Source: a virus. Taken from it: 64,000 nucleotides of DNA. Under the pieces are notes generated by a model. The model was given only the letters and a program-made list of their open reading frames with translations, was not told where the DNA came from and did not search any database. Numbering within the stretch: position 1 is the first letter of the stretch; each line of letters opens with the position of its first letter. The DNA is taken from positions 1-64,000 of the IMG/VR virus record IMGVR_UViG_3300026519_000012; one strand, written 5' to 3'. Position numbers and translations under genes: made by a program. Below, piece after piece: positions 1 to 64,000 of the stretch.

Positions 1-2
1 CT

Positions 3-170
3 GGCAATGTTTTGAGTTATGAATTTGCACTGCTTGAAGGCACAACACTTTACGCAATAACAGCAGTGGGCGCACGAGGTACAGAGTCAGATTTTTCGGC
101 TATTAAAACAGTGGTCGGTTACATCCCAAAGCCTCCAATGTTACCACCGCAGACATTGGAGGTGAACTAG
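3..170 (+). CDS. C-terminal end of a fibronectin-III-like virion protein (partial)
   Basis: An open frame enters from the left edge and ends at TAG 168-170. The 55 visible residues include YAITAVGARGTESDFS, which resembles the last strands of a fibronectin type III domain, followed by a Pro-rich tail. Such domains decorate phage tail tips, fibres and capsids. It lies one base upstream of the next frame, so it probably ends the same late transcript. The N-terminal part is outside the window, so the parent protein cannot be named. Confidence 0.6.
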   Translation, partial: GNVLSYEFALLEGTTLYAITAVGARGTESDFSAIKTVVGYIPKPPMLPPQTLEVN

Positions 171-171
171 C

Positions 172-450
172 GTGGTTGCTGTTGGCGATCCCGATCCACA
201 TCCGGCGCAGGATCAGCCGGTTGCTGAAATGGGTAATAAATATACTCGATCAAGATGGGTGAGTTATTGCTTAGTCATTGCAACGTGCGGCACGGCTGGA
301 TATTTGATATTACGTGGTGATGCAACGAGCGCTGAGGTCGATATTCTGAAAACGATATCTGGTTTAGCGATGGCGGCAACTGCGACGTGGATGGGTGTAT
401 CAAACGGTAGACAGGCGTATGTAGAGGGCAAGAAAAAGTCTCGTGGTTGA
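172..450 (+). CDS. small single-span membrane protein, possibly holin-like
   Basis: A 92-residue product if read from GTG 172; ATG 229 is an alternative start that gives 73 residues. After a polar N-terminus there is one clear hydrophobic segment (WVSYCLVIATCGTAGYLIL), then a second mildly hydrophobic stretch and a basic C-terminus (GKKKSRG). Size and layout fit a phage holin or other late membrane protein, but no family signature is visible. Its end overlaps the next gene by 8 bases, so the two are probably translationally coupled. The start is uncertain. Confidence 0.55.
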   Translation: MVAVGDPDPHPAQDQPVAEMGNKYTRSRWVSYCLVIATCGTAGYLILRGDATSAEVDILKTISGLAMAATATWMGVSNGRQAYVEGKKKSRG

Positions 451-2239
451 TTACGTTAAAATAAACAACGGCGCATGGAATGACCCAGCCTCATGGGACA
501 TCGGCACCGGCTGGCCATCATCATCGCTAGACACAGCAACACTCGGCGCGTTTGACACAGCTATCCCAGCCGGTACGTCAATTATCTGTGGCGCGATATC
601 AATGACAGGGACATCAAGTGCTGCAAGGTCTCGGTTGATACAAGATGGCAACCTGTCGATAACAGCCAACGCGACACTTGGCGCGTGGAACGAATGGCAA
701 ATGACCCCCGGCGCAGAGTTAGAGTTAAACGGTAATGATATATTACTCACATCAAATATTACTAATCATAATCGTTTAGTATTTGTTGGTACGGCTAATG
801 ACAGATGGCGTGTGAGGTCATCAGTCGCAGGAGCTGGGAGGATCTGGCGTTTAGGGACAAAAGTACAGTGCCATGTTGATTTTAGGTTTGGCGATTTTGA
901 TGACATAGGTGGCGTTGGTGGGGCTGATTTAGCGCAAGGACTCGGGGAGAATTATAGCTACACTGCTGGTGAGTTTGTGCGCTGCGAGGACGTCACATTT
1001 ACTCAATGCGGCGCGTCATCTTTTGGCGGTTTTTTACATGTTGACGCCACTTTCACGCTGCGCAGAATAGACATTAGAGAGCCGCGCGCAGGCAATAATT
1101 TTAGTTTTTATATCGCTGATTTATTAACGGCCACTAATGGCACGGGCGTAATTGACGTTAACCATCTCACGTTCGACGCATCGTCAATAACAAGGGGACT
1201 GCGATTACAATCAGGGCGTATCACTGCTCTAACAGATTGTGTGTTCTCAAACACGCGGTTTTTTATAAACCCACAATCTGGCAATTCGACGGGTATCGAC
1301 AACTCTTTACATTTCAACGCGGCAACAGCAACGTGGAATACAGGCATTACTGAGGGCGCTTCTGGCACATCAAATAATCTTTATGTTTTAAATGAGCGTA
1401 ATAATCCAAAGCCTTTCGAAAATGCCTTTACAGTTAACAATGCGCCCCTGATAGAGTTATCGTGGATTGAGCCGTACACCGATGACGGCGATCTTCTTAT
1501 TCTTTCCCCGACTCGCCCGCTAAACTGCAACCACGCGCTGGTTTTGGATGAGCGATCATCGTCATTCTTCAACGCGCTAGGCAGCGCGATGGCAGATAAT
1601 TATAGTGGCTGGAATAATACGCTGGTGGGTAACTATGATCCATTTTACGGATCGCTTTTCAGGACAGAATCAGGCGGCAGCGTTACTGGAACGCTGCAAT
1701 TATATAATAATATCGTGTATAACAAAACGCCGGTTGCTGGGTCACTCGGATTTAACATTGACACCCTAGGTGACGATCAGATCACAGAGATGGATTACAA
1801 CTGCTGGTTCCAGATAGATAATATTTACAATGGAGTGACGTCTGCAACTAAAACACCCGGTGTAACGGTCGGTTATGGTGGTAATGACATTGTCAATGAT
1901 CCGCAGTTTTTAGATGCCACGCGTAACGCTGCACAGTATGATCTGTTGATGGGGACAGGCGTGGGGACTAACGCTGCATTTGTTGCGGATATGCTCAGCA
2001 TAAATGGTTACGATGCGGTGACGCGCTCACAAATACCTGCCAATGCGTCACCACGTAGGCCAATAGATGCGTATACGTGGGTTCGTGACGGTTATGCGCC
2101 TACTAATCCTGTGTTTGAAAATGCAGGCCAGAACGGGTTAACATTTGGCGCGGTTCCGTTTGTTGATGTTGCGGGGGCGATCGCTGGCAGCGGTTTAATA
2201 AATAGCAAAGCGCTAGGGCGTATGAGGTTAATAGGATGA
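443..2239 (+). CDS. beta-helix-like tail/adsorption protein
   Basis: A 598-residue protein with a GTG start. It is rich in Asn, Gly, Thr and Ser, with short repeated strand-turn patterns (for example 'GNDILLTSNITNHNRLVFVG', then 'LRLQSGRITALTDCVFSNT'). This is typical of right-handed parallel beta-helix proteins used by phages as tailspikes or surface-binding proteins. The N-terminus (YVKINNGAWNDPASWD) resembles openings seen in other phage tail proteins. No catalytic residues can be assigned. It overlaps the genes on both sides by a few bases. An upstream position relative to the terminase is unusual for a P22-type late operon. Confidence 0.6.
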   Translation: MVDYVKINNGAWNDPASWDIGTGWPSSSLDTATLGAFDTAIPAGTSIICGAISMTGTSSAARSRLIQDGNLSITANATLGAWNEWQMTPGAELELNGNDILLTSNITNHNRLVFVGTANDRWRVRSSVAGAGRIWRLGTKVQCHVDFRFGDFDDIGGVGGADLAQGLGENYSYTAGEFVRCEDVTFTQCGASSFGGFLHVDATFTLRRIDIREPRAGNNFSFYIADLLTATNGTGVIDVNHLTFDASSITRGLRLQSGRITALTDCVFSNTRFFINPQSGNSTGIDNSLHFNAATATWNTGITEGASGTSNNLYVLNERNNPKPFENAFTVNNAPLIELSWIEPYTDDGDLLILSPTRPLNCNHALVLDERSSSFFNALGSAMADNYSGWNNTLVGNYDPFYGSLFRTESGGSVTGTLQLYNNIVYNKTPVAGSLGFNIDTLGDDQITEMDYNCWFQIDNIYNGVTSATKTPGVTVGYGGNDIVNDPQFLDATRNAAQYDLLMGTGVGTNAAFVADMLSINGYDAVTRSQIPANASPRRPIDAYTWVRDGYAPTNPVFENAGQNGLTFGAVPFVDVAGAIAGSGLINSKALGRMRLIG

Positions 2240-2832
2240 GCGGAGAGTATCTCGGTGATTTCGTCGGAAATGAAACGCTACTGGTCGTTTTCGACACATT
2301 TGATTCGGCGGGTGCGAGCGTCACGATGACGGGATTCGATGTAACTGACATTGAGATATACAAAGGTGCATCGACTGTTCAGCGGGCTAACGATGCAGGC
2401 ATTTCACTAATAGACACTGATGGCATCGATATTGATTTAGCAACAGGTATCCATGGGTTTTCTGTTGATTTATCTAATAACAGTGATGCTGGGTTTTACG
2501 CGGCTGGTAATGATTATTACATCGTTGTCAGCTCAGTAACGATTGATAGTAAAGTAGTCAGATTCATTGCAGCTAGATTTTCGATTCAAAACAGATTTAT
2601 GCGCGGGACTGAGAATGCAATGCTTGCGTCATCGTATACAGCGCCCGACAACGCCGGCATTGCTGCGATATTAGCGGATACAGGGACGACACTAAATGAC
2701 AAGATTGATTTAATCGCAGCGGTCACCAGCCAGTTTACATTTACCGTCGCGAATCAGGTTAATAGCAATGTCCGGTCAATTAACAGTGTGACTATCACTG
2801 GGGACGGAAGCGCAACGCCGTTTAATGTATGA
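2236..2832 (+). CDS. phage tail-associated protein, beta-rich
   Basis: A 198-residue protein starting at ATG 2236, overlapping the previous stop (ATGA type). Residues about 1-120 look like a beta-sandwich with alternating hydrophobics and Asp/Gly turns (IEIYKGASTVQRANDAGI). The C-terminal 70 residues (ILADTGTTLNDKIDLIAAVTSQ) look helical or coiled and could trimerise. Proteins of this style are common in tail operons of siphoviruses and podoviruses. No function beyond a structural role is supported. Confidence 0.5.
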   Translation: MSGEYLGDFVGNETLLVVFDTFDSAGASVTMTGFDVTDIEIYKGASTVQRANDAGISLIDTDGIDIDLATGIHGFSVDLSNNSDAGFYAAGNDYYIVVSSVTIDSKVVRFIAARFSIQNRFMRGTENAMLASSYTAPDNAGIAAILADTGTTLNDKIDLIAAVTSQFTFTVANQVNSNVRSINSVTITGDGSATPFNV

Positions 2833-3392
2833 GCCTAGCCGTCGACGGCGTATGGAAGTCGGGGGTTTGGGATCCAGCCCTCTGGGCTGATGGCGTCTGG
2901 CGAGAGGGCGTCTGGGGCGACGGCGTATGGAAGTCGGGGGTTTGGGATCCAGCCCTCTGGGCTGATGGCGTCTGGCGAGAGGGCGAGGCATCGCCAGAAC
3001 CCGAAGCAGAAGAGCAAACGTCTACTGGTGGGTTTTGGTTTGATTATGACCGGGAGATGTACCGGCGCGATGAGGAACTCAAGAAAAGAGAGCGCCTTGA
3101 AGCTGAGTCCCAGCAGATTAAAGATCGGCTAGATAGGGAGATTGCTCAGGAGTACCGGAAAAAAGAAGCTGAACAATCTCGACTCGCCGAATTGCATAGA
3201 CTTGCAAAGCTGGCTAATATTCACCAACGATCAATCAAATCAATTTTTAGTGATAGGGCGCTTGTTGCTGCAGAGCGAGCAATAACAAAGGGCAATTACT
3301 CGGCGCTTGAAGCGTTTGAGCGCGAGGTAGGCCGCGCACGCGAAGAGGAGTTTTTTTTAATGCAGGCATTAATGATGGTGCTAAATGACTGA
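2829..3392 (+). CDS. virion protein with tandem Trp-rich repeats and a coiled coil
   Basis: A 187-residue protein. Residues about 5-54 hold two nearly perfect 25-residue repeats built from [DG]GVW and ALWADGVW motifs (six GVW and two LW sites). Residues about 75-187 are highly charged (EELKKRERLEAESQQIK) and look like a long coiled coil. GVW-type repeats occur in phage tail-tip proteins as stacked beta-turns. It overlaps the genes before and after it by 4 and 8 bases. Family not recognised; a structural role is inferred from repeats and context. Confidence 0.55.
   Translation: MSLAVDGVWKSGVWDPALWADGVWREGVWGDGVWKSGVWDPALWADGVWREGEASPEPEAEEQTSTGGFWFDYDREMYRRDEELKKRERLEAESQQIKDRLDREIAQEYRKKEAEQSRLAELHRLAKLANIHQRSIKSIFSDRALVAAERAITKGNYSALEAFEREVGRAREEEFFLMQALMMVLND
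2843..2985 (+). repeat. 75-bp tandem repeat coding for the GVW motifs
   Basis: The 68 bases from 2843 recur without visible change from 2918, a 75-base period that keeps the frame. Near-identity at DNA level points to recent duplication by slippage or recombination inside the gene rather than old protein-level repetition. Confidence 0.85.
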
Positions 3393-3756
3393 CGTATTTA
3401 TTCACCTGCCGAAGCTCCAAGTAAAAGAGGGTTCAAGCTTTAATGCCACAGCCTATTTCCGGAATGGCGATGTAGCGGAAGCACCCGGCTCGGCTAAGTA
3501 TCGCATTGACTGCCTAACAACATGCAGGGTGCTCGTTGATTGGACGGCGTTATTACCAGGAGGGAGCATCAGTATCCCGGTCACCGCCGAAAACAATGCG
3601 ATTCAGCGTGGGGGCTATGGCTATTCTGGTGTCTCACGATGCGGCGGAGGGCAAAGGACTGAGCAAAAACAATTAACCGTTTCGGCTGATCCAGATACCC
3701 CAGCGCAAACGAGAGATTCTGCAATATGGGAAGTGGTGAATATTTATGGTTTCTAA
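3385..3756 (+). CDS. small phage structural-operon protein, unknown
   Basis: A 123-residue protein, ATG start overlapping the previous gene by 8 bases. It reads as a small all-beta domain (LQVKEGSSFNATAYFRNGDV ... RVLVDWTALLPGGSISIPVT), similar in style to the Ig-like domains found beside phage terminases. It contains two cysteines in the first half and one in a Gly-rich stretch near residue 85. No catalytic motif is seen. It ends inside the small terminase gene (11-base overlap). Confidence 0.5.
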   Translation: MTDVFIHLPKLQVKEGSSFNATAYFRNGDVAEAPGSAKYRIDCLTTCRVLVDWTALLPGGSISIPVTAENNAIQRGGYGYSGVSRCGGGQRTEQKQLTVSADPDTPAQTRDSAIWEVVNIYGF

Positions 3757-4207
3757 GAAAAAAGTAGTGAAGAAAAAGAGCGTTGTTAAGAAAAAGGCCG
3801 CAAAAAATAAAGGCGGCAATCGGCGGAAGTGGACGCCTGATGCCCGCGCGCGTTTTATAGAGCTATTGGGTGACATGCCGAATGTGAGCAGAGCGGCAAG
3901 GTTAACCGGATTTTCGAGAAGCCGAATGTATGAGTTGAAAAATGAAGATCCCGGATTCTCAGAAGAATGGGATGCTGCGATTGAAGTTGGGTGCGACAGG
4001 CTCGAAGAAAAAGCATGGCAGCGTGGAGCTGATGGCATTGAAAGTCCTGTTTATTTTATGGGCAAACAAGTAGGAACGGAGAAGGTCTATTCTGATTTGC
4101 TAATGGTTAAATTGTTGGAGGCTCATCGGCCTGACAAATACAGGAAGCATGTCAAGCAAGAAGTTCATGTTTTTAATCATGAAGCAGCGCTGGATGAACT
4201 GGAATAA
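3746..4207 (+). CDS. terminase small subunit (phage A)
   Basis: A 153-residue protein. The first 25 residues are an extreme Lys tract (KKKVVKKKSVVKKK) suited to DNA binding. Residues about 28-70 form a helix-turn-helix (MPNVSRAARLTGFSRSRMYELK) typical of DNA-recognition domains of small terminases. The rest is helical and probably oligomerises or contacts the large subunit. It sits directly before the large terminase, as in most tailed phages. The assignment rests on the HTH and position. Confidence 0.8.
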   Translation: MVSKKKVVKKKSVVKKKAAKNKGGNRRKWTPDARARFIELLGDMPNVSRAARLTGFSRSRMYELKNEDPGFSEEWDAAIEVGCDRLEEKAWQRGADGIESPVYFMGKQVGTEKVYSDLLMVKLLEAHRPDKYRKHVKQEVHVFNHEAALDELE

Positions 4208-4210
4208 CCC

Positions 4211-5740
4211 TTGCCGCTCCCCGCACGTGAAAAACAGATAAGGCAGCGTCTTAAAGACGACTTTCCGCATTACGCTTCAAAATGCTTGAAGATCAGGACT
4301 AAGGAGGGTGTAGTTGCGCCGCTTGAGTTGAATCAGGCGCAGCTGTACATCCATGCTCGCATTACCGAGCAAGAGAAGGAGCATGGTCGCGTTAGGGCGA
4401 TCATGCTGAAGGGTCGGCAGCAAGGAGCGTCAACATACACGGAGGGTCGGTATTACTGGCACACCTCTCATCGCAAGGGAATTCAGACATTTATTTTGAC
4501 GCACGAAGCAGAGGCCACTAGGAATATTTTCGGAATGGCTAAGCGCTATCACGACAATTGCCCTGCGCTGGTTAAGCCGTCAACCACTGGCGACAGCGCG
4601 AAAGAGTTAGTCTTTGGTGGGCTTGACTCATCATACAAAGTAGGCACGGCGGGTAATAAGTCAACGGGTCGATCTGGTACTACCCAACTGTTTCATGGTT
4701 CTGAGGTAGCGTTCTGGCAGCATGCAGACGAACATGCAAAAGGCGTGATGCAAACGGTGCCGGATCTGCCGGGTACTGAGGTCATCCTTGAATCAACCGC
4801 GAATGGCGTCGGAAATTATTTCCATCAGCAATGGAAAGCCGCAGAAGCTGGCGAGTCTGATTTTATCGCAATATTCATTCCATGGTTTTGGCAAAAGGAA
4901 TACCGAAAGAAATGCCCGGCTGAATTTTCTGAAACCGATGAAGAGGTAAAGTTGAAAGAACACTACTCACTCGATAGTGAGCAGTTAGCATGGCGGCGTG
5001 CAAAGATTACGGAGCTTGCAGCTAATGGTATGGACGGCTTAAAATCCTTCATGCAGGAATACCCGATGAACGCAGCTGAGGCGTTTCAGATGACGGGCGG
5101 TGATGGGCTCATCACCCCGGACGTGGTGATGAAGGCTCGGCAGGCTAATGTTAATGGTAATGGCTCACTGGTAGTGGGTGTTGATCCATCAAGGGGTGGT
5201 GACAGGTTTTCGACTATCAAGCGCCAAGGCAGAAAAGCATACGATCTAAATAGTTACACGGGCAGTCAAGTTGACAAGCTGGGCAAGCAGGTTGCCATCT
5301 GCAAAAAGATACTTGATACGACCTGCTCTGTAGCTAAGAAAAAACCTGACATGATGTTTGTTGATGCCGGTGGTGGTTCTGATTTAGTAGATCGACTCCA
5401 TGAGCTAGGCTATCCGAACGTAAAAGCTATTCAGTTTGGTGGCACGCCGCTTGACCCTGAGAAATACCCTAATCGTCGCTCTGAAATGTGGGGTGATCTA
5501 AATATTTGGCTACGTGATGAGAATTTAGACGTGCAAATTCCTGATAATGACACACTGCATGCCGACTTATGCGCAAGCCTCTATTGGCGTGACTCTCATG
5601 ATAGAATTAATTTGCACAAGAAAGACAAGATCAAGAAAGATCTCGGTTTCTCGCCAGATGAAGGTGACGCGCTGGCGTTGACTCACGCGGAACCGGTCAA
5701 AGAAGCATTAACAGCAGACCCCTACAAAGGATTCAGATAA
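4211..5740 (+). CDS. terminase large subunit (phage A)
   Basis: A 509-residue packaging motor and nuclease. The ATPase has a Walker A-like loop GRQQGAST (residues about 68-75) and a Walker B region ending in ESTANG. The RNase H-like nuclease has VVGVDPSRGGDR and, further on, MMFVDAGGGSDLVDRL, the usual spaced acidic residues. It must start at TTG 4211, because a TAA in the same frame ends three bases upstream and the next ATG lies inside the ATPase. It acts with the small subunit and the portal to package DNA into the prohead. It ends in a TAATG overlap with the portal. Confidence 0.9.
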   Translation: MPLPAREKQIRQRLKDDFPHYASKCLKIRTKEGVVAPLELNQAQLYIHARITEQEKEHGRVRAIMLKGRQQGASTYTEGRYYWHTSHRKGIQTFILTHEAEATRNIFGMAKRYHDNCPALVKPSTTGDSAKELVFGGLDSSYKVGTAGNKSTGRSGTTQLFHGSEVAFWQHADEHAKGVMQTVPDLPGTEVILESTANGVGNYFHQQWKAAEAGESDFIAIFIPWFWQKEYRKKCPAEFSETDEEVKLKEHYSLDSEQLAWRRAKITELAANGMDGLKSFMQEYPMNAAEAFQMTGGDGLITPDVVMKARQANVNGNGSLVVGVDPSRGGDRFSTIKRQGRKAYDLNSYTGSQVDKLGKQVAICKKILDTTCSVAKKKPDMMFVDAGGGSDLVDRLHELGYPNVKAIQFGGTPLDPEKYPNRRSEMWGDLNIWLRDENLDVQIPDNDTLHADLCASLYWRDSHDRINLHKKDKIKKDLGFSPDEGDALALTHAEPVKEALTADPYKGFR

Positions 5741-7992
5741 TGGGAGATAAAGAAACGCCAGAGTCTGAGGAGAAAAACACCCAGACCGAGGCAGATAAAA
5801 AACTGCTGACCAAGATTCGTGATCGGTATAAGGTCATGCTGGATGCGGATGAAGAGAATCGCCGATTGGCGATGGAAGACTTGAAGTTCGTGAATGTTCC
5901 GGGTGCGCAGTGGGATAATAATATGAAGCAGGAGCGCGGATCGCGCCCCTGTTATGAATTCAACAAGTTGCGAATTACGGGCAAGCGCGTGATCAATGAG
6001 ATGCGTGCAAACCGCCCACAGGGCAAGGTAAGAGGCGTTGAAGACGGGGACAAAGAGACTGCCGATGTTTATGAGGGGCTAATTCGCAACATCTGGAATA
6101 CATCGGACGGTGATAGCGTTATTGACCAAGCCGCTGAATATCAGGTTAATGGCGGCATGGCGGCGTGGCGCATTACGACAGACTACGCGGGCGATAATGC
6201 GTTTGATCAAGATATCAAGATCGAACCGATCCACAATCCGCTTTGCCTGTACTGCGACCCTTCAGCTAAAGACCAGTTAAAGCGCGATGCTGAAGACTGG
6301 ATTCTTACTGAAAAGATATCGAAGACATCGTTTAAAGAGAAATATCCAAATATAGAGGCTATTGACTGGGAAGATTCTGAGTTTGACGATGATGATGACT
6401 GGAGCGATGACGATCAGGTAAGGATTGCTGAATACTGGTGGAAGGAGCCGGTCGAAAAAGAGATCTGGCAATTAACGGATGGCAAGGTCGTTGATTCAGA
6501 AAGTGATGAAGCCGCTGAGATTCCAGAAGAGCAGATCAAGGCTCGCCGCACAATCAAAACACATATTATTAAGATGTGCATCGCCTCTGGCAATGGAATC
6601 ATAGAGCAGCCCGTTGAGCAAGCAGGCAAAGAGCATCGGTTTGTGATGATTTATGGTGAATACGTTTTGATTGATGGGAAAGCCTACTGGTTTGGATTGC
6701 CAAGGTTTGCTAAAGATGCGCAGCGCTCTTATAACGTCACCCGCACCGCGATTACTGAAACGATTGCGCAGACACCGCAGGCGAAGTGGTGGGCAACAAC
6801 AGAACAAGCCGAGGGGCACACGGAAAAATGGGCAGAAGCGCATAAAAAGAACTTCCCTTTTTTGCTGCACAATAGTGACCCTAAAAACCCCGGCCCACCC
6901 AGAAGAATGGGCGGTGCCGATGTACCCATTGCGCTGATTCAAGAATCACAAATAGCATCCGATGAGATCAAGGACGTCACTGGGATAAACGACGCATCGC
7001 TGGGGCGAAATGGAAATGAAACCTCTGGGGTGGCAATTAGGGCGCGCGCTGCACAGGGTGATATGGCCACCTTTAATTACCAGGACAACATGGGCAAGGG
7101 CATCCGTCGCACCTGGGAGATATTGATTGATCTCATCCCGCAGATTTACGACACAGAGCGCACTCTGCGCGTATTGGGTACGGATGGCGCGGAGGATTAT
7201 GTCAAGATCAACACATTTGTAAAAGGTGATGATGGTGAGAATATCAAGGTGCATGACATGGCGACGGGTCGTTATGATGTGACCGTGACGATTGGCCCGT
7301 CGTTTAGCACGCGAAGAGAAGAGGCGTCTGAAACATATTCTCGATTGGCGCAAGGCAACCCCGAAATTATGGGCGTGGCTGGTGACCTAATATTTAAGTC
7401 AATGGATTTACCTTATTCTGAGGATATTGCAGATAGATTGCGGGCGATGTTGCCACCGCAGATCCAACAGATTATCAATAAAGACGCCCCTATGCCGCCA
7501 GAAGCGCAGGCAATGATGCAGCAGGCCAATCAGGCTATGCAGCAGGTAGAGCAGCAGATGCAAGCGGTTCAACAGGCAGGTCAAGAAGTGGAGCAGGGCA
7601 AGGCCGAGGCTGATAAAGCGAAGTCTGAAGTGCAGCAGTTAATCGCCAATCTAAAAACAGATGAAGCGCGGTTCGAGGCAAAGATTGCTAAGGAGCTAGC
7701 CAAGGTTGCAGAACGCCAGTCAAACGTTAAGATGGGTGAGTTGCAGCGCGCTTCCGAGGTTGATCATGATGAGATCGGGCAGGATAGGGAGCTATTGGCT
7801 CAGCAAATTTCACAGTCTACGCAGGCGATCAATCAGATGTCGGCCGAGTTTATGCAGCAGGCAATTGCAGCAATCGGTGAGATAAAGCAACATCAGGAAG
7901 GCATTAAGCCTAAAGTAATTCGCATCGAATCTGAAAGAGTGAATGGCAAATTAGTTGCCACCCCCGTTTATGAAGAAGGAGTAACCCAGTAA
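5740..7992 (+). CDS. portal protein, P22 family
   Basis: A 750-residue protein, close to the 725 residues of P22 gp1. The N-terminal half has the family pattern (an early segment with FVNVPGAQWDN, RPCYEFNKL and MRANRP, then a segment with NPLCLYCDPSAKD). The last 170 residues are Gln-rich and strongly helical (QANQAMQQVEQQMQAVQQ), matching the long C-terminal barrel of P22-type portals. It forms the dodecameric ring at one capsid vertex and docks the terminase. The start overlaps the terminase stop by one base. Confidence 0.88.
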   Translation: MGDKETPESEEKNTQTEADKKLLTKIRDRYKVMLDADEENRRLAMEDLKFVNVPGAQWDNNMKQERGSRPCYEFNKLRITGKRVINEMRANRPQGKVRGVEDGDKETADVYEGLIRNIWNTSDGDSVIDQAAEYQVNGGMAAWRITTDYAGDNAFDQDIKIEPIHNPLCLYCDPSAKDQLKRDAEDWILTEKISKTSFKEKYPNIEAIDWEDSEFDDDDDWSDDDQVRIAEYWWKEPVEKEIWQLTDGKVVDSESDEAAEIPEEQIKARRTIKTHIIKMCIASGNGIIEQPVEQAGKEHRFVMIYGEYVLIDGKAYWFGLPRFAKDAQRSYNVTRTAITETIAQTPQAKWWATTEQAEGHTEKWAEAHKKNFPFLLHNSDPKNPGPPRRMGGADVPIALIQESQIASDEIKDVTGINDASLGRNGNETSGVAIRARAAQGDMATFNYQDNMGKGIRRTWEILIDLIPQIYDTERTLRVLGTDGAEDYVKINTFVKGDDGENIKVHDMATGRYDVTVTIGPSFSTRREEASETYSRLAQGNPEIMGVAGDLIFKSMDLPYSEDIADRLRAMLPPQIQQIINKDAPMPPEAQAMMQQANQAMQQVEQQMQAVQQAGQEVEQGKAEADKAKSEVQQLIANLKTDEARFEAKIAKELAKVAERQSNVKMGELQRASEVDHDEIGQDRELLAQQISQSTQAINQMSAEFMQQAIAAIGEIKQHQEGIKPKVIRIESERVNGKLVATPVYEEGVTQ

Positions 7993-8104
7993 TACCCTCG
8001 CAGTAGAAAGCAGTACCGTGCCGTAACGGGTGAGCTCTTCTGCTACGTGTTGTATCCGTACTTGTCCGGTCGGCAAGGCAAAAATACGCTGAGAGGCGCG
8101 AAAA
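7993..8104. other. short non-coding gap before the scaffold gene
   Basis: 112 bases lie between portal stop and scaffold start, whereas most neighbours here overlap. It has GC-rich complementary patches (around 8010-8040 and 8055-8080) that could fold, and no open frame. A leader structure or an internal promoter is possible; no consensus promoter is visible. Confidence 0.3.
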
Positions 8105-8914
8105 ATGGAAGATGAAGTAGTTGTTGAAAATGATGCACCAGTAGTTGAAGAGGAGACTGTTGAGGTGGATGCCGAAACAGAATCCATCGAAAACGAAGCA
8201 GGCGAGCAGCAAGAAAGTGAGCCTTCGGAGTCATCACCCGAGAAGCCAAACAAAACACAGGATCGTATTGACAAACTAACCAGAAACAGGCGAGAGGCCG
8301 AAAGGGATCGGGATTATTGGCGCGATCAGGCGCTGCGGAATCAGCAAGATAATCCGGCTCAAAAAAAACCGAAACCAGAGGCGCTCAAAAAGCTTGAAGA
8401 TTTTGACTACGACGAGGAAAAGTATCAGGAATATCTTTTTGATGCAGCCCAACAAAATGCGGTTGATGAGGCAAAGCGTGCTCTAAAAGAGGAAATCGAT
8501 CAGCGAAGTGCCAGAGATCGAATGGCCTCTTTCCGAGATAAAGAGAAATCATTCTCTAGGAACGCGGCAGATTATGCAGAGATTGCAGGTAATCCTGACT
8601 TACCGGTGAATGATTCTATGGCAGAAACCATACGCGATATGGATAATGGGCCAGAAGTTCTTTATCATCTAGGGAAGAACATCGACATTGCGGACAGCAT
8701 TTCTCGGCTTTCGCCATTGGCGGCAGCGCGTGAATTAGGCCGCATTGAAGAGCGACTATCCTCTCAAATCAAATCAAAAACGGTTAGCGATGCCCCTAAA
8801 CCAGCGCCGAAGATTAAGACAGCAAATCCGGCAATAACTAAGAACGTTGACGATATGACGGATAAAGAGTTCGCCGCTTATCGTCGCAAAATAATCGCTA
8901 AAAGAGGTGGATAA
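8105..8914 (+). CDS. capsid scaffolding protein (phage A)
   Basis: A 269-residue, very acidic protein. The first 60 residues are Glu/Asp rich (VVEEETVEVDAETESIENEA), the middle is helical and charged (RIDKLTRNRREAERDRDYW), and the C-terminus ends in a basic helix (EFAAYRRKIIAKRGG) like the coat-binding end of P22-type scaffolds. Position between portal and coat, composition and length (P22 gp8 is 303 residues) support the role: it directs procapsid assembly and then leaves. It ends in a TAATG overlap with the coat gene. Confidence 0.75.
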   Translation: MEDEVVVENDAPVVEEETVEVDAETESIENEAGEQQESEPSESSPEKPNKTQDRIDKLTRNRREAERDRDYWRDQALRNQQDNPAQKKPKPEALKKLEDFDYDEEKYQEYLFDAAQQNAVDEAKRALKEEIDQRSARDRMASFRDKEKSFSRNAADYAEIAGNPDLPVNDSMAETIRDMDNGPEVLYHLGKNIDIADSISRLSPLAAARELGRIEERLSSQIKSKTVSDAPKPAPKIKTANPAITKNVDDMTDKEFAAYRRKIIAKRGG

Positions 8915-10146
8915 TGGCTAATGTATTAAGTGTTGTTGATCGTGTACTAAGAGAGGCGCAGCGTATTGCGCATGAAAAACTCTCATTCATTGGAACAACT
9001 GACCTGCAATATGATAAATCGTTTAAATACGATAGCAATAGGGGGCCGAATGGGCAGACGTTGCGAATTCGCGAGCCTAATCAGTATGTGCGCCGGAAAG
9101 GCTCTCGTATCATGGCTATTCAAGATCAGGATGAGTCAACGCAAACCATTACCGTCGCGAATCAGGACGGCGTGGATATGAGGTTCAACTCTCAGGAGTT
9201 GGTGCAGGCTGTTAATAGCGATGGTGCATTTGATGAGTTAAGTAAGAACTACATTGAACCTGCGGTAGCAGTGATGTGCTCGGGAATTGAAGCGGACTTT
9301 TTGGAATTCTGCACCAAGCGCGTCAGTAATGTGGTTGGCACTCCCGGTACGCCTTTGACTGATCTATTGGCAACGGGCGCGGCCCGCGCAAAGCTTAATC
9401 AAAACCTTGCGCCAAAAGATGGTAATCGTTGCGTGCAGATGGAGTCTGTAACGATGGGTGGGCTAGTTAATGGCCTGAAGGGGTTGTTTCAGGATTCTCA
9501 GCAGATTAAAAAGCAGTACCGTGAAGGAATGATCGGTCGCACGGCGATGGCCGATTTCTACGAGAACGACCGCATGTACACCCATACCAACGGGGCAGAT
9601 GTCACTGGATCTACCAATGCGAATGCACAAGTGACTGATGGCGGATCAACCATCGATATGAGCACGCTGATTGCGACTACCCCGCTGGGTACCGTCTTCA
9701 CAGTTGCAGGCGTCTATGCGGTTCATCCTGAGACAAAGCAGGCCTACAGCCATCTGCAGCAGTATGTTGTGATTGCGGGTACGAATGGCTTGACCACAGT
9801 GTCTCCAAGAACGATTCTAACGGGCGCAAAACAGAACGTAGCATCTGCCTCTGGCGCTGAGCTAGCAGTGACTGATTTCAATTCTAAGGTCGTCACGGTA
9901 GTGGGTGCGGCTTCGACTGCCTATACGCAAAACCTGATGTATCACAAAGAAGCGTTTCAATTTGTAACGGCGGATTTACCGGTCATGGATGATGCCATTA
10001 AGTGTGTCGTGCGTCAGTCTGAGGGATTGTCTTTACGCTGCTGGCAGGCTTCCGATATCCGCAATGATGAGCTTTTAATGCGTATCGATGTTCTGTATGG
10101 GATGGCGGCACTACGCCCTGCATGGGCTTGCAGAATCATCGGTTAA
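8914..10146 (+). CDS. major coat protein, P22 gp5 family
   Basis: A 410-residue protein (P22 gp5 is 430). It follows the scaffold and shows the layout of the family: an HK97-like core, a central beta-rich insertion (about residues 225-330, with ATTPLGTVFTVAGVYAV and VTVVGAAST) and a C-terminal stretch LLMRIDVLYGMAALRPAWACRI, which corresponds to the 'ALWYGVNATRPEA' end of P22 coat. It forms the capsid shell. A strong hairpin follows the stop, as often seen after abundant coat genes. Confidence 0.82.
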   Translation: MANVLSVVDRVLREAQRIAHEKLSFIGTTDLQYDKSFKYDSNRGPNGQTLRIREPNQYVRRKGSRIMAIQDQDESTQTITVANQDGVDMRFNSQELVQAVNSDGAFDELSKNYIEPAVAVMCSGIEADFLEFCTKRVSNVVGTPGTPLTDLLATGAARAKLNQNLAPKDGNRCVQMESVTMGGLVNGLKGLFQDSQQIKKQYREGMIGRTAMADFYENDRMYTHTNGADVTGSTNANAQVTDGGSTIDMSTLIATTPLGTVFTVAGVYAVHPETKQAYSHLQQYVVIAGTNGLTTVSPRTILTGAKQNVASASGAELAVTDFNSKVVTVVGAASTAYTQNLMYHKEAFQFVTADLPVMDDAIKCVVRQSEGLSLRCWQASDIRNDELLMRIDVLYGMAALRPAWACRIIG

Positions 10147-10171
10147 TCACACACACAAATAGTAGTTACTA

Positions 10172-10193
10172 TGCCCCAGCGGGTGCTGGGGCA
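10172..10193 (+). terminator. hairpin after the coat gene
   Basis: A perfect 9-bp GC-rich stem (TGCCCCAGC / GCTGGGGCA) with a GGGT loop lies 25 bases after the coat stop. It is not followed by a T run, so it may be a partial terminator or an mRNA-stabilising structure that sets coat expression above that of the genes behind it. Confidence 0.6.
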
Positions 10194-10213
10194 TAAATCA
10201 ATCAGGAGTCATC

Positions 10214-10426
10214 ATGCAAATTAGCTTAAAACATAACGAACACGGGTACCACACCGTCTATTCAAGCGCAGACGCTGCAAGGTTAAAAAATGATGGGTGG
10301 GTTATTTGCGATATGGAAAAAGAGATTGATTCCAAGCGCAAGCATATATTGGCGGCAAAGAAAAAAGCTGCGAAAGAAGAAGTTTCACGATTAGAAGCGG
10401 CTGAGAAAGCAGCGGAAAATAAATAG
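10214..10426 (+). CDS. small charged late protein
   Basis: A 70-residue protein with a good ribosome site (CAGGAG, 7 bases before ATG). A short N-terminal domain (GYHTVYSSADAARLKNDGW) is followed by a Lys/Glu/Ala helix. Short proteins of this kind, with a compact N-terminus and a KEEVSRLEAAEKAA tail, often sit between coat and head-completion genes in podoviruses. Function unknown. Confidence 0.6.
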   Translation: MQISLKHNEHGYHTVYSSADAARLKNDGWVICDMEKEIDSKRKHILAAKKKAAKEEVSRLEAAEKAAENK

Positions 10427-10436
10427 GCACTGACTT

Positions 10437-10847
10437 GTGAGTATTACCAATCAAGAAGTCATTAACCAAGCGCTGCTAGAGATAAACGTTATTGAAGATG
10501 GTGATTCTGCAAACGCGGATCAATCATCCGATACGCTCCAAAAGTTGAACCAGATGATGGCTGAATGGGCGGTATCAGATAAGGACCTCCACTTCTTCCC
10601 CCAGAGCGATTTGACCGATGTCTGTCCAATACCAATCTGGGCGGAAGACGGGGTGGTTAATAATCTGGCAGTTAAGTGTGCGCCTTCGTTTGCATTTGCT
10701 GTAAGCGCGCTGCTGTATGAAAAGGCAAAGAGCGGCTCCAACGTAATTGCGCGCACATGCATGAACTTGAAACTCAAAAATACTGATATGAGCCACCTAC
10801 CAGCCGGTAACGGATATCGTAGCAATATACTGACTGATAGTTTATGA
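10437..10847 (+). CDS. head-tail adaptor, P22 gp4-like
   Basis: A 136-residue protein starting at GTG 10437. The opening SITNQEVINQALLEINVIEDGDSANADQ and the following LQKLNQMMAEWAV match the helical adaptor (tail accessory factor) family that binds below the portal in P22. P22 gp4 is 166 residues, so this is slightly short. It lies before the gp10-like gene in the same order as in P22 and overlaps it by 4 bases. Confidence 0.75.
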   Translation: MSITNQEVINQALLEINVIEDGDSANADQSSDTLQKLNQMMAEWAVSDKDLHFFPQSDLTDVCPIPIWAEDGVVNNLAVKCAPSFAFAVSALLYEKAKSGSNVIARTCMNLKLKNTDMSHLPAGNGYRSNILTDSL

Positions 10848-12370
10848 AAATCAACCTCCCCATCGTTGCTGACATGCATATCAATCAGTTCTCTGGCGCT
10901 GTCATCACTGAACTAGAGTCTGGCATGACCAATGGTGTATTTATAGCCGATGGCAAGGGCGGTTATGTAACTCAGCGCCCCTCGTTTGACATGTTTGAAG
11001 ATGCGAGCACGCACGTATCAGATGCAAGGGGAAGGGCGATCACTTACTGGGATGGCAACACTTCACTTTATATACTCAATAACGGCACGCTGTTTAAGAA
11101 CTCTCAATCGAATCCAATTAGCACGTTGCCGACTAGCGGGACTAAGAAGTGTAAGTTCGTGGTACTTGATACGTTGCTTTGCCTGTTTGATGCTGAAAAT
11201 GGTCAGGGTTTTACCATTACCACCGGTGATGTGGTGACCGAGATCACTGATGTTGATTTTCCACCGAAACAAACACCTTCGGTTGGTTTAGCATTTGGCG
11301 CGGTGGTGCTCGATGGCTATGTCTTTGTGCTCGGTGAAAACGGGGTGATTTATAACTCTAATCTGGAAGTTGCCAGTGCGTGGGCTGCGCTTGATTTCCT
11401 TAATGCAGAGCGTGAGCCCGACGGGGGGGCTTATATCGGCAAGCATCACGATCACGTAGTGGTGCTGGGCGTACGCACCACTGAGTTCTTTTATAATCAG
11501 GCAAATCAGGCGGGTAGCCCTCTGGGTAGGCGTCAAGATGTTGCCTATAGTACCGGCTGTTCTGCGGGTGAGTCGGTGTGGGAGATTGGCGACCGCATGT
11601 TCTTTGTCGGCACCAATGAAAGCGGGGCCCTGGGTGTTTATACGCTGGAGAATTTTCAGATTCGGAAAGTATCGACATCCACTATTGATTCATTCTTGAC
11701 GCAAGCAACTGTTAAAGAAGGCTATGAGCTAATGGGTAGCGGTCTTTCTGCGCAGGGGCATGTGTTTTATACCCTGACGCTGCATTCCACGCCGGGCAAT
11801 ATCTTGCCAGAAATTACGCTGGTGTTTGATGATGTCAGCCGGTTGTGGGGCGAATGGAAGACCGTTCTGGGTGGCCACTCAACACTTCCATTAGTTGATT
11901 GGACGGTGCGTCGCGGAATAATTTCGCGCTATGGTGAGGGTGTTCTGTCAAACGGCGATCTAGTTACGATTAATGATGATTTAACTCCAAACGATTCACT
12001 GCTCGAATTTAGTCTAGTTGAAGATGGCATTGTTGAAATCGGCATCCTCGAATCAAATACAGGATCAGGCTCACCTCTTACCATGAAAATTAGGCTAGGG
12101 CACTTTGATGGCAATACTGATAATAAAAAGTTCCTGTCTGAACTTCGGCCGGTTTGCAATAAAACGGTCGCGCCGCAAAATCTCATTGTCCGCTGGGCAA
12201 GTGAAAACAACAACTCATTCAGCGCGGGGCGCGTGATCGACATGAGTAAGTTTAATCGCATAAAGCGGATAGGCTGCTTCAGGCGCAGAAATCACGAGAT
12301 TGAATACAGCGGCGCCGAGGTAATCAGACTCAGGCGGCTTGAAGGTCAGCTTTCGTTGGGGTCGTCGTAA
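10844..12370 (+). CDS. tail hub / packaged-DNA stabilisation protein, P22 gp10-like
   Basis: A 508-residue protein (P22 gp10 is 472). It is beta-rich with repeating propeller-like blades (GRAITYWDGNTSLYILNNGTL, then FVVLDTLLCLFDAENGQGFT, then VVLDGYVFVLGENGVIYNS). Gp10-type proteins form the hexameric nozzle below the adaptor and hold DNA in the head. Order behind gp4-like and the blade pattern support the call. It shares a TAATG with the next gene. Confidence 0.75.
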   Translation: MKINLPIVADMHINQFSGAVITELESGMTNGVFIADGKGGYVTQRPSFDMFEDASTHVSDARGRAITYWDGNTSLYILNNGTLFKNSQSNPISTLPTSGTKKCKFVVLDTLLCLFDAENGQGFTITTGDVVTEITDVDFPPKQTPSVGLAFGAVVLDGYVFVLGENGVIYNSNLEVASAWAALDFLNAEREPDGGAYIGKHHDHVVVLGVRTTEFFYNQANQAGSPLGRRQDVAYSTGCSAGESVWEIGDRMFFVGTNESGALGVYTLENFQIRKVSTSTIDSFLTQATVKEGYELMGSGLSAQGHVFYTLTLHSTPGNILPEITLVFDDVSRLWGEWKTVLGGHSTLPLVDWTVRRGIISRYGEGVLSNGDLVTINDDLTPNDSLLEFSLVEDGIVEIGILESNTGSGSPLTMKIRLGHFDGNTDNKKFLSELRPVCNKTVAPQNLIVRWASENNNSFSAGRVIDMSKFNRIKRIGCFRRRNHEIEYSGAEVIRLRRLEGQLSLGSS

Positions 12371-12771
12371 TGGGGTTACGAATTGAGCCACCCCCGCAGA
12401 TAACCGAGTTTAATCATATTTGGCGGCGATGGATTTATGGTTTATATCAAAGCTTAAAAGAACAAGAAGAGTGGCTTGCCCCTGCCCTTGAGAATGGCTG
12501 GGTGAATTTCGGCGCCCCCTTTAGTAGCGCGGGGTACATGCTAGATTCAATGGGCTTCGTGCATCTAAGAGGCGTTATTAGAACCGGCACTTTCGCCGCT
12601 GCTGCTTTTACACTGCCTGCTGGCTACCAGCCTGAAAGCGACAAAGTATTCAGTACATCGTCGAATAACTCATTTGGAAGTTTAACCGTAACCTTAGCCG
12701 GGGCAGTGGTGCCTCAAGTGGGTAGCGATACTTCTTTTTCACTCGACGGTATTATTTTCAAGACCGCTTAA
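12370..12771 (+). CDS. tail-associated protein
   Basis: A 133-residue protein. An N-terminal helical part (HIWRRWIYGLYQSLKEQEEWL) precedes a beta-rich domain containing GFVHLRGVIRTG and FTLPAGYQP, a pattern frequent in phage fibre-tip and tail domains. It takes the place where P22 encodes its tail needle, but no needle-like long coiled coil is visible. A structural role is inferred from position. Confidence 0.55.
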   Translation: MGLRIEPPPQITEFNHIWRRWIYGLYQSLKEQEEWLAPALENGWVNFGAPFSSAGYMLDSMGFVHLRGVIRTGTFAAAAFTLPAGYQPESDKVFSTSSNNSFGSLTVTLAGAVVPQVGSDTSFSLDGIIFKTA

Positions 12772-12787
12772 TAAGAGATGATTTAAA

Positions 12788-14263
12788 ATGCCAACGATAA
12801 CACTACCCACCCAAAAAGGCAGCGCGCTTAATGCAACAGAGTTCGAGGACAACCATAGGCGGACTGTTGTTCAGAAAACTGCCAACTACTCCCTACTTGA
12901 ATCTGACAATCGTAATTTGATTGAGTGTAATTCAGCGTCGCCTGTCACGCTAACGCTGGGAACCGCTAGCACCATGGCCGGTGCCGACACTGGTGATTAC
13001 GAGGTGTCGTTCGTAAACATCGGCTCAGGCGTCTGTACTATCGTTGGTGACGGGGTGGACACCATCGATGGCTCAGTATCGAGCATTGCGCTGTCACAAT
13101 ATGAATCAGTAGTGCTAAAAGTTATTAGCGCTGGCACCGGCTACGTCTCAATTGGAGGCGGGAGTATTCTAGGGTTAACGGCAACTGTTGACGAGCTGAA
13201 CATCCTTGACGGAGTGACTTCTACTACTGCGGAGCTGAACATCCTTGACGGAGTGACTTCTACCGCTGCAGAGCTGAACATTCTTGACGGAGTGACTTCT
13301 ACCGCTGCAGAGCTGAACATTCTTGACGGAGTGACTTCTACCGCTGCAGAGCTGAACATCCTTGACGGAGTGACTTCTACCGCTGCAGAGCTGAACATCC
13401 TTGACGGAGTGACTTCTACCGCTGCAGAGCTGAACATTCTTGACGGAGTGACTGCATCAACGGCTGAGCTGAATTATACTGAAGGCGTCACTTCTTCAAT
13501 TCAAAACCAGCTAGATGGAAAAGCAGGGATAGGAGTTAATAATAATTTTACAGGGCAGCAAAGAATTACTAACACTGCGCCTACCTTGTTCTTACATGAG
13601 ACAGGCGTAGCGGCAGATAGCGGGAAATATTATTTTCAGGCGGATAGCACTGACCTGACTTTGTTTTTGATGAATGACGTAGAAACTGCATCAACTCCAG
13701 TAATGCAGTTTGCTAGAACGGGTATAAATAGTGATGCAATTGATTTTACTGCGGATAATTTTCGGATTAATGGTGAGTCGGTTGCTACACAATCACCTGC
13801 CGTGCCCGGCTATGTCAAAGGCAAAGCGGTTTATGTATCAGCTACAGGGGACAACGGGTTAGGTATAAACATTGCTTCTAGCGCCGTTATGGATGCATGG
13901 GAGTCTTACGGCCCGACAGGTTCCGGCGCGAGTAACATCATGGCGGATCTAGACGTACTCCCGGCAGGAGCTACTTGGGTAGAGTTATCTATACGATTGC
14001 TTATCCGCCGGATTTCAGCTCCCGATACATTAGTGGCTGTTTACGCACGGCCTACAGGTAGTACGGCTAATGGGATACTCACTTCAGTGGTTCTTCATGA
14101 AGCGCAGACGGATGCTGGTGAGATAAATGTGTATTTTCTACATCGGTCTATAAAGGTTGCGCTCGATGCGCAAAACCGTTTTGAACTTAAGTGGGATATC
14201 CCTGCATCTGGAACGGTACTATCCCAAGGTATTATAGCCATAGTCACAGGCTTCGGTGCCTAA
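12788..14263 (+). CDS. tail fibre of phage A, LDGVT-repeat shaft with shared tip
   Basis: A 491-residue fibre. Residues about 1-120 form a beta-rich attachment domain. Residues about 130-230 are seven ELNILDGVT repeats plus one degenerate copy, a pattern seen in many aquatic phage fibres, probably a triple-stranded shaft. Residues from about 250 to the end are nearly the same as the end of the phage B fibre at 45582-46976. The last 190 residues are identical and form the probable receptor-binding tip (VKGKAVYVSATGDNGLGINI onwards). Seven base differences cluster between 13540 and 13690 and none after, which marks a crossover between shaft and tip. Confidence 0.8.
   Translation: MPTITLPTQKGSALNATEFEDNHRRTVVQKTANYSLLESDNRNLIECNSASPVTLTLGTASTMAGADTGDYEVSFVNIGSGVCTIVGDGVDTIDGSVSSIALSQYESVVLKVISAGTGYVSIGGGSILGLTATVDELNILDGVTSTTAELNILDGVTSTAAELNILDGVTSTAAELNILDGVTSTAAELNILDGVTSTAAELNILDGVTSTAAELNILDGVTASTAELNYTEGVTSSIQNQLDGKAGIGVNNNFTGQQRITNTAPTLFLHETGVAADSGKYYFQADSTDLTLFLMNDVETASTPVMQFARTGINSDAIDFTADNFRINGESVATQSPAVPGYVKGKAVYVSATGDNGLGINIASSAVMDAWESYGPTGSGASNIMADLDVLPAGATWVELSIRLLIRRISAPDTLVAVYARPTGSTANGILTSVVLHEAQTDAGEINVYFLHRSIKVALDAQNRFELKWDIPASGTVLSQGIIAIVTGFGA
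13193..13465 (+). repeat. 39-bp tandem repeats coding for LDGVT units
   Basis: Seven in-frame 39-base units begin at 13193, 13232, 13271, 13310, 13349, 13388 and 13427, each starting gagctgaaca and differing at only a few third positions. A degenerate eighth follows at 13466. The similarity is high enough for copy-number change by slippage, which would alter shaft length. Confidence 0.9.
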
Positions 14264-14266
14264 ATA

Positions 14267-14461
14267 ATGAACCAAGATAAAATAGAAATAGCAAAAAACG
14301 TAGGCGACGCGGTAGTAATACCGACTGGCGTTGTGGTGTCAATAAGCTATTGGATCACTGATATTATCAATCCATTGATAACAGCGCTGATAGGCTTAAT
14401 GACTATAATTTGGCTTTTTTATAGGATCAAAGAGAGTAAGCGCATCACGAAGGCACCTTAA
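14267..14461 (+). CDS. holin-like small membrane protein (X copy 1)
   Basis: A 64-residue protein with two hydrophobic stretches (VVIPTGVVVSISYWI and PLITALIGLMTIIWLFY), a short polar N-terminus and a basic C-terminus (RIKESKRITKAP). This is the usual form of class II phage holins, which set lysis timing by making pores in the inner membrane. It follows the fibre gene after three bases, the same place as in T7-like phages. No endolysin is recognisable next to it. Confidence 0.65.
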   Translation: MNQDKIEIAKNVGDAVVIPTGVVVSISYWITDIINPLITALIGLMTIIWLFYRIKESKRITKAP

Positions 14462-14511
14462 TGAGCGACCTTATTATTACATCGCTATCATATAAACCCG
14501 TTACAAGGTAG
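14461..14511 (+). CDS. possible 16-residue peptide
   Basis: An ATG overlapping the holin stop (TAATG) opens a frame MSDLIITSLSYKPVTR, ending 7 bases before the next gene. It may be a coupled leader peptide, a decayed gene or chance. The second copy at 47174-47224 is the same. Confidence 0.2.
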   Translation: MSDLIITSLSYKPVTR

Positions 14512-14518
14512 GAATGAA

Positions 14519-14983
14519 ATGTTGATCGATAAATTTTTCATAATAGGGCTGCCAAGGAGTAGAACCTACTGGCTAAGTCAGTTTTTTGGCTGTCTCCACG
14601 AAGGCGTTTATCACTACCCAGATTACAGGGATTTTCTTAAGTCTGACCATACTGGTGATAGCACTACTTGTTATTTGCAGATAAAGGATCTAATCAAGGA
14701 TGAGAGAAAAGTAATCATACATAGGGATATTAAAGATGTTGGAGATTCTCTTGTTGAGCTGTTTGGGAAGTTTGATTGTAGCTTTCTGAAGGATATTGAA
14801 AAAGAATTACTAGAAGAAGATGGGCTTCATGTCCAATTTGATGACATTAGCTCACGGTTAGAGGAGATATGGGATTACTGTAGAAGCGATGAATTCCCAA
14901 AAGAAAAAGCACTAAAAATGGACGACGTGATAATGGAAAACCATTTTTTAATTGGAGAGGTAAAGAAGCTTGTCATCTTATAA
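14519..14983 (+). CDS. sulfotransferase-like P-loop protein (X copy 1)
   Basis: A 154-residue protein. The N-terminus FFIIGLPRSRTYWLSQFF has the 5'-phosphosulfate loop of PAPS-dependent sulfotransferases (P-R-S-R-T then aromatic). KVIIHRDIKDVGDSL near residue 75 fits the 3'-phosphate motif with conserved Arg and Ser. It is shorter than typical sulfotransferases (about 250 residues), so the acceptor-binding part may be reduced. It overlaps the oxygenase gene by 14 bases. Substrate unknown; modification of a virion or host-surface component is inference. Confidence 0.65.
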   Translation: MLIDKFFIIGLPRSRTYWLSQFFGCLHEGVYHYPDYRDFLKSDHTGDSTTCYLQIKDLIKDERKVIIHRDIKDVGDSLVELFGKFDCSFLKDIEKELLEEDGLHVQFDDISSRLEEIWDYCRSDEFPKEKALKMDDVIMENHFLIGEVKKLVIL

Positions 14984-15539
14984 GAAGCTTGATTTAAGGC
15001 TTAATGTCCAGCCGCTCAAGGAAGCCTTGGAGCGCAGGAGCGACTTATTCGGCAAGTATGATTACCGGGCGACTTCTGAAGGATCGCCACACTCGGAAAT
15101 GAAAGATATCTGGGTGAGATATAAAGACGTTGCGCCACATATAAAATCGGGAGATTTCTCTAGCTTCGCTAACGAACATGACTCTATCTGGTATCAGGTA
15201 TACCGGGATCTACCGGAGACAAAAGAGATTATATTTTCTGTAATGAACGCAGTAAATGGCGAACGACTTGGCGGCGTGTTAATCACAAAATTACCCCCCG
15301 GCGGTAAGATAAAGAAACATGTTGACGGTGGGTGGCACGCTGAGTATTACGATAAATATTACGTGCCTGTTAAAAACGAAGACGGCGCTATATTTTCGTT
15401 TGAAGACGGGGTCATCGCCCCGGCGGAGGGTGACGTGTACTGGTTTGATAATTCTAAACCTCACTGGGTAGAAAACAACTCTGATTCGGAGAGAATTGCT
15501 ATGGTTATTTGTATAAGAACTGATGGAGTAGAAAGCTAA
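14970..15539 (+). CDS. aspartyl/asparaginyl beta-hydroxylase-like 2-oxoglutarate oxygenase (X copy 1)
   Basis: A 189-residue protein of the double-stranded beta-helix Fe(II)/2-oxoglutarate class. The iron-binding HxD is in KKHVDGGWH (about residue 115), the second His in KPHWVENNSDSERIAMVI (about residue 163), and the Arg 10 residues later can bind the 2-oxoglutarate carboxylate. The pattern fits the Asp/Asn hydroxylase family also found in other phages. It probably starts at ATG 14970 inside the sulfotransferase gene. The pairing suggests that both act on one target. Confidence 0.72.
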   Translation: MSSYKKLDLRLNVQPLKEALERRSDLFGKYDYRATSEGSPHSEMKDIWVRYKDVAPHIKSGDFSSFANEHDSIWYQVYRDLPETKEIIFSVMNAVNGERLGGVLITKLPPGGKIKKHVDGGWHAEYYDKYYVPVKNEDGAIFSFEDGVIAPAEGDVYWFDNSKPHWVENNSDSERIAMVICIRTDGVES

Positions 15540-16975
15540 TGCCTTGGGGAGCAGCAGCGGTTATAGGTGGCGCGCTAGTATCCGGCTACGCATCAAATCG
15601 CGCGGCAGGAAAAGCGGCAGACGCATCACAATACGCCACTGACAGCGCTAACAGGCTATCTGAGCGGCAGTTCGATATGGTACGTGGCGACACGGCACAA
15701 GCAAGGGCTGCAGGTGGTGAGGCGGGTGCCGAGCTATCACGATCGCTAGGCCTTAGGACGCCGATCCCTGAAGCTTTTAACAGGCAAGCGGCAATCAGAG
15801 AGGAGATCAGGAGGTTACGCGATCGAACGGGGGACGAATGGCGAAACTATGGCTTCACTGGGCAGTACGCTATTGAAGATGAGCGCTCTAGGCAGATCAG
15901 AGAGCTTGAGAATGAAAGTGATAATTTAACGCTTTATGACGAAGCCCAGCCATTAGAAGGCGAAGTCCTGCCACAGTTTGGCGTTGAATTTAACTATAGC
16001 GGCGAAGGGCCTCAGTTTGAATACGGCGGCTCTCAGCCGGAATTTAATGATGCTAGTCGATTAAGCCAGTTTCAGAATCAGGGTGAGAATCTGCAAAGTT
16101 TTGAAACGGATCAAGAGGTTTCGCAGTTCGGCCAAGGTGACCGGTTCGAGTATGACCTCGAAGGCGATGCTGGCTATCAGTTTGCTCGTGATGAGGCAAT
16201 CAAGGCCACCGGACGAGTCTCTGCAGCACAAGGCAAGCGCGGCAGTGGTAACCGGCTGGCAGAGGTCGCAGACCGCGTGACGGGCGTTGCATCGCAGTAT
16301 GCTGACCAAGCTTTTAACCGACAGGTTAGAGCTTCCGCTGAGAACTACGGCCGAGACGTAAATGAATTCGGCCTTCAGCGCGCGGGTGATACTGAAGCGT
16401 ACGGGCGAGAGCGTGGCGAATTCGCCATTGATTATGGCCGAAACATTGATCAGTACGAGCGCGATATCGGGGCTTTCAACGTAAACACTGGAGTGGCAGA
16501 TCGCAACTATGGCCGAGAGCTAACGAGGTACGAAATCGCTCGAGGAAGAGAGGGTGAAGGCTATAATCGGGCAAATCGCCTCTATGAAGTCCGAACGGCT
16601 GAGGATAACCGAGAATATCAACGCGCGGGCGATGAATATAATCGTGGTTTCACAAGGTTTGGTGTTGAGACTGATCAGAATCGGGAGCTATACGGCCGTC
16701 GCCAAGATCGATTAAATCGACTTGCAAGTATGGCGGGAGCTGGGCAAACGGCAGTCAGTCAAAGTGCAAGCGCAGGTAGCAACTATGTCAATGCTGCCAG
16801 CAACAATCTGATGGCAAATGCTCAGAATCAGGGGAATGCCGCGATGGTTAAATATCAAGGCCTAAACAATGCAGCACAAGCTGGGATCTCTAACATGTTA
16901 AGTTACAACCAGCAGCAGCAAAATAACCAGATGATGCAACAGTGGCTGAACCAGCAGCCGGGGGCGCTAAGATGA
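15539..16975 (+). CDS. internal/injection-type virion protein 1 (X copy 1)
   Basis: A 478-residue protein. The first 30 residues are Ala/Gly rich and hydrophobic (PWGAAAVIGGALVSGYASN). The middle carries repeated Tyr-Gly-Arg heptad-like units (about residues 260-390, for example AYGRERGEFAIDYGRNIDQY). The end is Gln/Asn rich (NQQQQNNQMMQQWLNQQ). This make-up is typical of pilot proteins ejected with phage DNA, comparable in position to P22 gp7/gp20 or T7 gp14. Its stop overlaps the next start (ATGA). Confidence 0.65.
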   Translation: MPWGAAAVIGGALVSGYASNRAAGKAADASQYATDSANRLSERQFDMVRGDTAQARAAGGEAGAELSRSLGLRTPIPEAFNRQAAIREEIRRLRDRTGDEWRNYGFTGQYAIEDERSRQIRELENESDNLTLYDEAQPLEGEVLPQFGVEFNYSGEGPQFEYGGSQPEFNDASRLSQFQNQGENLQSFETDQEVSQFGQGDRFEYDLEGDAGYQFARDEAIKATGRVSAAQGKRGSGNRLAEVADRVTGVASQYADQAFNRQVRASAENYGRDVNEFGLQRAGDTEAYGRERGEFAIDYGRNIDQYERDIGAFNVNTGVADRNYGRELTRYEIARGREGEGYNRANRLYEVRTAEDNREYQRAGDEYNRGFTRFGVETDQNRELYGRRQDRLNRLASMAGAGQTAVSQSASAGSNYVNAASNNLMANAQNQGNAAMVKYQGLNNAAQAGISNMLSYNQQQQNNQMMQQWLNQQPGALR

Positions 16976-18132
16976 GCGGCTTTAAGGTATTTGATTACAA
17001 TCAGGCCATCGGTGGTGCAAACCAGAGCAGCCGAAATAGACTTTCGATGATGCAGGGTATGCAGTCGATGACTGATCGCAGGGAAGATCGGCAATATAAT
17101 CGGCAGAGTCAAAACCGACTATCTGAAATCAGGGACAATCAGGAGAACCGCGCGCAGGCTCAATTCGACCAGAAACAGCAGATTGAGAATACAAAGTTTT
17201 TCTACCAAGGAATGACCGAAGTCGCCAGAGATCCATCGCGTGCCCAGTATTGGGCGGATGAACTTAAGAAGCGTGGTATCGCTGATTTTGACATCTCAAA
17301 AGGGACCCCAGAGCAATTACAGCAAGGGGCGGCTAAGCAGGCAGATGCACTTCGTAAATCATTGGAGGCCATTGGTGAGATTGCGCCTGAGCCACGGGAG
17401 AAATACGGGCAACCTGTTGCGGGCGTGGGGCCGAGTGGTAATCCCGAATTTCAGCGCTTTGGTGACCGAGGTAGCGCCCAGATTGTCAATGATTTCGTGC
17501 CGAGCAAGAAAGTCCCGCTGGTGAGCATAAATAAGGGCGAAGACAAGTACGCGACGGAGAGAATGAAGTTGCAGGCTCAGGGTATTAATGACTTAGGGAA
17601 AAATGCTAGCGCGGCGTACAAGTCATCCATGGCGATGGATCGGTTTACCAAGGCATCCGAAAAAGGAACAGAAGGCGGTGCCCAGCCAGTTATAACGGCG
17701 GTAAAGAACCTTTTAACCTCTTTTGGGTATGATGACAAACAGTTGGCGGAAGTAAGAATCATGGAGCAGGCGATCAATGACGTGCTTGCAAATAAGATGG
17801 CAACATTGGGTGCCCGCGGGCTGACTGACAGTGATATGAATATACTCAAGGCGTCGCTACCTAGAGTTGCTACTGATCGCAATTCGAGGCTCGAAGTAGC
17901 TCGAATATTGAAAATCCTCAACGATTTTGAAATTGATGAGTATATTGCCGAACTTGATGAAGAGAAGAGAATTAACCCTGAGCTAGCTAAGCGGATAATG
18001 GAACCGAGGTGGCTTAGGTTTTATAAAGCAGAAAAGGCCAAGGAGGCGAAGGGCAAGGATGGAGCGCCGCCGCCCTCAACCGATCAGCCCCCCCCCTCAA
18101 TTGATGACCTGGTGAATAAATATGCCAACTAG
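16972..18132 (+). CDS. internal/injection-type virion protein 2 (X copy 1)
   Basis: A 386-residue protein. ATG 16972 overlapping the previous stop is chosen over an upstream start that would run through the Gln-rich end of the previous gene. The first 90 residues are charged and Gln/Arg rich (REDRQYNRQSQNRLSEIRDN) and likely helical. A central helical domain follows, and the C-terminus is Pro-rich (PPPSTDQPPPS). Context between two other injection-type genes suggests a role in the ejection complex. No enzyme motif is seen. Confidence 0.6.
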   Translation: MSGFKVFDYNQAIGGANQSSRNRLSMMQGMQSMTDRREDRQYNRQSQNRLSEIRDNQENRAQAQFDQKQQIENTKFFYQGMTEVARDPSRAQYWADELKKRGIADFDISKGTPEQLQQGAAKQADALRKSLEAIGEIAPEPREKYGQPVAGVGPSGNPEFQRFGDRGSAQIVNDFVPSKKVPLVSINKGEDKYATERMKLQAQGINDLGKNASAAYKSSMAMDRFTKASEKGTEGGAQPVITAVKNLLTSFGYDDKQLAEVRIMEQAINDVLANKMATLGARGLTDSDMNILKASLPRVATDRNSRLEVARILKILNDFEIDEYIAELDEEKRINPELAKRIMEPRWLRFYKAEKAKEAKGKDGAPPPSTDQPPPSIDDLVNKYAN

Positions 18133-19936
18133 AGAGCAGCTCGAATCAGCGCTAATAAATGCTGATAAGGCTGGAGACATTAACGCTGCAAAGCAACTTG
18201 CAATGGCAATCAAGCAAGGAGGTGAGATAGTCCAGCCACCTCAAGAGGTGCCACCCAAAGACCCAGCTGAAGTGTACTCAGGATTCATACAGGGACTTAG
18301 AGATCCGGTTGACGGGCTTGCTCAGCTTTTATACGAGGCATTGCCAGAAGGGGTTAGAGAGTCAGGGGACGCTTTAAATAATTGGCTTTCTGAGAAAACA
18401 GGTTTTATTGAAAAAATCCCTGAAGGTGGGTTTACTCAATTGCTAAAAGACAAAGAAGCGAGGTACCAAGCCGGTCGAGTTAAAGAAGGAGACGAGGGCG
18501 CTGATCTGGACAGAATTGGAGGAAACTTCGTTTCAATGGCGGTTCCGGGCGCACAAGTTCGCGCAGTCAGCGCGCTGGGAAAAGTCGCTCAGGGAGCGGC
18601 TTTGGGCGCAGGATATGGCGCGGCGTTGCCAACCTATGGTGATGAGTTCTGGGTAGAAAAAGGCATGCAGGCCGCGATTGGTTCTGCTGCCGGAGGCGCC
18701 CTATCGGCCAGCGGTGTTGCCGCTGGAAAAGCCATCGATGCAGGGAAGCGCATTTTACGACCTATGACTTCTGGCGGAAGAAAGGCTGATGTCACTGACA
18801 CTTACCAGACTTTAGCCGGGAGTGAAAAAGATAAAATTATTAGCGCGCTAAAATCAGCAAAAAAAGGGCAAACATCAGCGCAGGCAATCGCCAACGCTAA
18901 CCGGGGAAGTAACGATGTATTTGGTGCGTCTATTGTCCGCCTAGAGAAGGACTTATCAAAAAAATCCCCGATTACCGACAAAATGCGAAGTGTTTACAAA
19001 AAACAATCAATGGATCGAAAAAGGTCTCTTGATAAGATCGCAAAAACAGATGGTGACCTTGCCGAAGCAATAAAACAAAGAGATAGCAAGGCCGCTCCTT
19101 ACTATGATGCGGCTCGGAAGTCCAGCAATAGCATCAATGTCGAAACGCTAAGAAATAGCATCGATGGAGTTATAAGAGACAATATAAACGATACTGCGAT
19201 CACTATTCCCCTTAAAAATATCCAGAGAAAGCTAAAGGATGCAACGCCAAGAGGGCTTATTTCAACGTCAAGCCATATCAAGCGCCTAATGAACAAAACA
19301 ATAGACGGGAAAAATGTCTATGACAAAAAAGTGCTGACTGAGATCAAGGAAGCGCTGGATAAGAGTATTGAGAAAAGCGTTGCTGATTACGACATTGCTA
19401 GAGAGATTATCAGGAGAGAATCTGTCCCCATAAATCGAATGAAAGTCGGCCAAGAGCTTAAAAAATCGCTTATTGATGCCACCGAGCAAGAGAAGGCACG
19501 GCCGTTTGTGAACGCACTAAGGGAGGCGCCTAGAACAGTTAAGCGCGCCACCGGGTTTACGGGCAATAACACGCTTGAAAACATTTCGAGCAGGGCCGAA
19601 ATGGAGACATTTTATAAAATAAGGGATGAGCTGCTAACTGACGAGAGCATGAGTAGACTTGCAAAAGGCGTCGACGGTGTTTTATCTGACATTTCTACGC
19701 AGTCAAAACCTCAACTGCCAAACGCTCTTGTCAGAGAGATTATGATAGCCAATCATCTGTTGAAAAGACTGGCGCACAAAGATTATGGAGCCGATTACCA
19801 GCGAATGATGCTTGACCTGCAAAAAAACCCAAAGTTGCTTGCAAAAGTGCTTCAGACAGAAAAGGACAGGAAGGTTCAGTCAGCAGTAATCAGATTGGTT
19901 GGTGAAGGCGCCGTTGTTTCAGCAGTGCCGCAATGA
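18122..19936 (+). CDS. internal/injection-type virion protein 3 (X copy 1)
   Basis: A 604-residue protein overlapping the previous gene by 11 bases. It has an N-terminal amphipathic part, then Gly/Ala-rich segments at about residues 145-200 (KVAQGAALGAGYGAALP, AAIGSAAGGALSASG) that could insert in membranes. A long charged helical C-terminal half follows. Comparable to P22 gp16/gp20 or T7 gp15-like ejection proteins in place and composition, without a recognisable transglycosylase motif. It is the last rightward gene of the late operon. Confidence 0.6.
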   Translation: MPTREQLESALINADKAGDINAAKQLAMAIKQGGEIVQPPQEVPPKDPAEVYSGFIQGLRDPVDGLAQLLYEALPEGVRESGDALNNWLSEKTGFIEKIPEGGFTQLLKDKEARYQAGRVKEGDEGADLDRIGGNFVSMAVPGAQVRAVSALGKVAQGAALGAGYGAALPTYGDEFWVEKGMQAAIGSAAGGALSASGVAAGKAIDAGKRILRPMTSGGRKADVTDTYQTLAGSEKDKIISALKSAKKGQTSAQAIANANRGSNDVFGASIVRLEKDLSKKSPITDKMRSVYKKQSMDRKRSLDKIAKTDGDLAEAIKQRDSKAAPYYDAARKSSNSINVETLRNSIDGVIRDNINDTAITIPLKNIQRKLKDATPRGLISTSSHIKRLMNKTIDGKNVYDKKVLTEIKEALDKSIEKSVADYDIAREIIRRESVPINRMKVGQELKKSLIDATEQEKARPFVNALREAPRTVKRATGFTGNNTLENISSRAEMETFYKIRDELLTDESMSRLAKGVDGVLSDISTQSKPQLPNALVREIMIANHLLKRLAHKDYGADYQRMMLDLQKNPKLLAKVLQTEKDRKVQSAVIRLVGEGAVVSAVPQ

Positions 19937-19946
19937 TCCGCCAAGC

Positions 19947-19980
19947 ATTACTTTAAAAGTAACAGTTAGCTTTTTATTTT
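19947..19980 (+). terminator. weak terminator at the end of the late operon
   Basis: ATTACTTT and AAAGTAAC form a short tight hairpin followed within 10 bases by TTTTTATTTT. It lies between the convergent injection gene and the leftward lipase, where a terminator is expected. The stem is short, so the call is tentative. The same sequence is at 52660-52693. Confidence 0.4.
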
Positions 19981-20055
19981 GTTTAATATTGCCGACTCAA
20001 TCGTATTTATAGCCGATCCACCCTTAATCATATCAGACGTAACGTTGTAATGGCG

Positions 20056-20118
20056 TTAAAATGTTTGCCGCTCTAATTGTCTAAGCGCGGTATAAAACTG
20101 TTCTTCTATCTCGGTCAT
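20056..20118 (-). CDS. 20-residue frame coupled to the lipase stop
   Basis: An ATG overlaps the lipase TGA (ATGA) and opens MTEIEEQFYTALRQLERQTF before a TAA. The opening resembles the N-terminus of small coiled phage proteins, so it may be the remnant of a longer gene or a real micro-protein. Nothing in-frame continues beyond it. An identical copy lies at 52769-52831. Confidence 0.35.
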   Translation of the reverse strand: MTEIEEQFYTALRQLERQTF

Positions 20119-20795
20119 AATCTTTGATCCTCAAACCACTGCTGCATACCAGTATCATAATTGCTAATGCTGGTGTGGTAATTAATATAATCGCGTCCTA
20201 ATAAACCATTAACCCAATTTTTAATTTTAGTCCAGCGTGATCTGCGATTGATAACGTATGTAATATCAGGGTTGTAATATCCGGGAGGCAGGTGCTCAAT
20301 CGGGTCGCCGTCATTGATAAAATGTACATTACGCTCCGGGTAATCAGCAGGTTGATAGCTGTCAACAAATGCCCCCGGTGATGCAAACGTACAGCACTGT
20401 GATTTAACACCAATATCAAACAGATCCGTATGTAAATACTGAGCTAACGCACCGCCGCGTGAGAATCCAGTGATGTAAATATTTTGTACCTGCTCATTAT
20501 AATTCATGAGCCAGTTTTCAATGCGCTCGAACATTACGTCATAGCCGCGAGTAAACCCATGCATACGGCCATCAGATGTTGCGTGAGCGTCGATATTGCG
20601 CAACCAGTCCAGATCATCATTGCTGCCTCTAAATGCGATTACAACGCCTATGGCGCAATCCACGACTAGCACTGATTCGCCTAAGCCGTCAGCCTCTTTA
20701 AATTCAGTAACAAATTTTATGCCCCGAACCGGTGATTTGAACCCTTGAGCTAATTTCATCACCTGCCAAATTTGTTCGATTTCGTTGTTGTTCAT
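20115..20795 (-). CDS. class 3 lipase family protein (X copy 1, B-type N-terminus)
   Basis: A 226-residue alpha/beta hydrolase. The nucleophile elbow is ITGFSRGGALAQYL (Ser112). The Asp (about 164) is in NDGDPIEHLPPGYY and the His (about 207) in YINYHTSISNY, the usual order for class 3 (fungal-type) lipases. VVIAFRGSNDDLDWLRNID matches the oxyanion-side strand of the family. No signal peptide is visible, so it acts in the cytoplasm or after lysis. A role in membrane breakdown at lysis is inference. The first 33 residues differ from copy 2 at a few positions. Confidence 0.8.
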   Translation of the reverse strand: MNNNEIEQIWQVMKLAQGFKSPVRGIKFVTEFKEADGLGESVLVVDCAIGVVIAFRGSNDDLDWLRNIDAHATSDGRMHGFTRGYDVMFERIENWLMNYNEQVQNIYITGFSRGGALAQYLHTDLFDIGVKSQCCTFASPGAFVDSYQPADYPERNVHFINDGDPIEHLPPGYYNPDITYVINRRSRWTKIKNWVNGLLGRDYINYHTSISNYDTGMQQWFEDQRL

Positions 20796-21106
20796 TTGCC
20801 CCCCCCCTTTTTTTTTGCTTAAAAGTCGACGCAGTAATCTACGCCAATATGAGTGTTACACGCCGCATGTCCTGCTACTTACTGTTATGCATCGTGCGAA
20901 TCTGGTATTAATCGCATTTCCCAGCAAATATTCCTAATACTAAACACTAATTGTTATATTTTAACAGCCTGCCTTTGCGTAACAGTTTTGTGCTTTTTCT
21001 TAGCGCTCTCCACAACGCTTTGTCCTCGTTTTTTGTTAAGTGCCGCTCGCGCCGCGCGCTATACGTAACGTTATCGCTGCCATGGCCTATTGTTTTACGT
21101 GTAATG
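20796..21106. other. non-coding stretch, decayed relative of the region after copy 2
   Basis: No credible gene is seen in about 310 bases. Positions 20826-20888 match 53537-53596 at roughly four of five bases, ending at a GTTAT in both, after which the two sequences differ. A long C run then T run (20799-20817 on the + strand) precedes the lipase start on the other strand. Nothing else is recognised. Confidence 0.5.
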
Positions 21107-21397
21107 TTACACACCAAACGAGGCCTTCACTAAAAACCTACTTGTATCTACAGTTACACCCTCCGGTATTTCATCCAGCCGTAGTTCGCCGGTGGGGAAG
21201 ATTCCCTTCCTAATCCGTGCGAGGATCCCCTCAAACAGTTGCGAGTTAGTATATCCCCCATATTTCTCATGTGGTCGAAATGCATTTATATCACAGTGCG
21301 ATGACTTGAGCTTTGGTACGTTCACACACCCATAATCCACGTCATCGTTCACTGCGCAGGCCGTTATTTTTTTAGCCCGGAACTTAATAGTAACCAT
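21107..21397 (-). CDS. hypothetical protein (phage B), 96 residues
   Basis: A leftward 96-residue frame. MVTIKFRAKKITACAVNDD at the start and KLKSSHCDINAFRPHEKYGGYTNSQ in the middle give a plausible globular domain with mixed alpha/beta character. An upstream GGAGTAAAG supports the start. Family not recognised. It lies between the lipase and the cassette fragment, where phage A instead has a radical-SAM gene. Confidence 0.6.
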   Translation of the reverse strand: MVTIKFRAKKITACAVNDDVDYGCVNVPKLKSSHCDINAFRPHEKYGGYTNSQLFEGILARIRKGIFPTGELRLDEIPEGVTVDTSRFLVKASFGV

Positions 21398-21820
21398 ACT
21401 CTTTACTCCTCATTCACAAACGTGTTAGTAGTGATACGGTCAATATCATTATTAAGGTGCGCGATTGTCATCACGCCACCGCTTAGAAACAACGTTATGT
21501 GTCAAATAAACAATACACTCAATAGCGTCTCAAAATCGCCGCCGCACAAAATCTTCTTTTTACCTATATACGGCCCAGAAACTTCGTAATCGTCGATTGA
21601 TATTCGTTTTATTTTATAGTCGCTAATACAGATATTTACCGATGGCTCAATGTCACAATTAAATCGCCATACTCCGTTTCCACAAGTATTTTTTTTTTAA
21701 TGCTATGACTGTCCCATTATGGTTATTCGACCGTACTTATCCGGAAAGATAACTGTAAGTGTACGCCTATCTTCTACGAATTCCGCGTACATACAATGTA
21801 ATAACTATGTGCCATAGTAG
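21398..21820. other. 423-base region holding a cassette fragment and no intact gene
   Basis: Between the 96-residue gene and the polymerase lies a 180-base piece shared with phage A (21492-21671, listed separately). The rest, including the T-rich stretch at 21687-21701, has no open frame of note and no clear promoter. Confidence 0.6.
21492..21671 (-). pseudogene. truncated copy of the 113-residue cassette gene of phage A
   Basis: These 180 bases match 54731-54910 with two substitutions seen. They hold the C-terminal half of the cassette gene that is intact at 54741-55082, with its stop at 21502-21504. The match starts two bases before the G of the box GTTATGT, the attC crossover box, and stops abruptly inside the gene. 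The N-terminal half, start codon and flanking attC are missing, so it is a dead fragment. Confidence 0.85.
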
Positions 21821-24259
21821 CTAACAAGAAACGTAAAACTTTTCTCGCCAACTATTTTCATGGCGTATAATATCTTCATAACTAATATTTTTCGTGTAAG
21901 GCATTAATCTTTTGCCCCACCCTAATCCTACTTGTGCGTCTGTAGGCACAACAAATTTACGGCCTTTTATTTCGCATTCATTCTCTAAAAGTTTTTGTAT
22001 TTGTGGAATGTTATGCAGAGATTCTATTTTGATCTGTCCGATTAAACTATCATGCACTTGGTTTAATACCTGAAAGCCTAACTTTTCTTCCCATCGTTCA
22101 TTCCATATAGTTAATAAACCTTTATTAATATTGCCAGCCGTACCGCCCTGCCCAATATAAGCCGCGAACTCCCTTTCTATTTTGCTATCCGATAGAGAGC
22201 CTAAGAATTTTCTAGTTCTGCCAAATGCACAAGCAAATTTATTTTGGTTTTGTTGCGCCTGTAAAATATCTGCTTTTAAAGTTATCTGTAACCACGGGTA
22301 CAGTTTGAAATACTCAATGGAAAACTGTTTGCATAAGGCAATTAATTTTGCTTCACTCCACATATGAGCGTCAACAAAACCTAATGCTGTCGCTGCGCCA
22401 ATCACTGATTTTTTACCCATTGTTATATATAGCGTGCGAGGGTGCATTAAATAATTAAGCCCGTAAACAATACGTTTTGTTAATTGTCTAATACCATACA
22501 CTGGATGACCTACCCAATCTTCGCCATTTATATGGCCTTGATAAACTTCTTCATAAGACCGTTTGAAAAAATGCGCCGCATGATAGCAATGTGTATCTTT
22601 GTCACCGATCATTAACGCCATGTAAGTTGGGTCTTCGGAATTAAAGGCTGTAAAATATGCATCTGACTGCGCGTAGTCGATATCAAATAATAAATAACCC
22701 GGATCTGGCACCAACATTACGCGGGAATCTTTGGGTAGATTTTGCGCGTTTGTGCCTAGCCAAAAAGTCCCGGCTTTGCTTGCTAAGCGCCCGGTTTCTG
22801 TTCCGGCAGCCGATATTTGATATACAAATCGACCTTCTAAACACAACTTTTTTCTATCTCCATACTTGCTAATATTATTAGCAGGCTTTTTCACTTGCCA
22901 TATAGTCTCTATAAGTTTTTCTGCTACAGGGTGTTGTGTTTGAAGAAGTTTTAAATATTGTTCATTCGTTGTTCGAGAAGGCGCGCGAGGTATTGGGGAC
23001 AAACGTAAAATGTCGTACAGTAAAACTGCTACTTGTTTAGGGGAATTAGGATTGAAATCATGCCCGCACATTATAGCTAAATCTTTTCTTGCTGTTCTGG
23101 ACTCTTTATCCCAAATAGCTACCAGCTTATTTTGCGCTGTGGTATCTAAATTTATTCCCCGTAAAGTCATTAACAACATGCTGCCCGATTGCAAGCCAAG
23201 TTCTGTATTATAATTATCCAGCGCCCACTTTAATTTTTCTTGTGTTATAATCCGTACTAACTCTATAGCTGCAAGTGTCATATAGTATGTGTCAAGGGCG
23301 TTGTATCGCCAGTAATCTTCATACCCTTCAGTCGTTGAGGGTAATTTTGTTTTGTCTTTGTCATCCTTCGCGTCTTCAACACCCTCATCTTTCCAATAGC
23401 GGTAATGGTCAACAAATAAAGAAACAATAAAGTCTAAGCGTTTAGGTGCCTCTGTCCATATGGAATGAAATAAATGCATTGTATCTACAACGTAGTTACG
23501 CACAGGTATCTGGTACTTGACCATATGTGAATTATCATACAAGCCGTTCTGCCAAAGTTTAGGCGTGGGATTGTTGTTTATCCGTTTAATGCATGACCAA
23601 ACTTGTTTTTCTTGTTCTGCACACCAAAAAGCACTTTGTCGTTCTGCTGTGTATATGAAAGGGACTACGTAAGTAGTTAATTGCTTACCTTTGAGGACAG
23701 TATAAGCTATGGAACTTATATAGGTGCTAGACGTCTCAATGTCCATACCTAACATATCCGCATTTGCGGCTTCTTGCTCTAAGTGCTCAACATGGCATAG
23801 TTCTCTGCAAACAGAATAAGTGAATTGTGGTTCTTGTTTTTGCTTTCTATCAAACCATCTCTTAGCTTTCACCCAATCCATTAAAGCTACCCAACCTGCC
23901 CATGTCATGTATTTAACTTTTTTCAGGTCATCTACTATAATGCAAGGAATACCTCGGTACATAATGACAGAACCTCTACAGCAAGGTAAAGAGGTGTACT
24001 TTTTTGTTATAAACCCTAGCGTCGCTTTATCATTTACAATAATTATTTTTGGTTTATGACTGTCTATAAAATCAATGAATTCTTGCTCTTTATTAGGATC
24101 GTAAGTGTATTGTGTTTTACCTTTTTTTACTAACCAGCCTACCTTAGCGGTAGTAACAGTAACTTGGAATATAGAGAATCCCGCTTTTACACTAGCTGCG
24201 CGTGCCATTTTAAGATATGGCGGGGGGCTGCTTGCGGGAGCTATAAATAATGCAGTCAT
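21821..24259 (-). CDS. DNA polymerase, family A (phage B)
   Basis: A replicative polymerase of 812 residues from ATG 24259, chosen because GAGGTGG lies just upstream and the five upstream codons add nothing. Exonuclease motif I is in ADMLGMDIETSS (about residue 175). Polymerase motif A is FDIDYAQSDAYFTAF, motif B RQLTKRIVYGLNYLMH and motif C NQVHDSLIG. Motif A has Ser-Asp where many enzymes have Ile-Glu, and motif C has HDS rather than HDE. The size and fused exonuclease are similar to T7-type polymerases. It is the last gene of the leftward replication operon before the cassette fragment. Confidence 0.92.
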   Translation of the reverse strand: MTALFIAPASSPPPYLKMARAASVKAGFSIFQVTVTTAKVGWLVKKGKTQYTYDPNKEQEFIDFIDSHKPKIIIVNDKATLGFITKKYTSLPCCRGSVIMYRGIPCIIVDDLKKVKYMTWAGWVALMDWVKAKRWFDRKQKQEPQFTYSVCRELCHVEHLEQEAANADMLGMDIETSSTYISSIAYTVLKGKQLTTYVVPFIYTAERQSAFWCAEQEKQVWSCIKRINNNPTPKLWQNGLYDNSHMVKYQIPVRNYVVDTMHLFHSIWTEAPKRLDFIVSLFVDHYRYWKDEGVEDAKDDKDKTKLPSTTEGYEDYWRYNALDTYYMTLAAIELVRIITQEKLKWALDNYNTELGLQSGSMLLMTLRGINLDTTAQNKLVAIWDKESRTARKDLAIMCGHDFNPNSPKQVAVLLYDILRLSPIPRAPSRTTNEQYLKLLQTQHPVAEKLIETIWQVKKPANNISKYGDRKKLCLEGRFVYQISAAGTETGRLASKAGTFWLGTNAQNLPKDSRVMLVPDPGYLLFDIDYAQSDAYFTAFNSEDPTYMALMIGDKDTHCYHAAHFFKRSYEEVYQGHINGEDWVGHPVYGIRQLTKRIVYGLNYLMHPRTLYITMGKKSVIGAATALGFVDAHMWSEAKLIALCKQFSIEYFKLYPWLQITLKADILQAQQNQNKFACAFGRTRKFLGSLSDSKIEREFAAYIGQGGTAGNINKGLLTIWNERWEEKLGFQVLNQVHDSLIGQIKIESLHNIPQIQKLLENECEIKGRKFVVPTDAQVGLGWGKRLMPYTKNISYEDIIRHENSWREKFYVSC

Positions 24260-24323
24260 ACTTTTCCACCTCAAAAATGAAGGAGGCCGAAGCCTCCCTC
24301 TTTTGCTTACAGCTTATGGAGAA

Positions 24324-24845
24324 TTAAACTCCGCCAACAGTCTCGAAGCCCTCAAGATTGATATAAGGCTTTTTCGGATCTTTTTGATTTTTGGTGTGAA
24401 CAATAGATGCTTTAAACTGTTTGCCGTTATTCAACTCTCGCAGTTCTTTATACACTTGCGTGCTTTCCAACCCTGCAATCCGTAAAGTATAACGCATACG
24501 CCCCATACCGTCACGGATTTTCTCTTCTGTGTTACCGAACCAGAACATATGCCCGTGTTCCTTACCTATTAAGGTTGAAGCATCAATCGTTTTATCGACA
24601 ATATCGACAACATGTGCGCATGTTACTACCATACGGCACGCGGCTTTTTTATCGCCTTCCTGGCCAGCGATAACATTTTCGCTTTTAGTAACTTCCCAGA
24701 CATAGTCACCTTCTGGGAAACGGAACGGGCCTTCAATTTCAGCGATATCTGAAAGTACAATACTATCAATACTCTCAAACATATCTTCGGCTGAAAATTC
24801 TAGTGACCGACCATCAGCGCCTGTATAAATTATAGTGTCAGACAT
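24324..24845 (-). CDS. possible ssDNA-binding protein (phage B)
   Basis: A 173-residue acidic protein, start ATG 24845 after AAAGAGG. It reads as a mainly beta domain (YVWEVTKSENVIAG, CRMVVTCAHVVDIVDK, QFKASIVHTKNQKDPKKPYI) of the size of OB-fold single-strand binding proteins encoded beside phage polymerases. No diagnostic motif is visible, so the role is inferred from fold style and position between polymerase and RecA-like ATPase. Confidence 0.45.
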   Translation of the reverse strand: MSDTIIYTGADGRSLEFSAEDMFESIDSIVLSDIAEIEGPFRFPEGDYVWEVTKSENVIAGQEGDKKAACRMVVTCAHVVDIVDKTIDASTLIGKEHGHMFWFGNTEEKIRDGMGRMRYTLRIAGLESTQVYKELRELNNGKQFKASIVHTKNQKDPKKPYINLEGFETVGGV

Positions 24846-24869
24846 TTATTATCCTCTTTTGGTTTATGA

Positions 24870-25859
24870 TTATAAAATACTCATTGTTTTGCCAGTAGAC
24901 TGCTTTATCACATTACTGGGACTGGCAGCCACAGACTGTGAATCTTTTATACCTTGTGTATCTTGTGTGTTTTTAACTACTTTAATAGGTTCAAGTGTTG
25001 TATCAATGGTAATAAGTGCAGGCATCCTTGCTTTTTTCGCTAAGGCCGCAAAAGTAAGTTCTTCCCATTTATAAGATCCCGGCGCTATTGACCGACAACC
25101 GCCCGGCTGATTATTGCCCTTTGCGGTGCTAATAAAAAAGTTATTATTGTTTTGTGAAAAATATAAAATGTCTGTAAAATCCGCGCCTAATGTTTTTCCA
25201 TGTGGGTTGGAAGTAGATTTTATTATAGTTTTAGCCCATTCCAGTTCCTGTACTTTTTTACCGTTAGTTACAACAGTTTTATACTTCTCATATACTGTTT
25301 CATGCCCGATAACAATCACATTAGTATATTGAGAAACACTTTTAAGCTGGGATAACATCCAATTAGCCATCATAGATGCATAGCCATAGCAAGGGCGTTC
25401 ATGCTTTTTTGCATCTGCCATGTCTACTTTATTTTCATTATACCAATGTTTTATTAATGAAACTGCGACGGCTGTCCAAGAATCTAATACCACTACCCAT
25501 GACTTATCTAAGGCCGTGGGTTTTATTTGCCATAATTCTTCTGGCTTGTTTCTGCCTAAAGAAGGTAAAGCTAGTCTTCGCGTGGAAGGGTCCCAATTGA
25601 ACGGAACGCCTTTTAAAAATAAGGTTGTAAAAATGGCGGCTGTGGCATCAATCCCATCGCTAATTGGCAGTATATGAATACGCTTTTGTGCTTCTGGTTG
25701 TATTTGTGCCGTTATTTGATAGCCGTCATCAGTGTCTAGTAGCAGCACGTTATAACCAGCTTCGGCAGCTTTGCACGCCCACCAAGTTTTTTTTGTTTTT
25801 TCTTCACCATAAAGCATTAAGCGCAAAGAGTGGTTATGTATATCGGCAGCTGTAGGCAT
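24870..25859 (-). CDS. RecA-like ATPase of the phage AAA/Sak4 type (phage B)
   Basis: A 329-residue protein from ATG 25859 (AAGGA upstream). The P-loop region is MLYGEEKTKKTWWA, the strand-2 acidic end NVLLLDTDDG, and a Walker B-like strand WVVVLDSWTAVAV. NVIVIGHETV fits the sensor strand. The layout matches phage single-strand annealing ATPases such as Sak4. The P-loop lacks the usual Gly before Lys (KKT in place of GKT), so activity may be altered. It likely aids recombination or replication. Confidence 0.7.
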   Translation of the reverse strand: MPTAADIHNHSLRLMLYGEEKTKKTWWACKAAEAGYNVLLLDTDDGYQITAQIQPEAQKRIHILPISDGIDATAAIFTTLFLKGVPFNWDPSTRRLALPSLGRNKPEELWQIKPTALDKSWVVVLDSWTAVAVSLIKHWYNENKVDMADAKKHERPCYGYASMMANWMLSQLKSVSQYTNVIVIGHETVYEKYKTVVTNGKKVQELEWAKTIIKSTSNPHGKTLGADFTDILYFSQNNNNFFISTAKGNNQPGGCRSIAPGSYKWEELTFAALAKKARMPALITIDTTLEPIKVVKNTQDTQGIKDSQSVAASPSNVIKQSTGKTMSIL

Positions 25860-25900
25860 ATGTAAAATCCTTAATTTAGTGGAGTTAAAAAGCAAGACAA

Positions 25901-26248
25901 TTAAGATATTAAGATAATTAACTTGTCGTTTCGCCTGTCTCCACCGTGGGGGAGTTTTGGCAGGTTTAGTAATTCACATTGCTTATCGATTTGCGGCCAG
26001 CAGTTATTCATTTTTTCAGTATCCACATTATACATATGCGCAATTGAAGTAAATATTTGTCGGTAGTTAATTTCCATTGGCATGTCTTGGCTTTCCAGAC
26101 GAAAATCATTTTCTGCCTGCCGCATAGCTTTATTTGCGCACAAATAATAATACCACAAAGCGTGAACTTCTATTTCCGGGGTTAAATACCCGTTAGGTAC
26201 AATATATTGATAAAAGATCGGTGGGGATAAAGTTATTGACTGTGCCAT
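25901..26248 (-). CDS. hypothetical protein (phage B), 115 residues
   Basis: A 115-residue frame with several aromatic clusters (ALWYYYLCANKAMRQAEND) and a likely helical core. It lies two bases downstream of the nuclease gene in the same operon. No family recognised. Context suggests an accessory replication or recombination role only by association. Confidence 0.6.
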   Translation of the reverse strand: MAQSITLSPPIFYQYIVPNGYLTPEIEVHALWYYYLCANKAMRQAENDFRLESQDMPMEINYRQIFTSIAHMYNVDTEKMNNCWPQIDKQCELLNLPKLPHGGDRRNDKLIILIS

Positions 26249-26250
26249 AA

Positions 26251-27186
26251 TTAAAATCCTAGATCTAATTCTATAATTAATGCGGGATCATGCCGCATAG
26301 CAGGTTTAGGGTTAGCGGGCTTGTTATCTATTAACCACTGATCGATAATAGACTCGTTTCGTGATTGACACATATCAAAATACTGGCATGTACGCCCCCA
26401 AGAAAAACATGCTTTTGATTTTCGAGGGAACCACTGATTCTGATAGTAAAATTTCACATCTTGCAAATGTTTAGCTAGTTGTTTACCCCAATCTATTATT
26501 AATTCTTTGGTTTTCATCATAGGTATAGTTTGCACAACAGGCGCTAGTACGTCAGTGTAACAAAAAAGATAATTAACTTGTATGGAATTTGTTACTTTTC
26601 CTGTGAGGTGTTGCAATACTAAAGCATAAGGTACACATTGATCGTCAAAAGCGAATTCTACCTCTGGTTGAGCGTTAGTGCGCCTATGTGTTTTCACATC
26701 ATATACTAAAAACTCACCTGTTAACTTGTTTTGTAATACAAGATCAATGTATCCTATATAAGTTACTGGAACAGCTTCTTGATCTGATAGAGAAAAATTT
26801 TTTATTTTGAGCAGAAAACATAATTCTATTCCGGGAATTGTACCGTGCTTAGCAGTATCAAAATGCGCCACTGCCAATGTTTCAGTATCAAGTTTTTGTA
26901 TTACCAGTTGTAAAGTAGAATAGGCCGCGTAAAGAGATCGACCACTCATTGCCGTTTCATTGTAATGATATGGATACTCTTTCATAAGTGTGAAAATAGC
27001 TTCCTGCTTATTTTGGTTTTTATAATAAACTTGTATTGCTTTATGCAAAGCCTTTCCTACATCAGAGGCATGAGATTCTTGATACAAAAACGCTGTTTGG
27101 TGAAACTTGCGAAATTCTAATCGCCGGGGGCAAGCGTCTAGTATATTAATACTGGAATTGGATAATTGTAAAGATTTAATGCTCAT
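26251..27186 (-). CDS. PD-(D/E)XK nuclease, Cas4/RecB-like (phage B)
   Basis: A 311-residue protein from ATG 27186, which starts right after the previous stop. SSINILDACPRRLEFRK opens the RecB-nuclease fold. The catalytic set is IGYIDLVLQ (Asp 148), FLVYDVKTHRR (Asp 163, Lys 165) and QCVPYAL (QxxxY motif). A Cys near residue 19 and the CFSWGRTCQYFDMC cluster near the end can hold an iron-sulfur cluster as in Cas4 and AddB-type nucleases. It probably resects DNA ends for the adjacent RecA-like ATPase. Confidence 0.85.
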   Translation of the reverse strand: MSIKSLQLSNSSINILDACPRRLEFRKFHQTAFLYQESHASDVGKALHKAIQVYYKNQNKQEAIFTLMKEYPYHYNETAMSGRSLYAAYSTLQLVIQKLDTETLAVAHFDTAKHGTIPGIELCFLLKIKNFSLSDQEAVPVTYIGYIDLVLQNKLTGEFLVYDVKTHRRTNAQPEVEFAFDDQCVPYALVLQHLTGKVTNSIQVNYLFCYTDVLAPVVQTIPMMKTKELIIDWGKQLAKHLQDVKFYYQNQWFPRKSKACFSWGRTCQYFDMCQSRNESIIDQWLIDNKPANPKPAMRHDPALIIELDLGF

Positions 27187-27187
27187 A

Positions 27188-27724
27188 TTATAAACCAATA
27201 TCAGACATTAAGTCAGCAATCTCACTATCTCTGGCAGTGATTTTAGTTTTAGTTTTCTTCTTCGCGGCCTTTTTAAAAGCAATTATTTCATAAGCTTTTT
27301 GGCAAGAAGTTACTAGCAAGCCAATATCTTCTGGGAGTAAAAATTTTGTAGTCTCTTTGTGCGACTTGATATATTCCATTACGTAAAGCACATTATCAGC
27401 TAATTCAGGGGTATCAAAACTAGCAATTAATGTTTGCAATTGGGCGCGAAAAGCAGTTTGTTCTTCTGGGAATTCTGCAGGTTGATCTGGATAGTTATAT
27501 ATGCTTGTAGGCGAAGGCTCTGGCATTACAGGCGCAGCGGGTTTTGTTTTGTCAGCTTTAAAAAAAGTGTTTAGCTTTGTTAAATCTAATGATTTGTCAG
27601 TATTTGTTTTTTTTGTTTCCGGAATTGCCTTTTCCATTTGTTCTGCTTGCTTTGCAGTTTCTTCTGTTTTTGTCTCTATATGTGCGGGTGGGCGTTTTTT
27701 AAGCCCTGCTAAAATATCTATCAT
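27188..27724 (-). CDS. hypothetical protein (phage B), 178 residues
   Basis: A 178-residue protein. The first 80 residues are Lys/Glu/Pro/Thr rich and probably disordered. A helical domain follows (FRAQLQTLIASFDTPELADNVLYVMEYIKS), then a basic tail (FKKAAKKKTKTKI). Its stop and the nuclease start are adjacent, and its start overlaps the stop of the gene before it. Function unknown. Confidence 0.6.
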   Translation of the reverse strand: MIDILAGLKKRPPAHIETKTEETAKQAEQMEKAIPETKKTNTDKSLDLTKLNTFFKADKTKPAAPVMPEPSPTSIYNYPDQPAEFPEEQTAFRAQLQTLIASFDTPELADNVLYVMEYIKSHKETTKFLLPEDIGLLVTSCQKAYEIIAFKKAAKKKTKTKITARDSEIADLMSDIGL

Positions 27725-28293
27725 TAACTTATATCCTTAAGCTGGTCGTTAATATCTTTATATCCATGACTAATTTTATCCTTATCTCTATCAATATCCA
27801 CCCCTAGGCCTGCGAGTATTTCAGTATCCAATCCACAATCATCTATAACAGCCTGTTTTTCTTTTTTAGGGTGTTTTTTAAGCACTACAACCCAAGTGTC
27901 GTTGATATCTTTTGTAGATGGCTGGGCGTCAATTAAGCGTGTTTTAAAATCGTCACACTTCCCATATTTAATCAGTGCCTTTCTACGAAAGCGTGAAAGC
28001 TCTGTTCGCATAGATTGTACATAGTTGGCGACTAAGTCTCTTATTTCCTCTTCATCAAGATTACGACGGTTTAATGGATCGTGTAAGTACGGAAGAAAAG
28101 CGAAGGCATAGGTAAGTGTCTGCTTTCCTGCGCCAGCTTTAATATACAATTCTACTTGACGTTTGGCTTTTATAGGACTATCTGCTTGTTCGGTATATAT
28201 AGATAGTTCAGAAGTATAAGTGGAAGTTGGTACGGCTTTGTGCGTACCTTTCGTTTTTAATTCTTTATCGTGTTTAATTATATCAAACAGCAT
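27724..28293 (-). CDS. hypothetical protein (phage B), first gene of a sub-operon
   Basis: A 189-residue basic protein of mixed alpha/beta type (QVELYIKAGAGKQTLTYAFA, then RTELSRFRRKALIKYG). It is the first gene downstream of the promoter at 28336-28364, with the start at ATG 28293. It shares one base with the next gene. No family recognised; DNA binding is possible from its charge. Confidence 0.6.
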   Translation of the reverse strand: MLFDIIKHDKELKTKGTHKAVPTSTYTSELSIYTEQADSPIKAKRQVELYIKAGAGKQTLTYAFAFLPYLHDPLNRRNLDEEEIRDLVANYVQSMRTELSRFRRKALIKYGKCDDFKTRLIDAQPSTKDINDTWVVVLKKHPKKEKQAVIDDCGLDTEILAGLGVDIDRDKDKISHGYKDINDQLKDIS

Positions 28294-28317
28294 ATGCCCG
28301 CCTCTTATTTATAACAA

Positions 28318-28364
28318 AAAACTAACAGGGCGCTAAGTATAGCATATCTGTTAGTTTTTGTCAA
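28318..28364 (-). promoter_or_regulatory. leftward sigma70 promoter with flanking operator arms
   Basis: On the minus strand TTGACA (28359-28364), a 17-base spacer and TATACT (28336-28341) form a near-consensus promoter. A perfect 11-bp inverted repeat, AAAACTAACAG (28318-28328) and CTGTTAGTTTT (28348-28358), brackets the -10 box. The same CTAACA core recurs many times in the control region at 32.9-33.4 kb, so a phage regulator may bind both. It drives the genes from 28293 to 21821. Confidence 0.8.
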
Positions 28365-28379
28365 GTATTATTTTACTGT

Positions 28380-29261
28380 TTATGCTAGGCGTAAAAACAC
28401 TGGTTGCCTAGGCTTACATTTTACCCCACAACCCATGCTTTTATAAGTGATACGCTTGTGGTATATTTGCGCCTTATTTTCCCAAAAGGATGATTTTTCT
28501 TTATCTGTAAGCCCACTGCTGATATTAAAAACAATCCCACTTTTTAGGTCTCTAACAATTAGCGACCCCAGTGTGTTTGTAGGAATAATATTAGAGCTAC
28601 GCCTGCTTCGTGTAGTTAGCCCTCGATTATCAATAACGGCTTCATTGTTATTTGTGGTGCCTTCTATAAACCCGACAATAATAGCTTCCGAATATGTGTG
28701 TTCTTTATATTTCACGGCTAGTTGTTCTTTGTCCGTACTACGCCCATATTTATATAAACCTTTTGGATCTTTTAGCACTAAGCCTTCATAGCCGCTTTGT
28801 GTCCACACTTGTATCCATTGCTCTATATCCGCAAGCGAGTTGATAGGTTGTTGGTGTGTGAAAGAATGAAAAGTCGATGGGGGTTGCGTCAATAACTTAT
28901 AGTAGCGATCTATAAATTGCATAGTCGGTTGATTCCAATAATCAAATACTTTATAATGTATACCGGTGATAGCTTTGTTTTTAGACATTAAGCAAGAAAC
29001 TGTCCGGTTAAATACATCAGGTGCCCATGGATTGCCTATATATAACTCACCGTCAAAACCTTCTAAAGCTGGTGAACATAATCGTTGCAAGCGTTCATTG
29101 GGCAGGGGTTTCATAGATTTGCTACGAAATATGCCATTTTTGACGATTGCCCGAATGCCGTCAATTTTCGGGCTGGCTAATTTTGGTAGCGCTATAGTGG
29201 CTTCATTATAATTGCTGTAGCTCATAGGTCTGATTTTTTGGTTTTTGAAGAATGTTGACAT
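28380..29261 (-). CDS. ATP-dependent DNA ligase (phage B)
   Basis: A 293-residue nucleotidyltransferase starting at ATG 29261 (GGGAG upstream). Motif I is ASPKIDGIR with the adenylated Lys at about residue 32. GFDGELY is motif III, GYEGLVLKDP motif IV and LAVKYKEHTYSEAI motif V. A C-terminal OB-like part follows (GSLIVRDLKSGIVFNISSG). It seals nicks during phage DNA replication. Length and motif spacing fit T7-type minimal ligases. Confidence 0.9.
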   Translation of the reverse strand: MSTFFKNQKIRPMSYSNYNEATIALPKLASPKIDGIRAIVKNGIFRSKSMKPLPNERLQRLCSPALEGFDGELYIGNPWAPDVFNRTVSCLMSKNKAITGIHYKVFDYWNQPTMQFIDRYYKLLTQPPSTFHSFTHQQPINSLADIEQWIQVWTQSGYEGLVLKDPKGLYKYGRSTDKEQLAVKYKEHTYSEAIIVGFIEGTTNNNEAVIDNRGLTTRSRRSSNIIPTNTLGSLIVRDLKSGIVFNISSGLTDKEKSSFWENKAQIYHKRITYKSMGCGVKCKPRQPVFLRLA

Positions 29262-29277
29262 TTTTAATAACTCCCTT

Positions 29278-29448
29278 TTATACCTTGTGTGCAATTACGT
29301 CTATAGGCGTCACAACACTTATACAAAGTTTAGAGTCTTTATCCATTTGCTGTAAATAAGGGCACTGGCGCGCTTCTATTGTTTTAATATTACAGCAATA
29401 CTTTGCACTTTCTGTGGTTTCTGTGGTTTCTGTGGTTTCTGTGGTCAT
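29278..29448 (-). CDS. small Cys-containing protein with a Thr-Glu repeat
   Basis: A 56-residue protein from ATG 29448 (GGGAA upstream). The start MTTETTETTETTES is coded by a 9-base unit repeated about four times (29408-29443). The rest has five cysteines (KYCCNIK, RQCPYLQ, SKLCISV) that could bind a metal. The upstream in-frame codons overlap the helicase gene. Function unknown. Confidence 0.5.
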   Translation of the reverse strand: MTTETTETTETTESAKYCCNIKTIEARQCPYLQQMDKDSKLCISVVTPIDVIAHKV

Positions 29449-29450
29449 AG

Positions 29451-31181
29451 TTAATATTCCCATTTGTCTGACTTATAAATCATAGGCTTTTCTTCGTTGC
29501 CTTTTTGTAATTGGATAAAATGTTTCGCTTTCTCTTCTAGCGTATTACCTTTTATTAACTGCCTTCTAAGTGCGGACTTAATCCCATAATCCGTACATAA
29601 TAATATTACGCGCTCTTTAGCTCGTGTAACAGCAGTATATAACCATTCCCGCGATAAGAAACCAGCAGCAGTGTTATGACATACAATCACCACCGTGTTA
29701 TATTCCGATCCTTGCGCTTTGTGGCAGGTGAACCCGTATGCTGTTTGTAGAGAGGAAAATTCACCGGAAGTACAAAATGTTACAGGGGTAGTTTCTTCTT
29801 GAAATTTTACTTCCACTATGTGACTTGCTTGCCGCTCGCTTTTCTCTTTTTCATCGTCCGCATCAACGATATCAGTGGTAAAAATGTTGCCGCTATCGGG
29901 TGTAAATCCATTTAATGCCGCCATAAAATCGGCCTGCTTGGCTTTTGTGGCGTGTCCGGCATTATATGTTATTGTTGCCTTGTATTGTGGATTGATAGTA
30001 ATGCTGGTGATAACACCGGTCATTCCGTTTGTCAATCCTAGATCGGTTATATTCTTTGTAAGCATGACTTTATCGCCTACGCCGAAAATCTTAGTCCCTT
30101 TAGCTGTTTGAATAACGATTCGTGGATTCTCATATTCGGTTTCACTCCCTGCCTTTAATCGGGGGGAATTAAAATATTTAACCAGTTTATCATTTAAGGG
30201 TATCTGACCTAAATCTCCCTCGTTTGTGGGTACAATTAAGGCGTCATTGAACTTATCAAATGATCCTTGTTTATCCAAGTGTTGAATAGTAGCAACAACC
30301 TCGTTTGCGGCTATTTGACTTAATTCGTTGATTTTAATCATTACAAAATGCTTTTTGCAAGGGGCTAATTTTTGACCTCGCAAAATCCTAGCAGCATTAG
30401 CGATAATTGGGTTATCCAGTGCTGTACGGTGTAAGGTTGATAATTCAGCGGTTGGCCATTGTTGCATCGCAAAGCCTAAAATAGACTTTCCGTGAACTGG
30501 CGGCAACTGGTTGATGTCACCAAATATGAAGATTCGCGTTCTTTTTGGTAGAGCCTCAATGAGGCGGTTGAATAAATAAATCGGTACAGTACCCCCTTCG
30601 TCCATAACGACAATATCGTATGATAGTTTATTATACTGTGTATATGTTGGGGCAAACATCCGCTTGCCTGTTTCAGGATTAATTTCGGGCGCATACCCTA
30701 ACGTTGCATGTATTGTACGGGTGTCTGCATGGTATTTAACATCCAGCCTACGTTTCATTGGTGTCAAAGCCTTGCCCATGAATGCAACAAACGCTATTGA
30801 TATGTATTGATTTTGGCTGCCTTTAGCATTCTGCGCGTTAGCATATAAGCGCTCAATTTCACGAATTAAGAATATCTGTACCGTTGTTTTACCTGTACCG
30901 GCTTTACCGATCACGCAACCATATTTTTGGTGCGATAATAAATTAACCGCTTTAAGTTGCGAATCATCGAGCATATCATAATCTACTTGATTTTTTAGTT
31001 CTTCAAGCGTGCAAATAAATGTTTCTGTTTCTGGTGCTTTGTTGACGGATGTATTTTGTATCCGTTCAAATAATTTCGCCGCCTGTTTGCCTTTGCGTTG
31101 TGTTAACCCTGTACCGTATAAGGCATCGCGTTTTGCGCTGCCGGTTTTGGTTTTGGCTTTTATATTATTAAACAGTGCCAT
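29451..31181 (-). CDS. SF1B helicase, RecD/Dda-like (phage B)
   Basis: A 576-residue helicase. Walker A is IGKAGTGKTTV (about residue 95), Walker B YDIVVMDEGG, motif III FIFGDINQLPPV, motif V GFTCHKAQGSEYNTVVI and motif VI YTAVTRAKERVILL. An SH3-like insert is suggested by GVGDKVMLTKNITDLGLTNG. These are the marks of RecD2/Dda-type 5'-3' helicases. It is the only helicase recognised in phage B and may unwind the fork or process recombination intermediates. Confidence 0.92.
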   Translation of the reverse strand: MALFNNIKAKTKTGSAKRDALYGTGLTQRKGKQAAKLFERIQNTSVNKAPETETFICTLEELKNQVDYDMLDDSQLKAVNLLSHQKYGCVIGKAGTGKTTVQIFLIREIERLYANAQNAKGSQNQYISIAFVAFMGKALTPMKRRLDVKYHADTRTIHATLGYAPEINPETGKRMFAPTYTQYNKLSYDIVVMDEGGTVPIYLFNRLIEALPKRTRIFIFGDINQLPPVHGKSILGFAMQQWPTAELSTLHRTALDNPIIANAARILRGQKLAPCKKHFVMIKINELSQIAANEVVATIQHLDKQGSFDKFNDALIVPTNEGDLGQIPLNDKLVKYFNSPRLKAGSETEYENPRIVIQTAKGTKIFGVGDKVMLTKNITDLGLTNGMTGVITSITINPQYKATITYNAGHATKAKQADFMAALNGFTPDSGNIFTTDIVDADDEKEKSERQASHIVEVKFQEETTPVTFCTSGEFSSLQTAYGFTCHKAQGSEYNTVVIVCHNTAAGFLSREWLYTAVTRAKERVILLCTDYGIKSALRRQLIKGNTLEEKAKHFIQLQKGNEEKPMIYKSDKWEY

Positions 31182-32377
31182 TATATAATATCTCCCATCC
31201 TTAACGTTTCAAATTGTAAATTATTATCATCAATTTCATCCAGAGATAAAAACTCTGGCGTAAAATTATCCAATTCATTTAGCAGTGTGCTTTCAGTTGT
31301 TTGCTTTTGCTCATTGATTTGTTTAATTAACTCTAACCTGTCCTGTTCTGCCGGTTTCGTGGGGGCGACGGGTATCGGTGTGCTAAACAGTGTAAATCTG
31401 CCTTTGCTTTGTTTGACAGCCTGACCAGATTTGTCCAACCCACCTAGTATGCTCGTCCTTTGCTGCCCTTTTGGTATGTTTGGTACGTTTGGTACATTAG
31501 CAAAAATCTCATTTAAATCTAAATATAACGTATCTAACTCCGTTTGTTTTCTTAGCTTCTTCTGTTTAATCCACCGAGATTCAGCTTTCTGTTTTACCGC
31601 GATCTCTTTTAGTGCCGCTGCCGATATCAATTTAACTGTTTTATTTTTATTGCGCGCCAATGATTTATTATTGATATGATTAGTGATGATTTTAGTTATA
31701 CTTTTTTTTAGGATTTCCACATATAATCGCATTTGACTATCAGACTGTGCCACATTATCCAGCGTAAAAAACATACTAACCAAACTATCATATTTACTAA
31801 CAAATCTATTAAATGTTGGCCAGCCCATTGATCCGCTTGTGAGTGACAAATATCTCCGCGCTAATTCATTGGCCTCTGCCAACAAAAAATCATCAATCCT
31901 AGACAATTGAAAATGCATCTTAGCTTTCAAACGTAACAAATCCATTTGCCCAGCATGACTATTATCTGTCCATTTTTGTTCACTAATCTCAAAAAACGTA
32001 TATACAAAATACCCTTTTGGATCGTGCCTATACAATCGCTGCAATGCTACAAAATCTGTTCGCAACCATGCCGGACTGATAACCGTCAACTGTGCATACT
32101 CTAACAACATCACCTGCGCATCAATATCATTATATACACTAGCCAATTGATTTAATTCTGCCTCTGTGCGATACCCCAAAAATCTCCCACTTTTATTACA
32201 GATCAACCTACTTAAACTCTCTAACCGATCATCAGACAATTGATCCGCCAGCGCAATAACCGACAACCGTTCTTCGTTGCACCGTGTAAAATGCTTACGT
32301 AGTTGTCCGTCCGTGATATTGACTACCTTATCAATAATCTTACGTTCGTTCCGTTTTAATGGCCATGCTGACTTCAT
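31181..32377 (-). CDS. hypothetical replication-operon protein (phage B), 398 residues
   Basis: A 398-residue, mostly helical protein that shares one base with the helicase gene. It is basic in the centre (SLARNKNKTVKLISAAALKE, WIKQKKLRKQ) and acidic at the end (DEIDDNNLQFETL). No primase, zinc or P-loop motif is visible. It lies where replicons often encode a primase, initiator or helicase loader, so one of these roles is possible, but the sequence does not show it. Confidence 0.6.
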   Translation of the reverse strand: MKSAWPLKRNERKIIDKVVNITDGQLRKHFTRCNEERLSVIALADQLSDDRLESLSRLICNKSGRFLGYRTEAELNQLASVYNDIDAQVMLLEYAQLTVISPAWLRTDFVALQRLYRHDPKGYFVYTFFEISEQKWTDNSHAGQMDLLRLKAKMHFQLSRIDDFLLAEANELARRYLSLTSGSMGWPTFNRFVSKYDSLVSMFFTLDNVAQSDSQMRLYVEILKKSITKIITNHINNKSLARNKNKTVKLISAAALKEIAVKQKAESRWIKQKKLRKQTELDTLYLDLNEIFANVPNVPNIPKGQQRTSILGGLDKSGQAVKQSKGRFTLFSTPIPVAPTKPAEQDRLELIKQINEQKQTTESTLLNELDNFTPEFLSLDEIDDNNLQFETLRMGDII

Positions 32378-32739
32378 TTTAAACTCTCCTCTTCATCCTT
32401 TTGGATTTTGGCCAGCGTCCGCCAGCTACGGTTTTCCGCGAACAAATTAACAATAGGCTTACTCTCCGCTGGGCGCTTAAACGGTATAGTATATTCCCAG
32501 TACTCACTACCATCATATTCTGAGCGCCACATTTTATGACCCGTGCTGAAAACAATTATCAAATCCTTAGCAACTACCAGCGTGCCGTAATTGCTAGCAT
32601 ACTCTTTATTCGCCAATACTTTAAATTGTTCCCACGTACAGGAATGCCCGCTACGTTCGGAGCCGATGAATATGATGTCCTTAATAGAATGCTCACCATT
32701 TGTCATAGCTCGTTTAGTCTCTTCAAGCAAGTTCGGCAT
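32374..32739 (-). CDS. hypothetical protein, first gene of the leftward operon (phage B)
   Basis: A 121-residue protein with start ATG 32739 after AAAGAGGAAAA. FIGSERSGHSCTWEQFKVLANKEY suggests a compact alpha/beta fold. Trp/Tyr-rich segments (KMWRSEYDGSEYWEYTI) follow. It overlaps the next gene by 4 bases. As the promoter-proximal gene it is probably made first after infection. Function unknown. Confidence 0.6.
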   Translation of the reverse strand: MPNLLEETKRAMTNGEHSIKDIIFIGSERSGHSCTWEQFKVLANKEYASNYGTLVVAKDLIIVFSTGHKMWRSEYDGSEYWEYTIPFKRPAESKPIVNLFAENRSWRTLAKIQKDEEESLK

Positions 32740-32795
32740 AATTATTTTTCCTCTTTTTAATTAAATTACTGTTTAACTATTTAATATATATATGT

Positions 32796-32824
32796 AGTGT
32801 AGCACAGTAGGTACTAAATTACAA
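32796..32824 (-). promoter_or_regulatory. leftward early promoter (phage B)
   Basis: Minus-strand TTGTAA (32819-32824), 17-base spacer and TACACT (32796-32801), about 57 bases before the first leftward gene. It is less close to consensus than the rightward one, which would suit activation or repression from the neighbouring palindromes. Confidence 0.5.
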
Positions 32825-33473
32825 GCTCTTTAACACAATATAGCAGGATATGAGACAGAATAACACAATATATGTATTCATGTCAATAACAATAACAATT
32901 TCATGACACTAACATTAAATCATAACCTTTGCACTAAAATAGTGCATAATTACCTAACAGTGCACTAAAATGAACCAAAATAGCACAGCTTAATTACTAA
33001 TTAAATCAAGCACTTACAATACATGCACCAAAATAGTGCAAAAATGCCTAACATTGCACCATAACAGTGCAATAACATAACAAAATCGCGACCCCCCTCT
33101 ATAATTTTAAAATCGTAATTACAGGATCCACAACCCTAATACGCCGGTTTACTAACTGTAAAGTGATCGGCCAATTACGATTATTTATTTGCGCATTACG
33201 ATTCTGCAATGAGGGGGGGGGTTGCTAAAACTGTTAAGTTTTTACCTTAACACTAACAAAATCAGGCACTTACATTTTTTACGTGTTAGAAAATACTAGC
33301 TTTTTTAATAATAGCATATAAATCAATAACTTAAAGACCTAACATGTTAGTTAGTCCTAAAAAATAACTAACACCCCTAACGTGCATCTGTTATGTTATG
33401 CTATGTTAGTTCCATTGGCATTTTATTCCAATATATACATACGCCCACACCCTCACCGCACACAAAATAATAT

Positions 33474-33502
33474 TTGACACAAGCGCGCCGATTGAGTATA
33501 AT
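33474..33502 (+). promoter_or_regulatory. consensus rightward early promoter (phage B)
   Basis: TTGACA (33474-33479), exactly 17 bases, TATAAT (33497-33502): a perfect sigma70 consensus. It lies 35 bases before ATG 33537. Because it overlaps the only upstream TTG start, it also fixes the gene start at 33537. Confidence 0.9.
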
Positions 33503-33536
33503 AGCGACTCAACCAACCAATTATGAGGGTAACAAA

Positions 33537-34325
33537 ATGACCGCAACCGGAACCATCGAAACCGCCGTAACCGATCCATCGCCACTTCAAAATATCAAGC
33601 GTACAATTATCGCTGCGGACAAAGTGGCCGCTGAGGCCGAAGCTATTGCCGGGATTGCCGAATTGTGTAATGATGAAGGCGTCCCATTCACTGCATCATT
33701 TCCTGCTGGCCAATTTCCTGCTGACCACAATTTGGCAATATATCCTATACGCCAAAAAGCTGACATTGGCAAAGGCTCGTCGGTAGTTGAGATTATCGCG
33801 CTCGCGCTGCCAACATTAGATAACTTGCTCAACCACGCAACACTAGGCAAACAGGCTCGCGGATTTGTTGAGGATTGCGTTAATGCTGTATTGCTGCGCA
33901 AAGGTGTAGCAGCCAGCCAAAAAGATGATGCAATCCTGCCACAAACAGTCGCGGATTTTATCATCACCAAGCGTGGCGGCGGTGGCATAATGGCCGGATT
34001 TAACGATATCGCTGGCTATTTTGTCAAATTTTTAAAAGGTCGTAATTTCCCCGATACGTTCGATAAAAATATGCTTCGTCAATGCCTATCAAATGCAGCC
34101 GCTGCCGATCAATGGTTCGGCCATTTTGTAACTCAGGATACATGGCGCGCTATTCTAGGCAAAATGGCTGAGTTCGCCGAAGCTAAAGGCCTGCCCACTG
34201 ATATATACCATGAGTGGGCAGCACAACGGGACGAAGCAGAATTTGTTATAGATACCATCAATCTGGATAGCGCACTGGGCGCACTGGCTCCACCAGCCCA
34301 GACAGTTCCATCGGCGCAACAATAA
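33537..34325 (+). CDS. abundant early protein of unknown function (phage B)
   Basis: A 262-residue protein with ribosome site GAGGGT before ATG 33537. It follows a perfect promoter and ends at a strong terminator, so it forms a one-gene unit likely expressed at high level soon after infection. The sequence is Ala-rich and helical (AADKVAAEAEAIAGIAELCND, DFIITKRGGGGIMAGFNDIAGY) with a disordered Pro/Ala end. No family recognised. A host-takeover or DNA-binding role would suit the context but is not shown. Confidence 0.7.
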   Translation: MTATGTIETAVTDPSPLQNIKRTIIAADKVAAEAEAIAGIAELCNDEGVPFTASFPAGQFPADHNLAIYPIRQKADIGKGSSVVEIIALALPTLDNLLNHATLGKQARGFVEDCVNAVLLRKGVAASQKDDAILPQTVADFIITKRGGGGIMAGFNDIAGYFVKFLKGRNFPDTFDKNMLRQCLSNAAAADQWFGHFVTQDTWRAILGKMAEFAEAKGLPTDIYHEWAAQRDEAEFVIDTINLDSALGALAPPAQTVPSAQQ

Positions 34326-34340
34326 ACGATAACACAACCC

Positions 34341-34363
34341 CCCCTCTCAATAGAGGGGATTTT
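34341..34363 (+). terminator. rho-independent terminator
   Basis: CCCCTCT and AGAGGGG form a perfect 7-bp stem with a CAAT loop, followed by ATTTT, 15 bases after the stop of the early gene. Confidence 0.75.
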
Positions 34364-34426
34364 AATTTGCGCATTTGCATTTTGTAACAATCAACAATCA
34401 ACACTAGGCAAATGCGCAAATTAAAA
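34360..34426. repeat. perfect 19-bp inverted repeat
   Basis: TTTTAATTTGCGCATTTGC (34360-34378) and its exact complement at 34408-34426 enclose 29 bases containing short AATCAAC repeats. It overlaps the T tract of the terminator and precedes the next promoter by 26 bases. It could be an operator, a second terminator or a cruciform. Confidence 0.8.
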
Positions 34427-34452
34427 TAAAGCAAAATAAATCAAAATAATTA

Positions 34453-34480
34453 TTGACAATTGTACAGCCGCGTGTAATAA
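34453..34480 (+). promoter_or_regulatory. rightward promoter before the second early unit
   Basis: TTGACA (34453-34458), 16 bases, TAATAA (34475-34480), about 50 bases before ATG 34532. The -10 register is slightly ambiguous because of the TAATAATAA run. Confidence 0.6.
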
Positions 34481-34531
34481 TAACCCCTCAATCAATTAAT
34501 AAATTAATCAACATTTTAAGGGGGTTGCAGC

Positions 34532-34768
34532 ATGTCAAAACACATTACGCCAAAACAGGCAGGCGAACATATCACGGATCAAGAGATCCAACTGATACTA
34601 ACATTACCCGCAATCACCGCTAGTATGGAGTTAGTTAACAATTACGGCGTAACGGTATCAACACACCCAACGCTGCCCGGTGTGCTAACATACACATTAC
34701 CACGACACACATTTCACTGGTATCGTGCTGACAGGTATTTAACCCTAGATAATGAGCAGGTGGCATAA
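34532..34768 (+). CDS. small early protein (phage B), 78 residues
   Basis: A 78-residue protein with ribosome site AAGGGGG before ATG 34532. SKHITPKQAGEHITDQEIQLILTLPAITA suggests a helical N-terminus, then a beta-rich end (VLTYTLPRHTFHWYRADRYL). It has its own promoter. Family not recognised. Confidence 0.6.
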   Translation: MSKHITPKQAGEHITDQEIQLILTLPAITASMELVNNYGVTVSTHPTLPGVLTYTLPRHTFHWYRADRYLTLDNEQVA

Positions 34769-34769
34769 T

Positions 34770-34940
34770 ATGGACACCAAAATAATCGTATCTGACGGCC
34801 AGAATTTCCACGATTTTAGCGCCCGCCAAAAGGCTCTCGTGACAAAAACGTTTGAATTTTGCCCATGGGCTAGCCATTCATTTATTTTTGGCCATTTTCT
34901 GCCTGACGGTTTATGCCCGGTTCAAAGCGTTGGGAGTTAA
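34770..34940 (+). CDS. small protein, possibly 5' part of a frameshifted gene
   Basis: A 56-residue frame from ATG 34770 (AGGTGG upstream), starting just after the previous stop. MDTKIIVSDGQNFHDFSARQKALV reads like the N-terminus of a soluble protein. The frame ends soon after the next frame opens in another register, so the two may be one gene split by an indel. Confidence 0.45.
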   Translation: MDTKIIVSDGQNFHDFSARQKALVTKTFEFCPWASHSFIFGHFLPDGLCPVQSVGS

Positions 34941-35101
34941 TTTCGGGCATTGCTGATGATCGAGCGGTCTGGCGGAACAGCAACACTAAGCACGAGATTG
35001 TTATTGTCGATTCCGGCTACACAAAAGCTGCGCAGACGTGTGATTTTACAGGGGGGGGGCTATACCCCCCATTTTTTATTTGGCCGTCTGTGTATAAATA
35101 G
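34913..35101 (+). CDS. small protein or 3' part of a frameshifted gene
   Basis: A 62-residue frame from ATG 34913 overlapping the preceding frame by 28 bases. GSKRWELISGIADDRAVWRNSNTKHEIVIVDSGY is credible protein, but no ribosome site is evident. The last 18 codons read through a G-run/C-run hairpin that looks like a terminator. It is more likely the continuation of the gene at 34770, with a real or sequencing frameshift, than an independent gene. Confidence 0.4.
   Translation: MPGSKRWELISGIADDRAVWRNSNTKHEIVIVDSGYTKAAQTCDFTGGGLYPPFFIWPSVYK
35051..35078 (+). terminator. terminator hairpin with G9 run
   Basis: GGGGGG-CTATA-CCCCCC followed by ATTTTTTATT forms a strong rho-independent terminator in front of the late genes. 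The G9 homopolymer is a place where sequence length errors are likely. Confidence 0.7.
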
Positions 35102-35147
35102 TCGCGCACAAAATTTTTTGTAAAAAAATTTCACCTAAGGAATATTA

Positions 35148-35240
35148 ATGGCTATCTTACATGACATCACCACTGTAATATTTGGATTTACTTGTATTGT
35201 GATATTAACTACTGTTGTAGGATGGGTGTTTGGTGGCTAG
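35148..35240 (+). CDS. 30-residue single-span membrane peptide
   Basis: ATG 35148 follows CTAAGGAA at good spacing. The product MAILHDITTVIFGFTCIVIL continues TTVVGWVFGG, one hydrophobic span with almost no polar tail. It overlaps the start of the small terminase gene by up to 11 bases, suggesting translational coupling. It could be a small holin, antiholin or another membrane peptide. The ribosome site and overlap support a real gene despite its length. Confidence 0.55.
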   Translation: MAILHDITTVIFGFTCIVILTTVVGWVFGG

Positions 35241-35811
35241 TCTACTGGCGCAACTGAGTGAAGAACAGAAAGAGCTTGCACAGCGTAAGGTTGCAGAATT
35301 TACAGTGCAAGGTCTGCCGGACGTCCAAATTGCTTCGGTCATTGGTGTACCGGAAGAGCTGGTGGCGGAAATTAAATTGCAGGCAGCATATATCACAATA
35401 GAAGCGCGTTTAAAAACAGAGGCACTAACCAAGACGGCGAATATCAGTGCTGCATGGGATACGGCAGAGGCGCGAGCTTTGGAAGTTGTCAATAAATATT
35501 TGCAGGTCAATAGTGATCCCGATTATGCTATTAAGGTGGCAGGAATGGCCAACAGGGCGGTGCGCAGAAGTACGGGGGAAACTGTCAATGCTACAACCGC
35601 CGGGGACAAAGCAATAACTATTAACTTGCAAACTACTTATATTGAAAACTTACAAAATAATGCGAACCTTGAAATTGGCAAGGAAAAGCAGAAAGAGCCC
35701 CAGCATGTAATGAATATGATGAACCCGCGAGAAGCTGAGGAGTTATTATTCTCACCTGCTGAAGAGGATGCGCGGGCAGTTCATTTGCTAGGCCGTAAAC
35801 CAGATGGGTGA
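35230..35811 (+). CDS. terminase small subunit (phage B)
   Basis: A 193-residue protein beginning at TTG 35230 or GTG 35233. Residues about 25-60 (KVAEFTVQGLPDVQIASVIGVPEELVAEIK) resemble a helix-turn-helix. The centre is helical with repeated Ala/Arg. The C-terminus is acidic (AEELLFSPAEEDARAV). Position directly before the large terminase with an 8-base overlap supports the assignment. It is unrelated by eye to the small terminase of phage A. Confidence 0.65.
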   Translation: MVASLLAQLSEEQKELAQRKVAEFTVQGLPDVQIASVIGVPEELVAEIKLQAAYITIEARLKTEALTKTANISAAWDTAEARALEVVNKYLQVNSDPDYAIKVAGMANRAVRRSTGETVNATTAGDKAITINLQTTYIENLQNNANLEIGKEKQKEPQHVMNMMNPREAEELLFSPAEEDARAVHLLGRKPDG

Positions 35812-37273
35812 AGCGCAGGTAGCGGTTAATTTAGCCGAAGTAAAAACTCGACTTCGCGAGGATAAAGAGTTTTTCATACAGTTCTACTTAGGTCATGAAA
35901 TCCATCTGCCTGTTCCGCAATTTCATGTTGATGTGTTGAGCGCGATGGTCAATCCAGAAGTGTTAAAATTTGCTTGTGCAATACCGCGAGACCATGCAAA
36001 AACTACGCTGGCAAAACTAGCAGCGGTTGATTCCATAGTATTTACAGACAATAAATTTACGCTGTATCTATCAAACACCCTACCCATAGCGAAACCAGCA
36101 ACACAAGATATTATTAACTTTTTACTTACACCTAATTCCATAGCGGTTTTCGGGGAACCTAAATTCATTATTGATCGCCCTAACGAGGGGTATTTTGTAT
36201 TTGAGCTGGGCGGGAGAGTCAAGATATTGAAGGCTTTTGGTGCGGGGCAGCAAGTGCGCGGATTGAATGTATTGCACGCACGCCCAGATCTAGTAGTTGT
36301 GGATGATCTGGAAGACACGGATAACATCGCCACGCCGGAACTGTTTAAAAAGTTAAAACGATGGTTTTACGGGAATTTATTAAAAGCCACCAATAAATTT
36401 AATAAGAAAATAATATGGCTTGGAAATTTAATTGAGAAAGAATCGATGCTTTATGAGCATTGCCATAGCCAGTTTTGGCATTCTAGACTATATGGGGCAA
36501 TTTTAAATACAGGCGAGCCTTTATGGCCGGATGCGTGGTCGCTGGAAGCATTGCAGGCTGACTATCAAGAATACGCGGAAACGGGGATGGCAGACGTATG
36601 GTTTGCAGAGATGATGAATATTCCTATGGGCGGCAAATCATCTTTAATTCAAGCCGGTGAAATACAGTATGTAGCTCCTATTGCTCCTGGCGACGCGACA
36701 CATGGGTTTATTACTGTCGATTTAGCAATCTCGGAAGAGAAATGGGCGCATAAAACCACTATTACTGTACACATGTTAATAGAAGAAACTGCCACATCTG
36801 ATGTATATTGGCAAATAGTGTGGGAGAATGCATATTTAGGAATAGACACGATTAAATTATTTTGGGAGTTAGTAGAGGTTGCGGAAACTTGGCAAATCAA
36901 TGTCATTGGGATAGAAGACGCCGCATATCAAAAATCTTTACAGTCAGTCTACCCGCATCTTTGTTTATTGCACAATGTACAGGGATTGATATTTAGGCCT
37001 GTGCCCGCGTCGAAACGTTTAATATTAAGGCTGTCTGCATTTGCTGGATATCTAAAACGCGGGTATTACAAATTAACAGAAGGGGATTTTAGGATAACTA
37101 AACAACTACTGTCTTTCGATCCTCAAAAGAAACATAATGAAGATGACAGTATTGATGGTGCCGCTCAAGGTGTGTATATGATAGATGCGTATATAACAGA
37201 GATAATGGCAAACAAAGAACGGCTAAATTCTACATCTTTAGCCACAACTATAGCAGAATTTGCAGAGGTCTAA
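35804..37273 (+). CDS. terminase large subunit (phage B)
   Basis: A 489-residue packaging ATPase/nuclease. The Walker A variant is AIPRDHAKTTLA (residues about 61-68), Walker B LVVVDDLEDTDN, then the coupling strand KIIWLGNLIEKES. The nuclease half has GFITVDLAISEEKWAHKT, INVIGIEDAAYQKS and DDSIDGAAQGVYM with the expected acidic residues. The Asp-His-Ala version of the P-loop is seen in T7-like terminases. It overlaps the small subunit gene; the portal gene follows directly. Confidence 0.88.
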   Translation: MGEAQVAVNLAEVKTRLREDKEFFIQFYLGHEIHLPVPQFHVDVLSAMVNPEVLKFACAIPRDHAKTTLAKLAAVDSIVFTDNKFTLYLSNTLPIAKPATQDIINFLLTPNSIAVFGEPKFIIDRPNEGYFVFELGGRVKILKAFGAGQQVRGLNVLHARPDLVVVDDLEDTDNIATPELFKKLKRWFYGNLLKATNKFNKKIIWLGNLIEKESMLYEHCHSQFWHSRLYGAILNTGEPLWPDAWSLEALQADYQEYAETGMADVWFAEMMNIPMGGKSSLIQAGEIQYVAPIAPGDATHGFITVDLAISEEKWAHKTTITVHMLIEETATSDVYWQIVWENAYLGIDTIKLFWELVEVAETWQINVIGIEDAAYQKSLQSVYPHLCLLHNVQGLIFRPVPASKRLILRLSAFAGYLKRGYYKLTEGDFRITKQLLSFDPQKKHNEDDSIDGAAQGVYMIDAYITEIMANKERLNSTSLATTIAEFAEV

Positions 37274-37274
37274 T

Positions 37275-39185
37275 ATGGCGCGTAGTAAGAACACTTCCGT
37301 ACAAATAAGCGAAACGCTAATTATCACAACCAAACAGCACGAGCGGTTGTTGAAATATTTAAAATCTAGATTGGAAGTTGGCAAAAATCACCGGGACGCA
37401 CGTGTGGAACGGTATCGCTCAATCGATAAACAAATTGCTGGGTATTTGCGGCTGAGTAAAGAAGACAGAAAACGAGAAGCCGAATCATCTGCGGGTTTTT
37501 CTGTAAAACCTCACGATGTTAGTTTGCCCCTAGCTATGGTACAACTGGATGAGGCGTTAACATTTTTAATGACTGCTCTTGCCCCAGACGATGGGATGTA
37601 TAAAGCGTTTGCGGCGAAGGAGTATCAAGACGCTGCGAAGGCGTTTGCTGCTGTGATGAATGAACATGCGGAAATGTACGACCATTATACGAATGTGGCC
37701 ATGTGCATTTTTGACCAGCTTAAATATAACGAAGGCGGTTTACGCACCCAATGGATGGCAGAAAATGTCCCTTTCGTTGGTACAGTAACTGGCACGCAAG
37801 AAGCTCTCATAGAAGAAAATCCGCTAGATTCCGTAGAGGGAAATCAGCTACTTGCACTGGATATGTACAATACTCTATATGACCCCAGTGTCCCGCTAAA
37901 TAGATTAGCAAAAGAGGGGGAATTTGTGGCGTGGGTAGATAAGCCGTTACCTTATAGAGTAGACAAAATGGCAGGTGCGGGAATAATTCATGGGGTGGGG
38001 CGGTTTTTATCCTATGATGCCGAAACAGGCTATACTATAAGTGGCAAAGGTGGATATTACGAAACTAGGCCAGTAATTAATAGTTTAACAGCCGCAGGCA
38101 AGGCTGACAGTAGAGGTATGGACTGGGCAGCGATATTAACGCAAGCATCTGGCACACGAATAGCTGGCGGACCTGAGTTAGTAACTATTGTTTGTTGGAT
38201 CAAGTCCGGGGCGTTTGGTTTATCACCTAAAAAGAATACTGCTTTTGAGTTATGGCAATTCACCATTGCACAATGTGAATACATAGTATCTGCTACGTTA
38301 CTGACAAATGTTCACCAACAATTGCCCGTATCTATAGGTAGGATATGGACAGACGGTTTCGAGTATCAAACTAAGTCTTATAGTGAAATGCTTTTACCAT
38401 TCCAGCGATTTTCCAGCTTCCAACTCAACGTCCACACACGTGCACAAAGAAAGAAATTATATGGGTTGACCGTTTTTGATAAACGCGTTTTTCCTGATTT
38501 GGATACAGAAGCGGTTAATGGTGGGATGTATGGAACTGATGGAACAACGACAATAAAAAACATCCGTGACCATATTACACAATTTAACGAGGCTCCGGAT
38601 ACTTCAAGTGCGCTAACTGATATTCAAGTAATGTCAGATATCATGCAAAATATTCTACCTACACAATTAGACCGGCAAGTGGCAGGGCTGGAACGTGCCA
38701 CGCAATATCAAGCCGCAGCTGTAGTGCAGGCGTCAAATAAGAGAAATTTAAAGATCGCACGTACAATTAATGCCCAAACTTTAAATACTGTGCGCCATCA
38801 AATGTATTGGAATGTTCTAAGCTACCAGAAAGCTATCACGTTGTTTGATACTCAAGGGAAGCCAATCGAAGTCAATCCCAAAGAGATACGTTCTTCCAAG
38901 GTGAAATTCGCACTTGCGGATATGCTTTCAGGTGTAGACAAACTGGCAATACTTATGAATCTTAAAGACATTCTTCCGAGTATTATACAGTCGCAAGCGG
39001 CACTGCAACGGATAGACATTGTAGGACTTTTGAATTATTATACTTCACTAAGCGGGGATGTTACTGATCTAACTGCCTTCGAGTTTAAACATCCTTTGGA
39101 TGCCTTACCGCAAGAGCAGAAAGATGTTGCTATGCAATTATTACAGACGGCTATGGCAGAGCAGAACAATGCTGGCGGCGTATAA
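37275..39185 (+). CDS. portal protein (phage B)
   Basis: A 636-residue protein from ATG 37275, one base after the terminase stop. The long N-terminal helix-rich part (LLKYLKSRLEVGKNHRDAR) is followed by FSVKPHDVSLPLAMVQLDEAL and QFNEAPDTSSALTDIQVMSD. The C-terminal domain contains KRNLKIARTINAQTLNTVRH. Size, order (TerL, portal, scaffold, capsid) and fold style support a portal of the podovirus/siphovirus type that differs from the P22 portal in module A. Confidence 0.75.
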   Translation: MARSKNTSVQISETLIITTKQHERLLKYLKSRLEVGKNHRDARVERYRSIDKQIAGYLRLSKEDRKREAESSAGFSVKPHDVSLPLAMVQLDEALTFLMTALAPDDGMYKAFAAKEYQDAAKAFAAVMNEHAEMYDHYTNVAMCIFDQLKYNEGGLRTQWMAENVPFVGTVTGTQEALIEENPLDSVEGNQLLALDMYNTLYDPSVPLNRLAKEGEFVAWVDKPLPYRVDKMAGAGIIHGVGRFLSYDAETGYTISGKGGYYETRPVINSLTAAGKADSRGMDWAAILTQASGTRIAGGPELVTIVCWIKSGAFGLSPKKNTAFELWQFTIAQCEYIVSATLLTNVHQQLPVSIGRIWTDGFEYQTKSYSEMLLPFQRFSSFQLNVHTRAQRKKLYGLTVFDKRVFPDLDTEAVNGGMYGTDGTTTIKNIRDHITQFNEAPDTSSALTDIQVMSDIMQNILPTQLDRQVAGLERATQYQAAAVVQASNKRNLKIARTINAQTLNTVRHQMYWNVLSYQKAITLFDTQGKPIEVNPKEIRSSKVKFALADMLSGVDKLAILMNLKDILPSIIQSQAALQRIDIVGLLNYYTSLSGDVTDLTAFEFKHPLDALPQEQKDVAMQLLQTAMAEQNNAGGV

Positions 39186-39426
39186 ACAGCTAGACGCGCT
39201 CACTCAGCAGCATATTTTATTATCTACACCTACTGCCGCGTATATTTTATTAGCCGAAAAAGAGCGTCAACGGCTATGTGAAGAATTACAGGCATTACAC
39301 CGCCTGTCTGATGCTGAGCTAATTGCTAGTTACCGCAATCTTACTGCACGTATAGAAACTGTGGATGGCTTAATTAGTTTTTACACTTATTTAACAACCA
39401 AGTTGGAGGAAATACACAATGTTTAA
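39169..39426 (+). CDS. small helical protein between portal and scaffold
   Basis: An 85-residue protein from ATG 39169, inside the portal end. It is strongly helical (AAYILLAEKERQRLCEELQALHRL, then LSDAELIASYRNLTARIETV). It could help in head assembly. Its stop overlaps the scaffold start. Confidence 0.55.
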   Translation: MLAAYKQLDALTQQHILLSTPTAAYILLAEKERQRLCEELQALHRLSDAELIASYRNLTARIETVDGLISFYTYLTTKLEEIHNV

Positions 39427-40102
39427 ATTACTTGAAAAGCTGGAAGAAGAGTCTACAGGCGGGGAGCCCGCGCCTACGGGTGCGGAGGAAGTAAAACCTA
39501 ACACCGAAACTAACGTTGACCCTTATGCTACAATGTGGCAACCGCCGAAAGAGGAAGAGCCAAAGGAACAAGCAGCAGTTCAGGTTGTACAACAAGCGCC
39601 GCAGACGTATAATATCGATGCGCATATTGAAAGTTTAGGGCTTGCGCCACCAGTAAATACGGAATTATTCCAGTCCGCCTTGCAAGGTGACGCGGAAGCT
39701 ATGCAGAATGTTCTACAGGCAAACAGTAACCAAATATATAAACAAATGCTTGGTGATGTCAACAAGTTGATTACCGCTAAGATTGCCGCAGCCGTAGATA
39801 GCGCGGGCGCTGCAACAGGGGCGCAAATTAACGACAAGCTGGCCATGAACGCTTTAGCCTCTGAAGTTCCGGCCTCACGAAATCCGGCTATCCAACCAAT
39901 GGTGGAAGCAGCATTTAAACAATTTTTGCAAACTAAGTCAGTAAGCGAGGCAATTGCAGAAACTAAGAAATATTTAGCTTACGTTGGCACCACAATAGGG
40001 GACTCACAGACCGCCAATGTGGGTCAGCAAGGTGAATTGAACGACGGCTCTGTCACATCAGGGGCTAAAGAAGAAGACTGGCTCGAATTGTTAAAAGGGT
40101 GA
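39419..40102 (+). CDS. capsid scaffolding protein (phage B)
   Basis: A 227-residue acidic protein. The first 65 residues are Glu/Pro/Gln rich (EEVKPNTETNVDPY, PPKEEEPKEQ) and disordered. A helical middle follows, and the end is EEDWLELLKG. Composition and place between portal and capsid genes match phage scaffolds. It has ribosome site GGAGGA before ATG 39419. Confidence 0.7.
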   Translation: MFKLLEKLEEESTGGEPAPTGAEEVKPNTETNVDPYATMWQPPKEEEPKEQAAVQVVQQAPQTYNIDAHIESLGLAPPVNTELFQSALQGDAEAMQNVLQANSNQIYKQMLGDVNKLITAKIAAAVDSAGAATGAQINDKLAMNALASEVPASRNPAIQPMVEAAFKQFLQTKSVSEAIAETKKYLAYVGTTIGDSQTANVGQQGELNDGSVTSGAKEEDWLELLKG

Positions 40103-40130
40103 CAATGGGCACAACTAGGAGATTTAACTA

Positions 40131-41297
40131 ATGGCTGTAAAAGGTGTATTTACTTCCGATGCGAATGTGAATTCTTCACGTAAAGGTGATTTTGCTAGTG
40201 GTGTGTTGTATGGCGCGCCTGCTGGTTCTGCGCCACTGCTTGCTTTATCGGCGGGGATGAAATCAGCAGATGCAATGGATACCGCAACTCACTGGTTCGA
40301 GCAGAATCATATCTCTGGCAGGGAAGAGATTATCAATAATGCAGGTGTTGGGGACACTATTGTAGTACGCGATGCGTCTGCTATCATTCCGGGTATTTTA
40401 TACTGGGTGGAAACTACAGGAGAATATATATTCGTTCTTGCGGTTTCAGGAACGACATTAACGGTACAGCGTGCTTTCGGGGAAACTGTGGCGGCGAACA
40501 TTGATGGTACAGGGACTGCTGTTGATATGCAGCGTATATCTTCTGCACATGAAGAGGGATCAAGTAAACCAGTTGCTTTAGCTTATATCGCAGAACCTAA
40601 ATGGCAGTACCAGCAAATTTTTCGTAACACTTGGGATGTCACCAATACTACCGCCGCCGTTTCTTATCACACTGGCGATGTTGTAGCTTCTAATCGTGCG
40701 GATGCGGCAAATCTCCATGCAGAAGATCAAGAGCGCGCCTTTTGGTGGTCACGTATGGCTGTCGGTTCACAGAACGGTAAACCTTTCCGCACAATGGCTG
40801 GAATTGACAGTCGGATCGTTACTAATGTTCGTGCGCAAGGGGCAAATACGCAAGCGCAGCACTTGAATTCGTGGATGAAGGATATTCACCGTACGAATAT
40901 TAAAGGGCAAGCTGATGAGCGTATTTACTTTGCTGGCAATACCGCTTTGGAAGTGATTAATAAACTTGCTGCTATTAATGGGACAACACAGCTACAGCCG
41001 GGCACTACTGAATACGGACTAAAAGTTATGAAGTGGCTCACACCTTTTGGGGATATGTCAATCATGACAGCGCCATTAATGAGTGAATCGCCTGTATGGA
41101 CGAAGAGTTTATATGCTTTGCATCCAGCTGCTTTGCGCACACGTTATCTGCGACGTACTACTCATGAAGATAACGCGCAAGATAATGGCGTCGACGCCAC
41201 TTCTGGTGTATTTACTACAGAATGTTCTATAGAGCTATTGAAAGAAAGTGTTTGTGGAAAATTCACTGGCATTGATACAGCCGCTGCTGATAGTTAA
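40131..41297 (+). CDS. major capsid protein, DUF5309-like (phage B)
   Basis: A 388-residue protein. Features that recall the DUF5309 capsid family are a loop with a Gly/Asp-rich beta segment (GREEIINNAGVGDTIVVRD), a central stretch (PKWQYQQIFRNTWDVTNTTAAV) followed by a helix (QERAFWWSRMAVGSQNGKPFRTMAGI), and a segment with ADERIYFAGNTALEVINKLAA. It follows the scaffold and precedes the head-completion genes, and no other gene here could form the shell. It is unrelated to the P22-type coat at 8914-10146. Confidence 0.75.
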   Translation: MAVKGVFTSDANVNSSRKGDFASGVLYGAPAGSAPLLALSAGMKSADAMDTATHWFEQNHISGREEIINNAGVGDTIVVRDASAIIPGILYWVETTGEYIFVLAVSGTTLTVQRAFGETVAANIDGTGTAVDMQRISSAHEEGSSKPVALAYIAEPKWQYQQIFRNTWDVTNTTAAVSYHTGDVVASNRADAANLHAEDQERAFWWSRMAVGSQNGKPFRTMAGIDSRIVTNVRAQGANTQAQHLNSWMKDIHRTNIKGQADERIYFAGNTALEVINKLAAINGTTQLQPGTTEYGLKVMKWLTPFGDMSIMTAPLMSESPVWTKSLYALHPAALRTRYLRRTTHEDNAQDNGVDATSGVFTTECSIELLKESVCGKFTGIDTAAADS

Positions 41298-41314
41298 CCG
41301 TTAGGAGAAATGAC

Positions 41315-41560
41315 ATGGCTTTAGTTTTTGTACCTGTAGGTGGGTACTCCAATATTACACAGGTGGTTTCGGCTGCTGCACAGACTGCGATACTAGCTGA
41401 AATTGATAAATTCGCAGGCGTGCTTCCTGATCCGGAGGCATCCCCTCCAACGCAAGGGGCAAGCCCAGATTATGATGCTATTCGTTCGGATGTGATTAAG
41501 AATATCCGCGTGGAGTTGGACGCCTTGAAAGCTGCTATTGATGCAGCACCTACAGTATGA
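41315..41560 (+). CDS. small head-operon protein (phage B), 81 residues
   Basis: An 81-residue protein with ribosome site TTAGGAGAAA before ATG 41315. A short hydrophobic N-terminus (LVFVPVGGYSNITQVV) precedes helices. Its place right after the capsid gene suggests head decoration or completion. Not recognised. Confidence 0.6.
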   Translation: MALVFVPVGGYSNITQVVSAAAQTAILAEIDKFAGVLPDPEASPPTQGASPDYDAIRSDVIKNIRVELDALKAAIDAAPTV

Positions 41561-41973
41561 GCAAAGTATACTTCGCAAGCAAAAATAGCCCTACGTTTAA
41601 AATCAGCTTGGGGTCTACGCTTGTGGAGTTTCTTGATGGCGGTTACGTGCTTGATCCTGAAGACAAGGAAGAGGCGGCGATACTTAAAGAGCTACGCAAC
41701 GAATTAGCACGCAAACGTAGTTCTTTGCCTTTGCATATCTATGAGGTATCCTCTTTGCAGGCAGAAGCTATTGTACGCGAGCATCAAAAATCTCGACCGC
41801 GTACGGCTGTAAAAGGTTCACAGGATTCTGGGCAGCATAACAATCTGGCTAAGAACCTTGCGTTCAATGAAGCTCTTGGCCGTGCAGTCGCCAGCAAGGA
41901 TAACAAAGGCATTATACCGAAAGATAGCATGCCTATTGTTGAAGCCGGTGCCGGAAGTAGACAGGTGTTGTAA
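41557..41973 (+). CDS. head-operon protein (phage B), 138 residues
   Basis: A 138-residue protein overlapping its neighbour by 4 bases (ATGA). It opens with a beta hairpin (KVYFASKNSPTFKISLGSTLVEFLDGGYVL) then charged helices (KEEAAILKELRNELARKR) and a basic disordered end. No family recognised. Confidence 0.6.
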   Translation: MSKVYFASKNSPTFKISLGSTLVEFLDGGYVLDPEDKEEAAILKELRNELARKRSSLPLHIYEVSSLQAEAIVREHQKSRPRTAVKGSQDSGQHNNLAKNLAFNEALGRAVASKDNKGIIPKDSMPIVEAGAGSRQVL

Positions 41974-42644
41974 TGGCGAATTCCCGCACATTAACAACAC
42001 TTGTTCAGGAAGCTGTACGCGAATCTAGGCGTATGGAAAGAGTAAGTGACTGTGTGCGTTTTGTGAGAGCTACTGTGCGGGAATGTCAAGCTTTACAATT
42101 GTTTGATGATGATTTAGTAGAAGAGCAACTCGCCGCAGACGCGGTGCCTTTTATTTGGACTCCATCTGCCACCATTAGGCATTTGGATTTTGTTAGGTAC
42201 CACGCAGGCGCAGATTATGAATATCCTACATTCATAAAACCTAGCTTGCGACAGAGGGAAGCTGCTTTTTATTACTACAAGAGCGGAAAGAGTATTGTAT
42301 TCGCAGGGGCATCGGTAGGGATGTTAATTGACGTATCTTATTATAGCACACTGCCTGCGCTTAATTACTACGACCCAAAACTTGGGCTAATAGAACCTGC
42401 GTCTTATGATTTAATGCTACGGGCGTGGACATATAGCACAGAGGGCTTGTCGGCAGAAGCACAGGAAGCTGCTAGAGATGCCGTAACAAACTGGCTTATT
42501 TTTGACTGGTATGATTTAATCATGGAAGGCGTACTGGCTAAATTGTATAAAGCCTCTGATGATGACCGCGCCCGTACGCATTATTCTCAATATAAAGCAG
42601 GGCAAGTTGAGTTGGTTGCGATGGCTTCAGGGATTAACTCATGA
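41973..42644 (+). CDS. adaptor / gatekeeper-type tail connector (phage B)
   Basis: A 223-residue protein. Four helices are suggested by LTTLVQEAVRESRRMERVSDCVRF at the start and by the C-terminal LIMEGVLAKLYKASDDDRAR. The centre is beta-rich (SIVFAGASVGMLIDVSYYS). This helix bundle with inserted beta domain resembles podovirus adaptors (T7 gp11 type) that link portal and nozzle. Position agrees. Confidence 0.6.
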   Translation: MANSRTLTTLVQEAVRESRRMERVSDCVRFVRATVRECQALQLFDDDLVEEQLAADAVPFIWTPSATIRHLDFVRYHAGADYEYPTFIKPSLRQREAAFYYYKSGKSIVFAGASVGMLIDVSYYSTLPALNYYDPKLGLIEPASYDLMLRAWTYSTEGLSAEAQEAARDAVTNWLIFDWYDLIMEGVLAKLYKASDDDRARTHYSQYKAGQVELVAMASGINS

Positions 42645-43225
42645 AGGCTATACTACAACCTGCTCTTTATATGAGTGAATTTGATCTTGCACAGAAGTTA
42701 GAGACAGAGCAAGCGTTGTACGAAAATTTTGAGCTTGCAAAGCGCGGCCTTGTAGGGAGCAGCGTAGTGAAGATACTGAGCGTTAGTAACTCAACAGAAA
42801 AAACTGTCCTTGCAGAAATTATACTTCTGCCGGAAAAGTCTTTTACCCTCTCTACAAGCTACAGATTCAAAATTGCAGGCACCTATTCAACGGCGGCCAT
42901 AGGGGGCTTGTACACATTAGGTGTAGAACTTGGAGGGGTGTCTTTGGCTACTGTCAGTAAAAATACTTCCGGGAGCTTTATGGAGCCGTTTACGCTGGAA
43001 GGGAGCCTAAATATCTTGTCAGCGGGACTTAACGGTGAAGTTTTTGCTGATATTTGTTTATTAGACAACCTCGGTACGTCCTTAGCTAATACAAGTACAC
43101 CTGCTGCCGTAGATCTTTCACAGCCTGTGACCTTTGCGCTCACACAGGAATGGGATGCTGCGCATGCTGACAATACGCTTAATGCACATTACGCAACATT
43201 AACGGTTTATGGGGATGGTAGCTAA
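42641..43225 (+). CDS. tail/head-completion protein (phage B), 194 residues
   Basis: A 194-residue protein overlapping the previous gene by 4 bases. A helical start (LYMSEFDLAQKLETEQALYENFELAKRG shortened here to its pattern) is followed by a beta-sandwich (TVLAEIILLPEKSFTLSTSY, FADICLLDNLGTSLANT). A structural protein by context; no family recognised. Confidence 0.55.
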   Translation: MKAILQPALYMSEFDLAQKLETEQALYENFELAKRGLVGSSVVKILSVSNSTEKTVLAEIILLPEKSFTLSTSYRFKIAGTYSTAAIGGLYTLGVELGGVSLATVSKNTSGSFMEPFTLEGSLNILSAGLNGEVFADICLLDNLGTSLANTSTPAAVDLSQPVTFALTQEWDAAHADNTLNAHYATLTVYGDGS

Positions 43226-43737
43226 TGCGTGGGGAATTTGAAATTTTTGATGTGCGACCAGCAGGGACCCCTGTGGAAATTGGGGAGAAACCTCTTGTTG
43301 TTCCTAACTCGTTAGTAGCAGAAGGCGGTATTGCTTATTTGCGTATGATTTTTCAAGGCGATAATACTGTTATAGGGCTAGGGCAGAATTATTATCTAGG
43401 GGGGTGTGCGCAAACACCAGAAGCAAGTGATAGTTTATCTTCCATATCCACGGAACCTGCATTCATTAATGGCTATTCCAGACCTGCCTTAATAAGAAAT
43501 TCTACAGGTTTTCCAGTTATTGACGTAGTTAATGGCGTAGCTAGGGCGCAATCAGCTTTAGCTACATTCACAGCAACAGGGGGTAATTTTACTTTGCCGA
43601 TTAGCCGCTTATTTTTATGTTCAGTGGCTACAGGATATACAGGCACCTTATTTGCTTACACAGGGGCATTAGAGTCTGCGATAACTTTGGCTGCTGGTGA
43701 TTCTTTACCTGTACGTTACAATCTTTACTGGGATTAG
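43225..43737 (+). CDS. tail protein (phage B), 170 residues
   Basis: A 170-residue protein starting at ATG 43225, which overlaps the previous stop by one base. All-beta style (RMIFQGDNTVIGLGQNYYLG, LATFTATGGNFTLPISRLFL) with Gly-rich turns, like small tail or baseplate domains. The next gene begins three bases after its stop. Confidence 0.55.
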   Translation: MRGEFEIFDVRPAGTPVEIGEKPLVVPNSLVAEGGIAYLRMIFQGDNTVIGLGQNYYLGGCAQTPEASDSLSSISTEPAFINGYSRPALIRNSTGFPVIDVVNGVARAQSALATFTATGGNFTLPISRLFLCSVATGYTGTLFAYTGALESAITLAAGDSLPVRYNLYWD

Positions 43738-43740
43738 CAA

Positions 43741-45585
43741 ATGGCGCATGTTGCTGCTCATGTAACAACTTTTAAGGGTTTGCAGCCCGGCATAGACCCG
43801 CGCCGAATTGTAAATCCTTACATTGTGGATGGGCGGAATTTTTACATTGGCATTGACGGTGCGATGTCTGGATTCGGGTATACGACATTAGGGGAAAAAA
43901 GCCTAGCCTCTCCTTTATTTGTGAAGTCTTTTAATGTAGGAGCGGACACGTTTTACTTTTCCGGCAACTATGTATATTCATTCGACAAAGCCAGCGGAAC
44001 TTATGTACCAGTATTTTCTTTTATCGCAGATACAAGTATAGCCCCTTGGAGCCACGCACTTGTCGGCGGTATAAATTATTTTATTCGTAAAGGTGCAGCA
44101 CTTATACGCTATGATGAAAGCCTATCTTCTTGGTCGCAAATATCTGGAGGTTCTATTCCTGCTGACGGAGTAGGTGTTGCCCGTTCACATGGAAGGCTTG
44201 TTATTGTTTCTCCTACATGGGTGTCATGGTCAGCAATAGATGATGGCGAAGATTTTGTGGCTAGTACAGTTACGGGGGCTGGCGCACAAAGCCTTGTAAT
44301 TATAGGGCAGGGTGCAGGTATAGCAGTAAAAGAGACAACTGACGGGTTTTTAACTTACACAGAAAGCGGGATATTAAAGTCACAGCTAGTAAACACAATC
44401 AACCCTTATAGACATATTCCTGTTAGTGACACAAATCAGACAGTACAGACTGCTATAAGCCCTTTTGCTATTGTGGAAATGGCAAACAAAGAACAAGTAG
44501 TCTTAACTAAAACGGGATTTTATAAACTGAATGGCACGACAATAACACCGTGGCAGCCATTGTTTGGGGAATATTTTAGAACTGCCGTATTCCCTACTAT
44601 AGATTTCAGTGTGGACGCCGTGCTTCAACTTACTTATATTCCAGAAAAGCAATGGTTTTTTGTTTCTTTTGCGGAAAATCAAGAGTCCGCCGTTTATACA
44701 AAAGCGTGGTGCCTTTATATACCTTCAGGGGAGTGGGGCAGTTTCGATGTAACACACACAGCTTTTGTGCATACCCCAGGAACTATTAGAGGGAGTGATA
44801 ATTTCACGTGGGGGTTTTTAACATATACAGGTACACTCAATGAGTTTACAGAAGAGCCGTTCAACTTAGACACTCCAGAACTTGCGGGCAGCGCATTTAT
44901 ATTCAGTAGTGATGTCAGCTACCCGGCAGTATTGAGCAACGATGTATATGAATTTAGCACAGCTACTACAGCTTATGGGGAAGACACGAGTTTGTGCACA
45001 CTAACAGGTGTTTGGGACAATTATGGGGTTATTTACGAAAGCCCTTTAAATGCGAAGTCGCCAACCGAGATATCTATGGTGACAAATGTTACAGGCACTT
45101 CGACAGTTGCACATATAGGACTTACTTATACACAGCAAAGTAAAACTGCCTTGGAAGCGTTTATACAAGTCGGGCCTTTTACTTCTAGGACGGAAAAAGA
45201 CGCAGAACGCAGATTTTTGATTAATAATGTAACTATAGGAATGCAAGCAGAAGCCTTTGTTGTAACTTATGATGACTGGTTGCTAGACTATGATGAGGAA
45301 GTAGAACAAGATTGGCTCCTTGAAGGTACAGATGAAGATTGGACTGGGGCAGTCGGTGAAGTTGTTGATTATACGTTTACTGTCTTACCTACTATAGATG
45401 GCAAAACAAGTTATGCTTTAGATACACACCTGCCAGAAGAGACTTTTGCACAAGGTAAAACACGTAATTTTGCTTCTGGACATGAAGGTGTATATAACTA
45501 TTTTTCTTTCTATGCCGATTTGCCAAATCAAGCATTTGCGTTAAAATTGATATCTTTAGATGGTATTTATACAGGTAAACTATGA
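43741..45585 (+). CDS. tail nozzle / hub protein (phage B)
   Basis: A 614-residue beta-rich protein. The opening KGLQPGIDPRRIVNPYIVDGRNFYI and repeated blades (FVKSFNVGADTFYFSGNYVY; HALVGGINYFIRKGAALIRY; GRLVIVSPTWVSWSAIDDGE) fit the propeller-like nozzle proteins (T7 gp12 or P22 gp10 type). It is the largest protein before the fibre and overlaps it by 4 bases. It would form the short tail tube below the adaptor. Confidence 0.65.
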   Translation: MAHVAAHVTTFKGLQPGIDPRRIVNPYIVDGRNFYIGIDGAMSGFGYTTLGEKSLASPLFVKSFNVGADTFYFSGNYVYSFDKASGTYVPVFSFIADTSIAPWSHALVGGINYFIRKGAALIRYDESLSSWSQISGGSIPADGVGVARSHGRLVIVSPTWVSWSAIDDGEDFVASTVTGAGAQSLVIIGQGAGIAVKETTDGFLTYTESGILKSQLVNTINPYRHIPVSDTNQTVQTAISPFAIVEMANKEQVVLTKTGFYKLNGTTITPWQPLFGEYFRTAVFPTIDFSVDAVLQLTYIPEKQWFFVSFAENQESAVYTKAWCLYIPSGEWGSFDVTHTAFVHTPGTIRGSDNFTWGFLTYTGTLNEFTEEPFNLDTPELAGSAFIFSSDVSYPAVLSNDVYEFSTATTAYGEDTSLCTLTGVWDNYGVIYESPLNAKSPTEISMVTNVTGTSTVAHIGLTYTQQSKTALEAFIQVGPFTSRTEKDAERRFLINNVTIGMQAEAFVVTYDDWLLDYDEEVEQDWLLEGTDEDWTGAVGEVVDYTFTVLPTIDGKTSYALDTHLPEETFAQGKTRNFASGHEGVYNYFSFYADLPNQAFALKLISLDGIYTGKL

Positions 45586-46976
45586 CTAAACGCGTACAAA
45601 TACTTCGTTATACGGACGCCGCAACCTCTGCATTTGTTGGGCGCGTGGGCGAATTGTCAGTAAATTTGACTAACAAAAGCCTAGTTGTTCATGACGGCAT
45701 AAACGCCGGAGGGCAAGAACAAGCAAGGGTTGATTTTGTTAATGTCGATGGTGTGCCAGCGTTGACGCAATTAAGTGCTGGTGTGGGTTCGATTGCAGGA
45801 TTAACTGTGGGTGCTAATCGGCTTCTATATACTGAATCTTCTGATTCCTACACATCAACGAGCTTGACCTTGCTAGGACGTAATCTTTTAGCAGGAAATA
45901 ATACAGCCGCTATGCGTGCAACGTTGGAAACTCCTGGGCTGGCTGTCTCGAATACGTTTCTTAATCAGCATAATGAATTTCGTGGTCGTATTGAAATGAA
46001 CAATCACGGTGTTACTCCTGCAAGTTTTGTTCATCATGATGACAACGCGGATGTTGATAAAAAGCGTTGGGGCATTACAACTTCAGGAACGGCGAACGGA
46101 GACTTACATTTTCAAGCGCGCTCGGATGATGATATTACCCGTGTTGATTATATGGTATGTACTAGAGGTACGGGTGTGTCTGTATTTAGGGTTAATTTGC
46201 TTGCGGGGGAAGTACAGGCAAATGGTAGCAATATTGTTACAGAGGCTAGAAATAATAATTTTGCAGGGCAGCAAAGAATTACTAACACTGCGCCTACCTT
46301 GTTTTTACATGAGACAGGCGTAGCGGCAGATAGTGGGAAATATTATTTTCAGGTGGATAGCACTAACCTGACTTTGTTTTTGATGAATGACGCAGAAAAT
46401 GCATCAACTCCAGTAATGCAGTTTGCTAGAACGGGTATAAATAGTGATGCAATTGATTTTACTGCGGATAATTTTCGGATTAATGGTGAGTCGGTTGCTA
46501 CACAATCACCTGCCGTGCCCGGCTATGTCAAAGGCAAAGCGGTTTATGTATCAGCTACAGGGGACAACGGGTTAGGTATAAACATTGCTTCTAGCGCCGT
46601 TATGGATGCATGGGAGTCTTACGGCCCGACAGGTTCCGGCGCGAGTAACATCATGGCGGATCTAGACGTACTCCCGGCAGGAGCTACTTGGGTAGAGTTA
46701 TCTATACGATTGCTTATCCGCCGGATTTCAGCTCCCGATACATTAGTGGCTGTTTACGCACGGCCTACAGGTAGTACGGCTAATGGGATACTCACTTCAG
46801 TGGTTCTTCATGAAGCGCAGACGGATGCTGGTGAGATAAATGTGTATTTTCTACATCGGTCTATAAAGGTTGCGCTCGATGCGCAAAACCGTTTTGAACT
46901 TAAGTGGGATATCCCTGCATCTGGAACGGTACTATCCCAAGGTATTATAGCCATAGTCACAGGCTTCGGTGCCTAA
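45582..46976 (+). CDS. tail fibre of phage B, Mtd-like N-terminus with shared tip
   Basis: A 464-residue fibre. Residues 1-45 (VQILRYTDAATSAFVGRVGELSVN ... LVVHDGINAGG in outline) match the short N-terminal module seen in major-tropism-determinant-like and many other phage fibres, which likely attaches to the tail. A different middle follows. From about residue 225 it is homologous to the phage A fibre, and from base 46400 the two are identical. So A and B carry different attachment domains but the same receptor-binding tip. Confidence 0.8.
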   Translation: MTKRVQILRYTDAATSAFVGRVGELSVNLTNKSLVVHDGINAGGQEQARVDFVNVDGVPALTQLSAGVGSIAGLTVGANRLLYTESSDSYTSTSLTLLGRNLLAGNNTAAMRATLETPGLAVSNTFLNQHNEFRGRIEMNNHGVTPASFVHHDDNADVDKKRWGITTSGTANGDLHFQARSDDDITRVDYMVCTRGTGVSVFRVNLLAGEVQANGSNIVTEARNNNFAGQQRITNTAPTLFLHETGVAADSGKYYFQVDSTNLTLFLMNDAENASTPVMQFARTGINSDAIDFTADNFRINGESVATQSPAVPGYVKGKAVYVSATGDNGLGINIASSAVMDAWESYGPTGSGASNIMADLDVLPAGATWVELSIRLLIRRISAPDTLVAVYARPTGSTANGILTSVVLHEAQTDAGEINVYFLHRSIKVALDAQNRFELKWDIPASGTVLSQGIIAIVTGFGA

Positions 46977-46979
46977 ATA

Positions 46980-47174
46980 ATGAACCAAGATAAAATAGAA
47001 ATAGCAAAAAACGTAGGCGACGCGGTAGTAATACCGACTGGCGTTGTGGTGTCAATAAGCTATTGGATCACTGATATTATCAATCCATTGATAACAGCGC
47101 TGATAGGCTTAATGACTATAATTTGGCTTTTTTATAGGATCAAAGAGAGTAAGCGCATCACGAAGGCACCTTAA
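46980..47174 (+). CDS. holin-like small membrane protein (X copy 2)
   Basis: Identical in product to the 64-residue two-span protein at 14267-14461. In this copy it follows the phage B fibre. The downstream 16-residue frame (47174-47224) is also repeated. Confidence 0.65.
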   Translation: MNQDKIEIAKNVGDAVVIPTGVVVSISYWITDIINPLITALIGLMTIIWLFYRIKESKRITKAP

Positions 47175-47231
47175 TGAGCGACCTTATTATTACATCGCTA
47201 TCATATAAACCCGTTACAAGGTAGGAATGAA

Positions 47232-47696
47232 ATGTTGATCGATAAATTTTTCATAATAGGGCTGCCAAGGAGTAGAACCTACTGGCTAAGTCAGTTTTTT
47301 GGCTGTCTCCACGAAGGCGTTTATCACTACCCAGATTACAGGGATTTTCTTAAGTCTGACCATACTGGTGATAGCACTACTTGTTATTTGCAGATAAAGG
47401 ATCTAATCAAGGATGAGAGAAAAGTAATCATACATAGGGATATTAAAGATGTTGGAGATTCTCTTGTTGAGCTGTTTGGGAAGTTTGATTGTAGCTTTCT
47501 GAAGGATATTGAAAAAGAATTACTAGAAGAAGATGGGCTTCATGTCCAATTTGATGACATTAGCTCACGGTTAGAGGAGATATGGGATTACTGTAGAAGC
47601 GATGAATTCCCAAAAGAAAAAGCACTAAAAATGGACGACGTGATAATGGAAAACCATTTTTTAATTGGAGAGGTAAAGAAGCTTGTCATCTTATAA
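47232..47696 (+). CDS. sulfotransferase-like P-loop protein (X copy 2)
   Basis: Identical in product to 14519-14983: PAPS-loop GLPRSRTYW and the HRDIKDVGDSL motif are both kept. It overlaps the oxygenase by 14 bases as in copy 1. Confidence 0.65.
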   Translation: MLIDKFFIIGLPRSRTYWLSQFFGCLHEGVYHYPDYRDFLKSDHTGDSTTCYLQIKDLIKDERKVIIHRDIKDVGDSLVELFGKFDCSFLKDIEKELLEEDGLHVQFDDISSRLEEIWDYCRSDEFPKEKALKMDDVIMENHFLIGEVKKLVIL

Positions 47697-48252
47697 GAAG
47701 CTTGATTTAAGGCTTAATGTCCAGCCGCTCAAGGAAGCCTTGGAGCGCAGGAGCGACTTATTCGGCAAGTATGATTACCGGGCGACTTCTGAAGGATCGC
47801 CACACTCGGAAATGAAAGATATCTGGGTGAGATATAAAGACGTTGCGCCACATATAAAATCGGGAGATTTCTCTAGCTTCGCTAACGAACATGACTCTAT
47901 CTGGTATCAGGTATACCGGGATCTACCGGAGACAAAAGAGATTATATTTTCTGTAATGAACGCAGTAAATGGCGAACGACTTGGCGGCGTGTTAATCACA
48001 AAATTACCCCCCGGCGGTAAGATAAAGAAACATGTTGACGGTGGGTGGCACGCTGAGTATTACGATAAATATTACGTGCCTGTTAAAAACGAAGACGGCG
48101 CTATATTTTCGTTTGAAGACGGGGTCATCGCCCCGGCGGAGGGTGACGTGTACTGGTTTGATAATTCTAAACCTCACTGGGTAGAAAACAACTCTGATTC
48201 GGAGAGAATTGCTATGGTTATTTGTATAAGAACTGATGGAGTAGAAAGCTAA
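47683..48252 (+). CDS. 2-oxoglutarate oxygenase, Asp/Asn hydroxylase-like (X copy 2)
   Basis: Identical in product to 14970-15539, with iron ligands HVD and KPHW and the downstream Arg intact. It ends one base into the next gene. Confidence 0.72.
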   Translation: MSSYKKLDLRLNVQPLKEALERRSDLFGKYDYRATSEGSPHSEMKDIWVRYKDVAPHIKSGDFSSFANEHDSIWYQVYRDLPETKEIIFSVMNAVNGERLGGVLITKLPPGGKIKKHVDGGWHAEYYDKYYVPVKNEDGAIFSFEDGVIAPAEGDVYWFDNSKPHWVENNSDSERIAMVICIRTDGVES

Positions 48253-49688
48253 TGCCTTGGGGAGCAGCAGCGGTTATAGGTGGCGCGCTAGTATCCGGCT
48301 ACGCATCAAATCGCGCGGCAGGAAAAGCGGCAGACGCATCACAATACGCCACTGACAGCGCTAACAGGCTATCTGAGCGGCAGTTCGATATGGTACGTGG
48401 CGACACGGCACAAGCAAGGGCTGCAGGTGGTGAGGCGGGTGCCGAGCTATCACGATCGCTAGGCCTTAGGACGCCGATCCCTGAAGCTTTTAACAGGCAA
48501 GCGGCAATCAGAGAGGAGATCAGGAGGTTACGCGATCGAACGGGGGACGAATGGCGAAACTATGGCTTCACTGGGCAGTACGCTATTGAAGATGAGCGCT
48601 CTAGGCAGATCAGAGAGCTTGAGAATGAAAGTGATAATTTAACGCTTTATGACGAAGCCCAGCCATTAGAAGGCGAAGTCCTGCCACAGTTTGGCGTTGA
48701 ATTTAACTATAGCGGCGAAGGGCCTCAGTTTGAATACGGCGGCTCTCAGCCGGAATTTAATGATGCTAGTCGATTAAGCCAGTTTCAGAATCAGGGTGAG
48801 AATCTGCAAAGTTTTGAAACGGATCAAGAGGTTTCGCAGTTCGGCCAAGGTGACCGGTTCGAGTATGACCTCGAAGGCGATGCTGGCTATCAGTTTGCTC
48901 GTGATGAGGCAATCAAGGCCACCGGACGAGTCTCTGCAGCACAAGGCAAGCGCGGCAGTGGTAACCGGCTGGCAGAGGTCGCAGACCGCGTGACGGGCGT
49001 TGCATCGCAGTATGCTGACCAAGCTTTTAACCGACAGGTTAGAGCTTCCGCTGAGAACTACGGCCGAGACGTAAATGAATTCGGCCTTCAGCGCGCGGGT
49101 GATACTGAAGCGTACGGGCGAGAGCGTGGCGAATTCGCCATTGATTATGGCCGAAACATTGATCAGTACGAGCGCGATATCGGGGCTTTCAACGTAAACA
49201 CTGGAGTGGCAGATCGCAACTATGGCCGAGAGCTAACGAGGTACGAAATCGCTCGAGGAAGAGAGGGTGAAGGCTATAATCGGGCAAATCGCCTCTATGA
49301 AGTCCGAACGGCTGAGGATAACCGAGAATATCAACGCGCGGGCGATGAATATAATCGTGGTTTCACAAGGTTTGGTGTTGAGACTGATCAGAATCGGGAG
49401 CTATACGGCCGTCGCCAAGATCGATTAAATCGACTTGCAAGTATGGCGGGAGCTGGGCAAACGGCAGTCAGTCAAAGTGCAAGCGCAGGTAGCAACTATG
49501 TCAATGCTGCCAGCAACAATCTGATGGCAAATGCTCAGAATCAGGGGAATGCCGCGATGGTTAAATATCAAGGCCTAAACAATGCAGCACAAGCTGGGAT
49601 CTCTAACATGTTAAGTTACAACCAGCAGCAGCAAAATAACCAGATGATGCAACAGTGGCTGAACCAGCAGCCGGGGGCGCTAAGATGA
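48252..49688 (+). CDS. internal/injection-type virion protein 1 (X copy 2)
   Basis: Identical in product to 15539-16975, including the Tyr-Gly-Arg repeats and Gln-rich end. In phage B it would work with a capsid, portal and nozzle unrelated to those of phage A, which implies that the ejection set is portable between tail types. Confidence 0.65.
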   Translation: MPWGAAAVIGGALVSGYASNRAAGKAADASQYATDSANRLSERQFDMVRGDTAQARAAGGEAGAELSRSLGLRTPIPEAFNRQAAIREEIRRLRDRTGDEWRNYGFTGQYAIEDERSRQIRELENESDNLTLYDEAQPLEGEVLPQFGVEFNYSGEGPQFEYGGSQPEFNDASRLSQFQNQGENLQSFETDQEVSQFGQGDRFEYDLEGDAGYQFARDEAIKATGRVSAAQGKRGSGNRLAEVADRVTGVASQYADQAFNRQVRASAENYGRDVNEFGLQRAGDTEAYGRERGEFAIDYGRNIDQYERDIGAFNVNTGVADRNYGRELTRYEIARGREGEGYNRANRLYEVRTAEDNREYQRAGDEYNRGFTRFGVETDQNRELYGRRQDRLNRLASMAGAGQTAVSQSASAGSNYVNAASNNLMANAQNQGNAAMVKYQGLNNAAQAGISNMLSYNQQQQNNQMMQQWLNQQPGALR

Positions 49689-50845
49689 GCGGCTTTAAGG
49701 TATTTGATTACAATCAGGCCATCGGTGGTGCAAACCAGAGCAGCCGAAATAGACTTTCGATGATGCAGGGTATGCAGTCGATGACTGATCGCAGGGAAGA
49801 TCGGCAATATAATCGGCAGAGTCAAAACCGACTATCTGAAATCAGGGACAATCAGGAGAACCGCGCGCAGGCTCAATTCGACCAGAAACAGCAGATTGAG
49901 AATACAAAGTTTTTCTACCAAGGAATGACCGAAGTCGCCAGAGATCCATCGCGTGCCCAGTATTGGGCGGATGAACTTAAGAAGCGTGGTATCGCTGATT
50001 TTGACATCTCAAAAGGGACCCCAGAGCAATTACAGCAAGGGGCGGCTAAGCAGGCAGATGCACTTCGTAAATCATTGGAGGCCATTGGTGAGATTGCGCC
50101 TGAGCCACGGGAGAAATACGGGCAACCTGTTGCGGGCGTGGGGCCGAGTGGTAATCCCGAATTTCAGCGCTTTGGTGACCGAGGTAGCGCCCAGATTGTC
50201 AATGATTTCGTGCCGAGCAAGAAAGTCCCGCTGGTGAGCATAAATAAGGGCGAAGACAAGTACGCGACGGAGAGAATGAAGTTGCAGGCTCAGGGTATTA
50301 ATGACTTAGGGAAAAATGCTAGCGCGGCGTACAAGTCATCCATGGCGATGGATCGGTTTACCAAGGCATCCGAAAAAGGAACAGAAGGCGGTGCCCAGCC
50401 AGTTATAACGGCGGTAAAGAACCTTTTAACCTCTTTTGGGTATGATGACAAACAGTTGGCGGAAGTAAGAATCATGGAGCAGGCGATCAATGACGTGCTT
50501 GCAAATAAGATGGCAACATTGGGTGCCCGCGGGCTGACTGACAGTGATATGAATATACTCAAGGCGTCGCTACCTAGAGTTGCTACTGATCGCAATTCGA
50601 GGCTCGAAGTAGCTCGAATATTGAAAATCCTCAACGATTTTGAAATTGATGAGTATATTGCCGAACTTGATGAAGAGAAGAGAATTAACCCTGAGCTAGC
50701 TAAGCGGATAATGGAACCGAGGTGGCTTAGGTTTTATAAAGCAGAAAAGGCCAAGGAGGCGAAGGGCAAGGATGGAGCGCCGCCGCCCTCAACCGATCAG
50801 CCCCCCCCCTCAATTGATGACCTGGTGAATAAATATGCCAACTAG
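49685..50845 (+). CDS. internal/injection-type virion protein 2 (X copy 2)
   Basis: Identical in product to 16972-18132. The start at ATG 49685 overlaps the previous stop. Pro-rich end and central helices as in copy 1. Confidence 0.6.
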   Translation: MSGFKVFDYNQAIGGANQSSRNRLSMMQGMQSMTDRREDRQYNRQSQNRLSEIRDNQENRAQAQFDQKQQIENTKFFYQGMTEVARDPSRAQYWADELKKRGIADFDISKGTPEQLQQGAAKQADALRKSLEAIGEIAPEPREKYGQPVAGVGPSGNPEFQRFGDRGSAQIVNDFVPSKKVPLVSINKGEDKYATERMKLQAQGINDLGKNASAAYKSSMAMDRFTKASEKGTEGGAQPVITAVKNLLTSFGYDDKQLAEVRIMEQAINDVLANKMATLGARGLTDSDMNILKASLPRVATDRNSRLEVARILKILNDFEIDEYIAELDEEKRINPELAKRIMEPRWLRFYKAEKAKEAKGKDGAPPPSTDQPPPSIDDLVNKYAN

Positions 50846-52649
50846 AGAGCAGCTCGAATCAGCGCTAATAAATGCTGATAAGGCTGGAGACATTAACGCT
50901 GCAAAGCAACTTGCAATGGCAATCAAGCAAGGAGGTGAGATAGTCCAGCCACCTCAAGAGGTGCCACCCAAAGACCCAGCTGAAGTGTACTCAGGATTCA
51001 TACAGGGACTTAGAGATCCGGTTGACGGGCTTGCTCAGCTTTTATACGAGGCATTGCCAGAAGGGGTTAGAGAGTCAGGGGACGCTTTAAATAATTGGCT
51101 TTCTGAGAAAACAGGTTTTATTGAAAAAATCCCTGAAGGTGGGTTTACTCAATTGCTAAAAGACAAAGAAGCGAGGTACCAAGCCGGTCGAGTTAAAGAA
51201 GGAGACGAGGGCGCTGATCTGGACAGAATTGGAGGAAACTTCGTTTCAATGGCGGTTCCGGGCGCACAAGTTCGCGCAGTCAGCGCGCTGGGAAAAGTCG
51301 CTCAGGGAGCGGCTTTGGGCGCAGGATATGGCGCGGCGTTGCCAACCTATGGTGATGAGTTCTGGGTAGAAAAAGGCATGCAGGCCGCGATTGGTTCTGC
51401 TGCCGGAGGCGCCCTATCGGCCAGCGGTGTTGCCGCTGGAAAAGCCATCGATGCAGGGAAGCGCATTTTACGACCTATGACTTCTGGCGGAAGAAAGGCT
51501 GATGTCACTGACACTTACCAGACTTTAGCCGGGAGTGAAAAAGATAAAATTATTAGCGCGCTAAAATCAGCAAAAAAAGGGCAAACATCAGCGCAGGCAA
51601 TCGCCAACGCTAACCGGGGAAGTAACGATGTATTTGGTGCGTCTATTGTCCGCCTAGAGAAGGACTTATCAAAAAAATCCCCGATTACCGACAAAATGCG
51701 AAGTGTTTACAAAAAACAATCAATGGATCGAAAAAGGTCTCTTGATAAGATCGCAAAAACAGATGGTGACCTTGCCGAAGCAATAAAACAAAGAGATAGC
51801 AAGGCCGCTCCTTACTATGATGCGGCTCGGAAGTCCAGCAATAGCATCAATGTCGAAACGCTAAGAAATAGCATCGATGGAGTTATAAGAGACAATATAA
51901 ACGATACTGCGATCACTATTCCCCTTAAAAATATCCAGAGAAAGCTAAAGGATGCAACGCCAAGAGGGCTTATTTCAACGTCAAGCCATATCAAGCGCCT
52001 AATGAACAAAACAATAGACGGGAAAAATGTCTATGACAAAAAAGTGCTGACTGAGATCAAGGAAGCGCTGGATAAGAGTATTGAGAAAAGCGTTGCTGAT
52101 TACGACATTGCTAGAGAGATTATCAGGAGAGAATCTGTCCCCATAAATCGAATGAAAGTCGGCCAAGAGCTTAAAAAATCGCTTATTGATGCCACCGAGC
52201 AAGAGAAGGCACGGCCGTTTGTGAACGCACTAAGGGAGGCGCCTAGAACAGTTAAGCGCGCCACCGGGTTTACGGGCAATAACACGCTTGAAAACATTTC
52301 GAGCAGGGCCGAAATGGAGACATTTTATAAAATAAGGGATGAGCTGCTAACTGACGAGAGCATGAGTAGACTTGCAAAAGGCGTCGACGGTGTTTTATCT
52401 GACATTTCTACGCAGTCAAAACCTCAACTGCCAAACGCTCTTGTCAGAGAGATTATGATAGCCAATCATCTGTTGAAAAGACTGGCGCACAAAGATTATG
52501 GAGCCGATTACCAGCGAATGATGCTTGACCTGCAAAAAAACCCAAAGTTGCTTGCAAAAGTGCTTCAGACAGAAAAGGACAGGAAGGTTCAGTCAGCAGT
52601 AATCAGATTGGTTGGTGAAGGCGCCGTTGTTTCAGCAGTGCCGCAATGA
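50835..52649 (+). CDS. internal/injection-type virion protein 3 (X copy 2)
   Basis: Identical in product to 18122-19936, with the same Gly/Ala-rich segments. It is the last rightward gene of module B; the weak terminator is repeated at 52660-52693. Confidence 0.6.
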   Translation: MPTREQLESALINADKAGDINAAKQLAMAIKQGGEIVQPPQEVPPKDPAEVYSGFIQGLRDPVDGLAQLLYEALPEGVRESGDALNNWLSEKTGFIEKIPEGGFTQLLKDKEARYQAGRVKEGDEGADLDRIGGNFVSMAVPGAQVRAVSALGKVAQGAALGAGYGAALPTYGDEFWVEKGMQAAIGSAAGGALSASGVAAGKAIDAGKRILRPMTSGGRKADVTDTYQTLAGSEKDKIISALKSAKKGQTSAQAIANANRGSNDVFGASIVRLEKDLSKKSPITDKMRSVYKKQSMDRKRSLDKIAKTDGDLAEAIKQRDSKAAPYYDAARKSSNSINVETLRNSIDGVIRDNINDTAITIPLKNIQRKLKDATPRGLISTSSHIKRLMNKTIDGKNVYDKKVLTEIKEALDKSIEKSVADYDIAREIIRRESVPINRMKVGQELKKSLIDATEQEKARPFVNALREAPRTVKRATGFTGNNTLENISSRAEMETFYKIRDELLTDESMSRLAKGVDGVLSDISTQSKPQLPNALVREIMIANHLLKRLAHKDYGADYQRMMLDLQKNPKLLAKVLQTEKDRKVQSAVIRLVGEGAVVSAVPQ

Positions 52650-52768
52650 TCCGCCAAGCATTACTTTAAAAGTAACAGTTAGCTTTTTATTTTGTTTAAT
52701 ATTGCCGACTCAATCGTATTTATAGCCGATCCACCCTTAATCATATCAGACGTAACGTTGTAATGGCG

Positions 52769-52831
52769 TTAAAATGTTTGCCGCTCTAATTGTCTAAGCG
52801 CGGTATAAAACTGTTCTTCTATCTCGGTCAT
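52769..52831 (-). CDS. 20-residue frame coupled to the lipase stop (copy 2)
   Basis: Same ATGA overlap and same product as at 20056-20118. Confidence 0.35.
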   Translation of the reverse strand: MTEIEEQFYTALRQLERQTF

Positions 52832-53508
52832 AATCTTTGATCCTCAAACCACTGCTGCATACCAGTATCATAATTGCTAATGCTGGTGTGGTAATTAATA
52901 TAATCGCGTCCTAATAAACCATTAACCCAATTTTTAATTTTAGTCCAGCGTGATCTGCGATTGATAACGTATGTAATATCAGGGTTGTAATATCCGGGAG
53001 GCAGGTGCTCAATCGGGTCGCCGTCATTGATAAAATGTACATTACGCTCCGGGTAATCAGCAGGTTGATAGCTGTCAACAAATGCCCCCGGTGATGCAAA
53101 CGTACAGCACTGTGATTTAACACCAATATCAAACAGATCCGTATGTAAATACTGAGCTAACGCACCGCCGCGTGAGAATCCAGTGATGTAAATATTTTGT
53201 ACCTGCTCATTATAATTCATGAGCCAGTTTTCAATGCGCTCGAACATTACGTCATAGCCGCGAGTAAACCCATGCATACGGCCATCAGATGTTGCGTGAG
53301 CGTCGATATTGCGCAACCAGTCCAGATCATCATTGCTGCCTCTAAATGCGATTACAACGCCTATGGCGCAATCCACGACTAGCACTGATTCGCCTAAGCC
53401 GTCAGCCTCGTTAAATTCAGTAACAAATTTTATGCCCCGAACCGGTGATTTAAACCCTTTCGCTAATTTCATAACTTGCCAGATTTGCTCGATTTCGTTA
53501 TTTGTCAT
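52828..53508 (-). CDS. class 3 lipase family protein (X copy 2, A-type N-terminus)
   Basis: A 226-residue protein with the Ser112-Asp164-His207 triad of copy 1. From residue 34 on it is identical. Before that Lys17 replaces Gln, Asn33 replaces Lys and Thr2 replaces Asn. Here it is the last gene of the leftward early operon of phage A, 96 bases downstream of the radical-SAM gene. This suggests early or middle rather than late expression and weakens a simple lysis role. Confidence 0.8.
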   Translation of the reverse strand: MTNNEIEQIWQVMKLAKGFKSPVRGIKFVTEFNEADGLGESVLVVDCAIGVVIAFRGSNDDLDWLRNIDAHATSDGRMHGFTRGYDVMFERIENWLMNYNEQVQNIYITGFSRGGALAQYLHTDLFDIGVKSQCCTFASPGAFVDSYQPADYPERNVHFINDGDPIEHLPPGYYNPDITYVINRRSRWTKIKNWVNGLLGRDYINYHTSISNYDTGMQQWFEDQRL

Positions 53509-53604
53509 TTATACAGTCCTCTCTGCTGATAAACCGGCGCAGCAATCTGCGCTAATGTGCGTGTTATACGCCATATATCCATGTACTTACTGTTATATTC
53601 CTAA

Positions 53605-54606
53605 TCACGCTATCTGCTTAATTTTAAGCTCGCTGCCGCCTAGAATCGCATTGCCGCAAGTAATCAAGCCATCCTCCTCGTCTTGTGAGGGAATAAACAC
53701 AAGAGTATCGAATCCCGCAGCCGTGCAGCTATCTTCTGGCTTTTTGTAGGGTCGGTACGTTTGATACCCGTCTACCGTTTGAATACCGTTCTCGCGGCAA
53801 GCAGAATTATTATGGATCGGAGTTATCTTCACCATCCATTTATCAACGTCAAAAAGATTGGCAAGCTTTTCACCGTCCACTTCGTTACCGGAGGCGTAAG
53901 CTATATTTAAGCAATATTTGCGCCCTATAGGGCTCTGTAGGCTTTCTAGCTGATCCGCAATATACCCAAGCGTATAACTGCTTCCGCCAAACATTGCGGT
54001 TCTTTGTTTCTCTGAGCTAGTGTTGACGCTAATCTGTAATCCAGCCTGACCTTTGAATAGATCATTCTTTATGGATGCCCATTCGTGGATTCTCTCGAAC
54101 GTGTGTTTGTATTCTGGGCACATCGTGGTAAGAACTGGGTGGATAACTTCAATCCTTACTCCTGTTTCATCTTGGATTTGGCGTTTATTATTTGCCAGCC
54201 ACTCGGAAAACTTAAACACATCGATATTAAAAATAGGCTCGCCCATTCTTGCAAAGTGAATGTTCAGGCGGTCTGTGTATTTTACGTTTTCGTAGGCCTT
54301 TAGTCCCGTATAAAACTGAGACTTTAAATCGTCAAAACTAACGTTACCTGAAAACTTAATGTTTGGTACGTCGCAAAAGGTGCATTTCATTATGCAACCA
54401 TATTGAGTAGATAGGGTGATAACCCACTTCTCTTGCAGCGGCATAATCTCGCCATTCTCAACACCGTTAAGCTCGCGGGTGTAACCTAAAAAGTCGGCTT
54501 TTATGTTTTTGCGTTTCCCGTAATCACCAATGGAAAGGGTTTCTAATTTTCCTTTGGCGTAGTCATCAACAATCAAATACCCCGTGGGTAAGAAAATTTT
54601 ATTCAT
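53605..54606 (-). CDS. radical-SAM protein of the RlmN/Cfr methyltransferase type
   Basis: A 333-residue protein. The 4Fe-4S motif is GCIMKCTFCD (Cys71, 75, 78, CxxxCxxC). ARMGEPIFN matches the GEP element, LQISVNTSSEKQRT and RKYCLNIAYASGNEVDGEKLANL match the core, and EDGLITCGNAI carries a Cys317 equivalent to the methyl-carrier Cys of RlmN. The second catalytic Cys of RlmN, seven residues before the cluster, is Thr here (WVITLSTQYGC). RlmN methylates A2503 of 23S rRNA and a tRNA adenosine; a related RNA-modifying role is likely but altered. It sits at the end of the attC array. Confidence 0.75.
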   Translation of the reverse strand: MNKIFLPTGYLIVDDYAKGKLETLSIGDYGKRKNIKADFLGYTRELNGVENGEIMPLQEKWVITLSTQYGCIMKCTFCDVPNIKFSGNVSFDDLKSQFYTGLKAYENVKYTDRLNIHFARMGEPIFNIDVFKFSEWLANNKRQIQDETGVRIEVIHPVLTTMCPEYKHTFERIHEWASIKNDLFKGQAGLQISVNTSSEKQRTAMFGGSSYTLGYIADQLESLQSPIGRKYCLNIAYASGNEVDGEKLANLFDVDKWMVKITPIHNNSACRENGIQTVDGYQTYRPYKKPEDSCTAAGFDTLVFIPSQDEEDGLITCGNAILGGSELKIKQIA

Positions 54607-54633
54607 GGTAGATTAGCCTTCCTCACAAATGGA

Positions 54634-54739
54634 ATATAACAAGGCAAATCCACTCCGACAAAATAAAGCGGTGCTTGCCCTGCGTTCTTTTTTAGCTCCT
54701 CACGCCGCTTTATTTCGCGGGTGATTTGCGACGTTATGT
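54634..54739 (+). other. attC site 1 of the cassette array
   Basis: R'' box ATATAAC (54634-54640) and R' box GTTATGT (54733-54739) flank a long imperfect hairpin: CAAATC pairs with GATTTG and AAATAAAGCGG with CCGCTTTATTT. On the + strand the left arm has extra C and T bases opposite nothing on the right arm, as the extrahelical bases of integron attC sites. It separates the radical-SAM gene from the 113-residue cassette gene. Confidence 0.8.
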
Positions 54740-54740
54740 G

Positions 54741-55082
54741 TCAAATAAACAATACACTCAACAGCGTCTCAAAATCGCCGCCGCACAAAATCTTCTTTTT
54801 ACCTATATACGGCCCAGAAACTTCGTAATCGTCGATTGATATTCGTTTTATTTTATAGTCGCCAATACAGATATTTACCGATGGCTCAATGTCACAATTA
54901 AATCGCCATATTTTTTGAGTTTCGTCAAAAGAAATATCAATATTATCGGCAACAAAGCCACGGTCAAATAACGCGCTGTAAACCTCTATTGGCTCAATCT
55001 CGGCATCTTTAGTGCCCTCAGCGTCCATCAAGTGTTTTTGGTCTCTTACCTCTAATTCTAGTTTTGCGAGTAATCCACACAT
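54741..55082 (-). CDS. cassette 1 gene, 113 residues, unknown
   Basis: The start ATG (55080-55082) is inside the R'' box ACATAAC of attC 2, and the TGA stop begins two bases after the R' box of attC 1, so the gene fills the cassette. The product is acidic with mixed strands (DIEPSVNICIGDYKIKRISI, YEVSGPYIGKKKILCGGDF). No family recognised. Its 3' half survives as a fragment in phage B at 21492-21671. Confidence 0.7.
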   Translation of the reverse strand: MCGLLAKLELEVRDQKHLMDAEGTKDAEIEPIEVYSALFDRGFVADNIDISFDETQKIWRFNCDIEPSVNICIGDYKIKRISIDDYEVSGPYIGKKKILCGGDFETLLSVLFI

Positions 55083-55178
55083 AACAATTAGCTCCAGCGG
55101 ACACAGTACCGCGCCGCGTTTTTAGTTAAATTTAAGCTCCTGTGCGGCGGTACTGCGCCGCTGAGCATGGCGTTAGAT
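55079..55178 (+). other. attC site 2
   Basis: R'' ACATAAC, R' GTTAGAT. Arms GCTC-C-AGCGG-A-CACAGTACCGC and, on the complement of the right arm, GCTCAGCGGCGCAGTACCGC pair with exactly one extra C and one extra A on the left arm. These are the two extrahelical positions known from attC of aadA cassettes. Confidence 0.88.
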
Positions 55179-55517
55179 AGCTCTATCATTGTATTCATCA
55201 ACTGCATCAAGCGGACTCCTTAGCTCCATCTCCTCAACATCACAAACAATGAGCTTATAAACCAGTTCATCAGGAGCAAAAACCAGTCTTTTTGTTATCC
55301 CTGTTTTAGGGTTTTTGCAGAATGCAATTTCAATTTGCCTCTCCATCACAGATGTTATTCGATCCATGTCTATTGACTCTACCCCTAATACCATTCCTTC
55401 TGGATTGAGCGGGTCATTAGAAATAGTCAGCCCACCGTCATCATTAACATTTTCAGTATCCATGCCGCCTTCAGCAATACTGGCGGTTAATGCATTAGCT
55501 AAGCTTTTATCAATCAT
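55173..55517 (-). CDS. cassette 2 gene, 114 residues, unknown
   Basis: The stop TAA is the R' core of attC 2 read on the minus strand. The start ATG 55517 follows CGGAG. The acidic N-terminal half (EGGMDTENVNDDGGLTISND) and a compact C-terminal half (QIEIAFCKNPKTGITKRLVF) suggest a small soluble protein. Family not recognised. Confidence 0.7.
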   Translation of the reverse strand: MIDKSLANALTASIAEGGMDTENVNDDGGLTISNDPLNPEGMVLGVESIDMDRITSVMERQIEIAFCKNPKTGITKRLVFAPDELVYKLIVCDVEEMELRSPLDAVDEYNDRAI

Positions 55518-55543
55518 AAGGCAACTCCGTAATTAAGTTCGCA

Positions 55544-55630
55544 ATCTAACAAGTAATTCCAGTGGACGCTGGTAGTCCAGCGCTTCGCGCATGCCGCATT
55601 CCGCGCGCCACTGAATAAAAGTCGTTAGCT
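55544..55630 (+). other. attC site 3
   Basis: R'' ATCTAAC, R' GTTAGCT. Left arm ATTCCAGTGGACGC against right-arm complement ATTCAGTGGCGC: again one extra C and one extra A on the left arm. The central part folds into smaller hairpins (CGCTGG/CCAGCG). Confidence 0.85.
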
Positions 55631-55882
55631 GTCAAACGAAATAGCACTGATTGTCTTAATCTGCCGATCAAGCGATTTCAACTTCCTAATTCTAATCTCG
55701 TCAGCCCTAAGCACTGCGTCCTCTCTACATTTGTGCCAATCCCGCCCCTCACCGTGCAAATAAACCGCACAAGAACATTTATTTTTAGGTATAACAATCA
55801 GAGAGTTGTTAGCATCCATAGGGTCAATCTCGTGCTCAATAATGCCCTCTGTTAAACAATATTTCGTGCTCCAAATTTTCAT
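55625..55882 (-). CDS. cassette 3 gene, 85 residues, unknown
   Basis: The stop TAA lies in the R' core of attC 3. ATG 55882 is preferred over GTG 55891 because GGAG lies 8 bases upstream of it. The opening KIWSTKYCLTEGIIEHEID is a pattern seen in small hypothetical proteins of phages and gene cassettes. It has a short hydrophobic core and a basic C-terminal helix (RADEIRIRKLKSLDRQIK). Function unknown. Confidence 0.7.
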   Translation of the reverse strand: MKIWSTKYCLTEGIIEHEIDPMDANNSLIVIPKNKCSCAVYLHGEGRDWHKCREDAVLRADEIRIRKLKSLDRQIKTISAISFDS

Positions 55883-55901
55883 CTTAGTCACTCCGTCGCA
55901 C

Positions 55902-55999
55902 AGCTAACAATCAAAATTCACGCGGACAAAATGCCGCGACGTTTTTACTAAATTTAAATCTCATCATTGGCATTTAGCCGGTGATTTTGGGCGTTATGC
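55902..55999 (+). other. attC site 4
   Basis: R'' AGCTAAC, R' GTTATGC. Left arm CAAAATTCAC ... AAATGCC pairs with GGCATTT ... GTGATTTTG, with extra bases only on the left arm. Confidence 0.85.
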
Positions 56000-56000
56000 C

Positions 56001-56294
56001 TTAAATTGAATTAAGTATTTTAATGCCGTTATAAAACGGAGATTCTGATTTTTCAAATTGCTCTTTCGCATTAAGCATTTTCTCTCGCCATTGCTCGCGT
56101 GTTTGCAATGCCAGCAAAATTTGGTCACGACTTAATTCGTCGAATTCTTCCCGCAGTTGTTCCATGTTCATTTCTGATATTGATACTTTTCTATACTCAA
56201 CGCAACTATCCTTTGAGTGCTGTGGATAAATAGGGCATGTTTTATTTGCTTTTGAGCAGAAAAAACATTCTTTGCTTAGTTTAGGCTCAGGCAT
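56001..56294 (-). CDS. cassette 4 gene, 97 residues, Cys-rich N-terminus
   Basis: The start ATG (56292-56294) is formed by the R'' box GCATAAC of attC 5, and the stop is one base after the R' box of attC 4. The N-terminus has CFFCSKANKTCPIYPQHSKDSC, a four/five-cysteine arrangement fit for zinc. The rest is a charged helix (EQLREEFDELSRDQILLALQ). No family recognised. A longer frame from 56318 would run through the attC and is rejected. Confidence 0.7.
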   Translation of the reverse strand: MPEPKLSKECFFCSKANKTCPIYPQHSKDSCVEYRKVSISEMNMEQLREEFDELSRDQILLALQTREQWREKMLNAKEQFEKSESPFYNGIKILNSI

Positions 56295-56390
56295 AACAAT
56301 TAGCTCCAGCGGACGCAATACCGCGCCGCGTTTTGTAGTAAATTTAAAGTTCTCAGTGGTGGTACTGCGCCGCTGATCATGGCGTTAGGT
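56291..56390 (+). other. attC site 5
   Basis: R'' GCATAAC, R' GTTAGGT. Left arm CTCCAGCGGACGCAATACC against complement ATCAGCGGCGCAGTACC: extra C and extra A as in sites 2 and 3. Much of the site is near-identical to site 2, so the two cassettes likely have a common source. Confidence 0.88.
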
Positions 56391-56603
56391 GGCTTGTGGT
56401 TGCTCTACGGCTGATAGTATAAAGCTGGCTCTACAAATCACTTCCTCGCCAACTCCCTTTACGTTGTAATCACGTATGGCCGTTGTTTTCCCACCGCAAA
56501 CAATCCCGGTTATCCATGTGTCGCACTGTTCCGTTACCCGCATCATAAAAGTTCCTTTTCGTTGCGCTGTGATTAAATATGTTTTTCCTGTTTCAATGTT
56601 CAT
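56385..56603 (-). CDS. cassette 5 gene, 72 residues, unknown
   Basis: Ribosome site GGAGGA before ATG 56603. The stop TAA is the R' core of attC 5. A small beta-barrel-like protein (KTYLITAQRKGTFMMRVTEQ, WITGIVCGGKTTAIRDYNV) without motifs. It is the size of many cassette-encoded proteins of unknown role. Confidence 0.7.
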   Translation of the reverse strand: MNIETGKTYLITAQRKGTFMMRVTEQCDTWITGIVCGGKTTAIRDYNVKGVGEEVICRASFILSAVEQPQAT

Positions 56604-56631
56604 TTTCTAATCCTCCAGTGTAATTCCCGCA

Positions 56632-56750
56632 ATCTAACAAAACAAATCTACGCGGACAATGTGCAGCGGTGTTTGTTTGCGTTGGCAGTTAAGTTAAAGT
56701 TCGTCTCAGTGCGCTTGCATTCCACAAATAAGTCAATTTAATCGTTAGGC
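56632..56750 (+). other. attC site 6
   Basis: R'' ATCTAAC, R' GTTAGGC. Pairing is weaker than in the other sites (GGACAATGTGCAGC with GCTTGCATTCC), so this one may be partly decayed, but boxes, length and place fit. Confidence 0.65.
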
Positions 56751-57035
56751 ACACAGTTCGCATTCACCATCACAGCAGCGCTCTTCATGATTCAGCAGTC
56801 CGCGCATAATATTCTCCTCGGCATTTTTTAAAAGCTCTTTTAACTCAGATGCGTTTTTACATTTCCCGCATTCCTTATCGATAATAGCGCTTATAACTTG
56901 GGCAATAGTTGCGTGATAGGTTATTTTTTTCTTCCGTTTTACATTTCCGTTTCTGTCTTTCCCGTCCCGCCATTGGTATAACTGCCACCCCGATGTATCT
57001 CGTTTAAAGCTATAATTTTCGTTTAATTTGATCAT
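56745..57035 (-). CDS. cassette 6 gene, 96 residues, Cys-rich C-terminus
   Basis: ATG 57035 after AAGGAAG; the stop TAA is the R' core of attC 6. The N-terminus (YSFKRDTSGWQLYQWRDGKD) and basic NGNVKRKKKITY segment suggest nucleic-acid binding. The end EERCCDGECELC is a possible metal site. Its leader carries the tRNA-like fragment at 57057-57100 on the same strand. Family not recognised. Confidence 0.7.
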   Translation of the reverse strand: MIKLNENYSFKRDTSGWQLYQWRDGKDRNGNVKRKKKITYHATIAQVISAIIDKECGKCKNASELKELLKNAEENIMRGLLNHEERCCDGECELCA

Positions 57036-57056
57036 TTTGTCTTCCTTAAAAAAAAA

Positions 57057-57100
57057 TGGTGGGCCAAGGCGGGCGCATTAACCAGTTATGCTATTGGCCC
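57057..57100 (-). other. tRNA-like fragment with CCA end
   Basis: Read on the minus strand: a 7-base arm GGGCCAA, TA, then a D-arm GCAT-AACTGGTTA-ATGC, a short GCCCGCC, then TTGGCCC pairing with the 5' arm, A and CCA. Acceptor stem, D-loop GG and CCA end are correct for a tRNA, but anticodon and T arms are missing, so it cannot decode. Eight or more T follow, then the ribosome site of cassette 6. A deleted tRNA or a tRNA mimic. Confidence 0.6.
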
Positions 57101-57108
57101 TAAAAAGC

Positions 57109-57219
57109 GCCTAACAATTGCATCCACCCGGACAGTCCTACGCGGTGCTCATTTGTGCCAAAAAAGCCTGGCACAAGCCTCCACGGCTTCGGCCTGCGCG
57201 GTTATGCGCGACGTTATGT
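57109..57219 (+). other. attC site 7
   Basis: R'' GCCTAAC, R' GTTATGT. GCAT...ACC...CAG on the left arm pairs with the right arm with extra bases on the left. The centre has a further hairpin TTGTGCC/GGCACAA. Confidence 0.75.
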
Positions 57220-57220
57220 A

Positions 57221-57430
57221 TTAAATATCTTTTAGCCATGATGTGTGATAAACAACTTGACTACCATTCTTAAACTCTAGCGTTACGTCACCATTAGAAT
57301 CAACTCCGCGAGCAATAGCTTTCCGGTTTGAATAGCTGTCTTTATACATTATTTGGTATTTTTTGCCCGGCTGAATATCATTGCGCGAGAGGCAATTATC
57401 AGTGTTTAGCATTACTCGCTCCTTTGCCAC
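57221..57430 (-). CDS. cassette 7 gene b, 69 residues, unknown
   Basis: A small protein whose stop begins one base after the R' box of attC 7. NDIQPGKKYQIMYKDSYSNR and GDVTLEFKNGSQVVYHTSW read as an SH3-like small barrel. It overlaps the other gene of this cassette by 19 bases, the only two-gene cassette here. Confidence 0.65.
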   Translation of the reverse strand: MAKERVMLNTDNCLSRNDIQPGKKYQIMYKDSYSNRKAIARGVDSNGDVTLEFKNGSQVVYHTSWLKDI

Positions 57431-57588
57431 TCACGACTAATTGAATTCTTATGCCAGCCCTCTTGTTCAAGCTTCGCTTCTGCCATGTCTACCAGCAGCG
57501 CAATATCGCACTCATCTCTAACAGAGCCGCAGTCTTTCATGACGTTCACCTTGTCACAGATAGCGGCGATTAGCTCTAAATTGTCCAT
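57412..57588 (-). CDS. cassette 7 gene a, 58 residues, unknown
   Basis: ATG 57588 is chosen because GGAG lies 7 bases upstream. An acidic helical protein (LELIAAICDKVNVMKDCGSV, ALLVDMAEAKLEQEGWHKN). The first ATG available in the attC box is followed at once by TGA, so translation must begin here. Function unknown. Confidence 0.6.
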   Translation of the reverse strand: MDNLELIAAICDKVNVMKDCGSVRDECDIALLVDMAEAKLEQEGWHKNSISREWQRSE

Positions 57589-57608
57589 AATCAATCTCCA
57601 ATTGAGTC

Positions 57609-57696
57609 ACATAACAAGTGCTTACACGCGGACAGTCTTCCGCGTCGTTCGCTCCGCTCTCTATGCCCCAGCCTGCCGGTGAAGCTGTCGTTAGCT
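57609..57696 (+). other. attC site 8, outer end of the array
   Basis: R'' ACATAAC, R' GTTAGCT. Left arm GCTTACACGCGGACAG against complement GCTTCACCGGCAG shows extra A, G/C and A bases on the left arm only. Beyond it are about 58 bases with nothing recognised, then the SSB gene. Confidence 0.85.
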
Positions 57697-57754
57697 GCAA
57701 ACGCAGGCACTTCAGCGCCGTAACATCCTCGCTACACATTCCGCTCCTTTATTG

Positions 57755-58252
57755 TTAAAACGGGATATCATCATCAAAGTCGTCAAAGTTCTGTGATCCG
57801 CCTTGCGACGGTGCAGCACTCTGACGTTTGTTGTCGGCACTGCTCGGCGCACCCCCGCCTTGATTTTGATGCTGGTTTTGGTCGCCCCCATATTCACCGC
57901 CGCTTGAGCCATCACGGCTATCCAGCATCTGCATATTGTTAGCGACGATTTCAGTCGTGTAGCGATCTTGACCGCTGGTTTTATCCTGCCATTTACGTGT
58001 ACGCAGGCTACCTTCCACATATACCTTAGAACCTTTCTTCAAGTATTCACCGGCGACCTCACCTAAACGATTAAAGAAGACGACGTTATGCCATTCGGTA
58101 CGCTCTTGCTTCTCGCCGGTCTGTTTATCTTTCCATGACTCGCTCGTGGCAATCGTCACATTAGTGACCGCTGAACCACTCGGTACATAGCGCACATCAG
58201 GATCTTTACCTAGATTACCAATCAGGATTACCTTGTTAATACCTTTTGCCAT
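57755..58252 (-). CDS. ssb: single-stranded DNA-binding protein (phage A)
   Basis: A 165-residue SSB. The OB-fold core starts [20 protein letters not shown] and includes [22 protein letters not shown] and [15 protein letters not shown], all family hallmarks. A Gly/Gln-rich linker leads to the acidic tip DDFDDDIPF used to recruit partner proteins. Length is close to E. coli SSB (178). It works with the RecT and exonuclease just upstream in the same leftward operon. Confidence 0.95.
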
Positions 58253-58359
58253 TACTTTTTCCTTCCAATGTGAATAGTTACATACTTAATAAATTTCTGA
58301 GCGATTAGCATTCAATCCCCGTGACAGGCTCGAATTTTGGCGCTTTCAATCACTCGACG
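58253..58359. other. non-coding gap between exonuclease and SSB genes
   Basis: About 107 bases with an SD-like GGAAGG just before the SSB start on the minus strand (58258-58264). No promoter consensus or hairpin stands out. Confidence 0.4.
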
Positions 58360-59985
58360 TTACTCGGCTTTTGATTCAACGAAGGCAACATGCGGGACAT
58401 TGCCGGTTGAAATCATTTCGGCAATTTGTTTGGCCTGTTCAACGTTGATGGCCGTGTTATCAACTAAGTATTTCGCGACCTCTGCGAGGCTCGTTCTCCG
58501 CACTGAGCATGTCACTTTCAGGTTCTTCTTGGTTTGGACTGGCGCTGCGCTGCTTGACTGCGCTCCGCCATTTAATGGCGACTCTGTTGCGTCTTTGATG
58601 GCGGCTGCAGTTTGCTGATTTTCCTCTAAATCGATACGCTCATTTTCAAGCTTCTGCTGCTCTTCCTGTCTGATTTTCTCGCGCTCAGCTTCGATGCGCT
58701 TTTCTTCGGCTGCTTTGTGCTCTGTGATTCTCAGCTTAATGACGTTAACAAGATCATCGTTATTTTTAAGTACGAGTGTTGCAGCGTCAGAAAATAGAAA
58801 AGTGTAATCAGCGGCTAACTCCCTTAATGAGTCAAGGTTGGTTTGTATTTTGTCAGCAATTTCATTTGATTCAATCTTTGCTCTAGCCAGCTCCGTATCA
58901 ACCGCATTTCGTTGGCTCGACACCGTTCGCTTGCCTTTTACAGCGCCTGCAAAGTCAGTCGTAATAGCTGGCATATATGGCTTTCCAATGCGTTTATTTA
59001 GACTTTCAATGTGGGTGCTCATTGCAGATTTTCCAGCCTGCAAAATCTCAAAGCGAACAGCGTCTTTTCTTGCTTGAACCAGTTTTTTTAGATCAAGGCG
59101 GGTTGCTCTGGCTTGCGCCTTGATATCGTCAATGGTTTTGAATAGCTCATCGATGGTGGCCGTTTGGCTGAGTGCGTGCTCCTTTGTCGCTTCTAGGCGC
59201 TTTTCTACTTCACCGCACCATTTGACAGTTTTCTCGGCATTGGAAAAATCTTCGTCCGTTTGAAGATCTTTGTTGATATTGTCAAAGACAGCTAGCGCCG
59301 TTTCTCTAAATTCCATCAGGTTTGATGACGTTACCATGCCACTTATTTCAACGCGCAATGCTGGGAGCGTTTCAGGGGCTTTTCCGATAACTTCCGGCGC
59401 AGTTTCGACGTGCTGATAGTTAGCGACATCTTCATCTAGCTGTGCCCATCCGGCCAAAAGAGATTTTCTGTCATCAGGATTTAGCGTCATCACAACATGT
59501 ACGGTTTTTTCTTCCGTGCCGTCCGTGACCATATAAAGGCATTTTTCAGCACCAACACAAAGCTGCTGGACAACTTGCCAATAATCCTCAAGGGGTACAA
59601 TTCCATTGCGAACATCATCGGCTTTTTCATCGTTCCACTGCTTGCACTCCCAAGCATAGTCTTCTTCCATCGTTATCCCATCATAACTGGCAAGTAAATA
59701 ATCATCGTCATCAATGGCTGTTACAGGATAAAGCTTTCTGCCGATAATGGATTCAGCAATTGGACGTGATTCCGCCTCGACTTCATGTCCTTTTTTGAAG
59801 ATTACATTTTGCACATAGCTATCGATCTCTTTCTCGCTACCAGTGGCCATAATTTGAATCAATTCGTTACGACTGGTATTTTTGCTAACACCCATCATCA
59901 CTGGGGCCATTGATGCCGAGTGTGGATATTTTCCGCGAATATCATGCCACGCCTGCTCGCCCTGAACTACATTAAGAATTTTCAT
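58360..59985 (-). CDS. YqaJ-type recombination exonuclease with coiled-coil extension
   Basis: A 541-residue protein from ATG 59985 (GGAAGG upstream). Residues 1-200 are a lambda-exonuclease/YqaJ-like nuclease: QGEQAWHDIRGKYPHSASM at the start, then YLLASYDGITMEEDYAWECKQW with the D...ExK catalytic set and YWQVVQQLCV. The second half is a long charged helical region (about 230-480) and a short C-terminal domain. The fusion makes it over twice the usual exonuclease length. It produces 3' overhangs for the RecT next to it. Confidence 0.85.
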   Translation of the reverse strand: MKILNVVQGEQAWHDIRGKYPHSASMAPVMMGVSKNTSRNELIQIMATGSEKEIDSYVQNVIFKKGHEVEAESRPIAESIIGRKLYPVTAIDDDDYLLASYDGITMEEDYAWECKQWNDEKADDVRNGIVPLEDYWQVVQQLCVGAEKCLYMVTDGTEEKTVHVVMTLNPDDRKSLLAGWAQLDEDVANYQHVETAPEVIGKAPETLPALRVEISGMVTSSNLMEFRETALAVFDNINKDLQTDEDFSNAEKTVKWCGEVEKRLEATKEHALSQTATIDELFKTIDDIKAQARATRLDLKKLVQARKDAVRFEILQAGKSAMSTHIESLNKRIGKPYMPAITTDFAGAVKGKRTVSSQRNAVDTELARAKIESNEIADKIQTNLDSLRELAADYTFLFSDAATLVLKNNDDLVNVIKLRITEHKAAEEKRIEAEREKIRQEEQQKLENERIDLEENQQTAAAIKDATESPLNGGAQSSSAAPVQTKKNLKVTCSVRRTSLAEVAKYLVDNTAINVEQAKQIAEMISTGNVPHVAFVESKAE

Positions 59986-59986
59986 A

Positions 59987-60925
59987 TTAGCTACCTTCCT
60001 GTTCCCACGCGTCAATTTGATTTTGTTGCTCAGGTGTTAGTTGCATTGCAGTAAGCGCAGTGCTGATAACGTCCTTGGCTGATTTCTTTCCTGATCGCAC
60101 TAATGCCTCGCAGTCTTTTGCCAGCTCCTGAAATTGATCGTCAGTGCAAGCGATAAGGGTGTCGCCTTGAGTGGGCGCGCCCTCATCACCGCCTCTATCC
60201 ATGTCAATAACAACCCCGCCTTCTATAATAGGGTTCCGGCCTGCTTCCGCTGCATGGCTAACAGTGATTGCATTGGAGACCTCAACCGAGCAAGGCATAT
60301 ATTTCAGCACTTGAAGTAGCGGTACTTTTCTGCAATACATTTCCCAATCTCGATGGCTGTAATGGCTCCTCCCAACTTTATTGTATTTATCACGGTGCTT
60401 CCGCAGCTTTGCTACTGTCCAGAGTTCAATGACGGGCATTTTCGAATCCTTAACCCAGCCAATAGCGTAGGCGTGAGTCATATCGTTCGGATCATCAAGA
60501 TCTGTTTCATTGTGAATAACCAGGTCACGTCTGGCACCATCGGTGAATGTGTAATCCTGATCCTTAAATATAACGCCGGTGTAAACTGTGGCGCGACCAC
60601 TCCGTGACACAAGATCAACAAGCCCCTTCCAGCCCGGTACAAATGTGCAGGTGGTTTTATAGGGGATCAGATACCCCGCGCCATTAACTCCGGGTTCTAA
60701 GCCCAACTGCCCGGCTGTCATTAATGATGCGGCGATACTGTTGACATCGCACTTTTGTAGCTTTGGTGATGTGCTAAAGGCCGTTAATGCCAGCCGGGTC
60801 ATCCTGTCGGCTGTCATGTGCTTAGGCAGGGCTAGTTCAAGTTGAGGTTTCAGCTTTTCCATAAAGCTGCTGAGTTCCGCAACTGGGGATTTCCGCTTTG
60901 CTGCCACTTGCTGTTGAGTAGTCAT
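59987..60925 (-). CDS. recT: RecT single-strand annealing protein
   Basis: A 312-residue RecT family protein. Typical stretches are RLALTAFSTSPKLQKCDVNS, SLMTAGQLGLEPGVNGAGYL, CTFVPGWKGLVDLVSRSG and HAYAIGWVKDSKMPVIELWT. It anneals complementary single strands coated by SSB and forms a recombinase pair with the exonuclease, one base downstream. E. coli RecT is 269 residues. The pair gives phage A strong homologous recombination ability, relevant to the repeat X. Confidence 0.95.
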   Translation of the reverse strand: MTTQQQVAAKRKSPVAELSSFMEKLKPQLELALPKHMTADRMTRLALTAFSTSPKLQKCDVNSIAASLMTAGQLGLEPGVNGAGYLIPYKTTCTFVPGWKGLVDLVSRSGRATVYTGVIFKDQDYTFTDGARRDLVIHNETDLDDPNDMTHAYAIGWVKDSKMPVIELWTVAKLRKHRDKYNKVGRSHYSHRDWEMYCRKVPLLQVLKYMPCSVEVSNAITVSHAAEAGRNPIIEGGVVIDMDRGGDEGAPTQGDTLIACTDDQFQELAKDCEALVRSGKKSAKDVISTALTAMQLTPEQQNQIDAWEQEGS

Positions 60926-60952
60926 AGCTATTTTCCTTGTAGTTCTTTTGAG

Positions 60953-61276
60953 TTATTGAATGTAGTTTAATAACTCAGATTCAATTTTAGTTAAATCGCC
61001 TTTATTCTCCAGCGTCATTAGTAGCCAACTTGCATCAACCAAGCGGCCATCTTTTTCTCTAATCCGCGCCCTGCTGATCTCGCAATATTTTGGTTCCTCT
61101 GGCGCAACAACCAACCCAGCTTCATAGTGCGCCGGGATTTCATCAAACACCTCATATTGCAGCTCAACATCTAGCACCACAGGCACACCTAGCACATCCA
61201 TCTCTAATTCAAACTCATGTTCGCCAATCATGTCAGGATGCCTGTTCTTGTAGCATTGCAGGGGTTCTAAGTTCAT
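60953..61276 (-). CDS. hypothetical early protein, 107 residues
   Basis: An acidic protein with a beta-rich centre (EFELEMDVLGVPVVLDVELQ) and PEEPKYCEISRARIREKDGR. Proteins with this DVLGVPV..VEY style are common small unknowns in early operons of temperate phages. It overlaps the previous gene by 44 bases, so the start may be slightly downstream. Function unknown. Confidence 0.6.
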   Translation of the reverse strand: MNLEPLQCYKNRHPDMIGEHEFELEMDVLGVPVVLDVELQYEVFDEIPAHYEAGLVVAPEEPKYCEISRARIREKDGRLVDASWLLMTLENKGDLTKIESELLNYIQ

Positions 61277-61421
61277 CGCGCCGTTGATAGTAATTGTTTA
61301 GTCGATGGAAATTACGATAGTCGTTTTCAATTCGCTCAATAGCCCATTTCTCAGCAATCTTCGCGAGTCTCAGGAGTTCATCGTTAGGCGATTGTATTTC
61401 AGCTTCTCTTGGGTGTGTCAT
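61233..61421 (-). CDS. small early protein, 62 residues
   Basis: ATG 61421 has GGAG upstream at suitable spacing. Helical and charged (ELLRLAKIAEKWAIERIEND). Overlaps both neighbours. Not recognised. Confidence 0.5.
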   Translation of the reverse strand: MTHPREAEIQSPNDELLRLAKIAEKWAIERIENDYRNFHRLNNYYQRRDELRTPAMLQEQAS

Positions 61422-61596
61422 TTTGCTTGTCTCCGATAATTTTAATGTTAATTGATCCAAACCTAGTTAACGTCGATTCGTCTCGCCCCATATATTTTGC
61501 TAATGCCGCGACCTGAGTTTTTTGTAGGCTGACATAACTAACTTTCTCCGCTAAATTCATTTTGCTAAGCATCTCAAAAAGCTTTTTCCCTTCCAA
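61399..61596 (-). CDS. first leftward early protein, possible small HTH regulator
   Basis: At most 65 residues from TTG 61596; ATG 61569 or 61557 are alternative starts. LQKTQVAALAKYMGRDESTLTRFG resembles a helix-turn-helix in which QVAALAKYMGRDESTL holds the turn, in the manner of CII-type proteins. It is the promoter-proximal gene after the leftward promoter. The regulatory role is a guess from this motif and position. Confidence 0.45.
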   Translation of the reverse strand: MEGKKLFEMLSKMNLAEKVSYVSLQKTQVAALAKYMGRDESTLTRFGSINIKIIGDKQNDTPKRS

Positions 61597-61633
61597 TTTC
61601 TATTCCCCCCCTTATGTTTTGTAGCATGAGCGA

Positions 61634-61662
61634 ATATTAGCTCAGCTCATTGCTTAAGTCAA
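61634..61662 (-). promoter_or_regulatory. leftward early promoter (PL-like)
   Basis: Minus-strand TTGACT (61657-61662), 17 bases, TAATAT (61634-61639). It would drive the regulator, RecT, exonuclease, SSB, cassette and radical-SAM genes. Operator-like palindromes overlap the -10 and touch the -35. Confidence 0.75.
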
Positions 61663-61718
61663 TAGCTTAGCTAATATTTATTTAAAGCAAACCCCCTGTA
61701 GTTTATTAGCTCAGCTAT
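61636..61718. promoter_or_regulatory. three operator-like palindromes
   Basis: ATTAGCTCAGCTCAT (61636-61650), ATAGCTTAGCTAAT (61662-61675) and ATTAGCTCAGCTAT (61705-61718) share the core TAGCT-N-AGCTA. They cover the -10 of the leftward promoter, its -35 edge and the -35 of the rightward promoter. This is the arrangement of lambda-type operators bound by Cro and repressor. Confidence 0.75.
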
Positions 61719-61746
61719 TGACATCGAGTACCTGTCGAGTTAATAA
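61718..61746 (+). promoter_or_regulatory. rightward early promoter (PR-like)
   Basis: TTGACA (61718-61723), 17 bases, TAATAA (61741-61746). The expected start of transcription is within a base or two of the ATG at 61754, which predicts a leaderless message. Confidence 0.75.
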
Positions 61747-61753
61747 TGATCGT

Positions 61754-61978
61754 ATGAATCTTAATAATTATTTAGCATCCGGCTATACTCAGTCATCAAT
61801 CTGCGCGAAGATTAAGGATGATGACGGCGTTGGAGTCACGCAGGGTGCGGTTAGTTTGTGGACTAAGACTGGCGCGCCACCAAAAAGATGGCGGCAACTG
61901 GAGCGCGTCTCAAATAAGGGCATGACTGTTAGCGAACTCGCTGACGAATACGAGGTTTTGCAAAAACCAGCCGCGTGA
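61754..61978 (+). CDS. Cro-like DNA-binding protein
   Basis: A 74-residue protein from ATG 61754; the longer reading would overlap the promoter. NNYLASGYTQSSICAKIKDD followed by VTQGAVSLWTKTGAPPKRW is a Cro/YdaS-type helix-turn-helix. First gene of the rightward operon, next to the three operators it probably binds. No ribosome site fits upstream, in line with a leaderless mRNA. No full-length CI-type repressor gene is present on the other side. Confidence 0.75.
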   Translation: MNLNNYLASGYTQSSICAKIKDDDGVGVTQGAVSLWTKTGAPPKRWRQLERVSNKGMTVSELADEYEVLQKPAA

Positions 61979-61987
61979 TTTCCCCGA

Positions 61988-62037
61988 ACACCCGCTAGAG
62001 CATCCCCTCCTTATTCGCTCTTGCGGGTGTTTTTTTA
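61988..62037 (+). terminator. strong terminator after the Cro-like gene
   Basis: ACACCCGC pairs with GCGGGTGT, extended by AGAGC/GCTCT inside, followed by seven T. It lies just after the Cro-like stop, like lambda tR1, and implies antitermination or a second promoter for the genes beyond. Confidence 0.85.
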
Positions 62038-62095
62038 TTTTTATTGTAGTAGTCGTGCAAAAGGTGTTTTCCGTAACAGATCGGCCTGTTTTATA

Positions 62096-62124
62096 TTGAC
62101 ATCACCCATCTGTATCTGTATCTT
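62096..62124 (+). promoter_or_regulatory. second rightward promoter
   Basis: TTGACA (62096-62101), 17 bases, TATCTT (62119-62124), 39 bases before ATG 62163. It could feed the replication genes independently of read-through at the terminator. Confidence 0.55.
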
Positions 62125-62162
62125 AATCCGTTATTGTTAAATTTCAACAATGGGATATTGCG

Positions 62163-62369
62163 ATGAAGAGTAGCAGAGGGATAGCGATAAAATCGGGTGA
62201 TAATTATTACAATACGGGAAAGCCGTGTCTTAATGGACACATTTCTAAGCGTCGAACAGTTGACGGTTCTTGCTGTCAGTGCCGAGCGGATAGTCAGCGA
62301 TTACAGCGGGGATTAATCAGGGCCAGCATTAAGGCTAAGAAACTAGCTCAAGTCGATGCAAAATCATGA
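62163..62369 (+). CDS. small zinc-motif protein, HNH-endonuclease-like N-terminus
   Basis: A 68-residue basic protein. YNTGKPCLNGHISKRRTVDG followed by SCCQCRA is the treble-clef-like Cys/His motif that opens many phage HNH endonucleases and related short proteins, but no HNH core follows. It probably binds nucleic acid. It overlaps the next gene by 4 bases. Confidence 0.6.
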   Translation: MKSSRGIAIKSGDNYYNTGKPCLNGHISKRRTVDGSCCQCRADSQRLQRGLIRASIKAKKLAQVDAKS

Positions 62370-63112
62370 AAATAAAAAACTGGAAAAAGTTTCAGCATTT
62401 TAAAGATCGTCGCCCCCCGTGGATAAAACTTCACCGCGAAATACTGGAACAACGTGATATCAGTTTGATATCAGACTGTTCCTTCCGTGTTTTGATTGGT
62501 ATTTGGCTGCTGGCTTCAGAAGATGAGGGGCTTGTTGGCGAATTACCATGTATTGATGATATATCATTTAGGCTTAGAATAGAAAAAACAAAGCTAATCA
62601 GCTCGTTAGAAGAACTTGAGCCTTTTTTAATACACGATGATATCGACTTGATATCACTCCGACATCAAAGTGATAGCCTAGAGACAGAGACAGAGACAAA
62701 GACAGAGGCAAAGGCAGAGGCAAAGCGCGCGAGAGATATCACCCCCCCAAAAAAAATAACTGAAAGGCTAAATTACGACTTATGGCCATCGTTACCAGAT
62801 GACGATTGCTTGGATGCTTGGTTAGTGGCGAAGAAAAAAGCAAACGGGTCTGTTAGCCAGAGGGCAATAAATACCGTGGGCAAAGAATTGCACAAAGTGG
62901 TTGATGCTGGAGTTTCAGTAGAAGACGCCCTCGATATCGCCGAAAACTCAAAATGGAGAGGTTTTAAATCCGAATGGGTATTAAACGCAAAAGGAAACCA
63001 AAATGAAAACAGCTTACGAAATAGCCAGTCAGGCGCGGCAAACCTTGCGGCAGGGTGCCGAGATGCCTTTGAGCCAACAATCACGGGCGAATCAGAGTGG
63101 GCCGATCTCTAG
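62366..63112 (+). CDS. lambda O-like / DnaT-like replication initiator
   Basis: A 248-residue protein. The N-terminal KNWKKFQHFKDRRPPWIKLH and SDCSFRVLIGIWLLASEDEG are typical of phage replisome-organiser proteins with a winged helix. A Thr-Glu-Lys-Ala linker (ETETETKTEAKAEAKRAR) follows, then a C-terminal domain (YDLWPSLPDDDCLDAWLVAKK) related to the DnaT-type domain. It would bind the origin and recruit helicase through the P-like protein encoded next. Confidence 0.7.
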   Translation: MKIKNWKKFQHFKDRRPPWIKLHREILEQRDISLISDCSFRVLIGIWLLASEDEGLVGELPCIDDISFRLRIEKTKLISSLEELEPFLIHDDIDLISLRHQSDSLETETETKTEAKAEAKRARDITPPKKITERLNYDLWPSLPDDDCLDAWLVAKKKANGSVSQRAINTVGKELHKVVDAGVSVEDALDIAENSKWRGFKSEWVLNAKGNQNENSLRNSQSGAANLAAGCRDAFEPTITGESEWADL

Positions 63113-63512
63113 AGAGCTCCAGCAGGTCGTATCGCGTATGTTTGTTCGTATGCAGTCGAGCTATGGGCATCGGTTTTCCTCGCTCTACAGCGGTCCTGAC
63201 GGCGAGCGTATGCTGGGTGCGGCAAAATCTGAGTGGTGCAGGGGCATCAAAGGCTATCCAGTTGCGATAATCAAAATAGCGTTTGAAGTTGCCATAGCTC
63301 ATTACGATAAGTTTCCGCCCACGCTGCCAGAGTTCCGGGCGATATGCAGTGAGACTAAGAGTCGGCGCGATCAATTGAGCGACACCCGGCTCAGGCTGGA
63401 GAATCAGGTGCAGGCAGTGACTCAGGAGAGGAAGAGATATCACATCGCGAACATGAGGTGCGCAATCGCTGGAGCTAGCAAGCAACAGCCAGTAGCCCGG
63501 GGGCGCAAATGA
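63003..63512 (+). CDS. lambda P-like helicase loader
   Basis: A 169-residue protein from ATG 63003 (AAAGGAAA upstream), which overlaps the initiator gene by 110 bases in another frame. MLGAAKSEWCRGIKGYPVAIIKIAFEVA followed by FPPTLPEFRAICSE is the recognisable part of phage P / DnaC-recruiting proteins. It is shorter than lambda P (233 residues). Basic C-terminus. It acts with the O-like protein to load host DnaB. Confidence 0.7.
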   Translation: MKTAYEIASQARQTLRQGAEMPLSQQSRANQSGPISRELQQVVSRMFVRMQSSYGHRFSSLYSGPDGERMLGAAKSEWCRGIKGYPVAIIKIAFEVAIAHYDKFPPTLPEFRAICSETKSRRDQLSDTRLRLENQVQAVTQERKRYHIANMRCAIAGASKQQPVARGRK

Positions 63513-63616
63513 GATCAAAAAGAACCACAACGTTTGGAGTTTATGATCGGCGGGTTGATCGAGGTGATTTAATCGATGATCTGCACGTAGCGATGGCAGA
63601 GCAGCGTGTCGCATGA
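63509..63616 (+). CDS. 35-residue protein coupled to both neighbours
   Basis: ATG 63509 overlaps the P-like stop (ATGA) and its own TGA overlaps the RusA start (ATGATG). The product begins MRSKRTTTFGVYDRRVDRGD and ends in an acidic/helical stretch. Tight coupling on both sides supports a real micro-gene. Function unknown. Confidence 0.5.
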   Translation: MRSKRTTTFGVYDRRVDRGDLIDDLHVAMAEQRVA

Positions 63617-64000
63617 TGCGCAATAAGATCACAGTCACAATTCCCGGCGCTCCCGTCGCCAAAGGTCGGCCGAGGTTTACTAGGCGAGGAGTTGTCTTTA
63701 CGCCAAAAAAAACACGAAACTGGGAATCGGCGGCAAGGCAACATGCTGAAATTGCAATGTTTGGATTAGAGCCGCTCACGGGGGCGCTGAGCTTGAGGGT
63801 GGAGGTCGCCATGCCCACGCCTGCTTCGTGGCCGCTGTGGAAGCGAGATGCAGCCTCGCAGGGTATAATCGTACCAACAAGCAAGCCAGACCTCGATAAT
63901 TTTATAAAATCAGTAAAAGACGCCTTAAATGGCATTGTTTGGATCGATGACTCTCAGGTCGTTTTGTCGACCGAGGAAAAGCGATATGGCGCGGATGCGG
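63613..64000 (+). CDS. rusA: RusA-type Holliday junction resolvase (partial at window end)
   Basis: About 129 residues are visible and the frame continues past the edge. The core KPDLDNFIKSVKDALNGIVW followed by IDDSQV has the three catalytic Asp residues and the Lys of RusA. The opening TIPGAPVAKGRPRFTRRG is also typical. RusA cuts four-way DNA junctions made during replication and recombination. Either of two adjacent ATG codons (63613, 63616) could be used. Confidence 0.9.
   Translation, partial: MMRNKITVTIPGAPVAKGRPRFTRRGVVFTPKKTRNWESAARQHAEIAMFGLEPLTGALSLRVEVAMPTPASWPLWKRDAASQGIIVPTSKPDLDNFIKSVKDALNGIVWIDDSQVVLSTEEKRYGADA

Follow-up and report, generated by a model that had tools for sequence, protein, structure and literature searches.

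Inverted cassettes in an integrase-less attC array at the end of a phage early operon

The window analyzed here is the whole 64,000-nucleotide stretch formed by positions 1 to 64,000 of the IMG/VR virus record IMGVR_UViG_3300026519_000012. It contains eight attC-like sites (s1 to s8), all in a single orientation (+), that lie among small genes next to ssb in the early operon of a phage. The features of the locus are as follows.

53592..53598, +, GTTATAT, left-hand border both of the array and of the apparently swapped radical-SAM cassette; point of copy divergence
53605..54606, -, radical-SAM family gene, inverted cassette gene of s1 (phrog_24834, 2e-107)
54634..54739, +, attC s1, attC of the radical-SAM cassette (R3 38.3 bits; detector 2 13/14; three extra left-arm bases)
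54733..54739, +, GTTATGT, R' box of s1 and right-hand border of the apparently swapped cassette; point of copy re-convergence
54741..55082, -, cassette gene, 113 aa; start is the ATG inside R'' of s2
55079..55178, +, attC s2 (R2 22.7 bits, R3 45.3 bits; TIR; two extra left-arm bases)
55173..55517, -, cassette gene, 114 aa; stop is the TAA in R' of s2
55544..55630, +, attC s3 (R3 40.0 bits; strict detector)
55625..55882, -, cassette gene, 85 aa (phrog_22725, 4e-16); stop is the TAA in R' of s3
55902..55999, +, attC s4 (R3 19.7 bits; detector 2 13/14)
56001..56294, -, cassette gene, 97 aa; start is the ATG inside R'' of s5
56291..56390, +, attC s5 (R3 38.9 bits; TIR)
56385..56603, -, cassette gene, 72 aa; stop is the TAA in R' of s5
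56632..56750, +, attC s6, degenerate right arm (R''/R' boxes, L''-like CGCGGAC; no covariance-model match)
56745..57035, -, cassette gene, 96 aa (weak phrog_154 match, 3e-4); stop is the TAA in R' of s6
57109..57219, +, attC s7, weaker (R3 24.0 bits)
57221..57412, -, 63-aa gene, first of the two in the s8 cassette (gene finder)
57412..57588, -, 58-aa gene, second of the two in the s8 cassette (gene finder)
57609..57696, +, attC s8, final site before ssb (R3 26.1 bits; detector 2 13/14)
57755..58252, -, ssb, lies 5' of the array in the operon (89% identity to the ssb of record G001)
58360..60015, -, 551-aa ORF, large gene of the early operon located 5' of ssb, exonuclease-like by context (58% relative in L001)
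59987..60925, -, RecT-like annealing protein (phrog_148, 4e-50)

All eight sites are present where the earlier note had located them. Sites s1-s5 and s8 clearly show an R'' box that ends in AAC, an R' box that begins with GTT, and an imperfect stem whose additional bases lie in the R''-L'' arm; s7 is weak in these features and s6 is degenerate. The extra C and extra A that had been described in the left arm of s2, s3, and s5 were confirmed, and s1, s4, and s8 carry three extra left-arm bases, a form that is also found in bacterial attCs. A strict bulged-A detector finds s2, s3, and s5 on the + strand and nothing on the - strand (a dinucleotide-shuffled version of the region is expected to yield 0.007 matches), and s1, s4, and s8 rank best in the window with the three-bulge detector (detector 2 above), matching 13 of 14 positions each. 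The right arm of s6 is unpaired and the site is therefore probably degenerate; its fold is no better than those of shuffles. The degenerate s6 and the weak s4, s7, and s8 are counted against the explanation preferred below.

The covariance-model search that the earlier note had called for matched seven of the eight sites, all on the + strand, and left s6 unmatched. The model R3 was built from 39 attC sites of bacterial contigs and includes no phage site. At E<=10 it returned seven matches and no more in the whole 64 kb window; each is on the + strand and is one of these eight sites, and the E-values range from 1e-9 to 0.014. The R3 scores of s2 and s5 are favored because the R3 training loci were retrieved with a motif derived from these two sites; the scores of s1, s3, s4, s7, and s8 are not favored in this way. 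A second model, R2 (16 bacterial sites that were not picked by the s2/s5 motif), ranked s2, s5, and s3, in this order, above all other matches. A search at the Rfam gathering threshold gave zero matches. A 54-position model run with filters off missed long-loop sites owing to its length limit, and default filters were used instead. A simple stem-score scan was dropped as too unspecific.

The 64.75 kb record has no intI (TIGR02249 search, no match), as had been claimed for the window, and a complete integron was not assigned since intI is absent. The locus does fulfill the criteria for a CALIN (at least two neighboring attC sites in the same orientation without intI), with seven sites supported by covariance model within 3.1 kb, all + and without intI. 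The covariance-model test thus supports the proposal of an attC cluster that lacks its own integrase within a phage early operon. The GTTATAT at 53592 acts as a fixed border in both strain copies of the region (see below) and is attI-like or attG-like, which remains unproved. The missing intI and the lack of a proved attI likewise weigh against the explanation preferred below.

All nine cassette genes in the window lie on the - strand and run antisense to the attCs, and none of the eight attC sites has a sense cassette gene. The array thus meets the definition of an inverted-cassette array (an attC array in a phage operon with antisense genes). The seven cassettes with eight genes of the earlier description are present, but the radical-SAM gene, which had been taken as the outer flank, also belongs to the array (cassette 53593-54733) and brings the totals to eight cassettes and nine genes. 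The inversion of the genes relative to the attCs had been overlooked. In record G001, inverted attC cassettes occupy the same place relative to ssb.

The polarity of cassettes differs between phage and bacterial arrays. Gene direction was assigned with a gene finder that uses Shine-Dalgarno scoring and was checked on bacterial arrays; it replaced orientation calls from longest ORFs, which are noisy for small genes. Bacterial arrays contain 41 sense and 2 inverted cassettes, whereas phage arrays contain 62 inverted and 14 sense cassettes. Counted per locus, the ratio of inverted to sense is 33 to 4 in phages (with 4 ties) and 0 to 20 in bacteria, and sites called by covariance model show the same trend. 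Inverted genes were verified by homology for a pyrophosphatase, phrog_419, DUF5662, an RNA ligase, phrog_18399, and others. Inversion, although common, is not universal, since some phage arrays have sense cassettes (TJE1, Rctr41k, L120, L145, and L119). The counts omit twenty viral contigs with type-1 stems, for which direction is unsettled; apart from L015 these are mostly GC-rich and have a similar stem and deviating outer boxes. A single origin of the inversion was rejected because the IntI tree needs many label changes.

The array could be an ordinary captured bacterial CALIN, that is, a piece of a host chromosomal integron that involves no special phage biology. Phages with such arrays exist (Va_90-11-286_p16, M16-3; PMC9892861), with sense cassettes in the present analysis, and the R'', L'', and R' motifs of the window sites are common to bacterial attCs. 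However, the antisense direction of all of the cassette genes in the window sets this array apart from an ordinary captured bacterial array. Sites s1, s2, and s5 are also far closer to attCs of other phages (87-91% identity to those of the G017 phage and the G016 prophage) than to the bacterial attCs examined, where the best identities are 65-71%; s1 is 91% identical to an attC of the G017 phage, and s2 and s5 are 87% and 88% identical to an attC of the G016 prophage. In addition, the cassette genes that can be assigned belong to phage families. A homologue of the radical-SAM gene sits in an intI-bearing phage array (L130, 8411-9397). When three cassette proteins were compared with named phages (tblastn), at most one weak match was found. 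A captured CALIN is unlikely, and derivation from the host was considered and not kept.

Many phages with the same layout encode their own integrase. The intI of the G016 prophage (363.6 bits; cut-off 265) lies beside inverted cassettes, a xis-like gene, and a phage integrase. A single-protein search of the viral contigs with the G016 IntI found no relatives, and a search with an IntI alignment later found hundreds: at least 564 IMG/VR stretches encode IntI relatives, and all 20 that were tested score above the family cut-off. Among the best 80 of these, the inverted cassettes are usually located 5' of intI and are co-directional with it (co-directional genes 5' of intI in 55 of 63). Head or packaging genes adjoin the arrays where checked (L100, L112, L113, L130, L161, and L164). 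Viral contigs were typed with PHROGs, as the Pfam terminase model was too narrow, and no relatives were found by means of the ejection protein of the window. A linked phage intI that is co-directional with the cassettes, present in the G016 prophage and in many IMG/VR records, is absent from the window array. The earlier note had proposed that the phage uses host integron machinery. This was not shown: the closest attCs found belong to other phages and not to the bacterial arrays examined, and many phages that share this layout encode intI. The shared inverted layout, together with the recombinase that some of these phages encode, suggests a gene-swapping system that is operated by the phages themselves.

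The record itself contains what looks like a cassette replacement. Two copies of the neighboring region (99.35% identical; a 7.35 kb direct repeat) diverge directly after the GTTA at 53592 and re-converge at ACGTTATGT, after which identity is 98.9% over 180 bases. The second strain copy has the following features in place of the radical-SAM gene and s1.

20884..21494, +, alternative segment of the second strain copy; GTTA...GTTATGT replaces radical-SAM + s1
21107-21397, -, 96-aa ORF in the alternative segment

No clear attC was found in the alternative segment. Since divergence occurs at GTTA and re-convergence at GTTATGT, the radical-SAM gene and s1 look, by comparison of the two copies, like one swapped cassette, and both borders of this cassette-sized replacement are at G|TT. 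The assembly is not above doubt because both states of the cassette come from a single record in which two phages are joined.

The hairpins might also act at the level of RNA, as intercistronic starts, processing sites, or weak terminators, and be attC look-alikes that no longer recombine. The bottom strand of s2 (CTGGAGCTAATTGTTATG) contains CTGGAG...GTTATG, the Shine-Dalgarno sequence and start codon of the 113-aa gene, and the bottom strand of s5 likewise supplies a Shine-Dalgarno sequence and ATG to the 97-aa gene (- strand). The TAA of the R' box is the stop codon of 33 of 57 inverted genes, and the bottom-strand folds of s1-s4 are stable. However, the bulged left-arm bases and the R boxes fit the bacterial attC model and would be needless for an RNA role, the variation between strain copies is bordered at GTT, and intI lies beside the same layout in many phages, all of which makes this explanation quite improbable; plain terminators were also considered and not kept. 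Misassembly as the source of the array or the swap, which could be suspected from the presence of two portal genes, two major head genes, and the direct repeat in one 64.75 kb record, is very improbable given that the array lies within one co-directional operon away from the joins, that similar arrays are found in the independent records G001, G003, G016, and G017, and that a random misjoin would not hit GTTA at both ends.

The array is probably a CALIN that lies last in a phage early operon and forms part of a pool of inverted integron cassettes circulating among phages, a conclusion reached without recombination or expression data. An integrase from a co-infecting or resident phage, or from the host, is inferred to bind the folded bottom strand of attC, and cassettes would be exchanged at the G|TT of the R' box. 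As the bottom strand is the coding strand, each newly acquired cassette would become part of the operon and be transcribed from the phage promoter. The signals for translation would be carried at the cassette ends, with a Shine-Dalgarno sequence near R'' and a TAA stop in R'; at type-1 sites the Shine-Dalgarno sequence would be inside the attC itself and the ATG in R''. Phages would be likely to benefit from this by quickly trading small accessory genes with one another.

Integrons are seen as devices by which bacteria capture genes, and to our knowledge only a few attC clusters and captured integrons have been reported in phages. No description of inverted phage integrons was found in the literature. 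With less assurance than for the array itself, the evidence leans towards a widespread, phage-specific class of integrons in which cassettes are inverted, the bottom strand is the coding strand of the operon, the attC boxes punctuate the genes (with the start codon inside or close to R'' and the stop codon inside R'), and phage IntI exchanges cassettes across phage families; the window would be an integrase-less member that draws on this pool. If the class is real, phages own a large-scale integron system whose cassette pool and gene layout are separate. This would explain the shuffling of small accessory phage genes, supply new integrases and attC sites, and raise the question of how the bacterial and phage pools stay apart, since a cassette that is inverted in one pool would not be expressed in the other. 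Public data allow a direct check of the polarity.

Qi et al. (2023) described phage CALINs in Tetrasphaera phage TJE1, Pseudoalteromonas phage H101, and Polaribacter phage P12002L, and reported that IntI1 recombined five of the six phage attCs they tested into attI1 (PMC9892861). Like the window array, these CALINs are groups of attC sites that lie in phage genomes with no intI. Of integrons, the same study reported only ones of bacterial origin, in temperate phages, and it reported neither gene inversion nor a wide class of phage intI (PMC9892861). On reanalysis, H101 has attC-like sites at 76529, 77308, and 77931, all + among - strand genes and thus inverted, and the cassettes of TJE1 are sense. 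Sedentary chromosomal integrons (L016-L053; from gammaproteobacteria and others) share with the window the attC architecture, the R''/R' boxes, the left-arm bulges, and the tandem small cassettes, but their genes run with the attCs and away from intI, and their attCs are at most 71% identical to s1-s5. Vibrio phage Va_90-11-286_p16 and Shewanella phage M16-3 also carry attC arrays in phage records; unlike the window, they have standard polarity, a divergent intI, and mostly sense cassettes. Virus Rctr41k (KX853513, annotated xerD) combines a phage-encoded intI (383 bits) with an attC array, and it differs from the window in that its cassettes are sense and lie downstream of a co-directional intI.

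Eight attC-like sites (s1-s8, left to right) lie on the + strand at 54634-57696, where the earlier note had placed them, and their attC form is observed. Of two hand-built detectors, the first sought a stem in which one A bulges out next to the L'' pairs and ranked s2, s3 and s5 highest in the window; the second sought stems whose left arm has three bulged bases and ranked s1, s4 and s8 highest. All six candidates were on the + strand. When the array region was dinucleotide-shuffled, 0.007 sites were obtained at the threshold of the first detector. Covariance models were built from attC sites of bacterial contigs that had been fetched by motif. A model of 16 bacterial sites not anchored on the fetching motif ranked s2, s5 and s3 first in the 64 kb, and a model from 39 bacterial sites matched s1-s5, s7 and s8 at E<=10, all on the + strand, and nothing else in the window. 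The covariance search that the earlier note had proposed for all eight sites supports seven of them; s6 was not recovered by the 39-site model at that threshold, and its right arm is without pairing.

In a standard integron array, the genes lie on the strand on which the sites read from R'' to R'. All genes between the window sites are on the - strand, each preceded by a good Shine-Dalgarno sequence, so that the observed polarity is inverted (genes antisense to their attC). When polarity was measured with one gene finder for every set, bacterial loci gave 41 sense and 2 inverted cases whereas phage loci gave 62 inverted and 14 sense (Fisher p 2e-17, calculated on sites, which are not independent). 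Counted by locus, bacteria had 0 inverted versus 20 sense and phages 33 inverted versus 4 sense, with 4 ties. The trend was unchanged for sites called by covariance model (66 inverted versus 18 sense flanking genes, leaving out the superintegron-like locus L145). Homology confirms several inverted genes in G016, a prophage in a gammaproteobacterial MAG (pyrophosphatase, phrog_419 and phrog_8389), and in the records G003 (DUF5662), G017 (RNA ligase) and G001 (phrog_18399). The G017 arrays occur on both genome strands and their genes flip along with them, while the G003 array opposes the direction of the structural operon containing it; thus, inversion is not simply set by the direction of the local operon.

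Of 57 inverted genes abutting an attC, 33 have the R' box TAA as their stop codon, and starts are mostly 10-30 bases beyond R''. The bottom strands of s2, s5 and the attCs of G003 and G016 read CTGGAG...GTTATG, a Shine-Dalgarno sequence and start codon. In three further loci (L056, 10810-10930; L057, 16658-16785; L058, 15693-15813), both signals lie within the loop of the attC, whose left arm therefore encodes the protein N-terminus. Expression from the early promoter and a benefit of the cassettes are inferred. As a further inference, transcription would expose the coding strand, which is here the recombinogenic bottom strand.

The left border of the array was located through a 7.35 kb segment present twice as a direct repeat (13538-20888 and 46251-53596, 99.35% identity). 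The copies part and rejoin at the following positions:
20884 and 53592, G at the left border, where the copies diverge exactly after TACTTACTGTTA
21494 and 54733, G where they converge again, exactly at ACGTTATGT, with 98.9% identity over the next 180 bases

Between these points, the array-side copy holds a radical-SAM gene and s1 (about 1.14 kb); in the other copy, their place is taken by 0.61 kb containing a 96-aa ORF and no clear attC. Both observed borders are at GTT boxes, as expected for exchange of one cassette. They show that 53592 is the start of the array and that the radical-SAM gene, taken in the earlier note for an outside neighbour, is cassette cargo, albeit with both copies in one record joining two phages and without read-level proof. 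A homologue (43%) lies within the intI-bearing array of locus L130. The 64.75 kb record has two different portal genes and two different major head genes, and is either two joined phages sharing an ejection-protein/lipase module or a chimera.

Other features were noticed in the window. At 53469-53570, close to the left border of the array and upstream of the lipase gene, a weak hairpin resembling attC may be a decayed site or a portion of an attI-like region. At 32780-33450, an AT-rich intergenic stretch between two oppositely transcribed regions contains repeated TTAGTTA and GCACTAAAATAGTGCA-like motifs and could act as an iteron-bearing replication origin. In the first phage half, a gene region (13193-13495) has ~78-base tandem repeats, 80-90% identical, and 2843-2985 contains a perfect 68-base direct repeat with a spacing of 75 bases. 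Elsewhere, a GCTCCAGCGGAC...GCCGCTGAGC stem is common to GC-rich viral contigs from many metagenomes (L061-L079). Where TAAC/GTTA would be usual, its outer boxes are, for example, GCCGAAC/GTTCGGC, and these stems may represent another attC-like family.

Judged by the 551-aa early gene, the closest relative is G001, which has inverted attC cassettes in the same place, downstream of ssb. Sites s2 and s5 are 87-88% identical to a G016 attC and 76-77% to a G003 attC, and s1 is 89-91% identical to two G017 attCs; the best bacterial attCs, which for s1 were not collected by the motif of that site, reach 65-71%. The G016 prophage adjoins a tRNA gene downstream of pheT and ihfA and carries, in order, inverted cassettes, intI, a xis-like gene and a phage integrase. 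Its integron integrase (IntI) reaches 363.6 bits, where the cut-off is 265, and retains the columns invariant among integron integrases.

Phage intI genes were observed beyond this prophage. Searching IMG/VR with an alignment of IntI sequences gave at least 600 stretches, at least 564 of them encoding relatives, and the best 80 were retained; all 20 records tested exceeded the integron-integrase cut-off. In 41 of these best 80, one or more strict attCs lay within 6 kb of intI. Most of these sites were immediately 5' of intI and on the other strand, and the cassette genes ran in the direction of intI. Genes 5' of intI were mostly co-directional in 55 of the 63 loci with enough sequence. In L100, L112, L113, L130, L161 and L164, terminase, portal or head genes are found downstream of intI or no more than ~6 kb from it. 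The G016 IntI falls inside a 31-row all-phage group (support 97/81). Phage IntIs form several lineages in the tree, and a single origin of inversion could not be assigned. That the window sites recombine, and by which integrase, is inferred. In Virus Rctr41k (L089, KX853513, 4680-10120), the gene annotated xerD is a true integron integrase (383 bits) with a sense attC array at ~6641-10100, an integron apparently unrecognised in the annotation.

A survey of 10,705 phage genomes found 17 CALINs (clusters of attC sites lacking an integrase) besides a small number of captured integrons, and 5 of 6 phage attCs proved active with IntI1 (Qi et al. 2023, PMC9892861). The H101 cassettes were described there as running in one direction. 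We found H101 attC-like sites at 76529, 77308 and 77931, all + among - strand genes, so this array also looks inverted; the match of these sites to those assayed has not been established. No description of inverted phage integrons was found in the open literature, subscription papers and preprints not being covered. The array in the window is a genuine CALIN within the early operon of a phage, a kind already reported. The variant to which it belongs is apparently undescribed and widespread; its cassettes are inverted, and many relatives also carry a phage integrase.
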